A stretch of 38,727 nucleotides of DNA from Methanomicrobiales archaeon (lineage in GTDB: Archaea > Halobacteriota > Methanomicrobia > Methanomicrobiales > Methanospirillaceae), in assembly GCA_025350045.1 (NCBI GenBank), contig JANXYM010000029.1, forward strand, positions 1-38,727, written 5' to 3'. Position numbers and translations under genes: made by a program. Positions 1 to 38,727 of the stretch are shown in pieces; positions within the stretch are counted from its first letter, which is position 1; every line of letters begins with the position of its first letter. The notes beneath the pieces were generated by a model, which had not been told where the DNA came from, searched no databases, and saw only the letters and a program-made list of their open reading frames with translations.

Positions 1-4
1 AATC

Positions 5-997
5 ATGACACTCTCACAAGGCTGCATTCTCTGTCACCAGGGCGCAAAGATGGTCCTCTTTGTTACGGGACGGTGCCACCGCACCTGCTGGTACTGCCCG
101 CTCTCTTCCGAGCGGAAGGGGACTGATACGGTATTTGCAAACGAACACCCGGTGGATATTCCCGCCCAGATCATCGAGGTTGCCGAGAGCATGAGTGCAC
201 TGGGCACCGGCATCACCGGGGGAGAGCCGCTGCTGGTCCTTGATAAGGTGACCGCATATTGCACGCAGCTCAAGGATCATTTCGGCCCGGAACACCAGAT
301 TCACCTGTATACCGCAAAGGCCCCTGCCGATGCAGAACTCGCTGATATGCAGGGACTGGTCGATGAGATCCGGCTCCATCCCCCGCACGAATGCTGGGAG
401 AAGATCCTCGAGTCGGATTTTATCCGGTCAGCACAGCGGGCAAAAGAGATGGGATTTGACATCGGCATCGAGATTCCGGCATTGCCCGGGCTCGAACACC
501 TCATTCCAGCCCTGCCCTACGTGGATTTCCTCAACATCAACGAACTGGAATGGGGCGAGTCAAACGCGTACCAGATGCGGGAGCGGGGGTACGAACTTGC
601 CGATGAATTGCACAATGCCATTGATGGGGCGAAGGGCTGGGCTGAAGAACTCTGCCGGCACGACAAGGTGCACTGGTGCTCATCCGGGTTCAAGGACTCG
701 GTACAGCTGCGGGAGCGACTGAAACGGATTGCACAGAACACCGCCCGCCCGTTCGACGAGATCACCGAGGACGGAACAGTCGTGTACGGCGTGATAAAAC
801 CCTCAGAAACCGATAAAAGTGCCTGTCTTTTGCTCTGCAAAGAAAAATGTGAACCGGACAGTTACGAGGATTGTGGGGATCGGATCGAGATGGCATGGTG
901 GCTGCTCACAAAATTTGCCGATGAGATGAAAGGAGAGAAATTCGTTATCGAACGATATCCCAACAAAGGCATGATAGTAGAGATGACCCCGTTATGA
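5..997 (+). CDS. Radical SAM protein (COG2108-like)
   Basis: Radical SAM enzyme of unknown reaction, related to pyruvate-formate-lyase-activating-type proteins. The AdoMet-binding CxxxCxxC is seen as GRCHRTCWYC, with Cys at residues 24, 28 and 31. A glycine-rich TGGEP follows near residue 71, as expected for the AdoMet site. Extra cysteines lie at the N-terminus (CILC, residues 7-10) and near the C-terminus (a CLLLCKEKC stretch), which may hold an auxiliary cluster or metal. At 330 aa it is a normal length for this family. The ATG at position 5 is close to the window edge, so the true start could lie further upstream. It overlaps uppS by 4 nt (ATGA), so the two are translationally coupled. 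The substrate is not known; the link to polyprenyl carrier lipid synthesis is only by context. Confidence 0.85.
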   Translation: MTLSQGCILCHQGAKMVLFVTGRCHRTCWYCPLSSERKGTDTVFANEHPVDIPAQIIEVAESMSALGTGITGGEPLLVLDKVTAYCTQLKDHFGPEHQIHLYTAKAPADAELADMQGLVDEIRLHPPHECWEKILESDFIRSAQRAKEMGFDIGIEIPALPGLEHLIPALPYVDFLNINELEWGESNAYQMRERGYELADELHNAIDGAKGWAEELCRHDKVHWCSSGFKDSVQLRERLKRIAQNTARPFDEITEDGTVVYGVIKPSETDKSACLLLCKEKCEPDSYEDCGDRIEMAWWLLTKFADEMKGEKFVIERYPNKGMIVEMTPL

Positions 998-1764
998 TCC
1001 TTCGCAACCTTATCGATCCCCTGTACGAACGCTACCTCCGCATGCAATGCCGGCATGTGCCCAATCATATCGCCATTATCCAGGACGGGAACAGGCGCTA
1101 TGCAAAACAGCTGGGCGTGGATACCGCCCGCGGGCACCGGGCAGGAGCGGACAAGACAGAAGAGATGCTGGACTGGGCACATGAACTCGGTATCGGCCAT
1201 ATCACCCTCTACACCTTCTCAACCGAGAACTTCTCGAGGAAACAGGATGAAGTCGGAAATCTCTTTTCCCTGTTCAAGGAAAAATTCCTCAGCGTTCTTA
1301 CCGATGAGCGGTTCGAGAGATACAAGATCCGTGTCCAGATTGTAGGAGATCGTTCCTTACTTCCCGATGACCTGCGGGCTGCAGTCGATGCCGCCGAAGG
1401 GGCAACAAAAGACCATACGGGTTTTAATCTCAATATTGCGCTTGCGTATGGCGGAAGAAACGAGATAGTCCTTGCTGCCCGTGAAATTCTCTCAGAAGTT
1501 GAGAAGAACGGGATCAACCCGGATACCATCGATGTCCACACGGTAGAGCTGCATATTCACGCAGGAAAAGGAATACCCCCGGTAGACCTGATCATAAGGA
1601 CCGGGAATGAATACCGGACCTCAAACTTCCTGCCGTGGCTGGCAACCGGCCATGAATCAGCTGTCTATTTCTGTGCCCCGTTCTGGCCCCTGTTCCGCAA
1701 GATCGATCTGTTACGCGCCATCCGTACCTATGACCAGCGGATCTCGGCAAAGAACGGAACCTGA
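994..1764 (+). CDS. uppS: cis-prenyltransferase (polyprenyl diphosphate synthase), catalytic subunit
   Basis: Adds isopentenyl diphosphate units in cis to an allylic primer, making the long polyprenyl diphosphate that becomes the glycosyl carrier lipid. The catalytic P-loop DGNRR is present near residue 32 (IIQDGNRRYAKQLG), followed by GHRAGADK, the TLYTFSTENFSR box and the C-terminal DLIIRTGNEYRTSNFLPW box. These are all the conserved regions of the UPP synthase family. Length (256 aa) is typical. It begins inside the stop of the upstream radical SAM gene. A second, degenerate member of the same family lies about 1 kb downstream on the opposite strand, so this protein may be the active half of a heteromer. 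Confidence 0.95.
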   Translation: MILRNLIDPLYERYLRMQCRHVPNHIAIIQDGNRRYAKQLGVDTARGHRAGADKTEEMLDWAHELGIGHITLYTFSTENFSRKQDEVGNLFSLFKEKFLSVLTDERFERYKIRVQIVGDRSLLPDDLRAAVDAAEGATKDHTGFNLNIALAYGGRNEIVLAAREILSEVEKNGINPDTIDVHTVELHIHAGKGIPPVDLIIRTGNEYRTSNFLPWLATGHESAVYFCAPFWPLFRKIDLLRAIRTYDQRISAKNGT

Positions 1765-1769
1765 TCTTT

Positions 1770-1800
1770 TCTTTAAAAACCGGATCGCGTACTATATTTC
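1770..1800 (+). promoter_or_regulatory. TATA-like promoter for the 1832 gene
   Basis: Two A/T-rich archaeal TATA-like boxes, CTTTAAAAACC near 1770 and ACTATATTTCC at 1791, sit 30-60 nt before the ATG at 1832. They are placed as expected for a short leader. Assigned by inspection only. Confidence 0.4.
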
Positions 1801-1831
1801 CTTAAGCGGACAGATCAACAGATGACAGGTC

Positions 1832-2518
1832 ATGACGGAAAAGAAAGAAGCGGGCATCTCGTGGCGTCATACGTCTGTTATTCTACGGGCGGATATCTTT
1901 TCAAAGGCGCACGAACAGGGAACAGATATCTCCAATATCTGCAACAAGGCTCTTGCCGATCTGACGGGGCTGGATTACCGGGAGCAGCAATTCGATGAGA
2001 TACCGGTAACCCGGCCCGTTATCATTGCACAGAACGGCCCGCATGCAGGAAAAAAAGAGCACTCACCAGGGACTCCTGCAGCAGCTCACTCCCCGGTTAT
2101 CAACGCCGATGACCCTGCCTCCAGCGCATCCGTGAGAAACGCCAAACGGCAGTCAAAAGCAAAACCCGTTCCACCAGAGCCGGTGAATCTTCCCGCTCCC
2201 GTACCAGCACCAGGGACGGTAGAAAAGCCTGCCATACCTGCAGCTGCAGAAAAGACAAAAAAACCAGCCGGGGCAAAGACACAAAAAGATGAGGGGCTGA
2301 AAAAATTTGTCGCAATAAAGATCACGCGGAGTGATACTCTTGATGCCGCGATCTCCAAAGACGATATGTACCAGGCATTTACCCGGTTCTGCAGGGAGCA
2401 CAAATACGCACCCGTACCGGATCGCAAGACATTCACGATTGCCTTAAAGAACAAATTCGCCTTTTTTGATAAGACCATAAATGGTGTGCCCAGCTGGGTG
2501 AATGTGCGTTTACAATAA
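1832..2518 (+). CDS. Two-domain hypothetical DNA-binding protein with Pro/Ala/Lys-rich linker
   Basis: Not firmly recognised. Residues about 8-50 (from SWRHTSVILRADIFSKA to ALADLTGLDY) resemble a small CcdA-like or ribbon-helix-helix antitoxin fold: a strand followed by two helices. Residues about 65-155 are low-complexity, rich in Pro, Ala and Lys. The last 60 residues (DMYQAFTRFCREHKYAPVPD to the end) look like a compact winged-helix domain of the kind found at the C-terminus of D5/P4-type primase helicases. The overall layout is therefore two small globular domains tethered by a flexible linker, probably a DNA-binding regulator. It stands alone with its own TATA-like box and a T-rich terminator downstream. 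The function is inference. Confidence 0.7.
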   Translation: MTEKKEAGISWRHTSVILRADIFSKAHEQGTDISNICNKALADLTGLDYREQQFDEIPVTRPVIIAQNGPHAGKKEHSPGTPAAAHSPVINADDPASSASVRNAKRQSKAKPVPPEPVNLPAPVPAPGTVEKPAIPAAAEKTKKPAGAKTQKDEGLKKFVAIKITRSDTLDAAISKDDMYQAFTRFCREHKYAPVPDRKTFTIALKNKFAFFDKTINGVPSWVNVRLQ

Positions 2519-2540
2519 CTGCTGATGTGCTAAAAGAATT

Positions 2541-2567
2541 ATTTTTTAAAAATGGAATTTTTTTTTA
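2541..2567 (+). terminator. T-tract terminator after the 1832 gene
   Basis: Two T-runs (ATTTTTTAAA and a 9-T run at 2558-2566) lie 25-50 nt after the stop codon. This is the usual oligo-T terminator of euryarchaea. Confidence 0.5.
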
Positions 2568-2639
2568 ATAAAATGCTCTGCTTCGAATCCTGTAATTATC
2601 AGATAGTACGACCATGCTTTCAGAGGATTTTGAGGGTGA

Positions 2640-2770
2640 CCTTCTCTCTCACCCCGAAAGGGGGAGGCAACCTAAGGGGAGCATCCCCTTGACCCCCTTT
2701 TCGTTTAAGGTTCCACAAACCCCATGCATTACTATCGCCATATCGGGAAGCGATAGCATGGCTCATGGGG
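2640..2770. repeat. GC-rich multi-hairpin repeat element, copy 1
   Basis: Non-coding block of consecutive perfect hairpins between two genes. It contains CCCC-GAAA-GGGG at about 2652, AAGGGGA-GCA-TCCCCTT at 2674-2690, and a large imperfect stem with outer arms CCCCATG (2720-2726) and CATGGGG (2764-2770) and inner arms CTATCGC (2732-2738) and GCGATAG (2750-2756). The middle part, an AAGGGG hairpin followed by TTGACCCC and a GGTTCC, recurs in similar order at 17558-17605. A 61-codon open frame crosses the block, but its composition is dictated by the hairpins and it does not look like protein. Confidence 0.55.
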
Positions 2771-2807
2771 ATAAAAGTCAATCCAGGAAGGATTGCTAAA
2801 CCAGACT

Positions 2808-3437
2808 TTACTTACCGAAACGACGTATCCGCGACTGGTAGTCCCGCAGGATACGCAGGAAGTCCACTTTCCGGAAATATTTCCAGTTCACATCGGAAAA
2901 GAAGAGTTCGGAGTAGACCGACTGCCAGATGAGGAAATCAGTGAGATGGTCACCCCCGCTCTTGATCACCACATCGGGTGTGTATTTGAATGTCAGGTAG
3001 GATTCAAGGAGCTTTTCGTCCACATCCTCAGGGGGGATATGTTCCTGCGCCATCCTTTTAACGCAGGCAGCGATCTCTTCCCTGCCACTCTTTCCTATCG
3101 CCACCACTACATCCATACCCTCCCCGATCTCTTCTTCCGTATCACCCACATGAAGGATCAGGTGGGCAATGGTACCGATCTTCCGGATCTCGGGCAGGCA
3201 CGGTATCATATGCTCCGGAGAGGGGGTTGCGATATGGAATGTGAGACCACGGATTACCGGCTGGGCAGGAGCAGTATGCTTGAGGATATACATAGAGATC
3301 TCATTGCACCATGCAGTGGCCATGAAGAGTTTCTCCGGGACGTCTGCCATATCCTTCCCGCTGATCATGAAACAGACATGCCCCGGCAGCTCAGTGATCT
3401 GCCGTTTGAGCATCTGTTCATAAAGCCAGTACATCAT
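2808..3437 (-). CDS. Catalytically degenerate cis-prenyltransferase paralogue (NgBR/Nus1-like subunit)
   Basis: Member of the UPP synthase family that has lost the active site. Its first 30 residues align with uppS (YEQMLKRQITELPGHVCFM against YERYLRMQCRHVPNHIAII), but DGNRR is replaced by SGKDM and the STENFSR box is absent. The C-terminal box is kept: DVVIKSGGDHLTDFLIWQS followed by ELFFSDVNWKYFRKVDFLR, matching DLIIRTGNEYRTSNFLPW and its following FRKIDLLR. At 209 aa it is shorter than uppS (256 aa). Eukaryotic cis-prenyltransferases pair an active DHDDS subunit with an inactive NgBR subunit that contributes its C-terminus, and heteromeric enzymes are also known from Methanosarcina. The closeness to uppS suggests the same here. 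Tandem ATGs open the frame. Confidence 0.8.
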   Translation of the reverse strand: MMYWLYEQMLKRQITELPGHVCFMISGKDMADVPEKLFMATAWCNEISMYILKHTAPAQPVIRGLTFHIATPSPEHMIPCLPEIRKIGTIAHLILHVGDTEEEIGEGMDVVVAIGKSGREEIAACVKRMAQEHIPPEDVDEKLLESYLTFKYTPDVVIKSGGDHLTDFLIWQSVYSELFFSDVNWKYFRKVDFLRILRDYQSRIRRFGK

Positions 3438-3581
3438 GAGTACATCATATCCTGCCCATTATTGGATAGTCAAAGGTAAAGAGACTTGAGGATTGTGGTG
3501 TGGCATATCGTTGTGGTACCCGGCCTTCCTCCACCCAAATCAATAAAGTCGGTTGGCACACAGATATGACAAGATAATATC

Positions 3582-4259
3582 ATGCAGCCGTCCCTGCGGG
3601 AAGATTACCTGGAAGCAGTCCAGCTCTTCTCGAATAAAAATGCCCGCTTTCCCCTGACTGAAGAGCTTGCCGCAGCACTTTCAAAACCGGTACCCGCGGT
3701 TCGCTCTGATATAGAAAAACTGGTATCCGGCGGGGATGTGATCATCGTTGCTGAAGGGTCGATTACCCTGACTGCACAAGGAAAACAGACCGGGACCTGT
3801 GTGATGAAAAAACATGAGACCCTCCAGTGTTTTTTATCCGAAATTCTTGGGATGGACTCTCACCGGGCATCCGATGAGGCATGTACCCTCGAGCATACGG
3901 TATCAGATGAGACCATCGACCGGCTGGGAAAGCTCATAGGAACCCATGAACATCACCGACACCAGGAAAAGGGGAAACACCGAACACCCGCTGGAGAAAG
4001 GGCATGCAAAGGGGAAACTGACGAGTACTGCGAGTCCCCCGGCATCTCTGATTTTTCTGAGGGGGATGAGGTTGTCATCCAGTGCATCCATGGCAGAGCA
4101 TGTGCCCAGCGCCTCCTCGATCTCGGCCTGGTACCCGGCGAGCACGCAACAATTAAGAGAAAATTATCCAATGGTGCGCTTGTCGTGCAGGTCAAGGGGT
4201 GCGATGTAGCAGTGAGCCCGGAGATCGCTTCAGCAATCGGCGTGGAGCGCTTGCCATGA
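3582..4259 (+). CDS. DtxR-type metal-dependent regulator fused to a FeoA/SH3 domain
   Basis: Likely iron-sensing repressor that is also, or instead, the FeoA partner of FeoB. Residues about 5-65 form a winged helix (REDYLEAVQLF, LTEELAAALSKPVPAVRSDI), as in DtxR/MntR. Residues about 75-125 resemble the metal-binding and dimerisation helices (KKHETLQCFLSEILGM, EACTLEHTVSDETIDRL). A His/Lys-rich hinge (THEHHRHQEKGKH) leads to a C-terminal FeoA-type SH3 domain (SEGDEVVIQCIHG to SPEIASAIGVERLP). The stop overlaps the feoB start by 4 nt (ATGA), so expression is coupled. The His-rich hinge may add a metal site; that part is inference. Confidence 0.85.
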   Translation: MQPSLREDYLEAVQLFSNKNARFPLTEELAAALSKPVPAVRSDIEKLVSGGDVIIVAEGSITLTAQGKQTGTCVMKKHETLQCFLSEILGMDSHRASDEACTLEHTVSDETIDRLGKLIGTHEHHRHQEKGKHRTPAGERACKGETDEYCESPGISDFSEGDEVVIQCIHGRACAQRLLDLGLVPGEHATIKRKLSNGALVVQVKGCDVAVSPEIASAIGVERLP

Positions 4260-6106
4260 AAATTGCCCTCCTGGGCAACCCCGGGGTGGGAAAATCCTTA
4301 ATCTTCAACCAGCTCACCGGCCTTGGCGTTGAAGTAAACCGGTACCCGGGCTCATCTGTGGAACTGGAATGTGGCAATGTCTGCTACAAGCAGGAGAAGA
4401 CCGAGATTGTTGACCTGCCGGGTATCTATTCCCTTGATGGCAATTCGGAAGAAGAGACGCTGGTGCGCACATTCCTGACGAGCGGCGGGGCTGATGTGAT
4501 TGTTGCAGTCCTTGATGCCACAAAACTCGAAAGAAACCTCTACCTCTTTGTGCAGGCTGCGGAGTTCTCGCCAAAGATGATCGCAGTCGTCAATATGATC
4601 GATGCGGCCGAACGACAGGGAATGCACATCGATGCCGAAAGCCTTTCCTCACACATCGGAGTGCCCGTTATTCTGGCAGCTGCTTCGGAAGGAAGAAATA
4701 TCGACAGGATTCTTCCGGTGGCGCTGGGACAGGCAACACCGGCAAAAGTCCACGTCCCGTACGACCACCATATCGAAGCAGCTTTAAAAAGCCTGGAAAA
4801 AACGATTGGGACACCCATGCATACGAACCTGCTGGCGCTGCAGGGAACAGGGGACGATACGGTACTGCTCGATGCTGCCGGGGCAATTGCACAGGAGATC
4901 GGGATGCGCCACCGGATGTCTGTGGGCCAGATCATAGCAACAAACCGGCACAACTTTGCCCGTGAAATTACGGCGTCTGTCGTCAAACGCACGGCCCAGA
5001 AAAAACCGTATGATCTCGACAGCCTGCTCACCCGGTCATTTCCGGGTATCCCAATCCTCTGTACTATTCTCTTCCTGCTCCTTTTGTCCGTGTTCATGAT
5101 CGGCTCATGGATGGAAGAGATCATCGTCACGGTATTTACCACATCGGTCATCGCACCGTTTCTGGCCCTGGGATTGCCGCCCCTCTGGAATCAGATCGGT
5201 TTTTCGGTGCTCATTGCCCTGCAGGCAGGTCTTGGCATTGCATTTCCTTTCATATTTACCTTCTATATCGGGCTCTCCCTTCTCGAAGATACCGGGTATA
5301 TGACCCGGGCTGCCTTCCTTTCAGACCGGGCCATGCACAGGATCGGACTTCACGGGGAAGCAATTATTCCCATGGTGATCGGTTTCGGCTGCACAGTCCC
5401 TGCGATTATGAGCCTCCGCCTGCTCAAGACCCGCAGGGAACAGACAATCGCAGCGATTCTTGTCACGATGATCCCCTGTTCTGCCCGGACGGTGGTTATT
5501 GCCGGTATTGTTGCTGCTTTTGTGGGAATCTTTTGGGCATTCTCCATCTACCTGATCATCTTTATCCTGCTCATTCTCACCGCAGTTGTGCTCAGCCGTA
5601 TCACACCGGGGGAACAGTTCGGCATGATTGTAGAGATGTCAACGCTCAGGAGGCCTCAGGCACGTCTCGTGCTGGCAAAATCCTGGCTCAGGATCAAAGA
5701 GTTCCTCTTCATTGCCATGCCGGTCCTGATCGTCACGAGCATTCTTCTGGGCCTCTTCCAGTTTTTCGGGCTTACCGAATTGTTCGAGCAGTTGGTCGCT
5801 CCGGTAACCGTAACCCTGCTCGGGTTGCCGGGTTATGCATCTACAGCACTCCTGTTCGGTGTTTTCAGGAAGGAGCTCGCCTTTGAGACGCTGGCAGTGC
5901 TTGCCGGAACCGCTAATCTCGGAATGGTGATGACCAGCGTCCAGCTGTACACGTTTGCAATCGTCAGTGTGCTCTTTGTTCCCTGTGTATCGACAATTGC
6001 TGTATTATACCGGCAACTGGGAGCAAGAATTGCCATCATTACTTCCCTTTACACGGTTTTTCTCGGCCTGATCATAGGAGCAATTATAAACATTCTGATG
6101 AAATGA
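4256..6106 (+). CDS. feoB: Ferrous iron transporter FeoB
   Basis: Membrane Fe(II) uptake protein with an N-terminal GTPase. G1 is GNPGVGKS at residues 7-14 and G3 is DLPG at 53-56. The G4 position reads NMID (113-116) in place of the usual NxxD with Lys, a mild departure. After a helical spacer (about 170-270) come two Gate-type membrane blocks, including DTGYMTRAAFLSDR and GFGCTVPAIM, the conserved Cys-containing pore motif, and the later FRKELAFE box. I start at the ATG at 4256, giving 616 aa that begin MKIALLGNPG; an in-frame ATG at 4199 would add 19 residues lying inside the upstream FeoA-like gene. It is short for the family (many bacterial FeoB exceed 700 aa) but complete. Confidence 0.95.
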   Translation: MKIALLGNPGVGKSLIFNQLTGLGVEVNRYPGSSVELECGNVCYKQEKTEIVDLPGIYSLDGNSEEETLVRTFLTSGGADVIVAVLDATKLERNLYLFVQAAEFSPKMIAVVNMIDAAERQGMHIDAESLSSHIGVPVILAAASEGRNIDRILPVALGQATPAKVHVPYDHHIEAALKSLEKTIGTPMHTNLLALQGTGDDTVLLDAAGAIAQEIGMRHRMSVGQIIATNRHNFAREITASVVKRTAQKKPYDLDSLLTRSFPGIPILCTILFLLLLSVFMIGSWMEEIIVTVFTTSVIAPFLALGLPPLWNQIGFSVLIALQAGLGIAFPFIFTFYIGLSLLEDTGYMTRAAFLSDRAMHRIGLHGEAIIPMVIGFGCTVPAIMSLRLLKTRREQTIAAILVTMIPCSARTVVIAGIVAAFVGIFWAFSIYLIIFILLILTAVVLSRITPGEQFGMIVEMSTLRRPQARLVLAKSWLRIKEFLFIAMPVLIVTSILLGLFQFFGLTELFEQLVAPVTVTLLGLPGYASTALLFGVFRKELAFETLAVLAGTANLGMVMTSVQLYTFAIVSVLFVPCVSTIAVLYRQLGARIAIITSLYTVFLGLIIGAIINILMK

Positions 6107-6117
6107 TCAAACCATAA

Positions 6118-6825
6118 ATGTACTCTTATAAGACAGGGATTGAGCAGATCGATCAGTTGTCCGGGGGATTCGACGCCGGGACCAATATCCTCATCCTTGC
6201 ACCTCCCATGAGCTATGCCGAGCAGCTCGCTTATGCCCTGACAAAACCTCTCGAGGGGGAATATGCCATCACCCTTTCCACCAACGAACGGGCAGCCGAA
6301 GTGGTGGATTATTTTAAACTCTCGGGATCGGACAAGCGGTTTGTCGGGGTAATTGATGCCATCACCAAGAGCTCAACTCCAAGTATCATCGATACACCCC
6401 GGCTGATGTTTGTCTCAAGCCCTACCGATCTCACGGGTATCGGTATAAAATTTTCCAATATGATCGAGACCATCTTTGAGGGTGAATTTTCTGATGGGGA
6501 AGCGGGCCTCTTCCCACCTCCCATCCGGTTCTGCGTAAATTCGATCTCCACCCTGCTTATGTACCGCAAACTCGAGGTGCTGTACCAGTTTCTCCATGTC
6601 CTCACTGCAAAATTAAAAAAGATCGAGGGAATTGGCATCTACATCTTAAACAGCGAATCCTTCGATGACAAAACACTGTCTCTGGTAAAGCAGCTGATGA
6701 ACTGTGTGATTGAGATCAAGATCGAGCAGAACATCAGCTACCTGCGTATCCAGGGAATTCGGGGTATCAGTCCGGACTGGCAGAAATTTTCCGTCAATAA
6801 AGGCCAGGTGACGATAATCCCATGA
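6118..6825 (+). CDS. RAD55/KaiC-like ATPase-fold protein without a Walker A motif
   Basis: RecA-superfamily fold of the archaeal RAD55/KaiC-like group. The opening TGIEQIDQLSGGFDAGTNIL is the standard start of these proteins. The expected GxxxxGKT loop is replaced by LAPPMSYAEQLAYAL, so ATP binding is doubtful. A Walker-B-like hydrophobic strand is visible (RFCVNSISTLLMY, about residues 140-152). The protein ends as one RecA unit (235 aa). It starts 12 nt after feoB and in the same direction, so it may be co-transcribed; no role in iron transport is known. It may act as a regulatory or scaffold subunit. The family assignment is good and the function is unknown. Confidence 0.8.
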   Translation: MYSYKTGIEQIDQLSGGFDAGTNILILAPPMSYAEQLAYALTKPLEGEYAITLSTNERAAEVVDYFKLSGSDKRFVGVIDAITKSSTPSIIDTPRLMFVSSPTDLTGIGIKFSNMIETIFEGEFSDGEAGLFPPPIRFCVNSISTLLMYRKLEVLYQFLHVLTAKLKKIEGIGIYILNSESFDDKTLSLVKQLMNCVIEIKIEQNISYLRIQGIRGISPDWQKFSVNKGQVTIIP

Positions 6826-6932
6826 TCTTCGGAGGCATGAACGGGGGGAAGGATATGCAGATCCTGACCATGAGGAATCACACCATGGGTATGAACCGGC
6901 TCGTGGACTCCATTCCGCAGTTTCCGTATTGA
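6822..6932 (+). CDS. Possible 36-aa Met/Gly-rich small protein
   Basis: A short frame begins with an ATGA overlap of the preceding gene and reads [20 protein letters not shown], then 16 more residues ending IPQFPY. Six of 36 residues are Met. The 4-nt overlap and position inside a run of coupled genes argue for translation. Length and composition argue for caution, and there is no recognisable family. Confidence 0.3.
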
Positions 6933-6978
6933 GGAGAGACCAGATGTCGTTTTTCTCTGCCGGTTCCGGGGTGCACCT

Positions 6979-7728
6979 GTGCTGACGTTTATCGGGCTGG
7001 GACTCTACGATAAGACAGATGTTTCGGAGAAAGGACTTGCCTGCATCCGGAATGCAGACCATGTCTATCTCGAATGTTATACCTCGCGGCTCATGGGCAC
7101 AACAACAGAAGAACTCGGGATTTATTACGGCAAACCCGTTCACCCGCTCTTCAGGGAGGATGTAGAACAACACCCGGAAGAGATGCTGGATAAAGCAGAA
7201 AACAGCACCGTAGTCTTTCTTTGTGCAGGAGACCCGATGGTCTCTACCACCCATGCCGATCTGCGCATGCGTGCGGCAGAACGGGGTATCCGGACCGTTA
7301 TCATCCATGCAGCATCCATTGCAAGCGCTGTCTGCGGGGTCTCCGGGCTCCAGAACTACCGGTTCGGCAAGTCCTGCTCGGTTCCCTTCCCGCAAAAGAA
7401 CTGGTCCCCAACTACCCCCATTGATGTAATCGCACAGAACCTGTCCCTGCGCCTGCACACTCTTGTCTATCTTGATATCCAGAACGAACGGTATATGACT
7501 GTGCCGGAAGCGGTTGCTCTGTTAGAAGAGATGTCAAGAAAAAAAGGGATCGATATTCCGCTGTATGTCGGCATTGCCCGGGCGGGATCGGATGAACCGG
7601 TGATTGTTGCAGGAACGGGAGAGAAGATCCTTGCAGCGGATTTCGGGCCGCCACTCCATATCCTCATTGTCCCTGCTGAACTGCACGACATGGAGCGCGA
7701 ATACCTGGAGATCTTTGCCGGACTATGA
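6979..7728 (+). CDS. dphB: Diphthine synthase
   Basis: AdoMet-dependent methyltransferase (Dph5) that makes diphthine on the modified histidine of archaeal elongation factor 2. The start [10 protein letters not shown] and the glycine-rich [19 protein letters not shown] (about residues 76-94) are the signatures of the tetrapyrrole-methylase fold in this family. [20 protein letters not shown] is the conserved central block. The length of 249 aa is standard. Translation starts at GTG 6979, because no ATG is in frame close by and the first residues match the family start. It overlaps the DUF357 gene by 4 nt. Confidence 0.93.
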
Positions 7729-8303
7729 AGATCGCAGAATGCCGGGATGCACTTGCTGAAGTTCTTGCCTGCACCCGGAGTGCAGCACCCCCCAACACAC
7801 CCATTGGACAAGAAGCCTCTGCAGTCATGGAGATGGCGCAGGCTTACCAGAAGGACGGGGGCACTTTTTACGGCAAAGGAGATCTCGTCAATGCCCTTGC
7901 AGCGTTCTTCTATGGAGCCGGGTGGCTGCATTTCGGGATATCAGCCGGCTTCATTATCTGCGATAGCCAGAAACCGTTCTGCCCGTTCGCAGGGCCATGG
8001 GAGAGACTGCCCCTGGCACTTTCAGAAAAACTGGGGGAGAAGACCCATCGGTACGAACGTCTTCTGAACACAGCCCGGTCTTCCGTGGAATGTGCAGGAG
8101 AGTCAGAAACTATCAGCAATACATTTGCCGGTACCATTCTTTGTATCACCCGGGTCTATGCAGCGCAGGGTGCACGGTACCGTGAGGCAGGATCCTGTGA
8201 AGACGCACTTGCCTGCTTCAGTTACGGGCATGGCTGGCTGGATGCCGGGGTTACGTGCGGGTACTTCCACATCCTGGCACACCGGGATATTTTTACGGTT
8301 TAG
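7725..8303 (+). CDS. DUF357 family protein
   Basis: Helical protein of unknown function found across euryarchaea. The typical block is seen twice: [23 protein letters not shown] (about residues 53-75) and [20 protein letters not shown] (about 163-182), suggesting two related helical units. The second matches the DUF357 consensus best. Coupled to dphB through ATGA, an association that may reflect a translation-related role; that link is inference. 192 aa. Confidence 0.8.
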
Positions 8304-8538
8304 ATGAATGCAACTATCAAAACTCAGATTTGTCCAGCATATGCTTTTTCTGGATAATAAAACGTTTAACCTTCGATTAATGGGGACTTTTTTTTAAATA
8401 CCAGACGTTGGGGAGAAAAGTTTCATTAAATATTTTATGCACCAGTCAACCTGGCTGTAAAAGCGTTTATACTATGCATCATAACCTGTGTAAGTAGCAA
8501 CCGGAAACGCTCATCATCGCCGGGAAGTAAGGAGTTTT
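8304..8538 (+). promoter_or_regulatory. Intergenic region with T-tract and TATA-like box
   Basis: No gene seen. An 8-T run near 8389 can end the dphB/DUF357 transcript. The A/T-rich TTAAATATTTTA at 8426-8437 and GTTTATACTATG near 8465 are TATA-like candidates for the next gene. A good ribosome-binding site (AAGGAG) lies just before its ATG at 8539. Confidence 0.45.
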
Positions 8539-9558
8539 ATGGAGAAGTCACAGGTCAAATGGCTCTATATTTCAGTTGGGTTCTCCCTGGCCATTCTGAT
8601 CATTATCCTGTACTTCACCATCAATGAAAATACCCTGACGTATCTCCGGCAGGTCAATATCTGGTTCCTGCTCCTTGCTTTTATGACCCATCTCCTGACA
8701 ATGTGCTTCTGGGCGTTACGTGTCCAGAAGATGACGGGTTCCCTGGGGTACAGGATCGGGTTTTTTTACAGCCTGAACCTTGTCTTTGCCAACCTGCTCG
8801 CGGCTGCAGTCACACCGGCCCAGGCGGGGGGAGAGCCGGTCCGGATTCACGAGCTGTACAAAGCGAATGTCCCTCTTGGCGATGCCACGGCAATCGTCAT
8901 CATGGAGCGGGTACTCGATGGGATCGTGCTTGCCCTGCTCGCGGCATTTGCCATGATAGTCCTGACCGAACAATGGAAGAGCCTGGGTGCAGTCTCCGAG
9001 GTTATGGTCTATATCACCTGGATCTTTGTGGTCGGCTGCCTGTTCCTGTTTTACCTGGCAGTAAAACGACCGGATGTAGTGAAAAGAGTGGTCAACCGGT
9101 GTACCTGCTATTTCACCAGAAAATGGGAGAGCCAGCGTGTCGAAAAACTGCTCGTGCGGGCTGACAAGGAGATTGATAATTTCCAGGCTGCGGTGATCAA
9201 GTTTGTAAAGAGTGCAAAAGGAGGGCTTGCCTGGGGTTTTCTCTTTACCCTGCTCTATTGGGTATCCGAGATTGTGACAGCCTCGTTGATCCTTGTCGGG
9301 CTCGGGCAGCCCCCCCTGTTTCTGGAATCCTTTGTCATCCAGCTCATATTGGCAATCCTGATGATGATGCCCTTAACCCCCGGAAGCTCCGGTATCGCAG
9401 AAGTGGGGGCAACTACCATGTATGCCCTCTTCATCCCGGCATCGATCGTGGGAATCTTTGTTGTCATCTGGCGGATCGTGATGTACTACTTCAATATCGC
9501 ACTGGGAATCGGTTCGAGCCTTATCATTGTCCGGCGCGAAGCACACAAGCGCGAGTGA
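8539..9558 (+). CDS. UPF0104/LPG-synthase-TM family membrane protein (flippase-like)
   Basis: Integral membrane protein of 339 aa with about eight hydrophobic segments, the first at residues 8-27. Family hallmarks are present: AGGEPVRIHELYKANV (about 95-110), followed by IVIMERVLDGIVLALLA (about 117-133), and the later MPLTPGSSGIAEVG (about 277-290). Related proteins include the membrane part of lysyl-phosphatidylglycerol synthase and archaeal AglD-type proteins tied to lipid-linked sugar handling. A role in moving or modifying a polyprenyl-linked glycan would fit the cis-prenyltransferases at the left of the window, but that is inference. Start supported by AAGGAG upstream. Confidence 0.85.
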   Translation: MEKSQVKWLYISVGFSLAILIIILYFTINENTLTYLRQVNIWFLLLAFMTHLLTMCFWALRVQKMTGSLGYRIGFFYSLNLVFANLLAAAVTPAQAGGEPVRIHELYKANVPLGDATAIVIMERVLDGIVLALLAAFAMIVLTEQWKSLGAVSEVMVYITWIFVVGCLFLFYLAVKRPDVVKRVVNRCTCYFTRKWESQRVEKLLVRADKEIDNFQAAVIKFVKSAKGGLAWGFLFTLLYWVSEIVTASLILVGLGQPPLFLESFVIQLILAILMMMPLTPGSSGIAEVGATTMYALFIPASIVGIFVVIWRIVMYYFNIALGIGSSLIIVRREAHKRE

Positions 9559-9618
9559 CAGGAAACCCGGTTCTCCTTAACCCTTATCGCTGATCAGGAC
9601 AACTCTTTTGTAACAGAC

Positions 9619-10071
9619 ATGACACAAGTGAGGTGCGAAGTCAAAGGAGTATTTGTCGCTATGGGTGATGCCGCCACGGTTCCTCTTGTGGTACTTACTG
9701 ACGGCAATGAACGCCTCCTGCCGATATTCATCGGAATCTGGGAAGCGGTATCGATCAACAGCGCACAGATCAAAGAAGTGCTGCCACGACCATTTACCCA
9801 CGATCTCTTCATCGAACTCTGTGCAAAATTTTCCATTACCCTGCGGTACCTGCAGATTGACAGTATCGAAGGCGGGGTGTATTATGCCCAGCTGGTGATG
9901 GGGTCCGGACAGCAGGACGAGTATCTCGACTGCCGCCCGAGCGATGGTATTGCACTTGCACTCCGGGGAGATGTGCCGATCTTTGTCGAAGAGAGCGTGC
10001 TCGCAACAGCAGGACAAAAGCCTGAAGAACTGCCCGATATGGTAGATCTGTTTACATTCCTGCAAAAATAA
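9619..10071 (+). CDS. DUF151 (bifunctional nuclease family) protein
   Basis: Small single-domain protein (150 aa) of the bifunctional nuclease family. Seen motifs are LPIFIGIWEAVSINSA (about residues 34-49) and the C-terminal DCRPSDGIALALRGDVPIFVEE (about 104-125), the two conserved blocks of DUF151. Members have been described with DNase/RNase activity in plants, but the archaeal role is unknown. Its stop lies 5 nt from the convergent hisE stop. Confidence 0.85.
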   Translation: MTQVRCEVKGVFVAMGDAATVPLVVLTDGNERLLPIFIGIWEAVSINSAQIKEVLPRPFTHDLFIELCAKFSITLRYLQIDSIEGGVYYAQLVMGSGQQDEYLDCRPSDGIALALRGDVPIFVEESVLATAGQKPEELPDMVDLFTFLQK

Positions 10072-10076
10072 AAAGA

Positions 10077-10379
10077 TTATTTGCGCCGGTGTTCGAGCTC
10101 TTTCATCACATCGTTCAGATCGATTCCCGCCGCCCGCAATGCAACGAGCAGGTGGAACAGGAGATCTGCGGTCTCTTCCACCGTGCGTTCATTGACCCCG
10201 TTCTTTATTGCAAGGATAAACTCGGTGGACTCCTCACCTACTTTCTCTAAGACCTTATCGATGCCTTTTTTGTCGGTCAGGAGGCGGGTGGTGTAGGATT
10301 CGGGCCGGGGGTTGTCTGCCCGTTCGCAGATCACATCCCAAATCTCGGCAATCATCCGGGGATCAACCCTGCCGTTCAT
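10077..10379 (-). CDS. hisE: Phosphoribosyl-ATP diphosphatase
   Basis: Second step of histidine synthesis: hydrolyses phosphoribosyl-ATP to phosphoribosyl-AMP. All-alpha MazG-like fold. Metal-binding motifs are seen as EKVGEESTEFILA (about residues 45-57) and EETADLLFHLLVAL (about 69-82). Complete at 100 aa. Its ATG overlaps the end of the nusA-like gene by 4 nt. No other his genes are in the window; scattered his genes are common in archaea. Confidence 0.95.
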   Translation of the reverse strand: MNGRVDPRMIAEIWDVICERADNPRPESYTTRLLTDKKGIDKVLEKVGEESTEFILAIKNGVNERTVEETADLLFHLLVALRAAGIDLNDVMKELEHRRK

Positions 10380-10819
10380 GCGGTCTCCTGCGTGAGAAGC
10401 ACTTCGCCCACTTCAAGCCCGAAAAACCTGCGGCAGAGGGTCCGCGCCTTCTCGATATTGCACCCTGCCTTTCCGATTGCAATACCAAGGTCACTTCGTT
10501 GCCGGACAAAGACATTGACCGGCCCGTTCTCCGGCCCGCGTTCAATCCTCACCACTTCAGCGGGCTTGAAGATATTGGCAATGAAGGTGTCAACAGAATC
10601 GGCATACTCGACCATCTCGATCCGTTTGCCGAGCACATTCTGCAGGCGCTTGATATTGTCGCCTTTCTTGCCGATGGCAAGGCCCATGTCACCCGGGCGG
10701 ATCACATAGATGACCCGGTCGAACCGGTCATCTATCACGCAGTCGTTCGCCGTGGATTTTGTTAAGATTCTTAACTCTTCGATGTACCGTCGCTCTTTAA
10801 AGCCAATATTGCGTTCCAT
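10376..10819 (-). CDS. nusA: NusA-like KH-domain transcription termination factor
   Basis: Archaeal NusA homologue made only of the two KH RNA-binding domains (147 aa). The GxxG loops are visible in GLAIGKKGDNIKRLQ (about residues 50-64) and LGIAIGKAGCNIEKA (about 111-125). The N-terminal polymerase-binding and S1 domains of bacterial NusA are absent, as normal in archaea. First gene of a two-gene operon with hisE. In many euryarchaea this gene sits with RNA polymerase and ribosomal genes, so its pairing with hisE is a local rearrangement. Confidence 0.9.
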   Translation of the reverse strand: MERNIGFKERRYIEELRILTKSTANDCVIDDRFDRVIYVIRPGDMGLAIGKKGDNIKRLQNVLGKRIEMVEYADSVDTFIANIFKPAEVVRIERGPENGPVNVFVRQRSDLGIAIGKAGCNIEKARTLCRRFFGLEVGEVLLTQETA

Positions 10820-10968
10820 GGTAAAATCAATCCTATTGTATCCGCAGATTTTGGGATATTCGAAATTTTTACATTACTGGTATTTTCCGGGAAAACCCGG
10901 ATGGTTTCGTGTTTGCCTTAAGATATCATCACACGCTGCTTATGTAAAAAAGTTTTGAAGAGATTATT

Positions 10969-10998
10969 AAAAAAAAAGTGTCTGAGACCTAAGGTCTC
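10969..10998 (-). terminator. Hairpin plus T-run terminator for the SIMPL gene
   Basis: Perfect inverted repeat GAGACCT-A-AGGTCTC (10984-10998) followed, on the minus strand, by a run of nine T (complement of 10969-10977). It lies about 40 nt past the stop of the SIMPL-domain gene. It resembles an intrinsic terminator. Confidence 0.6.
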
Positions 10999-11037
10999 CG
11001 GGAATTGTTTGAAAAAAATTTTGGGTCTAGGCAGAGA

Positions 11038-11778
11038 CTAGCGAATCAGGTAAATAACAGATACCTGTGCGCTGACGGTGATATCCCCCGCTTGGATCGG
11101 TGTGGGTGAAGCTGATTTCATCATCGCATTCCCTGCCTGGTACTGGTAATTCTCAAACAAGACCGGGGAATATCCTCCACTGATATCGGCGCTCTGCACA
11201 CCAATAATGGCAGTGCCCATAGCTCCTGCAACGGTGTCAGCATCTGCACGTGCGCGTGAAACTGCCTTTTTTAATGCCTCAGTACGGAGAACCTGGGACT
11301 GTTCATCCGACAAGAGGAACTGGATGGAGCTTGCCTGATTGATACCGTTTGCTACTGCAACATCGATGACATCACCGGTTTTGTTCACATCATGGAGGGT
11401 GACGGTCAGGGTATTGGTGACCTGGTATGTGCGGATCTTCTGGTCAATGAGCGATTTGCTGTAGTCATCATATACCGGGTAAATATTGTATCCGGTAGTC
11501 TTGAGTGCGTCCCGGGGAATACCCGTTACTACAAGTGCGTCAATAACCTTTGCCATCCGTACTGCATTGTCCTGCTGGGCGATCTTCACGTCGGGATTTT
11601 CTGTCTGGACTGCAAAGGTGACCTGGGCCCGGTCAGGAGTGCCGATCACATTGCCGGTGCCGGATGCCGTGATCACTTTGCCGTTACTGAGGTCCAGGGG
11701 AGCTGCTGCTCCAAACCCGACACATGCCATCGCCATGATGACGAGTGCGATCATAAAGAGCGAACGTTTTTCGATCAT
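11038..11778 (-). CDS. SIMPL-domain (DUF541) exported protein
   Basis: Secreted or membrane-anchored protein of the SIMPL family (246 aa). A hydrophobic signal segment spans about residues 8-25 (MIALVIMAMACVGFGAAA). The body begins ASGTGNVIGTPDRAQVTFAV, the usual opening of DUF541 proteins, and includes DVAVANGINQASSIQF and the LRTEALKKAVSRARADADTV helix. Bacterial members such as YggE have been linked to oxidative stress; the archaeal role is unknown. An AGGTGAT ribosome-binding site precedes the ATG by about 6 nt. Monocistronic, with a hairpin terminator. Confidence 0.9.
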   Translation of the reverse strand: MIEKRSLFMIALVIMAMACVGFGAAAPLDLSNGKVITASGTGNVIGTPDRAQVTFAVQTENPDVKIAQQDNAVRMAKVIDALVVTGIPRDALKTTGYNIYPVYDDYSKSLIDQKIRTYQVTNTLTVTLHDVNKTGDVIDVAVANGINQASSIQFLLSDEQSQVLRTEALKKAVSRARADADTVAGAMGTAIIGVQSADISGGYSPVLFENYQYQAGNAMMKSASPTPIQAGDITVSAQVSVIYLIR

Positions 11779-11984
11779 ATGTTATCACCTAATCATGACC
11801 GTAAAGGGGATTAAAGATTACTTTGACTGCGAAAAAACCCGCAGTTATGGCACGAATAGATAGTTCAGGAGATGGATAGACAATCGATCCGGCGTCATTT
11901 ATCCTGAACAGCATCAATATCAGGGAATCCCGGAAGGGGCTTTTTCAGCCGTTCTTTGCATCGTGAATGCCCGTCTCCCCCAAA

Positions 11985-11997
11985 CTACAATATAATT
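11985..11997 (+). promoter_or_regulatory. TATA-like box of the leuC operon
   Basis: ACAATATAATTG lies about 30 nt before the leuC ATG at 12024, implying a very short leader. The remaining 11779-11984 stretch shows no gene. Confidence 0.5.
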
Positions 11998-12023
11998 GAG
12001 AGCAAATAGTAACCCGATTCAGC

Positions 12024-13274
12024 ATGGGAGCAACAATCGTAGAGAAAATATTTTCTAAAAAATGTGGCAGCGATATACGAGCCGGTGAAGTGGTCATGGC
12101 CCCGATTGACGGGGCAATGATCCATGATATTACCGGACCGCTTGCCATCCAGAAGTTCTACGAGATGGGTGGATCCAAAGTCTTTGACCCGGAACACGTC
12201 ATCATGCTCTTTGACCACCAGATCCCGGCAGATTCCATTCCTGCTGCAGAGAACCATGTCTATATGCGGAAGTTTGCCTCCGAGCAGGGCATTTACAATT
12301 ATGACATCAATGAAGGGGTCTGTCACCAGGTAGTCCTCGAAAAAGGAAGAGCAGCGCCGGGTGAGATCGTGGTGGGTGCAGATTCCCATACTTGCATGTA
12401 TGGGGCTGCGGGAGCGTTTGCTACCGGTATCGGTTCTACCGATATGGGATTTGTCCTGAAGTACGGTGCCCTGTACTTCAAGGTGCCCGAGACCATCCGG
12501 GCCGAGGTATCAGGAAAGTTCCAAAAACGGGTCGGAGCAAAGGACCTGATCCTTTCAATTGCAGCGGATATCGGGGCCGATGGCGCAACCTACCAGGCTA
12601 TAGAATTTGCCGGAAAGACGATCTCGAAACTCGAAATGTCGGGTAGGATGACGCTGTGCAATATGGCAATTGAGATGGGGGGAAAAGCCGGTATTGTCGC
12701 CCCGGACAAGATCACTTGGGAATACATGAAAAGCCGGCGCAAGATGAAGTCGTTCAAACTGGAGAGTGACGATGATGCAAAATACGCAAGTAAACGCATC
12801 TACAATGTTTCAGATATGGAACCGCAGGTAGCTGTTCCGCACAACGTGGATACCGGAGTACCGGTCAGCAGGGTTGCCGGGACCCATGTAGACCAGGTCT
12901 TCATCGGTTCCTGTACGAATGGGCGGTTTGAGGATCTTAAAGAAGCTGCAGAAGTGCTGGGCAAGAAGAAGTTCAGCCGGAATGTCCGGGTCATCATCAT
13001 CCCGGCGTCCCGGGATGAATACTTAAAGACCTTAAAGGCCGGGCTTATCGAGAAGTTCGTAAAGGCCGGAGCCCTTGTGGAAGCACCGTGCTGCGGCCCC
13101 TGCATGGGGGGGGCATTCGGGCTCCTGGCACCCGGTGAAGTGTCGTTGTCGACATCGAACCGGAATTTCAAGGGACGACAGGGAAGTACCGAGGGCAAGG
13201 TATACCTCTGTTCACCGGCAACTGCGGCGGCTAGTGCGATCACCGGAGTCATCACCGACCCACGGGAGGTCTGA
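12024..13274 (+). CDS. leuC: Isopropylmalate isomerase / homoaconitase large subunit
   Basis: 4Fe-4S hydro-lyase large subunit acting with the small subunit encoded next to it. It isomerises 2-isopropylmalate (leucine) or homocitrate-type acids (2-oxosuberate, coenzyme B). Cluster-binding cysteines are seen in [12 protein letters not shown] (about residue 296) and [13 protein letters not shown] (about 355-359). [21 protein letters not shown] is the conserved active-site block. At 416 aa it is the archaeal LeuC/HacA length. The start gives [14 protein letters not shown], a typical N-terminus. Only 2 nt separate it from leuD. Methanogens usually carry two such pairs, one for each pathway, and this copy cannot be assigned by the large subunit alone. 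Confidence 0.93.
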
Positions 13275-13276
13275 AC

Positions 13277-13765
13277 ATGAGAGTCTGGAAGTTCGGGGAC
13301 GATATCGATACAGATGCCATCATTCCGGGCAGATTCCTCACCATCTATGATCCAAAAGAACTCTCAAAGCACGCTTTTGAAGGCACAAGGGATGAGTACG
13401 CAAAGAAGGTGAAAGCGGGGGATATCGTAGTCGGCGGCCGTAACTTCGGCTGCGGCTCCTCCCGCGAACACGCCCCGCTCGCCCTTATCGGCGGGGGGGT
13501 AAATGTGGTGGTAGCCCGGTCGTTTGCCCGGATCTTCTTCCGGAACTCCGTGAATGTCGGGGTTCTCCCCGTAGTCTGTAAGGATGCGGACAAGATAGCA
13601 GACGGAGCAACGATCACCCTGAATATCAAAAAGGGTACCATCGAAACTGACGGAAAGCAGTATAAGACCGAGCCGGTGCCGGAGTTTATGCAGGGGATTA
13701 TCGATGCCGGCGGGCTTGTGGAATACGCAAAGAATCTCAATGAGGTACCGGTATGTACAAGATAG
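13277..13765 (+). CDS. leuD: Isopropylmalate isomerase / homoaconitase small subunit
   Basis: Swivelling small subunit of the hydro-lyase (162 aa). It opens with [16 protein letters not shown] and contains [18 protein letters not shown] (about residues 54-71), the universal LeuD block. The substrate loop after IIPG reads [11 protein letters not shown]. Methanococcal homoaconitase has YLRT at this place and isopropylmalate isomerases have a YLV-type loop; here neither fits, since Thr replaces the Arg that recognises the longer acid. The gene overlaps the next by 13 nt. Confidence 0.93.
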
Positions 13766-14871
13766 CGTCAATCGGAGGAGACGGGATCGGCCCGGAGATC
13801 GTAGCTGAGGGAAAGAAGGTATTAGAGGCGGCAGGAGAACGCTTCAATTTCGACATCCAGTGGACCGATTTTGATATCGGGGCTGACCGGTATATCAATT
13901 CAGGAAAACTCGTCACCGAGCAGGAACTCGATGAACTCTCGAAGTTTAAAGCGATCTATTTCGGTGCGATTGGCGATGAACGGGTTAAGCCGGGTATCCT
14001 TGAAAAAGGCATCCTGCTGGCACTGCGCTTCCATTTCGATATGTACGTCAACCTCCGGCCCATCAGGCTCCTGAGCGGCGTTGAGACCCCGCTGGCCGGC
14101 AAGACTCCCGCTGATATCGACTTTGTTGTCGTCCGGGAGAACACCGAGGACTTCTATGTGGGGATCGGTTCCCGGTTTAAGAAACACGAGAAGAAGGAAC
14201 TCAATGTAATCCGCGATATGTACAGCGTGAAGTTCGGTCTCGATGTGGAGAGCGATGCAGAAGAGATTGCCTACCAGATCGGGGTCATCACCCGCGAGGG
14301 TTCACGCAGGGTCCAGACCTATGCCTTTGATCTTGCCATGAAACGGCAGAAGAAACTCACCTCAGTGGACAAAGCCAACGTGCTTTCGGACGTGTACGGG
14401 CTCTGGCGCGATGTATTTACCGAGACGGCAACAAAGTATCCCGATGTCAAAACGGATTTCAACTTCGTTGATGCCGTCACCATGTGGTTTGTCAAGAACC
14501 CCGAATGGTTCGATGTCGTGGTCACACCTAACATGTTCGGCGATATTATCACCGATCTCGGCGCCATGATCCAGGGCGGACTGGGCCTGGCCCCGGGCGG
14601 CAATATCAACCCGAAGGGCACCTCGATGTTCGAGCCAATCCATGGTTCGGCACCGAAGTACAAGGGCATGGGTGTGGCAAACCCGATTGCCACCATCTGG
14701 GCGGGATCATTACTGCTCGATCATATCGGTGAGCACACGGCAGCTGCCGCGGTGGTTACTGCCATCGAGCAGAGTATCAAAGACGGGGTTGTCACCAAGG
14801 ATATGGGCGGCTCGGCCCGGACAACAAAGGCCGGAACCTATATCGCCGATTGTGTGAAGAAAGGGCACTAA
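13753..14871 (+). CDS. leuB: Isopropylmalate/isohomocitrate dehydrogenase family enzyme
   Basis: NAD(P)-dependent oxidative decarboxylase following the isomerase. It acts on 3-isopropylmalate (LeuB) or on homoisocitrate-type acids in coenzyme B synthesis (AksF). Motifs are [13 protein letters not shown] (start), [10 protein letters not shown] (about residue 97, the substrate Arg), [15 protein letters not shown] (about 126-140), [15 protein letters not shown] (metal Asp, about 255-269) and [12 protein letters not shown] (about 296-307, cofactor). Length 372 aa. No leuA homologue is in the window. Since the leuD loop is ambiguous, the operon could serve leucine or coenzyme B. Confidence 0.9.
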
Positions 14872-14872
14872 T

Positions 14873-14887
14873 TCTTTTTTAGAATAT
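14873..14887 (+). terminator. T-tract terminator of the leuCDB operon
   Basis: TTCTTTTTTAGAA lies directly after the leuB stop, a small inverted repeat around a T-run. The region 14888-15122 holds no gene that I can see. Confidence 0.5.
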
Positions 14888-15122
14888 TTCGGATACACGC
14901 ATTTGGGCAATCGACCGGTTGAACGGGATGCAAAATAACCGTGATTCTCCCTTGCGCCCGGCTACCATTTCACTTCCCTGTATCAGGCACAGGTATGCAA
15001 TAATGTACGAACGAGACAATACTACTCAGTAACCATCACAGTCATACGGCGGGATCAGCATTTCTCAGAACGAAACAACGGATGTCCGGAACGAAAAACC
15101 TGAGATCACTATCGATGCTCTG

Positions 15123-15770
15123 TTGACGCGAATCAAATCCCGGAAAAAACAGCCGCTCTGCATAGGAATCGATCTCACCGGTTCGGAACGGCGTCCTTCC
15201 GGGGTCTGTGTATTACGGGGAAAGGATGCCTGCCTCTCGCTGGTATCTTCGGATGAGGATATTATCAGGATTGTTGAAGATAACGGGGGTGGGCTCATCT
15301 CAATCGATTCATCGCTGGGCCTGCCGGCAGGCAGGTGCTGCGTTCATGACTCCTGCGAATGCCGGAAATACGGTATCATGCGGGAGTGCGAGAGGATTCT
15401 TCGTAAGAGAGGAATAAGGGTCTATCCCACGCTGATCCAGAGCATGCAGAATCTCACCCTCCGGGGAATCAAGCTGGCCAGGATATTCCGGGACACCGGT
15501 TGTACGGTGATCGAAAGTTATCCCGGAGCGGCGCAGGACATCCTGCAGTTTCCCAGAAAAAAGATCAATCTCCGGCAGCTTGAGACCGATCTCATGGCTA
15601 TGGGAATTATCCCTCATTCTGACAGGGAACCTGTTACGCATGACCAGCTCGATGCCCTCACCTCTGCACTTGTCGGCTATTTCCACCTGGCCGGGATGTA
15701 CGAAGCGATAGGGAATGAGGCCGAAGGGTACCTGATACTTCCGAAGTTGAGTGGCCGGGATAATGACTGA
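15123..15770 (+). CDS. DUF429 family protein
   Basis: RNase H-like fold protein of unknown function (215 aa). It opens CIGIDLTGSERRPSGVCVL (about residues 12-30) with a likely metal Asp, then ISIDSSLGLPAGR (about 58-70), VIESYPGAAQDIL (about 135-147) and HDQLDALTSALVGYF (about 171-185). These are the usual DUF429 motifs with acidic residues of a nuclease-like active site. No in-frame ATG or GTG lies near the start; TTG at 15123 is used. The frame stays open upstream to 15033, with an ATT after GGCGGGATC as a rarer alternative, so the N-terminus is uncertain. Confidence 0.8.
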   Translation: MTRIKSRKKQPLCIGIDLTGSERRPSGVCVLRGKDACLSLVSSDEDIIRIVEDNGGGLISIDSSLGLPAGRCCVHDSCECRKYGIMRECERILRKRGIRVYPTLIQSMQNLTLRGIKLARIFRDTGCTVIESYPGAAQDILQFPRKKINLRQLETDLMAMGIIPHSDREPVTHDQLDALTSALVGYFHLAGMYEAIGNEAEGYLILPKLSGRDND

Positions 15771-15901
15771 CACCGTATGATCATGTAAAATGACCCGCCG
15801 TTGGACGTGAGGAATGGAGTCCGGAATCTCCGCCATTTTTCTTCGGACCGGTTTCTTAAAAAATCGGTAAATAGCCGCACCACGATGAATGTGAGAAGAC
15901 C

Positions 15902-16267
15902 ATGGTCCATTACAAACGATAGTACACGGTGCTCGGATATCTTGCCCTGATAATGGTGGTACTTGCCTGCGGGTGCACATCCTCCTCATGAAGTGAAGCC
16001 GGCAGTAGTTCCGGCATTGTTGAAGACATAAGATTCCATTCGTCACTTGCCGAGTTTGCAGGCACCTATGTCAATGTCGACAACCCGGCTTCGTCCATCA
16101 TCCTGTACCCTGACGGCGCTGCCCGTATACAGACAGGGGCTTCGGGAATTGACACTTCTGTCTATAGGGAAATGGGCATCCTGAAACTCGCGGATGGGAT
16201 GGTAATTGGGGATTTTCCCCTCAAAAACAGGACATTGACCTATCTGGGAATGACTTTTAGAAAGTAA
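15902..16267 (+). pseudogene. Decayed lipoprotein gene (two in-frame stops)
   Basis: From the ATG at 15902 one frame reads as a lipoprotein through 122 codons. It has a signal segment, YLALIMVVLACGC, with a lipobox-like end, and then a 75-residue domain (SLAEFAGTYVNVDNPASSII to RTLTYLGMTFRK). Codon 7 is TAG and codon 29 is TGA; the rest of the frame is intact and ends at TAA 16265. The second half resembles small beta-rich lipoproteins that report a dose or level (YPDGAARIQTG). Recoding at TAG (pyrrolysine) plus TGA is unlikely, so I call it a pseudogene in early decay or a sequencing problem. Confidence 0.6.
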
Positions 16268-16272
16268 CTTTT

Positions 16273-16404
16273 TTATCTCTGCTCCGGAGCCATCAGATAG
16301 GCCCCGGTGCCGAATGCCCGGAGGAGTGCACCGGCACGGATCCTTTTGGTGAAGATCACCGGGAATGCATCCGGATTACGGGGAAATTGGGGCAGGGGGG
16401 GCAT
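16273..16404 (-). other. Possible 43-codon ORF in an otherwise empty 290-nt gap
   Basis: The gap 16268-16554 has no clear gene. On the minus strand a frame from ATG 16404 to TAA 16273 reads as a plausible short protein with NPDAFPVIFTKRIRAGALLR in its middle and ending YLMAPEQR. No family is recognised; it could be a gene fragment. Confidence 0.2.
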
Positions 16405-16554
16405 AAAGATCCCGGTGGGGGAAAATAGGGGCTCATAAAGGGTGAAGAACGTTTTTTAATCGTCATACAATGACATGTGAGTGTATAAGAAGTGAGAAAA
16501 GGGGAGGGGACGTTTTCCTCCATAAAAAATCTTTTTTATCAACACCCGACTATC

Positions 16555-17151
16555 TTATCCCAGCGGTGCGACAGTCGTGCCGTAAATGTCATTGAGGATT
16601 GGTGCAAGGGCTGTGTATATAGCTGCAAGGCCGCTGATGATTCCAATATACCCGGCAACAACAGTGAACATCCCGGTACCCGTTGCAGCGCCCGCGGCTT
16701 CGAGGAAGAACACAAGTGCAAGCGTCCCGAGGACGATCTGGAGTGCACGTGACATCTTTAACGATCCGATAAACAGGATGAGCGTGAAAAGTCCCCAGAG
16801 AGCAAGATATGCTGCCATTGCACCTGCACCACCCGTATCTTTTGCAAGACCAAGCACCGGCATGAGCAGGAGTGCTGCGAACGAGAACCAGAAGAGGCCG
16901 TACGAGGAATAGGCTGCCATGCCATAGGTATTACCCTTCTTCCACTCCATCAGGCCGGCAGTGAACATGGCAAACCCGCCCATGAAGATCGACATGGCAA
17001 GAATCATGGATCCTGCCTGAATGATTCCTGCATTGGCAAGACCCAAGAGGACACCCGGCATGCCGTATCCCAGAAGACCCAGTGCCCCGGCTCCTGCTGT
17101 AATGTCCTTAATCTCAACAATAGATCTCTTGTTACTGGTTGTTTCAGTCAT
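16555..17151 (-). CDS. AceP/SatP-type acetate family transporter (GPR1/FUN34/YaaH)
   Basis: Six-helix membrane carrier for acetate, succinate or another small carboxylate (198 aa from the ATG at 17151; a TTG at 17157 would add two residues). Seen features are GALGLLGYGMPGVLLGLANAG (the position of the NPAPLGL family motif, here degenerate), AMSIFMGGFAMFTAGLMEWKKGNTYG (the conserved amphipathic segment) and SSYGLFWFSFAALL, all typical. It stands alone with a promoter region at 17152-17256. In methanogens such proteins bring acetate for biosynthesis. Confidence 0.88.
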   Translation of the reverse strand: MTETTSNKRSIVEIKDITAGAGALGLLGYGMPGVLLGLANAGIIQAGSMILAMSIFMGGFAMFTAGLMEWKKGNTYGMAAYSSYGLFWFSFAALLLMPVLGLAKDTGGAGAMAAYLALWGLFTLILFIGSLKMSRALQIVLGTLALVFFLEAAGAATGTGMFTVVAGYIGIISGLAAIYTALAPILNDIYGTTVAPLG

Positions 17152-17256
17152 CTGCAATCAAACCTGTATGAATATTACTAACTTTTTTTTGCTGGTATAT
17201 ATGGAAGATGATTTCTACCTTTGATTAAACCTCCCGAATCCTGATAGAGATCCCTG

Positions 17257-17610
17257 TTGTCAGAGACACCCCTACACTCCTGCATCATCTCTTCCCATTA
17301 CGGTATACAAAACCCTGGTTTACCCAACCACCCCCATCGTTTTGCACCCGTTCAGCCAACGCTTTGCGTGGAGGACAGACAGGAACGTCATCCTCCGGGC
17401 CGGAACCGGATCGGGTACCTCCCCCTCAGGGGGATACCCCTCAGGTTTCCGGAGGGACCGTGCAATGACTTATGTCGGAGTTCCACACGAACCGTTGGCA
17501 ATGAACCTGCAAGAAGGGGGGATCCCCATGGGGACCCTGCAACTCAGGGGGATAGATAAGGGGGAACCCCCCTTGATCCCAAAGGGGTACCCCTACAGTT
17601 TCCTGAAGCA
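17257..17610. repeat. GC-rich hairpin repeat region, copy 2
   Basis: No credible gene. The block is full of short perfect stems: CCCCC-TCA-GGGGG near 17423, GGGGATCCCC near 17518, AAGGGGG-AAC-CCCCCTT at 17558-17574 and AGGGG-TA-CCCCT near 17582. The order of an AAGGGG stem, then TTGATCCC, then a GTTTCC resembles 2674-2715. Two open frames of about 95 codons cross it, but their proteins are built from the G and C runs and look spurious. The end abuts the stop of the PAS gene. Confidence 0.5.
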
Positions 17611-18564
17611 TCACTTTTTATGAGTTATTTCAGATTCTTTCGGAAGATCAGGAAAATCGAGATCCTCTTCCTCATCCGGCTTTCGGGAGAAGAGGGCCCG
17701 GAAAAAACCGGGCTTCTTTTTCGGAGGCGAGACTGAATACACGGGCTGGCCTGCTATGCGTTTTTTTGATACGGCCAGATCAGGAATAAAAACCTCGGCT
17801 TCGGCAAGCCCTTCTTCGACCTGCACTTTCTCGGTGATATCCGTTACACAACCCGCTATTGAGACCGTTTTTCCGTTCTTTAAGAGCGGGATCTCATTGA
17901 CTTCAAGCTGTAGGATGCGCCCGTCCCACGAACTCAACTCCAGCCGGTACGGGGGTTCACGCCGCCCGGACGAGATCGCCTTTAATGTCCGTTCAAGTCC
18001 CGCGGCATTTATCGGATTATGAGTGAGGTAATCCGTCCAGGTGCGTTTTCCTTCCTTCGGTCGGCACCCGAGGAGTGCCCGCAGGCGCGGGCTCACAAAC
18101 ATCATGGTATGATCAGGAGTGTGGGTAAAATACATCTGGTTCCCGCTCTCAATAGCGAGCAACAGTTCCTCATCCTTCTTTTTTATCGCCTTCTGCTCAC
18201 TCTTTATCCGGGTGATATCATGACCCGTGGCTACGATCGATTCAACCGTGTTGGATTTGTTCAGGACAGATTTTGCCGCCCAGCTGAAACATCGCATTCC
18301 CCGGGGTGTCTGGATCCATTGTTCCACGGTACAGGCAAATGGCGGACGAAAGAGCCGGGTCATCTGGGTTGCGATGACATCGGCATACCGCTCACTGGTG
18401 ACCGGCATGAAGACACTGCCTGCCAATACTTCCTTTGATTTCCCAACCGCTTCGCAGTAAGCGGAGTTCACAAAGAGAAGGCGGCCTTCAGGATTGAACT
18501 GAACAATCAGATCCTGCTGGCATTCCACCAGATCCCGGTACATCGTGTCCGTGGTATCCATCAT
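17611..18564 (-). CDS. PAS-domain sensor protein without kinase
   Basis: Cytoplasmic protein of about 317 aa with two PAS domains. PAS1 (about residues 5-115) has CQQDLIVQFNPEGRLLFVNS and ends IVATGHDITRIKSEQKAIKK. PAS2 (about 125-245) has FTHTPDHTMMFVSPRLRALLG and ends SIAGCVTDITEKVQVEE. A charged, Pro/Lys-rich tail (KKKPGFFRALFSRKPDEEED) follows. There is no histidine kinase, GGDEF or HTH domain, so it likely signals through protein contacts. ATGs are at 18564 and 18561, with an upstream GTG at 18573. The gap 18574-18794 holds no gene. Confidence 0.8.
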   Translation of the reverse strand: MMDTTDTMYRDLVECQQDLIVQFNPEGRLLFVNSAYCEAVGKSKEVLAGSVFMPVTSERYADVIATQMTRLFRPPFACTVEQWIQTPRGMRCFSWAAKSVLNKSNTVESIVATGHDITRIKSEQKAIKKKDEELLLAIESGNQMYFTHTPDHTMMFVSPRLRALLGCRPKEGKRTWTDYLTHNPINAAGLERTLKAISSGRREPPYRLELSSWDGRILQLEVNEIPLLKNGKTVSIAGCVTDITEKVQVEEGLAEAEVFIPDLAVSKKRIAGQPVYSVSPPKKKPGFFRALFSRKPDEEEDLDFPDLPKESEITHKK

Positions 18565-18794
18565 CCTGACCACTGTTTCCTTTGCCGGTTCATGACGGGA
18601 TTACCGGATAAAAGAGGAACTGGCTGCTCCACACAGGATCATCTGTTGCAGAACTATTAATGTTGCACGATTTTTTAAGGCTGTCGTGAGCCCATTTCAG
18701 CCCGCACGTTCGCCGGGGAATCGGGAGGAGTTTTTTAATCAGGTGTCCACATGAAAAAGCGGCCGGTCACTTCTCCCGGACTGGAAAGGAGTGA

Positions 18795-19586
18795 TCATTC
18801 TTCACCAGGGTGTGCCAGCTGACCTACCCAGGGAATCGTGCGATGCTCTATCTTTTTCAGAACCAGGGTGAACAGAATACCGAGAATTGCACAGATGAAT
18901 ATTCCTACATAGAGTTTTTCGATCTCAAAGGTCTGCCACGCGTTCCAGATCATGGCACCGATGCCATGATTTGCTGAAACGAACTCAACACCCACGACAA
19001 CAATCAGTGACATCCCAAGGGCAATCCGGATACCGGTAAAGATCATGGGCAGGCTCGCGGGTAACACGACCCGGGTGAACAGTTGCGTTTTTGAGGCTCC
19101 GTAATTTTTCGCAACTTCAAAATAAACCTTGTTGATGTTTCTCACTCCCCCCATTGCGTTAATCAGGGTGATAAAGAAACACCCGAATGCGATGGCCATT
19201 ATCTTTGAGAGCTCCCCGATTCCGAATATGACCATGAGCAGGGGGAAGATCGCCAGCTTGGGGATGGGGTACGTTGCTGCAACGATCGGGTCGAGAAACA
19301 GCCGGGTTTTTTCTGATACACCCATGAGGAGACCAATAGTAATTCCGGGGATAGTCCCAATGAGAAAACCTACAAACACCCGGAACAGCGTAATGGAGAG
19401 ATTGGTCTGGATCTCGCCATCCGCCAGCATCCCAAAGAACGCAAGGAAAATAAGTGACGGGACCGGGAAGAAGAGGGGATTTATTAACCCAAGACGCCCG
19501 CACAGTTCCCAGAGGAGAAGTACCCCGGTTAGAGACACCAGCGGAAGAAGCACAGGATAGACCCGGTCAGCATTAAGCATCATCAT
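18795..19586 (-). CDS. ABC transporter permease (SsuC/TauC/NrtB type)
   Basis: Six-helix membrane subunit of an importer for small organic anions (263 aa). The EAA coupling loop is visible as VAKNYGASKTQLFTRVVLPA followed by SLPMIFTGIRIALGMS (about residues 157-190). The start overlaps the ATPase gene by 14 nt, with three successive ATG codons. Last gene of the binding protein-ATPase-permease operon. The substrate cannot be read from this subunit; aliphatic sulfonates, taurine, nitrate and pyrimidine precursors are all used by relatives. Confidence 0.93.
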   Translation of the reverse strand: MMMLNADRVYPVLLPLVSLTGVLLLWELCGRLGLINPLFFPVPSLIFLAFFGMLADGEIQTNLSITLFRVFVGFLIGTIPGITIGLLMGVSEKTRLFLDPIVAATYPIPKLAIFPLLMVIFGIGELSKIMAIAFGCFFITLINAMGGVRNINKVYFEVAKNYGASKTQLFTRVVLPASLPMIFTGIRIALGMSLIVVVGVEFVSANHGIGAMIWNAWQTFEIEKLYVGIFICAILGILFTLVLKKIEHRTIPWVGQLAHPGEE

Positions 19587-20355
19587 GATCTCCTGTCATT
19601 GATCGCTCGACTTCGAGCCGGATACTGTTCCAGATCTTCGTTTTGAGTGCAAGGAACTCCGGTGTATTTTCCAGATCGATATCCCTGGGCCGGTCAATAC
19701 CGACCGACAACACGTCCTTGATCCGGCCGGGGACACTCGTCATCACGAGCACCCGGTCACCGAGCAGGATCGCTTCATCGATATCATGGGTTACAAAGAT
19801 CACGGTTTTTTTATGATCACTCCAGATCTTCAGGAGCTCTGCCTGCAGGATGAGCCGGGTCTGGGCATCGAGCGAACCAAAAGGTTCGTCCATGAGGAGG
19901 ATCTCCGGGTTATTCACAAATGCCCGTGCAATCGCGATTCTCTGTCGCATGCCCACGGACAGTTCGTGCGGGTTCCGCCAGGCATGCTTTGAGAGGCCCA
20001 CCCGCTTTAAAAAATCCAGGGATCGGGCATACCGCTCTTTCCGGGGCACCCCCCGCATTTCCAGGCCGAATGCAACATTATCCATGACATTCATCCAGGG
20101 AAAGACACCGTGTTCCTGGAAGACCATGGAATTCATTGGACCGGCATGGTTATTCCCGGAATAGCACACTTCCCCGGAACTGGGTTTTAACAGGCCGGCT
20201 ATAATCTTGAGGAGGGTTGATTTACCACAGCCGCTGGGCCCGAGAATGCAGAGAAATTCCCCTTCTGTAGTTTCAAAACTGATGTCGTCAATTGCCCGGG
20301 TGGCTTTTTCGCCTTCGCCAAAAATTTTTGAGATATGCCGGCATGCCAGTTTCAT
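19573..20355 (-). CDS. ABC transporter ATPase (SsuB/TauB/NrtD type)
   Basis: Nucleotide-binding subunit (260 aa). Walker A is GPSGCGKST at residues 39-47, the signature is LSVGMRQRIAIARAF (about 136-150), Walker B is ILLMDEPFGSLD (about 156-167) and the switch His lies in VIFVTHDIDEAILLGD. All catalytic residues are kept. It overlaps the binding-protein gene upstream by 4 nt and the permease gene downstream by 14 nt, so the three are one transcription and translation unit. Confidence 0.95.
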   Translation of the reverse strand: MKLACRHISKIFGEGEKATRAIDDISFETTEGEFLCILGPSGCGKSTLLKIIAGLLKPSSGEVCYSGNNHAGPMNSMVFQEHGVFPWMNVMDNVAFGLEMRGVPRKERYARSLDFLKRVGLSKHAWRNPHELSVGMRQRIAIARAFVNNPEILLMDEPFGSLDAQTRLILQAELLKIWSDHKKTVIFVTHDIDEAILLGDRVLVMTSVPGRIKDVLSVGIDRPRDIDLENTPEFLALKTKIWNSIRLEVERSMTGDHDDA

Positions 20356-21359
20356 GTAGTTTGTTGCCTGCCATCAGTTGTATTGTGTAATACCCCGTTG
20401 GCATAGGTTACATAACTCATATCGTACAGTTGATCATCGTTCAACTTCTGGGTGATCTTTTTGTTTGCATACATCCAGTTAATGTAACCTCTTATGGGCT
20501 CCCGGGGCAGATTGCCGTCAGCAGCAATCGGGTACCAGCAGCTCTGGTTCAGCAGCTCCCGGTCAAGATGTGTATAATTCCCGAGGATCACAAGGTTCCG
20601 TTCCGTCTTTCCTTCGTTATATTGTTTCACGCCTTTAAGGTAGGCAACCATAAACCGCCTCCCCAGATCAGGATCCTTATCAAGGAGAGCGGGGCCGTAA
20701 TAGAGGGGGATGGGCCAGTCAGGGAGGAAATCCTGTGCCGGTACAAGTACTACGGCCGAACCGTTGTTTATAGCCTGGGTGATATACGGTTCCGTGACAA
20801 GGCCGGCATCAACGGCACCATTCTTGAATGCCGGGATAACGGATGCAAAGTCCATATCCACAATCTCGACATCGTCACGGGAAAGGTTGCCCAGAGCAAG
20901 GGCACGATAAAGATCGTAATCCGAATCCCGTTGTGCGATCTTCCGGCCCTTCAGATCAGCTACGTTTGTAACAACCCCCTTATCGAAAAGGTCTTTTCGC
21001 ACCATCAGAGCATAAGCAGTACAGGAACCCGGCGTAAGTCGTCCTTTATCGGCAACGATACGGACATGTTCACCTTTTGCGATTACGTTGATCAGCCCGA
21101 TTTTTACCGGCCCTGTTGAAGCGCCGATATCACCATTAATCAGGAGGGGGAGAGCTGCTGCGGTCAGGGTCTTTTCAAGCCTGACATCTATTCCCTGTTC
21201 TGCAAAGTAGCCTTCATCGATGGCTATGTAAATAGGGCCGTTTGCAGTTGTGGGCTGATATGAAACCGTGACCGTTTTCATAGCAGGCGCAGGAGAAAGG
21301 CATCCGCAGATTATTACGCCGCAGACAAGCAACGTCATAAAAAACAGTACATTTTTCAT
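20352..21359 (-). CDS. ABC transporter substrate-binding lipoprotein 1 (SsuA/NMT1-like)
   Basis: Extracellular binding protein of 335 aa. A signal peptide ends with lipobox ICGC and the lipidated Cys at residue 20. The mature domain starts TVTVSYQPTTANGPIYIAID, followed by EGYFAEQGIDVRLEKT, the NMT1/SsuA fold. Two-lobed motifs are LKGRKIAQRDSDYDLYRALA and FKNGAVDAGLVTEPYI (about residues 178-193). It is the first gene of the importer operon and lies back-to-back with ligase 1. A close paralogue is at 23240-24277. The ligand is unknown. Confidence 0.92.
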   Translation of the reverse strand: MKNVLFFMTLLVCGVIICGCLSPAPAMKTVTVSYQPTTANGPIYIAIDEGYFAEQGIDVRLEKTLTAAALPLLINGDIGASTGPVKIGLINVIAKGEHVRIVADKGRLTPGSCTAYALMVRKDLFDKGVVTNVADLKGRKIAQRDSDYDLYRALALGNLSRDDVEIVDMDFASVIPAFKNGAVDAGLVTEPYITQAINNGSAVVLVPAQDFLPDWPIPLYYGPALLDKDPDLGRRFMVAYLKGVKQYNEGKTERNLVILGNYTHLDRELLNQSCWYPIAADGNLPREPIRGYINWMYANKKITQKLNDDQLYDMSYVTYANGVLHNTTDGRQQTT

Positions 21360-21579
21360 GGATCTATCACCTATGATATGAACGGGATATCACTTAAATC
21401 ATGTTTTTTTCTCCCGCGGGAATGCCTGCCGTTTCCGTGTTTTTTAACGAAGTTTTCTTTAAGGGTTTCACGGACTGCAGGACGCTGTGCGTTGAGCGGG
21501 AAGAATATCCGATCCTTTGAAAAAAGGGCAGAAGGGAGATAGATTCAATAATAATCATAGGAGAGGTTTTACTAACACC
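21360..21579. promoter_or_regulatory. Divergent intergenic region between importer and ligase 1
   Basis: No gene. It must carry both promoters. Ligase 1 has AGGAGAGG at about 21559 before its ATG at 21580 and an A/T-rich AGATTCAATAATAATC at 21541 as a possible TATA-like box. A shared control region would tie the importer to the ligases. Confidence 0.4.
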
Positions 21580-23097
21580 ATGAATGCTGAACCCGAGCGT
21601 TTTACCATCGGAGATCTTATATTTAACTATAACCAGGATCCGGACCATAATGCCATTGAATCCCCGGGATACCTGCCGCTCACCTATCGTGATCTTCGGA
21701 AACAGGTTCTTTATGTTATCAAATCACTCAATGCATTGGGATATCACCGAAACGACAGGATCGCCGTTATCGCACCTGCAGGTCCTGAAACAGCAGTCCT
21801 CGTTGTTTCCATAATGGCAGGATTTACTTTTTTCCCGCTTAATCCTCATTATAAGAAGAAAGAGTTTGAGAGTAATTTCTCCCAACTTAAAATAAAAGCT
21901 GTCATTATACAAAATGGGTGTGAGACCGAAGCCAGTGAAGCGGCTATATCAGATAATATTCCCATTATTCAGTTAATACCGCTCAATAATAAAGCCGGGA
22001 TATTTTTACTGGAGCCGGCTCAAGAACAGAAGCCACGGGATGCTGAATTTGGAAAATCCTCGGATATTTCTCACATATTTTTAACATCAGGAACTACAGC
22101 CGAGGCAAAAATAGTTCCTCTTTTACAGAGACAGTCTTTCCTGGCAAGGCCACTACAGATAAAGCCACTGAAAATTACCCGTACTGACAGATGTCTTCAC
22201 ATTGTGCCATATTATCACGGGATGGGCATCGGACTGCCTCTTCTGTGCGTATGGCTTGCCGGAGGGACGGTAATCTGTGTAAAAGACTTTATTCCTTCGG
22301 ATTTTTTTTCCCTTCTGGAATCATACCGCCCTACCTACTATATGGCCGGACCTGCACATCATCAGGCCATCCTTCAGGAACTTAAAAAAAGATCCCGGTA
22401 TAATCTGAAAAATAATTCGCTGCGCTTCATTCTTACAGGTTCCGCATCTCTACCCGCCAAGGTATGCCACGAACTGGAGGCTTTACTGGGGGCCCCGGTT
22501 GTAGAACATTTTGCCTCATCTGAAACAGGGACGATATCCATCAATTTCCCTCCCAAACGGGGATCGGTAGGCATTCCGGTAGTTGAGCATCTGGCTATCA
22601 TAAATGGGAACGGTACCTACCTCGGACCATATGAACAGGGAGATATCGTTGTTAAAGGAGAAACGGTTTTCAGCGGGTACGAAAATGCTCCCGATGAAAA
22701 CAAAGCCGCTTTTACTGACGGCTGGTTCAGGACGGGAGATACGGGATACCTCGATGACGACGGATATCTCTTCCTCACAGGTCGTAAGAAAGACCAGATC
22801 AATAAAGGGGGAGAGAAAATATCACCGGAGGAGATTGATACCTTACTTCGGTCTCACCATGGGGTATCTGAGGCGATGGCGTTCCCGGTTTATGATCCCG
22901 TTCTTGGAGAGGATATCGCTGCCATAGTCGTGCCAGCTGATGAAAAGATAACCGAAACCGAGCTGAGGATGTATCTCCTTGACCGACTCGTCCCGTTCAA
23001 GGTACCCCGCAGGATCTATTTTGTTGATAAGATTCCGAAGAATGCCGCAGGCAAACCCCTACGACATGTGGGTTCAGAGCGATATAGTCAGCGATAG
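21580..23097 (+). CDS. ANL-family adenylate-forming ligase, paralogue 1
   Basis: Activates a carboxylate as acyl-AMP and passes it to CoA or a carrier thiol. Start at ATG 21580 (505 aa), matching its paralogues (all start about 8 residues before TIGDLIF) and a ribosome-binding site; an in-frame ATG at 21517 is less likely. Motifs are TSGTTAEAKIVPL (P-loop, about residue 172), ASSETGTISINFPPKRGSVG (A5), GWFRTGDTGYLDDDGYLFL (A7), GRKKDQINKGGEKISPEEID (A8) and KNAAGKPLR with the catalytic Lys (A10). The P-loop lacks the usual Gly before x-P-K and has Ala in place of Pro, unlike ligases 2-4. A5 also differs (ASSE for GMSE), so this is the most divergent copy. Confidence 0.9.
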   Translation: MNAEPERFTIGDLIFNYNQDPDHNAIESPGYLPLTYRDLRKQVLYVIKSLNALGYHRNDRIAVIAPAGPETAVLVVSIMAGFTFFPLNPHYKKKEFESNFSQLKIKAVIIQNGCETEASEAAISDNIPIIQLIPLNNKAGIFLLEPAQEQKPRDAEFGKSSDISHIFLTSGTTAEAKIVPLLQRQSFLARPLQIKPLKITRTDRCLHIVPYYHGMGIGLPLLCVWLAGGTVICVKDFIPSDFFSLLESYRPTYYMAGPAHHQAILQELKKRSRYNLKNNSLRFILTGSASLPAKVCHELEALLGAPVVEHFASSETGTISINFPPKRGSVGIPVVEHLAIINGNGTYLGPYEQGDIVVKGETVFSGYENAPDENKAAFTDGWFRTGDTGYLDDDGYLFLTGRKKDQINKGGEKISPEEIDTLLRSHHGVSEAMAFPVYDPVLGEDIAAIVVPADEKITETELRMYLLDRLVPFKVPRRIYFVDKIPKNAAGKPLRHVGSERYSQR

Positions 23098-23239
23098 TCA
23101 TATCATAAGGAAAAAGGCATACAAAATCGGATTTAAACCGGGATTGGTTAAAAAATGATATCGCTAAAGGCTTATGGTGGTTTCTCCAGATCGTTGAAAA
23201 AATATTAGGAGATTCCGGCGCATCCGGGTTCCATTTCTT

Positions 23240-24277
23240 TTACCCGGTATTTGTCGTATTCCGCAGCACCCCGTTGGCATAGGTCACATAACTCATGTCA
23301 AACAATTGATCTTCGCTCATATTCTGGGAGATCTTCTTGTTTGCATACATCCAGTCCAGGTACTCCCTGACAGGTTTTTTCGGCACAGTGCCGTCAGCTG
23401 CAATCAACCACCAGCAGGTCTGGTTCAGCAGGTCCCGGTCAAGATGCGTGTAATTCCCGAGAATCGCAAGGTTCCGTTCCGTTTTCCCTTCATTATATTG
23501 TCGTACTCCCTGCAGGTACGCAACCATGAAACGCCTTCCCAGCTCCGGATCCTTATCAAGGAAAGCCGGGCCGTAATAGAGGGGAAACGGGTTTTCGGGT
23601 ATGAAATTCTGTGCCGGTACCAATATGACGGCTGAGCCGCTATTAAGGGCAAGGGTGAGGAACGGTTCAGCAACAAGACCGGCATCGATTGCCCCATTCT
23701 TGAATGCCGGGATAATCGTTGGGAATTCCATCTCAACGGTGTCCACATCATTACGTGAAAGGTTACCCACAGCCAGGGCACGATAAAGATCGTAATCTGA
23801 ATCGCGTACTGCAATCTTCCGGCCCTTCAGATCGGATACGTTCGTGACGAACCCTTGATCGAAAAGGTCCTTACGTACCATTAAGGCATATCCGGTACAG
23901 GAGCCCGGAGCAATGCTTCCTTTATCGGCAACAATTCTGACGTGTTCGCCTTTCGCTACTGCGTTGACCAGTCCGATCTTTAACGGTCCCGAGTATACAG
24001 CAATGTCCCCGCTCAGTACGAGAGGGAGAGCTGCTGCAGTACTCGGGACCTTTACCAGCTCCACGTCAATTCCCTGCCGGGCAAAGAAGCCTTCTTCCTT
24101 GGCGATATAGAGCGGCTCATAGTCAGCGATAGGGAGGTACGCTATCCTGATCGTTTTCATTGCAGGAGCCGTTGCTACCGTGGGAGACGGGAGTGCCTGA
24201 GATATGCATGCAGTAACAGTAACCGCGGAAATAATCAGGAGGATTAGAAATAATAATTTCAGTTTCAATGTTATCAC
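23240..24277 (-). CDS. ABC transporter substrate-binding lipoprotein 2 (orphan paralogue)
   Basis: Binding protein of 345 aa, a close paralogue of the 20352 gene and visibly similar over its whole length (for example KGEHVRIVADKG, RDSDYDLYRALA and GKTERNL with the following ILGNYTHLDR). The signal peptide ends VTAC, with the lipid Cys at about residue 24. No ATPase or permease adjoins it, so it must share the importer at 18795-20355 or be a sensor or scavenger. Pocket-lining differences between the two (for example NGSAVVLVPAQDFLPDWPIP against SGSAVILVPAQNFIPENPFP) suggest a related but distinct ligand. Confidence 0.92.
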   Translation of the reverse strand: MITLKLKLLFLILLIISAVTVTACISQALPSPTVATAPAMKTIRIAYLPIADYEPLYIAKEEGFFARQGIDVELVKVPSTAAALPLVLSGDIAVYSGPLKIGLVNAVAKGEHVRIVADKGSIAPGSCTGYALMVRKDLFDQGFVTNVSDLKGRKIAVRDSDYDLYRALAVGNLSRNDVDTVEMEFPTIIPAFKNGAIDAGLVAEPFLTLALNSGSAVILVPAQNFIPENPFPLYYGPAFLDKDPELGRRFMVAYLQGVRQYNEGKTERNLAILGNYTHLDRDLLNQTCWWLIAADGTVPKKPVREYLDWMYANKKISQNMSEDQLFDMSYVTYANGVLRNTTNTG

Positions 24278-24339
24278 AAATGACTCTCTTGATGTTCACG
24301 GCAATCCCTTTTTAATTTTTTTCTTTGTTCCTGATGAAT

Positions 24340-24528
24340 TCCGGGAGATGTTGTAGTAATTGGATTGTCCAGCTTCCCGTGGGTATAGGGTGTATAGCTC
24401 AGGTCAAACAGCTAATTATCGGAAGGGATCCGGGTAATCTTCTTGTTTGCAGACCTCCAGTTCGTATCGCCGAGAAGGATCATTCCCTCATCCGCGATTA
24501 TCCGGACAGGTGCACCTTTGGAGAACAT
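24340..24528 (-). pseudogene. Remnant of a third SsuA-like binding protein
   Basis: The minus strand reads FSKGAPVRIIADEGMILLG, then DTNWRSANKKITRIPSDN, a TAG, and LFDLSYTPYTHGKLDNP. These match KGEHVRIVADKGSIAPG and, much later, DWMYANKKISQNMSED-Q-LFDMSYVTYANGVLRN of paralogue 2. About 180 codons between the two blocks are deleted and the Gln codon CAG has become TAG. It is therefore a decayed duplicate, lying directly behind the start of paralogue 2. Confidence 0.75.
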
Positions 24529-24590
24529 ACGATATGTACCGGAACCTCACTTTTCCGGGTTCATGGCGCAGGAGAATCAGATAAAAAAGC

Positions 24591-24602
24591 ACATATTGAA
24601 TA
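24591..24602 (+). promoter_or_regulatory. Shared promoter-like motif before ligase 2
   Basis: ACATATTGAATA lies with its end 33 nt before the ligase 2 ATG. The identical 12-mer sits at 29699-29710, at the same distance from the second possible start (29743) of the carrier/thioesterase gene. Likely a TATA-like element or operator. Confidence 0.5.
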
Positions 24603-24634
24603 TTCCCTATCTCCTATAACCTACGGAAATATTC

Positions 24635-26140
24635 ATGGAAAATGAAAAAAGCCTCTGTGTCAGGGATCTTATTGTAAACGGCAGCCAGGATCCGGATTCA
24701 CCTGCGATCGAATCCCCGGGATACCAGCCGCTCACCTACCGCGACCTGCGAGCGCAGATAACGTACGTGGTTCGATCCCTGAACGCCCGGGGCTTCCGTC
24801 CGAATGACAGGATTGCCGTCACCATGCCAAACGGGCCGCATGCCGCAGTCGCGATCCTGTCAATTATGGCCGGGTTTACTGTTATTCCCTTTAATTCCCA
24901 GTACAAAGAACCGGAATATGCCTCGCTCTTTTCCTTTCTTGGGATCAAAGCGGTCCTTGTGCAAAAGGGAGAGGCCTCTGCAGCCGGTACCGTTGCAGAA
25001 GCACACAAAATCCCCGTTATCGAAGTCAGTTGTTCGCAGGAAACAGCCGGTTTATTTACGCTCGTTCCCGAAGCTGATACCAAAGCCAAAGAAGCCATAT
25101 ACGCAACTCCACGGGATATTGCAGCCATTAAGCTCACTACGGGCACTACTGCAAAACCAAAGGCTGTTCCGGTCAGCCAGAAACGTTTTTTTGCAGGAAT
25201 GCAGATACTGAATGCATTCTCCGGCCTCAGTCATAAGGATAAAAACCTCCATTTTTTATCGCTGGACACGGGTTTTGGCTTTGAAACCCCTCTGGGGGGT
25301 ACCCTTCTTACAGGGGGATCTCTGGTCTGTCTCCGGGATTTTATACCATCAGATCTTCTGAACCTCCTCGTTACCTGCCGGCCAACCTATTACTGGGGGG
25401 GGCCGGCACATCATCAGGCTATTATTAAGGAACTAAAAAAGGTCCCCCGGGATCAACTGGCACATCTTTCTCTCCGGATGATCTGTTCAGGCTCTGCAGC
25501 GGTATCTCCGGCAATCACACAGGAATTGGGTTCATTACTCGGAATTCAGGTTATCGATGTATACGTTATGTCGGAGGCATACATCTCCATAAATAATCCC
25601 CCAAAACAAGGTTCAGTAGGGATTCCCTTCATCAGCGAACTGGAAATCCGGGATGATAATGACCATACGCTTCCGGCAGGCCAGGCCGGGGAGCTTGTTC
25701 TGCGGGGGGAACTGGTGTTTGACGGGTACCTGGACGCACCGGAAGAAAATGCTGCGGCATTCAGGGACGGCTGGTTCAGGACGGGCGATATAGGGTATCT
25801 CGATAATGAGGGGTATCTCTTCATTACGGGTCGTAAAAAGGAGATGATCAACAAGGGAGGTAGAAAGATCGCTCCCGCGGAGGTTGATGCTGTCCTGTTG
25901 TCTCATCCTAGAATAGTGGATGCAATGTCATTCATGGTTCACGATCCCTTACTCGGGGAGGATATCGCAGCCATGGTCGTGCCGGCTGATGAAAAGATAA
26001 CTAAAACCGAGCTGCGGATGTACCTCCTTGACCGTCTGGTCCAGTCCAAAGTCCCCGGGAGGATCTATTTTGTGGATAAGATTCCCCGGAACCCTGCGGG
26101 AAAACCCCTGCGGCACATGGGCACAAAGAAGTATTCCTGA
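24635..26140 (+). CDS. ANL-family adenylate-forming ligase, paralogue 2
   Basis: Same family and length (501 aa) as the neighbours. P-loop TTGTTAKPKAVPVS (about residue 166), A5 MSEAYISINNPPKQGSVG, A7 GWFRTGDIGYLDNEGYLFI, A8 GRKKEMINKGGRKIAPAEVD and A10 NPAGKPLR with the conserved Lys. Residues around the acyl pocket (YYWGGPAHHQAI, LSLDTGFGFETPL) differ from ligases 3 and 4, so substrate choice may differ. The N-terminus begins MENEKS and the leader shares a 12-mer with the carrier/thioesterase gene, which begins MENENH, suggesting common regulation. Confidence 0.9.
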   Translation: MENEKSLCVRDLIVNGSQDPDSPAIESPGYQPLTYRDLRAQITYVVRSLNARGFRPNDRIAVTMPNGPHAAVAILSIMAGFTVIPFNSQYKEPEYASLFSFLGIKAVLVQKGEASAAGTVAEAHKIPVIEVSCSQETAGLFTLVPEADTKAKEAIYATPRDIAAIKLTTGTTAKPKAVPVSQKRFFAGMQILNAFSGLSHKDKNLHFLSLDTGFGFETPLGGTLLTGGSLVCLRDFIPSDLLNLLVTCRPTYYWGGPAHHQAIIKELKKVPRDQLAHLSLRMICSGSAAVSPAITQELGSLLGIQVIDVYVMSEAYISINNPPKQGSVGIPFISELEIRDDNDHTLPAGQAGELVLRGELVFDGYLDAPEENAAAFRDGWFRTGDIGYLDNEGYLFITGRKKEMINKGGRKIAPAEVDAVLLSHPRIVDAMSFMVHDPLLGEDIAAMVVPADEKITKTELRMYLLDRLVQSKVPGRIYFVDKIPRNPAGKPLRHMGTKKYS

Positions 26141-26243
26141 CACTAACCGACAAATCATTCAGATACGTGCAATATTCCCATGGTCCCTGGAACGAGGGGG
26201 ATTTTTTCATCACCGGTACCTGCAGACAATCGGTGAATAGTAA

Positions 26244-26291
26244 ACAGATTCGGACAGGCAAAATTTTCAATAGCCGTCACTTACTATGTTG
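26244..26291 (+). repeat. 48-nt direct repeat, copy A (before ligase 3)
   Basis: Matches 27899-27946 with one mismatch. It holds GGCAAAATTTTCAATAGCC, probably the promoter. Lies 6 nt before the ATG of ligase 3. Confidence 0.85.
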
Positions 26292-26297
26292 GGGACG

Positions 26298-27803
26298 ATG
26301 GAAAACTTCGGATTTTTTACCATCAGGGATATGATCTTTCATGGTAATCAGGATCCGGACCATACTGCGATTGAATCCCCGGGATACCAGCCGCTCACGT
26401 ACCGTGACCTGCGAGCGCAGATTACCTCGGTAGTAAAAACCCTCAACTCTCTGGGGTTTAAACGAAATGACAGGATCGCCGTGGTAATGCCGGCCAGTCC
26501 GGAAACGGCGGTCTGTATTGTATCTGTAATGTCAGGATTCACGGCTCTTCCGATCAATCCTCAGTATAAGATGCAGGAATTTGAGGCCTTTTTTTTATCT
26601 GCCGGAATTGCAGCCATTGCTATTGAAAAAGATTTAAAAACCGCGGCGAGAACTGCAGCCAATAACCAGAACATCCCGGTTATAGAAATAATTCCCGATA
26701 GCCGAACGGCGGGAATATTTTCACTGGAACCAGTAAATCCGGATGAAACACAAAACGCAGTGTTTGCAGGTCAAGAAGACACCGTTACCCTGGTGCAGAC
26801 ATCCGGAACAACATCTATTCCAAAAATGATCCCCTATTCGCAAAAATTGTTTTGCGAAGCATGCCATACCTATCGGCAATTGCTGCACTACAGCAACAAG
26901 GACAGAAGTCTGCTCATTATTCCTTACTATCATATTCTGTACCTTGGAACACTCCTCGCTACATTGTCTGCCGGAGGGACGGTAATCTGCACAAAGGATT
27001 TTATTCCTTCTGATTTTCCCCGGCTGTTAACGACAACCCGGCCAACTTTTTACTGGGGAGTACCTGCACTTCACCAGGCAATAATTATGGAACTTATGAA
27101 GCTCCCGTTGGAAACAACAAGAGCCGATTCATTGCGTTTTGTCGGGACGGTATCCTCCTTCATGCCCGACACCCTCCGAAAAGAGATGGAATCACGGCTG
27201 GGGACCCCCATGATCGAAGTGTATGGTATGTCCGAAGCGGTACTGATATCACTCAATGTACCCTACAAAAGCGGATCCGTGGGAATCCCCGCGATAGAAT
27301 TTCTCAAAGTAATGGATGAAGACGGTTTTTCCCTGGGCAGCAGAGAACAGGGTGAGATAGTAATAAAGGGTACGATAGTCTTCAGCGGGTACGACAATTC
27401 ACCGGAAGAGAATGCTCAAGCATTTCATGACGGCTGGTTCAGAACCGGAGATCTGGGACACATCGATACTGAGGGATACCTCTTCATCACCGGCCGGAAA
27501 AAGGAGTTGATCAACAAGGGTGGGGAGAAGATCTCACCGGAAGAGATTGATGCCGTTTTACGGTCGCACCCGTGCGTGAAGGAGGCGATGAGCTTCCAGA
27601 TTCATGATCCTACCCTAGGAGAGGATATTGCGGCTATGGTGATACTGGCGGATTCCGCTGTGTCTGAAGAGGAATTACGCAGGTACCTTCTCAACCGCCT
27701 AATCCAGTTCAAGGTCCCCAAAAGGATCTGGTTTGTTGATGCTATTCCGAAAAATCCGGCTGGAAAACCATTGCGGTACGTGGGCACAAAGAGGTATTCC
27801 TGA
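26298..27803 (+). CDS. ANL-family adenylate-forming ligase, paralogue 3
   Basis: 501 aa from the ATG at 26298 (MENFGFF), chosen because paralogue 4 starts the same way; a second ATG at 26286 would lie partly inside the upstream repeat. P-loop TSGTTSIPK at residues 168-176, A5 YGMSEAVLISLN, A7 GWFRTGDLGHIDTEGYLF, A8 GRKKELINKGGEKISPEEID and A10 NPAGKPLR. Residues 379-480 differ from paralogue 4 at only about three positions by eye, while residues 90-165 have little in common. That is a mosaic pattern typical of duplication with gene conversion. Confidence 0.9.
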   Translation: MENFGFFTIRDMIFHGNQDPDHTAIESPGYQPLTYRDLRAQITSVVKTLNSLGFKRNDRIAVVMPASPETAVCIVSVMSGFTALPINPQYKMQEFEAFFLSAGIAAIAIEKDLKTAARTAANNQNIPVIEIIPDSRTAGIFSLEPVNPDETQNAVFAGQEDTVTLVQTSGTTSIPKMIPYSQKLFCEACHTYRQLLHYSNKDRSLLIIPYYHILYLGTLLATLSAGGTVICTKDFIPSDFPRLLTTTRPTFYWGVPALHQAIIMELMKLPLETTRADSLRFVGTVSSFMPDTLRKEMESRLGTPMIEVYGMSEAVLISLNVPYKSGSVGIPAIEFLKVMDEDGFSLGSREQGEIVIKGTIVFSGYDNSPEENAQAFHDGWFRTGDLGHIDTEGYLFITGRKKELINKGGEKISPEEIDAVLRSHPCVKEAMSFQIHDPTLGEDIAAMVILADSAVSEEELRRYLLNRLIQFKVPKRIWFVDAIPKNPAGKPLRYVGTKRYS

Positions 27804-27898
27804 AACGGCAGACATACCCACTCATCTCCATGCTCAGGTCCACAGAAATTGCAAGTCGCTTTCCTTCGCAGGATGTTATGAAGATTGTTGCATGATAC

Positions 27899-27946
27899 AC
27901 AGATTTGGACAGGCAAAATTTTCAATAGCCGTCACTTACTATGTTG
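27899..27946 (+). repeat. 48-nt direct repeat, copy B (before ligase 4)
   Basis: Near-identical to 26244-26291, with one mismatch (C to T). It lies 5 nt before the ATG of ligase 4, so the duplicated unit includes the leader and coding start. Confidence 0.85.
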
Positions 27947-27951
27947 TAACG

Positions 27952-29460
27952 ATGGAAAACTTCGAACTTTTTACCATCAGGGATATGATCTTTCATGGTA
28001 ACCAGGATCCGGACCATTCTGCTATTGAATCCCCGGGATACCAGCCGCTCACGTACCGGGATCTCCGGACGCAGATTACCTCGGTAGTAAAAACCCTCAA
28101 CTCTATGGGGTTTAAACGAAATGACAGGATCGCCGTGATAATGCCGGCCGGTCCTGAGACTGCAGTAAGTATTATTTCCATTATGGCAGGATTTACATCA
28201 CTGCCTCTCAATCCCCAGTATAAAGCGCAGGAATTCGACAATTATTTCTCAAAATTCCGGATAAAAGCCATTATTGTACGGGAGGGTTCTGATACCGCTG
28301 CCCGGGCTGTGGCAATATCACATAACATCCCGGTTATTGAATTACAACCAGACTCGGATATTGCAGGAAGATTCGAGCTGAAATCAGCGATATGTCCTTC
28401 TCCCCAGGAGGCAGTTTTTGGATTGCCATCTGACATCGTCAGTCTGATGCTGACATCCGGCACCACATCCACACCAAAAATTGTGCCGTATTCCCAGAAA
28501 CTGTTCAGCAAAGTTACTCATGCGTATCGCGATTCATTACAAGTAACACCTTCTGACAGGAGCCTGCATATTGTTCCCTATTTTCACGGTCTGGGAATTT
28601 TAGGAACGCTCCTTGTGCCACTCCTCGCAGGCGGAACGGTAATCTGTACAAAGGATTTCATTCCCTCAGATTTTCCCGGCCTCCTGAAAACAAGCAGGCC
28701 CACTTATTATTGGGGCGTACCGGCACTTCACCAGGGTATCTTGTACGAATTGAAAAAAGTCCCGGCAGAAGAACTCAAAAATAATTCACTTCGCTACATA
28801 GGTACCGTCTCTGCGTTCATGCCCGATAATGTACGCTGTGAACTGGAATCGTTATTGGCTACTCCCCTGACTGAAGTGTATGGGATGTCGGAAGCAGCGT
28901 ATATCTCGCTTAATTTCCCCTATAAATGTGGATCCGTAGGCATTCCTGTGATCGAGTCCTTAACTATCATGGATGAAAACTACGATCCGGTCAAACGCGG
29001 TGAAACGGGGGAGATTGTGATTAAAGGTGGGGTGGTCATCAGCGGATACGAGAATGCCCCGGAGGAGAACAAAGCAGCATTCGTTGACGGCTGGTTCAGA
29101 ACCGGAGATCTGGGACACATCGATACTGAGGGATACCTCTTCATCACCGGCCGGAAAAAGGAGTTGATCAATAAAGGCGGGGAGAAGATATCACCGGAAG
29201 AGATTGATGCCGTTTTACGGTCGCACCCGGGCGTGAAGGAAGCGATGAGCTTCCGTATTCATGATCCCGCCCTAGGAGAGGATATTGCGGCAATGGTGAT
29301 ACTGGCGGATTCCGCTGTGTCTGAAGAGGAATTACGCAGGTACCTTCTCAACCGCCTAATCCAGTTCAAGGTCCCAAAAAGGATTTGGTTTGTTGATGAA
29401 ATTCCAAGAGGTCCAACCGGTAAACCACTCCGGCAGGTAGGCACGGAACGGTATTCATGA
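27952..29460 (+). CDS. ANL-family adenylate-forming ligase, paralogue 4
   Basis: 502 aa from ATG 27952 (MENFELF). The frame is open a further 73 codons upstream, but that part overlaps the end of ligase 3 and the direct repeat and is not protein-like. P-loop TSGTTSTPK at residues 168-176, A5 YGMSEAAYISLNFPYKCGSVG, the same A7 and A8 as ligase 3, and A10 GPTGKPLR. The acyl pocket region reads YYWGVPALHQGIL. Catalytically intact by motif. Followed by the 3' remnant of a further copy. Confidence 0.9.
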   Translation: MENFELFTIRDMIFHGNQDPDHSAIESPGYQPLTYRDLRTQITSVVKTLNSMGFKRNDRIAVIMPAGPETAVSIISIMAGFTSLPLNPQYKAQEFDNYFSKFRIKAIIVREGSDTAARAVAISHNIPVIELQPDSDIAGRFELKSAICPSPQEAVFGLPSDIVSLMLTSGTTSTPKIVPYSQKLFSKVTHAYRDSLQVTPSDRSLHIVPYFHGLGILGTLLVPLLAGGTVICTKDFIPSDFPGLLKTSRPTYYWGVPALHQGILYELKKVPAEELKNNSLRYIGTVSAFMPDNVRCELESLLATPLTEVYGMSEAAYISLNFPYKCGSVGIPVIESLTIMDENYDPVKRGETGEIVIKGGVVISGYENAPEENKAAFVDGWFRTGDLGHIDTEGYLFITGRKKELINKGGEKISPEEIDAVLRSHPGVKEAMSFRIHDPALGEDIAAMVILADSAVSEEELRRYLLNRLIQFKVPKRIWFVDEIPRGPTGKPLRQVGTERYS

Positions 29461-29466
29461 CACATA

Positions 29467-29589
29467 CGCTACCTTCTTGATTATCGGGTCCAGTTCAAGG
29501 TCCCCAAAAGGATCTGGTTTGTCGAAGCAGTCCCGAAAAATCCGGGTGGAAAACCGCTCCGGAATAGAGCAACCCGGGAATATTCCTGA
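29467..29589 (+). pseudogene. 3' remnant of a fifth ligase paralogue
   Basis: Forty in-frame codons read RYLLDYRVQFKVPKRIWFV, then EAVPKNPGGKPLR and REYS before TGA. They match the C-terminal 40 residues of ligases 3 and 4 (RYLLNRLIQFKVPKRIWFV, IPKNPAGKPLR). The remainder of the gene is missing. It shows that the array once held another copy or that an unequal crossover left a tail. Confidence 0.85.
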
Positions 29590-29698
29590 GCATTACAGTT
29601 TTTTACAACCAACGGACTGCCACAACCGCCCGGTTTTTTTCCTGATGCCCGGGTTCCGGTTCCCATGAGTGTTCTCCCGCACAGACGGGAATAAATCA

Positions 29699-29710
29699 AC
29701 ATATTGAATA
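29699..29710 (+). promoter_or_regulatory. Shared promoter-like motif before the carrier/thioesterase gene
   Basis: ACATATTGAATA, identical to 24591-24602. It ends 33 nt before ATG 29743 and 21 nt before ATG 29731; the first spacing equals that of ligase 2. The gap 29590-29698 has no gene. Confidence 0.5.
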
Positions 29711-29742
29711 GTTCTTGTCAACAATGAGATATGGAACAGTCC

Positions 29743-30909
29743 ATGGAGAATGAAAATCATCACTCCGTTAAAAAGGAGAACCTTCCCGGCCCCACAACGA
29801 TCGAAGAGGAACTCCAGCGGCTCTGGAAAGATATCCTGGATCTCCCTTCAGTCACACCCGATGATGATTTTTTCCTGTTCGGGGGAAATTCACTGACCGC
29901 GATCGAACTGCTCATCAGGATCCAACGGGAATATAAAGTCAATTTTCCTCCCGATACGATCTACCGGTACCCGACAATCCGGCAACAGGCGGTTCTGATA
30001 GCCGGGAAGGTGGCCAAAACACCACAGTATCACACGCTGATCGTCCCGATACGCGAGGGTGGGATTAAGCCTCCCCTTTTCTGTATCCACCCCCTTGGCG
30101 GTTGGATGGATCATTATACCCGGGTCTCCCCATATATTGACAGGAACCGGCCTATATTCGGGATCCGGGCACGGGGGCTCGAACCAACGGAGGTCATGCC
30201 CCTGACTGTGGAAGAGACGGTGCGGGAGCAGGTGGATGCAATAAAAAGCGTCCAGAAAGACGGGCCCTACCATATTATGGGATTTTCCAACGGGGGAACT
30301 ATTGCCTATGAACTTGCCTGTCAGATTGCCGAAAAAGGAGACCGGGTTGCATTCCTGGGCCTCATCGATGTCTCTGCGCCGGCACCTGAAGTCAGGTATT
30401 TAAAGACCCTGACAAAAACATTTTTTCCCGGCCGGATTTTAGGGAAGATCCCGGCTTTTATTGAAAGCCATCTGAAAGCAAACCCTGACAGCAGAATATT
30501 TTTCATCGTTTCAAAGTCCATAAGATTCGTTTTTCACAAGACATTGTTCAGATCGGGTTCCAAATCCCTTCCTGCATCAGTATCTGATGATTTTTTTGAT
30601 GCTACCTTTGACCAGACAATTCTGGCACGGTATCCCAAAGAAAGCCATAATCACATGAAAGCGCAGATGAAGGCATCGCGTATCTATCTCCCTCACCAGC
30701 TCCCCGGTGATCTCATTCTTTTCTCGACTATGCCCGATCCCATCCTGTTTCCCGGGGATATTACACGGGGCTGGAGTTCCTACGTAACCGGTAAAACAAC
30801 AGTTATTGATGTCACCGGCGATCACAGTAATCTGTTCGATGAGCCACATCTTGGGTATCTTGGACTGAGAGTTGACAAGAGCCTGGCGTCGGTCGATGAA
30901 CGTGGATAA
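29743..30909 (+). CDS. Free-standing carrier protein-thioesterase didomain (PCP-TE)
   Basis: Two NRPS-type domains without A or C partners (388 aa). Residues about 17-90 form a carrier domain with the phosphopantetheine Ser in DDFFLFGGNSLTAIELL (Ser50). After a short linker comes an alpha/beta-hydrolase thioesterase with oxyanion loop FCIHPLGGWMDHY (about 113-125), nucleophile IMGFSNGGTIAYE (Ser182), an Asp in LGLIDVSAP and a terminal His in DVTGDHSNLFDE. It would hold an acyl or aminoacyl group loaded by the ligases and release it by hydrolysis or transfer. Start at 29743 (MENENHH) is preferred over 29731 because leader spacing then matches ligase 2. It overlaps the PPTase gene by 14 nt. Confidence 0.9.
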   Translation: MENENHHSVKKENLPGPTTIEEELQRLWKDILDLPSVTPDDDFFLFGGNSLTAIELLIRIQREYKVNFPPDTIYRYPTIRQQAVLIAGKVAKTPQYHTLIVPIREGGIKPPLFCIHPLGGWMDHYTRVSPYIDRNRPIFGIRARGLEPTEVMPLTVEETVREQVDAIKSVQKDGPYHIMGFSNGGTIAYELACQIAEKGDRVAFLGLIDVSAPAPEVRYLKTLTKTFFPGRILGKIPAFIESHLKANPDSRIFFIVSKSIRFVFHKTLFRSGSKSLPASVSDDFFDATFDQTILARYPKESHNHMKAQMKASRIYLPHQLPGDLILFSTMPDPILFPGDITRGWSSYVTGKTTVIDVTGDHSNLFDEPHLGYLGLRVDKSLASVDERG

Positions 30910-31663
30910 TGCAATCGGGGATTTACTGGATTTCCGCACCATCAGCATAGGACAATTTTTTTTACCAGAACCCCGTGGAAAGGTTCCTGTACTGGAAAAC
31001 GACAGAGTACATGTCTGGTCAGCGGAGTACTCTGATCTCGATGCATGTTATGAGAGCCTCTCTGCACAGATTAGCCCGTTTGAACGGGAAAAATTTTCAG
31101 GATTCAGGAAACCCGGAGATGCCCGGCGCTTCGTGATCAGGCACGGAATTCTCAGACTCGTTCTCAGTGACTATACACACTTTGAACCCTCATTGTTACC
31201 ACTGGTAATCAGTGAAACGGGTAAACCAGGGATGGATCCAGAAAGCGATTTTTCTGAACTCTCGTTCAGTCTCTCCCATACTGAGGATTTTTTTGTAATA
31301 GGTATAACAAAAAAATGTGATATCGGTATAGATATCATAAAAATGGACAACCATTACCCGTTTCAGGATACGGCAGATTACCTTTTCACCGCGGGTGAGA
31401 AAAGATTGATCACGGGAGCGGGAACGGATCAACGATACCGGCTGTTTATCAGGATCTGGGCCCTTAAGGAGGCACTCCTCAAGGCAACCGGGGGCTCTGT
31501 CCGGATGATGAACGAAACGGATATCTCCGAACTCATACAGGAATCATATGGAGAGGGAGTTTATTCAATACCCTGCCATGATGTGCCATACAGGTTTTTC
31601 ATCCACGAGTGCGATTGGGGTCATGACCATCATTGTGCAATTGCAGTAAACCTGGATAAATAA
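30896..31663 (+). CDS. Sfp-type 4'-phosphopantetheinyl transferase
   Basis: Transfers phosphopantetheine from CoA to the carrier Ser, here presumably Ser50 of the overlapping PCP-TE. Sfp/HetI family motifs are SFSLSHTEDFFVIGI (about residues 123-137), KKCDIGIDIIKM (metal Asp142 and Asp146) and FIRIWALKEALLKATGGS (about 184-201, the W-x-x-K-E-A-x-x-K box). 255 aa from ATG 30896; a TTG at 30872 would add eight residues inside the upstream gene. Sfp-type enzymes are uncommon in archaea, where fatty acid and polyketide synthesis is rare, so its presence supports a real carrier-protein pathway. Confidence 0.92.
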   Translation: MNVDNAIGDLLDFRTISIGQFFLPEPRGKVPVLENDRVHVWSAEYSDLDACYESLSAQISPFEREKFSGFRKPGDARRFVIRHGILRLVLSDYTHFEPSLLPLVISETGKPGMDPESDFSELSFSLSHTEDFFVIGITKKCDIGIDIIKMDNHYPFQDTADYLFTAGEKRLITGAGTDQRYRLFIRIWALKEALLKATGGSVRMMNETDISELIQESYGEGVYSIPCHDVPYRFFIHECDWGHDHHCAIAVNLDK

Positions 31664-31750
31664 GAAGAGGAATTCCGGGAATGCGTACACCCGGGCTGGT
31701 CGGCACAGCATCGGTGTCAACCCGCCCGGAATAATCCTTAAGTTCCGGCA

Positions 31751-32161
31751 TTACACCGCTGCACTGATCTGCTGCTGACCGCAGATACCCCGCCGGGCAC
31801 TGATAGAAGACTGTGCCGGAATTTTTACTATGATTGCCTGACGCTCTTTTCCGTACATCACACCACGGAGTGAGTTTAAGGAGATTGTAAAGTTTCCGGC
31901 CTCAAACAATTCGATGTTTAAGGCTTTACCGGAGACCGAGACCTGTGCGAGTCCTCTTACCGCTCCGAGATAGTACTGCCACTGGTGGGTCAGCTCCTCC
32001 AGCTGCACAAAAACATGGCCGGAGACTGCCTTTGAGAGATCAGAACGCCGTATTGCATACCGGGTTCCAAGGATATGGAGTTCGATCACTGCATGAACAT
32101 TGCCTTCACTGTCAAATGCACTATACCCTGTCCGCTGGAGATATCCTGCTTTTTCCATCAT
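31751..32161 (-). CDS. Unknown protein next to nitrogenase-like genes
   Basis: Not recognised. About 136 aa from the ATG at 32161 (MMEKAGYLQR); the frame allows a start at 32197. Predicted mostly beta: AVIELHILGTRYAIRRSDL, GAVRGLAQVSVSGKALNIEL, NFTISLNSLRGVMYGK, AIIVKIPAQ. It ends with a short, polar SISARRGICGQQQIS tail. Lies about 120-155 nt behind the NifK-like gene in the same direction and may belong to its operon. No cofactor motif except one Cys. The 31664-31750 gap has no gene. Confidence 0.65.
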   Translation of the reverse strand: MMEKAGYLQRTGYSAFDSEGNVHAVIELHILGTRYAIRRSDLSKAVSGHVFVQLEELTHQWQYYLGAVRGLAQVSVSGKALNIELFEAGNFTISLNSLRGVMYGKERQAIIVKIPAQSSISARRGICGQQQISAAV

Positions 32162-32315
32162 ACCCGACCACCTTTCTGTCGTAGTATGGCGTTGCAATGC
32201 CGACTATATAACCCGTGACCGTGCGCAGGGTGAAAGTGAAAAAGGCCGGCACTACCGGAGAGAATTTGCTGGCAGGATAGACAGAAGAGGTGAGGTCACC
32301 TGCGATCAGGATTTT

Positions 32316-33485
32316 TTAGTTTTTATCCATACACGCGTTAAGCACCTGCTCCACGAGGCAGAGAGTGCCGTTTATTCCCGCAAAGGGAGACGGGGCAAGC
32401 CGGACGCTTCCCCGCAGCGGAGGGGTGATGCCGGCAAAGGCCCGGGCTCCACAGACAGAGCGCTCAAAAGATGACCCTGTCACCAGATCGGGATTATACC
32501 GTCCGATCAGGGAGCGTACCCCTTCAAGCCCGGTAACCTGTTCAACCGGATATTTCGATTCGCCCGGAGCATTGCGTGATCCTATACACCGGATATCCGC
32601 ATCCAGGTACCGTTCGAGTGTTGCAGCAACATGCACGGCATAGGAAAAACCGGCAAAAATTACGACTGAGGGGGGATCGAACCGGAGCAGGTACTTGTCA
32701 CACGCTCTGACCATCCGCTCCTCCTGCTGTTCGAGTTCTGAAAAGACCCGGTCTACCTCGGCGTTCTCAAATACATCGCCCAATTTCCTGAACGTGGCCT
32801 CGATTGCCCGTAATCCGAGTGTCCCGCCACAATACTCACCAATACCGCTTGCAAAATCCTCGTTGATACCGATCGTATACGGCGAAGCGTGGTACACCTT
32901 ATCGAGCAGGTCATGAGAAAAAACCGTCCCTACGGGAATACCGGCAAGATTCAGCAGTCGCATGATCTCCTGCACATTGCCCGCAGCGAATGGATCGAAC
33001 AGGCAGACACCATCAATATTCACACCAACAACGCCCGGATCAACCTGAGGTGCCAGTACCGAAAGGGCATTTTTGTATCCAGCCTCGACATCCCCGGAAA
33101 AACCCGGGCTGTCAACAAGGATCACGTCATGCTTTTCGAGCATGGACCGGATATCTTCTCCGAGAATTGCCGGAACACAGGTAGTTACCACAGCGATACG
33201 TTTACCCTGGCCGGACAACCCGCCGATCACTTCGTTGAGCCGGTCTTCTGAGCCAAAGATGATCTCATGTTCGAGAATGAAGGTGCCATGCAGGGGGGCA
33301 CGGAGAAGTGTAGTAGGATAATAGTAACAGCCGCTCGATCCATGGATAACCACGACCATCCCCTCAAATCCGGCAAGACAGGCAGCAGCCCCGGTCATCG
33401 CACAGGGCCAGAGGGGATTGGTGCAGTCAGGCATGAAGCTGGCGCCTCCACCGGTGGAGCATCCTCCGCACACCTGCGGTTCCAA
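32316..33485 (-). CDS. Nitrogenase-like component 1 subunit (NifK-like)
   Basis: Nitrogenase component 1 family, 389 aa as drawn (shorter than NifK at over 500). P-cluster-type Cys are at residues 28, 53 and 103: WPCAMTGAAACLAGFEGM, IHGSSGCYYYP and VTTCVPAILGEDI, a 25-residue first spacing like NifK. Later blocks are VDSPGFSGDVEAGYKNAL and GINEDFASGIGEYCGGTLGL, with a C-terminal KYPVEQVTGLEGVRSLIGRY. The drawn start is TTG 33485; ATG 33434, overlapping the upstream stop by 8 nt, is possible, but [12 protein letters not shown] just before it looks like true protein. The enzyme's substrate is unknown. Confidence 0.85.
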   Translation of the reverse strand: MEPQVCGGCSTGGGASFMPDCTNPLWPCAMTGAAACLAGFEGMVVVIHGSSGCYYYPTTLLRAPLHGTFILEHEIIFGSEDRLNEVIGGLSGQGKRIAVVTTCVPAILGEDIRSMLEKHDVILVDSPGFSGDVEAGYKNALSVLAPQVDPGVVGVNIDGVCLFDPFAAGNVQEIMRLLNLAGIPVGTVFSHDLLDKVYHASPYTIGINEDFASGIGEYCGGTLGLRAIEATFRKLGDVFENAEVDRVFSELEQQEERMVRACDKYLLRFDPPSVVIFAGFSYAVHVAATLERYLDADIRCIGSRNAPGESKYPVEQVTGLEGVRSLIGRYNPDLVTGSSFERSVCGARAFAGITPPLRGSVRLAPSPFAGINGTLCLVEQVLNACMDKN

Positions 33486-34473
33486 CCGGTCTGCCGGGGC
33501 CGAGCGGGAGACAGCGCGTACCTGGCTCTCTCATATGGATTCGAACTGCCTCTGCCACCTCTGACGAAGAATGGACACTATCCAAATCACCCATGGCAGG
33601 GTCAAACGATGCAACCATTCCCTTAAGATCGGAAAAACCTGCAAGAGTGTCGCTCTGGAACAGGTGCTCTTTTTCCACGGCACGACTGCTGTCAATGCCA
33701 AATGTTTCTGCAACTGCCTCAACAAACGAGAGGGTCCCGGAGAGCCCGAGCGGGAAGGACGGGATGAACGGGGTGCCAAAACGCTGCTCTAAGTACATTC
33801 CCACGGTCTGGAGCAAAGGTTCACGCAGGATGTTGAGCCGGGCTGCACCCAGCATCCCGATATCATCGAACCCGATATCATGCACGAACCTGATATTCAC
33901 GGATACACCGAGCATGTCGAGGAGACGGACTACCTCTGCATAGTTCTCCTCAACCTCATATTCAAGATTCATCTCGCCAATGATATTCACGCTTTCCTGC
34001 ACAGGCAAGGGCTCAGCGGTATCGGCTAGTGCACGGAGAGCATTTGCTACTCCGTTCTGGAAGGTGCCCCCGAGAAAACCGGCTGTTGGCACAATGACCA
34101 CCGGCACCCCAAACTCCCTGCCGCAGATAGCAGCTACATCATCACCAATAGTATCAACAATGCAGGTAGAGAGCACGAAGATCGCATCCGGTCCGCTTTC
34201 TGCCACAGATCCAAGGGTCCGGAGCAATGCCCCTTCCCCGCCAAAGACAATATCGCTTTCGCAAAGGGCAGTAGAGACAAGATCTGGCAGGGTGACGGTC
34301 TCATTGTCAAGCCCGGTTGCGTGTAACAGGGAGAAGTTATGATGAGTGCACCCCTTTGGCCCATGAATAACACTGGCGGTATTACGCACATGGGTAGTAA
34401 CCGAGAGGGCCCCGGTGAGGGTGCAGCCCCCGAATCTAGATGTATGAATAGGCAAGGGCTTCAAGCTCATCAA
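33427..34473 (-). CDS. Nitrogenase-like component 1 subunit (NifD-like)
   Basis: Partner of the NifK-like subunit, 348 aa against about 480 or more in NifD. P-cluster-type Cys are at residues 17 ([12 protein letters not shown]), 42 ([13 protein letters not shown]) and 104 ([17 protein letters not shown]). The STCxxxxIGDD block is the NifD/NifK signature. [21 protein letters not shown] and VRFVHDIGF-type elements follow. I see no obvious equivalents of the FeMo-cofactor ligands. The last 35 residues, from about [11 protein letters not shown], look unlike the family, and the other frame reads better there. It overlaps the NifH-like gene by 38 nt and the NifK-like gene by 59 nt. Confidence 0.85.
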
Positions 34474-35248
34474 TCTCTAACGGGGAGGGTATAGTAAAAC
34501 GGGTATTTTCCATTACCCGCATTGCAAGGCTGCGATAACATTCAGCCTGTGCAGAGGCAGGTTCGTACTCTATGACCGTCTTCCGGTTGAGTTCCGCCAG
34601 CTGTACGACCCTGTCCCGGGGAATGTACTGGATAAGCGAGCTGTTCACCCGCTTTGCAAATTCCGCCACCAGCTCTTCTTCATTGGGCTGGTTCCTGGCA
34701 TTGCAGATCACCCCGGCCAGACGGCAGGTACTCTTGGTTCTCGAAGACAGGCGTTGAATCGCTTTGCAGATGTTGTTCGCTGCATACAAAGACATCAGTT
34801 CGCCTGAGGTGACAAGGTATACATCCTGCGCATATCCCTCGCGCATCGGCATGGCAAATCCCCCGCAGACGACGTCGCCGAGCACATCGTATACAATGAC
34901 ATCACCTTTTAATGCTCCAAACTTCTCGAGCAGCTGGAACGTGGCGATGATCCCCCGCCCGGCACAGCCTACACCGGGTTCCGGTCCTCCCGCTTCAACG
35001 CAGCGGACACCGTTAAACCCGGTGAACTCAATCTCCGACAGGGTAATGGGTGCTTCTCCCCGGACCCGGACAAGATCCATGACGGTGGGGATAAAGTTCC
35101 CGTGCATCAGCATCCGGGTGCTGTCCCGTTTGGGATCGCATCCGATCTGCAGGACGTCAAGCCCCATACCGGAGAGGGCAGCGGAGAGATTGGCAGAGGT
35201 GGTGGACTTCCCGATACCCCCCTTGCCGTACAGGGCGATCTGTTTCAT
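34436..35248 (-). CDS. Nitrogenase-like Fe protein (NifH/CfbC-like)
   Basis: Dimeric ATP-driven reductase feeding electrons to the D/K pair. From the ATG at 35248 (270 aa): P-loop GKGGIGKST at 8-16, switch DPKRDSTR (38-45), 4Fe-4S ligands Cys95 (GVGCAGRG) and Cys128 ([13 protein letters not shown]), and late [21 protein letters not shown]. It resembles group IV proteins such as CfbC of F430 synthesis, but CfbC works with one homodimeric CfbD, whereas two different component 1 subunits follow here. A seven-residue longer start (35269) is possible. First gene of a three-gene overlapping operon. Confidence 0.92.
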
Positions 35249-35264
35249 TACCGTACTATGGAGT

Positions 35265-35360
35265 GGCAATTTATATTAGATCTCCTGATGTTAACAAAAG
35301 TTAAAATAATATTGATAGAAACTTTATAGAATTATCTCAATTTTTGTTTATCTTTAACAA
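35265..35360 (-). promoter_or_regulatory. Control region of the nitrogenase-like operon
   Basis: A/T-rich. The minus strand holds CTAATATAAATTG (about 35266-35279) and TTCTATAAAG (about 35322-35331), both TATA-like. Two inverted repeats are seen: TTAAC-AAAA-GTTAA (35291-35304) and TTGTT-N7-AACAA (35344-35360). They could be repressor sites. No GGAA-N6-TTCC NrpR-type site is obvious. Confidence 0.4.
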
Positions 35361-36011
35361 GTAGATTTGCCTTTATTTCCGCGGGTGAATTCGTGGGGCC
35401 GCATACATTCCACCATCAACAGGACGATATGCCATCAGAAAGCCAATGGCGGGCTCGTTATCGTGCTTCCCTGCCCGGTGAATGGGTGCAGGTAACGTGA
35501 ACGCCTGACGAGGTCGTTCCCTGCGTGCGTGCATGGGATGGGGTTGTTTCTATGTGCCGAATCGCTTTATCGCGCGTTCCCTCGTCCAGAATTGCAAATA
35601 GGGGGTGTGCTGAACCCTCTGGCAAGCAGACAATTGTCTGCTTTTTTGATATTCCGTCAGATTCGAGGGTATCAAGCAGATCAATATATTTGTTGATTTC
35701 GCTTCTCATCCGTGGGTAGTTGACTTGTTTAAAATGCGGTCACGCTGAAAATGCAGATGTTAATGCTGCTAAAAATATACTCGGATTGGGGCTACAATCC
35801 GTTGCCAGTACTCTATCAACATTACCCGCATAGATGCCTGCGAATTTATTCGCGGGAGTGGTCACATGAACGCGATGCTCTGGTTAAAAAACAATCAGAA
35901 GAACGATGAGTGACACCCCGCTGCGAATACAGAGCCTCACCAATGCCCCTAAAATTGACAATCTCTTGTTTGATGGGGGAATATACCCACACAATGAAAA
36001 AAAGGGCTGTT
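35361..36011. other. Gene-poor stretch at the probable provirus edge
   Basis: It holds one candidate small ORF (35458-35709, minus) and two hairpins: the 20-nt palindrome AAGCAGACAATTGTCTGCTT at 35624-35643 followed by T, and GCGAAT-TT-ATTCGC at 35840-35853. No integrase, tRNA or clear attachment repeat is seen. Confidence 0.4.
35458..35709 (-). CDS. Possible small protein of 83 aa
   Basis: Reads MRSEINKYIDLLDTLESDG and then SKKQTIVCLPEGSAHPLFAI, with a plausible helix and strand, then drifts into Thr/Ser/His-rich sequence. A perfect 20-nt palindrome followed by T on the plus strand lies inside it, which argues against a real gene. Same direction as the provirus genes. No family recognised. 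Confidence 0.3.
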   Translation of the reverse strand: MRSEINKYIDLLDTLESDGISKKQTIVCLPEGSAHPLFAILDEGTRDKAIRHIETTPSHARTQGTTSSGVHVTCTHSPGREAR

Positions 36012-36185
36012 TTAACTGCCTGCGCTTTCTGCCGTTTCCGGTTTCGCTGGGAGCAACCCGTCTCTTGTGAGCATATACACAACCCGCTTAAGAAGATCCT
36101 GCTGCACCCGTATGATTTCCTCCTGCTCGCGGATCTTCTGCTCCAGCGCTACCAATTCACTTTTTAAAATGGTGATGGGTGGCAT
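36012..36185 (-). CDS. Small coiled-coil protein, provirus region
   Basis: 57 aa from ATG 36185. Residues about 8-40 form a strongly heptad-like helix (LKSELVALEQKIREQEEII, then RVQQDLLKRVVYML). Starts 3 nt after the preceding gene's stop. Role unknown; short coiled-coil proteins are common among virus genes. A longer upstream frame on this strand is a shadow of the next gene. Confidence 0.55.
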   Translation of the reverse strand: MPPITILKSELVALEQKIREQEEIIRVQQDLLKRVVYMLTRDGLLPAKPETAESAGS

Positions 36186-36187
36186 TT

Positions 36188-36751
36188 TCAGATCAGGATC
36201 ACCTGGATTGTTCCCCGGATGTGCTCCCGGCAGTACAGACACACGGGCAGGGAATATCCTGCAACCCCCTGTTCGGTTAACGGCGATCGGGCTGAATATA
36301 TCGTGAACGTCGCATCCAGATCCTGGACTGTCCCCGGCACGGTGGCCCAGTACCACGCCCTCGCGATATCGTAGACTCGCGCTTGCAGGTCGTACACGGG
36401 TTTCCCGCACCGAGGACAGAGGATCAGCAGGTCCGGGGTGAGTGTCTTTATTCGTTGGCCATCGACGGAGATCAACAGCGATCCCTTCCGGACCAGTTCG
36501 CATGCGAGATCCCGGTATTTTTTATCTAGATCAAGTTCATTCTTCCGGTTTGCTTCGTTTTTTGCCGTATTTGCCCGTCCTTCTTTTATTCGCAGTTGTT
36601 CGGCCTCTTCCGTCCGGTAAAATTCCCGCTGCTCCCCTGTGAGATGGCTGCCGTATTTTGCCGTGAACGCTGATTCAACTTTCAACCGGTCCACCTCAAC
36701 CCGGAGAGCGTCGAGGTCGATCGAAGTCTTTTCCTTCTCCGCTGAAAACAT
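36188..36751 (-). CDS. Provirus protein with coiled coil and zinc-ribbon-like Cys
   Basis: 187 aa, not recognised. The N-terminal half (about residues 1-90) is charged and helical (DLDALRVEVDRLKVESAFTAK, EEAEQLRIKEGRAN). The C-terminal half carries CPRCGKPVYDL (about residue 112) and a later VCLYCREH, a pair of CxxC that may bind zinc. Its ATG shares one base with the stop of the upstream gene (TAATG), so they are coupled. Confidence 0.65.
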   Translation of the reverse strand: MFSAEKEKTSIDLDALRVEVDRLKVESAFTAKYGSHLTGEQREFYRTEEAEQLRIKEGRANTAKNEANRKNELDLDKKYRDLACELVRKGSLLISVDGQRIKTLTPDLLILCPRCGKPVYDLQARVYDIARAWYWATVPGTVQDLDATFTIYSARSPLTEQGVAGYSLPVCLYCREHIRGTIQVILI

Positions 36752-37119
36752 TACAGGTTCACCCCCTCGATGGTTCCTTCCCGTCGATTGATCACGATTA
36801 CGGGTTCGCCCGGCCCCTGATTAACGACCACTTCGCCGCTTTCTTCACGGGCCGATTGCCCCCCATACCCCCGCTGCCCTCCCTGCTCCAGTGCTGCAAC
36901 CCGCTGGCCTAACCCGGCTGTAGAACGAACGAGATCCGCCATGAAATCACCAGCCTTTGCTTCAACTTCCCGAACGGTTCGCCCGGTGATGGTCGTCGTC
37001 TGGTTCTGTCCGAGTTGCCGGGTGTTTTCTTTCTGTCCATCTCCTGTGATTCCAAACGAACATGTAAGAGTTCGTATTTTCATTCCTTTCTTTTGCATTT
37101 CGTGTGTTGCGTCTATCAT
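36751..37119 (-). CDS. Provirus hypothetical protein
   Basis: 122 aa. It has an early IRTLTCSFGITGDGQKEN, a central helix GRTVREVEAKAGDFMADLV and a Gly-rich part (EQGGQRGYGGQSAREE), ending with a beta-type EPVIVINRREGTIEGVNL. No family recognised. It overlaps the preceding 61-codon gene by 4 nt and the next by 1 nt. Confidence 0.6.
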   Translation of the reverse strand: MIDATHEMQKKGMKIRTLTCSFGITGDGQKENTRQLGQNQTTTITGRTVREVEAKAGDFMADLVRSTAGLGQRVAALEQGGQRGYGGQSAREESGEVVVNQGPGEPVIVINRREGTIEGVNL

Positions 37120-37301
37120 TTCCCACTCCTGCCCGAGACGTTCACCGTCTGAAAGGGCATTGAATTGTTCAGAATCCTATCAACCGCTGCATCGAGCCGA
37201 TCTTCACTCGGAAGCGGTGCATTTTCAAACACGGCGAAAGTGATAAGGATCTGCCGTATCTCCTGCCGTCGTTCATCTTGTGTTTTGTTCCATTCGGTCA
37301 T
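37116..37301 (-). CDS. Small provirus protein
   Basis: 61 aa from ATG 37301 (MTEWNKTQDERRQEIRQILI); the frame could extend to 37328. Helical, with EDRLDAAVDRILN. It overlaps the downstream gene by 4 nt. Size and position after terminase fit a small virus protein; no family recognised. Confidence 0.55.
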   Translation of the reverse strand: MTEWNKTQDERRQEIRQILITFAVFENAPLPSEDRLDAAVDRILNNSMPFQTVNVSGRSGK

Positions 37302-37395
37302 ATTTCTTAACCTGCATTTTTCTGGCAAGCATAAACGGGCTCAACCGGATCAAGGAACTTGAAGGGGAAACCCCCGGTATCATCGCCCTGTGCAT

Positions 37396-38016
37396 TCACC
37401 GTTTCGACTCCGGGATCCAACACCCGTTTTTTTGAGAGGAGGCCCGAATGTGACCCGGACGCCCGATCCTTTTCTCTCCGTACCACAGGCACAACCCCAC
37501 CGCGGTTATCGTGTCGTCATGCTGACCGGGTGCTGCATTGTATGAGTTTTGCCCCGATGCACTGACCTTTAATTGAAAGTTTTTTAATTCCGTGCGGAAT
37601 GTTTCGACATTCTCACACCCACGAACTACCTTTAACCGGTGCTCTTGGATGACCGTCGTTATCGAAGCAACCATATCCTTTTTCGGCAGGTTGACTTTCC
37701 CGGGCTCGGGGGTGCTGACACAATCACCCCCCGTCAAACAGACCTGAACCGGCTGTAATCCGGCGGCTACGATCATATCACATATAGGCTGCCCCACCCC
37801 CGTTCGGTCTATGATCAGCCTCGGACTCTGGTACTGGAAGAATAATTCTCGTACTGCCTTCACCTGCAGGTCATAACTCATCCCCTTGGGTAACTTCACG
37901 ATCCGCCGGACCCAATACATAGCCGGGTTTCCGTCGTGCGCTACAACCGCAATGATGCTGCTATCTACGCTTTTCCCTACATCCCATCCTAACGAAACTG
38001 TCATATCTTTGAACAC
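37396..38016 (-). CDS. Terminase large subunit, nuclease part
   Basis: RNase H-like nuclease domain that cuts the concatemer during viral DNA packaging. Three acidic positions are visible: SLGWDVGKSVDSSIIAVVA, PRLIIDRTGVGQPICDM and PGQHDDTITAVGL. The frame differs from that of the ATPase part. The GTG at 38016 or the ATG at 38004 can start it, the latter forming an ATGA overlap with the ATPase stop. So this is either a two-polypeptide terminase or a frameshifted gene. 204-206 aa. No gene is seen between 37302 and 37395. Confidence 0.8.
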   Translation of the reverse strand: MFKDMTVSLGWDVGKSVDSSIIAVVAHDGNPAMYWVRRIVKLPKGMSYDLQVKAVRELFFQYQSPRLIIDRTGVGQPICDMIVAAGLQPVQVCLTGGDCVSTPEPGKVNLPKKDMVASITTVIQEHRLKVVRGCENVETFRTELKNFQLKVSASGQNSYNAAPGQHDDTITAVGLCLWYGEKRIGRPGHIRASSQKNGCWIPESKR

Positions 38017-38727
38017 CTGACCGATGCCCGTCCCCCATTCACTGGGGGGACATCACTTGCCGCAATACTGGCAGTAATCCCGCCGTCGTTGTCGCATTCG
38101 CTGAAAACGGCTTCTATCAGGTCCTCACCCCATAGCGCCGCTTCATTCTCTCCAAATTCACAACAGTATTCCTGCCCGTACGTGTGTGCGTCCATGCTAA
38201 GACGTTCGGCTTCAAGGAACGCAGCGGGTATCCTCGGGCATTCTGTTGCCGGTACTACCAACCGTTGCCACTCCTCACTATCCGAGCACGCGATCGTGTA
38301 GAAATGCCCTTGTCTGCCGTTCCCGGTGCTGCACAGAATACACTGCCCTCCGGTGGTGGCAACGAACGGTTTACAAGCTACGAAGGCATCCTCACTTACC
38401 CGGGCCGCTTCATCCTCGATCAGCAAGTCGCATGAGAAGCCCCGGACCGTGTCACTGTTGCCCCCTGGGAGGCTAGTTATACGACTGCCGTTTATGAACT
38501 GCATAATCGTTGTTGAGTCTGTGGTCAGTTCTGGCCGGGGTTTCATGTCGTTTATGAAATCGGTGATCTTCTGCGCGATAAGGACGCTTTGCCTTAACGT
38601 CGGAGAAATAAACACGATGCTGCTTTTGGGGTGATACAAGGCGCGATGTAAGCACTTTACCGCTGACACCGTCGTCTTTCCACACTGCCGGGATACCAAA
38701 ACATGCAGGTTCCGTGATGAACGCAGG
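38001..38727 (-). CDS. Terminase large subunit, ATPase part (incomplete, runs off window)
   Basis: Packaging motor ATPase. Walker A-like SRQCGKTTVSAVKCL, preceded in frame at the edge by RNLHVLV, and Walker B LLIEDEAARVSEDAF (about residues 90-104 of the visible part). ILCSTGNGRQGHFY is the coupling motif and FGENEAALWGEDLIEAVF closes the ATPase. After this it leaves the frame: DNDGGITASIAASDVPPVNG and a short tail to the stop at 38001. The N-terminus lies beyond 38727. A stem-loop, GTCCCCC/GGGGGAC (38030-38051), sits at the join with the nuclease part. Confidence 0.85.
   Translation of the reverse strand, partial: LRSSRNLHVLVSRQCGKTTVSAVKCLHRALYHPKSSIVFISPTLRQSVLIAQKITDFINDMKPRPELTTDSTTIMQFINGSRITSLPGGNSDTVRGFSCDLLIEDEAARVSEDAFVACKPFVATTGGQCILCSTGNGRQGHFYTIACSDSEEWQRLVVPATECPRIPAAFLEAERLSMDAHTYGQEYCCEFGENEAALWGEDLIEAVFSECDNDGGITASIAASDVPPVNGGRASVRCSKI

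Follow-up and report, generated by a model that had tools for sequence, protein, structure and literature searches.

Do four free-standing ANL ligases, a single carrier-thioesterase protein (PCP-TE) and an Sfp-type PPTase, all encoded close together in a methanogen, form one system, and how did so dispersed a layout arise? The window studied here is a 38,727-nucleotide stretch of DNA from a member of the genus Methanoregula. The first-pass annotation had recognised the four ligases, the PCP-TE and the overlapping PPTase, and had placed them in an archaeal methanogen; the open reading frames, the Pfam matches and the host bear this out. It did not include the descent from a fusion, an SsuABC-like transporter, the second binding-protein gene, a ligase-tail remnant or a fifth ligase elsewhere in the genome, all of which are described below. 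We favour the reading, at a probability of roughly 0.6, that the locus encodes a one-module A-PCP-TE synthetase in split, trans-acting form, together with an uptake system dedicated to it. The features are as follows.

18674..31750, no strand: accessory island of 13.1 kb with transporter, ligases, PCP-TE and PPTase
18795..19586, minus: SsuC/TauC-like ABC permease (Pfam BPD_transp_1; 75% to a neighbour gene in UBA247)
19573..20355, minus: SsuB/TauB-like ABC ATPase (NCBIfam matches below cut-offs; 75% to a neighbour gene in UBA247)
20352..21359, minus: substrate-binding lipoprotein 1, NMT1/SsuA-like (Pfam NMT1 above cut-off), divergent from ligase 1
21580..23097, plus: ANL ligase 1, a free-standing A domain (PF00501 and PF13193)
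23240..24277, minus: substrate-binding protein 2 (Pfam NMT1), divergent from ligase 2
24361..24471, minus: remnant of a binding-protein C-terminus (49% over 37 aa, one stop)
24635..26140, plus: ANL ligase 2 (AMP-binding and AMP-binding_C), orthologue of the A domain in the fused A-PCP-TE of PtaB.Bin085
26298..27803, plus: ANL ligase 3 (AMP-binding and AMP-binding_C)
27952..29460, plus: ANL ligase 4 (AMP-binding and AMP-binding_C)
29461..29589, plus: remnant, the last 42 codons of another ligase C-terminus, in frame with a stop at its end (read-through translation)
29690..29756, plus: start region of the PCP-TE gene with its leader, a homologue of the leader of ligase 2 (24583-24648)
29743..30909, plus: free PCP-TE didomain (PF00550 and PF00975; alternative start 29731)
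30896..31663, plus: Sfp-type PPTase (PF01648), overlapping the PCP-TE gene by 14 bp

The 13.1-kb block is present or absent as one unit and is cleanly missing in close relatives. DNA homology to one of these (G186) stops at 18673 and restarts at 31751, about 85 unrelated bases occupy the position of the island, and the genes that flank the island here adjoin each other in that genome and in a second one (G188). The GC content of the island is 48.7%, compared to 51.9% and 52.8% in its flanks. Ligases, PCP-TE and PPTase are all encoded on the plus strand with Pfam scores far above the cut-offs, and dN is well below dS in every gene compared, dS being saturated in most pairs. A link with the adjacent nitrogenase-like genes was rejected, as these belong to the core gene set of the genus (found in 36 of 39 genomes) and lie outside the island. 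A sigma-70 promoter scan yielded no more matches than expected by chance, and the sigma-70 model is not meaningful for archaea.

Our genome-wide statements rest on family (profile) searches of a genome that is 95.9% complete. In agreement with what had been claimed for the locus, no condensation domain (PF00668) was found in it, and the system is thus not a canonical NRPS assembly line; the ketosynthase family gave one weak match. The PCP-TE of the island is the only PP-binding protein of the genome and the PPTase its only member of the ACPS superfamily (Sfp/AcpS). Since the one carrier needs a loader and the one PPTase overlaps the carrier gene, these counts support a single system.

The catalytic motifs had been described as intact throughout. 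This holds for the GK(P) lysine, kept in all four island ligases, for carrier Ser50 and thioesterase Ser182, provided that the PCP-TE starts at 29743, and for the KEA box of the PPTase (WALKEA). The carrier serine, the thioesterase serine, Asp213 and His365 (counted from 29731) are invariant across five homologues. The PPTase pair "Asp142/146" was mis-assigned: the aspartate of the GIDxxK motif is Asp146, and the second metal position, residue 148, is Ile here, Val in PtaB.Bin085 and Thr in UBA247, instead of Glu. In size (about 256 aa, group II being >220 aa) and domain content (PF01648, 54.6 bits against a cut-off of 25) the protein is of the Sfp type, but with Ile148 it departs from the Asp-Xxx-Glu triad, whose middle Glu is present in all four surveyed archaeal PPTases (PMC4103896). 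Two-residue variants have been described (PMC4103896).

The origin of the split layout can be read from fused relatives. Of two sister species within Methanoregula, PtaB.Bin085 encodes one fused A-PCP-TE (897 aa from the inferred start) and UBA247 three, each with all four Pfam domains; a further fusion, 35% identical, occurs outside the family, in the genome G266. These fusions in PtaB.Bin085 and UBA247 share the A family of the island ligases (47-67% identity) and its PCP-TE (45-63%), SsuABC-like genes lie near them in PtaB.Bin085 and on UBA247 contig C25 as they do here, and the PtaB.Bin085 fusion occupies the same chromosomal site as the island. They differ in that A, PCP and TE form one polypeptide, whereas in the window the A genes and the PCP-TE gene are separate open reading frames with stop codons between them. 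Ligase 2 is 62% identical to the fused A domain of PtaB.Bin085 (tree support 100/100) and the PCP-TE is 63% identical to the other half of the same protein (100/99). Moreover, the PCP-TE gene has retained the leader and the ATG of ligase 2: the two leaders align with a local score of 37, matched by none of 5000 shuffles, while other gene starts score at most 18. Because both ligase 2 and the PCP-TE group with one and the same fusion and share a leader, the PCP-TE and the ligase family were once one protein, and the "dissociated" layout is almost certainly secondary. In the tree the sister clade consists of A-PCP proteins, which suggests that the ancestor had its carrier in cis and that stand-alone A domains arose at least three times. 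The ancestor-like fusion, the split form, the leftover leader and the scars of recombination are all visible, so that the evolutionary break-up of a fused synthetase can be read here from the sequences.

By their sequences, the other ligases of the island belong to this A family as well, left in this genome without a PCP-TE of their own. The core of ligase 1 groups with the fused A domain on UBA247 contig C11 (support 98/93), and in UBA247 the near relatives of ligase 1 and of ligase 4 carry a fused PCP-TE. Ligases 3 and 4 form a 2.1-kb tandem duplication (73% DNA identity), and the ligase-tail remnant between ligase 4 and the PCP-TE is 91% identical over 67 bp of DNA to the tail of ligase 3. 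Ligase 5 lies on contig C31, divergent from a binding-protein gene.

The two parts of the ligases show different patterns. The cores of ligases 1-4 are 48-57% alike (67% for the pair 3/4), and their C-terminal, carrier-facing subdomains 67-72% (91% for the same pair). The core of ligase 2 is closest to its orthologue (63%), and its subdomain is closer to those of its island neighbours (67-72%) than to that of the orthologue (55%). The subdomain of ligase 5 has stayed apart (60-62%), and the support in the subdomain tree is modest (84/80, 85/77). Judged from these alignments, the carrier-facing subdomains of the island ligases are homogenised and their putative substrate pockets diverged. Since homogenisation is also seen among the three fused enzymes of UBA247, it may reflect gene conversion and be no evidence of a shared carrier. 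Where the oxalate-CoA ligases have the putative pocket Arg of "LRFIRS", the five paralogous ligases have L, C, G, G and Q, and an anchored alignment places His at the first code position of ligases 1, 3, 4 and 5 and Thr in ligase 2.

The transporter genes make up a complete set of the SsuABC/TauABC type, those for the permease, the ATPase and an NMT1/SsuA-like binding protein lying side by side. All NCBIfam matches (sulfonate, taurine, nitrate) are below the curated cut-offs; the names SaoP and SaoA were dropped, their matches being far below the cut-off. The binding-protein family and the ligase clade occur in the identical four of 39 Methanoregula genomes. Divergently arranged pairs of the two genes recur in four genomes, at several loci. 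Binding protein 2 groups with the one encoded next to the PtaB.Bin085 fusion (93/91), and in the binding-protein tree of six leaves both cherries agree with the A-domain tree. The predicted structure of the binding protein (pLDDT 35) is unusable, and we read no ligand from it. That the transporter imports the substrate we put at even odds.

We infer substrates, product and loading in trans alike, and propose the following scheme. Lipid-anchored binding proteins and the ABC transporter would import small carboxylic acids, each ligase would form the acyl-AMP of its own acid, and the PPTase would convert the carrier to the holo form. The single carrier would be loaded in trans by ligase 2 and probably also by the others; the EntF-type thioesterase would then accept the acyl group on its serine and set it free through hydrolysis, through transfer to an acceptor or through self-condensation. 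It is quite likely that at least one ligase loads the island PCP in trans, and that several do so is somewhat short of an even bet. A little more tentatively still, the duplicated A domains might each serve a different imported acid, with a binding protein of their own where one exists, sharing one PCP-TE in trans and owing their common subdomain to gene conversion. If so, the methanogen would make a product family by swapping stand-alone A proteins, a prediction that can be tested and that is of practical interest for the engineering of NRPS-like enzymes.

A competing, rather unlikely explanation is that at most ligase 2 works with the carrier, the remaining free ligases having turned into acyl-CoA ligases for imported acids (feeding, for instance, reductive carboxylation to amino acids) and the PCP-TE being a separate small pathway. 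The best solved full-length relatives of the island ligases are oxalate-CoA ligases (AAE3, 5ie0; Pcs60, 8aff), with 5ie0 matching ligase 4 over query residues 18-499 (E 4.5e-78), and the sequences are compatible with CoA as acceptor. One 81% complete genome (G171) contains the ligases with no PCP-TE of this family detected, and ligase 5, which is encoded beside a binding protein on a different contig and has a non-homogenised subdomain, fits the same view. However, ligases 1 and 4 have close relatives in UBA247 that carry a fused PCP-TE, and the ligase genes lie within the same island, between those for the binding proteins and the PCP-TE. The CoA-pocket residues named for CBAL (PMC10455477) fail to tell fused and free members apart; the CBAL Phe position, inspected by eye, is retained by most of both, so that these positions give no decision between CoA and carrier. 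Against the suggestion that carrier-thioesterase and ligases are one pathway it would have counted if the two were never found together. They lie together or are fused in all three Methanoregula genomes that have this PCP-TE family, and the fused orthologues, the concordant trees and the joint presence or absence of the island support a single system.

Less probable again is a metallophore-like or signal system, in which A, PCP and TE would make a small secreted molecule on an EntF-like oligomerising thioesterase, and the transporter would retrieve the product rather than the substrate. Siderophore loci typically have uptake genes divergent from synthetase genes, a layout that the island resembles; the nearest solved thioesterase relatives are EntF and AB3403, and the distribution is that of an accessory island. 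On the other hand, the island has no exporter, its binding proteins belong to the NMT1/SsuA family and not to siderophore-binding families, and the one-to-one pairing of binding proteins with ligases of different pockets fits substrates better. A synthetase of the quinone/furanone type, dimerising aromatic alpha-keto acids as the atromentin or polyporic acid synthetases do, has the identical three domains and likewise no condensation domain, but is improbable, given that Val occupies the first code position of these enzymes (PMC10316625) and His or Thr is found here. We give just as little credence to a decaying array, an A-PCP-TE locus broken by recombination into pieces that no longer cooperate: the two remnants and the tandem duplication are what it would predict, while the intact motifs of ligases, PCP-TE and PPTase and the low dN relative to dS speak against it.

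With the split synthetase, A-PCP-TE chemistry and an uptake system dedicated to it would be placed in Methanoregula, a genus of methanogens for which our literature search found no such pathway. With the monomodular A-T-TE NRPS-like synthetases (atromentin, polyporic acid, bacterial RalA/EchA) the island shares A, T and TE and the lack of a condensation domain; it differs in its split proteins, several A per T-TE, His or Thr in place of Val as the first code residue, archaeal host and linked transporter. The Methanobrevibacter ruminantium NRPSs mru0068 and mru0351 are likewise archaeal carrier-protein enzymes, with TE and PPTase, but are multimodular with condensation domains (PMC2812497). Both by sequence and by fold, the island PCP-TE matches best the terminal PCP-TE parts of EntF and AB3403 (about 20% identity in the fold alignment), from which it differs in lacking a C domain and an A domain in cis. 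Viral contigs yielded no relatives of the PCP-TE, and its matches in plasmid records, at only about 27-31%, are to terminal parts of NRPSs.

Pfam places the ligases, the PCP-TE (carrier-thioesterase) didomain and the PPTase, each well over the cut-off, exactly where the first-pass annotation had located its dissociated adenylation-carrier-thioesterase system; the active-site serines assigned there are likewise correct. The genes of the system, including the divergent transport genes, are:

18795-21359, minus strand: SsuC, SsuB and SsuA-like genes, divergent from ligase 1
21580-23097, plus strand: ligase 1 (AMP-forming)
23240-24277, minus strand: binding protein 2, divergent from ligase 2
24635-26140, plus strand: ligase 2 (AMP-forming)
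26298-27803, plus strand: ligase 3 (AMP-forming)
27952-29460, plus strand: ligase 4 (AMP-forming)
29743-30909, plus strand: PCP-TE didomain
30896-31663, plus strand: PPTase

In the host genome (2.53 Mb in 121 contigs; sister genomes that bear names are Methanoregula) the window holds the only PP-binding domain and the only ACPS-superfamily protein. No condensation domain was found in this genome, which is 95.9% complete, and the ketosynthase family is represented by a single weak match outside the window. The PPTase metal pair, earlier given as Asp142/146, has to be revised: Asp146 is the aspartate that is conserved, and the second metal position falls on Ile148, where the two sister species have Val and Thr. 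By these residues the enzyme is classed as the two-metal-residue type, which is not represented in the four archaeal PPTases that PMC4103896 surveyed.

Among the 232 genomes of the order that were searched, close relatives of the PCP-TE turned up in only two other Methanoregula species, PtaB.Bin085 and UBA247, and in both they form the C-terminal part of longer proteins. All four of these fusions (one in PtaB.Bin085, three in UBA247) carry AMP-binding, AMP-binding_C, PP-binding and Thioesterase domains in a single chain. The PtaB.Bin085 fusion is 62% identical to ligase 2 in its adenylation (A) part and 63% identical to the window PCP-TE in its PCP-TE part, and maximum-likelihood trees agree on it as the partner of both (support 100/100 for A and 100/99 for PCP-TE). 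The window parts share a common ancestry as a fusion, and their split layout is derived. The ligases have as their sister clade A-PCP proteins from related archaea, together with one further A-PCP-TE protein (35% identity over 909 columns); the ancestral state is therefore likely to be a carrier in cis, with free A domains having originated at least three times.

As expected if a duplicate of a ligase 2-PCP-TE gene had lost its A domain, the PCP-TE gene has retained the ligase 2 leader with its start codon (29690-29756, matching 24583-24648), with a match score of 37 that was reached by none of 5000 shuffles, other gene starts scoring at most 18. Between ligase 4 and the PCP-TE (29461-29589) lies an in-frame 42-codon ligase tail with a stop at its end, 91% identical to the tail of ligase 3 over 67 bp; ligases 3 and 4 are themselves a tandem duplication of 2.1 kb. 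Duplication and loss in the array are also indicated by the remnant of a binding-protein C-terminus at 24361-24471, between the genes for binding protein 2 and ligase 2.

The transporter belongs to the ligase/PCP-TE system. The divergon of binding protein and ligase recurs on another contig of the same genome with a fifth ligase (L072:8673-11406 = G000:C31:13673-16406), in PtaB.Bin085 with permease and ATPase included, in UBA247, where a P-type ATPase gene is interposed, and in the compared genome G171. Of the 39 Methanoregula genomes, 4 have the binding-protein family, and these are exactly the four with the ligase clade; the chance of such identity is 1 in 82,251 if the genomes are independent. 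In a six-pair comparison both cherries of the binding-protein tree match the A tree, and both are held by 3 of the 105 unrooted trees. The G171 loci (L069:981-1574 and L071) also contain a C-terminal TE fragment that resembles its counterpart in the G227 NRPS, together with a gene for a binding protein that is split into two frames.

The cores of ligases 1-4 are 48-57% identical (67% for the 3/4 pair), against 67-72% (91%) for their carrier-facing C-terminal subdomains. The core of ligase 2 is closest to its PtaB.Bin085 orthologue (63%), whereas its subdomain is 67-72% identical to its neighbours and 55% to that orthologue; the shift also appears in separate trees of core and subdomain, the subdomain tree being modestly supported. 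Since the UBA247 fused trio shows a weaker form of this convergence, gene conversion could be enough to account for it. In an anchored alignment the pocket Arg of 'LRFIRS', common to oxalate-CoA ligase and several fused relatives, is replaced by Leu, Cys, Gly, Gly and Gln in ligases 1 to 5, respectively, a divergence of the pockets which suggests that the ligases may differ in substrate. In all comparisons dN is well below dS, which is saturated in most.

The components, fused ancestry, linkage and co-occurrence are demonstrated by these data. In the most likely mode of working, acids would be imported by the binding proteins and the transporter, adenylated by the ligases and loaded in trans onto the single holo carrier, with release by an EntF-like TE; the best matches of the PCP-TE, in sequence and in fold, are EntF and AB3403 (structure model pLDDT 64.6). 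There are two main rival readings: in one, the transporter imports the product instead; in the other, the extra ligases act as CoA ligases.

A-T-TE synthetases without a condensation domain are known as fungal quinone synthetases and bacterial RalA/EchA (PMC10316625), and NRPSs of methanogens have been described (PMC2812497). Membership in the fungal subfamily is ruled out, because the Val code residue of the quinone synthetases is lacking in the window ligases. New are the split form, in which there are several A proteins to one carrier, its dedicated transporter and the occurrence in Methanoregula, of which no description was found in the literature searched.

Two-module archaeal NRPS loci were observed in G248 (L077), G266 (L076) and G227 (L026), with a beta-keto acid cleavage enzyme (BKACE) gene upstream of A-PCP, C-A-PCP-TE and PPTase; the BKACE of G227 is a short fragment only. 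The A-PCP pocket at these loci is almost identical to that of oxalate-CoA ligase. A BKACE gene likewise lies upstream of a UBA247 fused A-PCP-TE (L033:7202-8053), and this recurring link may point to the acid used. Elsewhere in Methanoregula (L078, L079 and L080, in G158, G181 and G195) a small AcpS-type PPTase adjoins an ANL ligase about 29% identical to the window ligases, with SDR-like genes in the same cluster, possibly another carrier-protein pathway.

DNA homology to the relative G186 extends up to 18673 and resumes from 31751, and the genes on either side of this gap lie next to each other in both G186 and G188, which makes the 13.1-kb block between them an accessory unit. Its GC content is 48.7%, that of the flanks 51.9 and 52.8%, and the PtaB.Bin085 version of the system occupies the same chromosomal site. 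Downstream lie:

32316-35269, minus strand: nitrogenase-like set (NifH-like, two component 1 type proteins, then a protein of 136-148 aa)
36188-38699, minus strand: small ORFs and pieces of a terminase large subunit, at the end of the contig

The NifH-like protein narrowly exceeds the CfbC cut-off, both component 1 type proteins score far below those for NifE, NifD and CfbD, and the 136-148 aa protein is without family. Membership of these genes in the island was rejected, as they are core to the genus: the component 1 type protein at 33427-34473 is present in 36 of the 39 Methanoregula genomes. The terminase region is likely the edge of a prophage.
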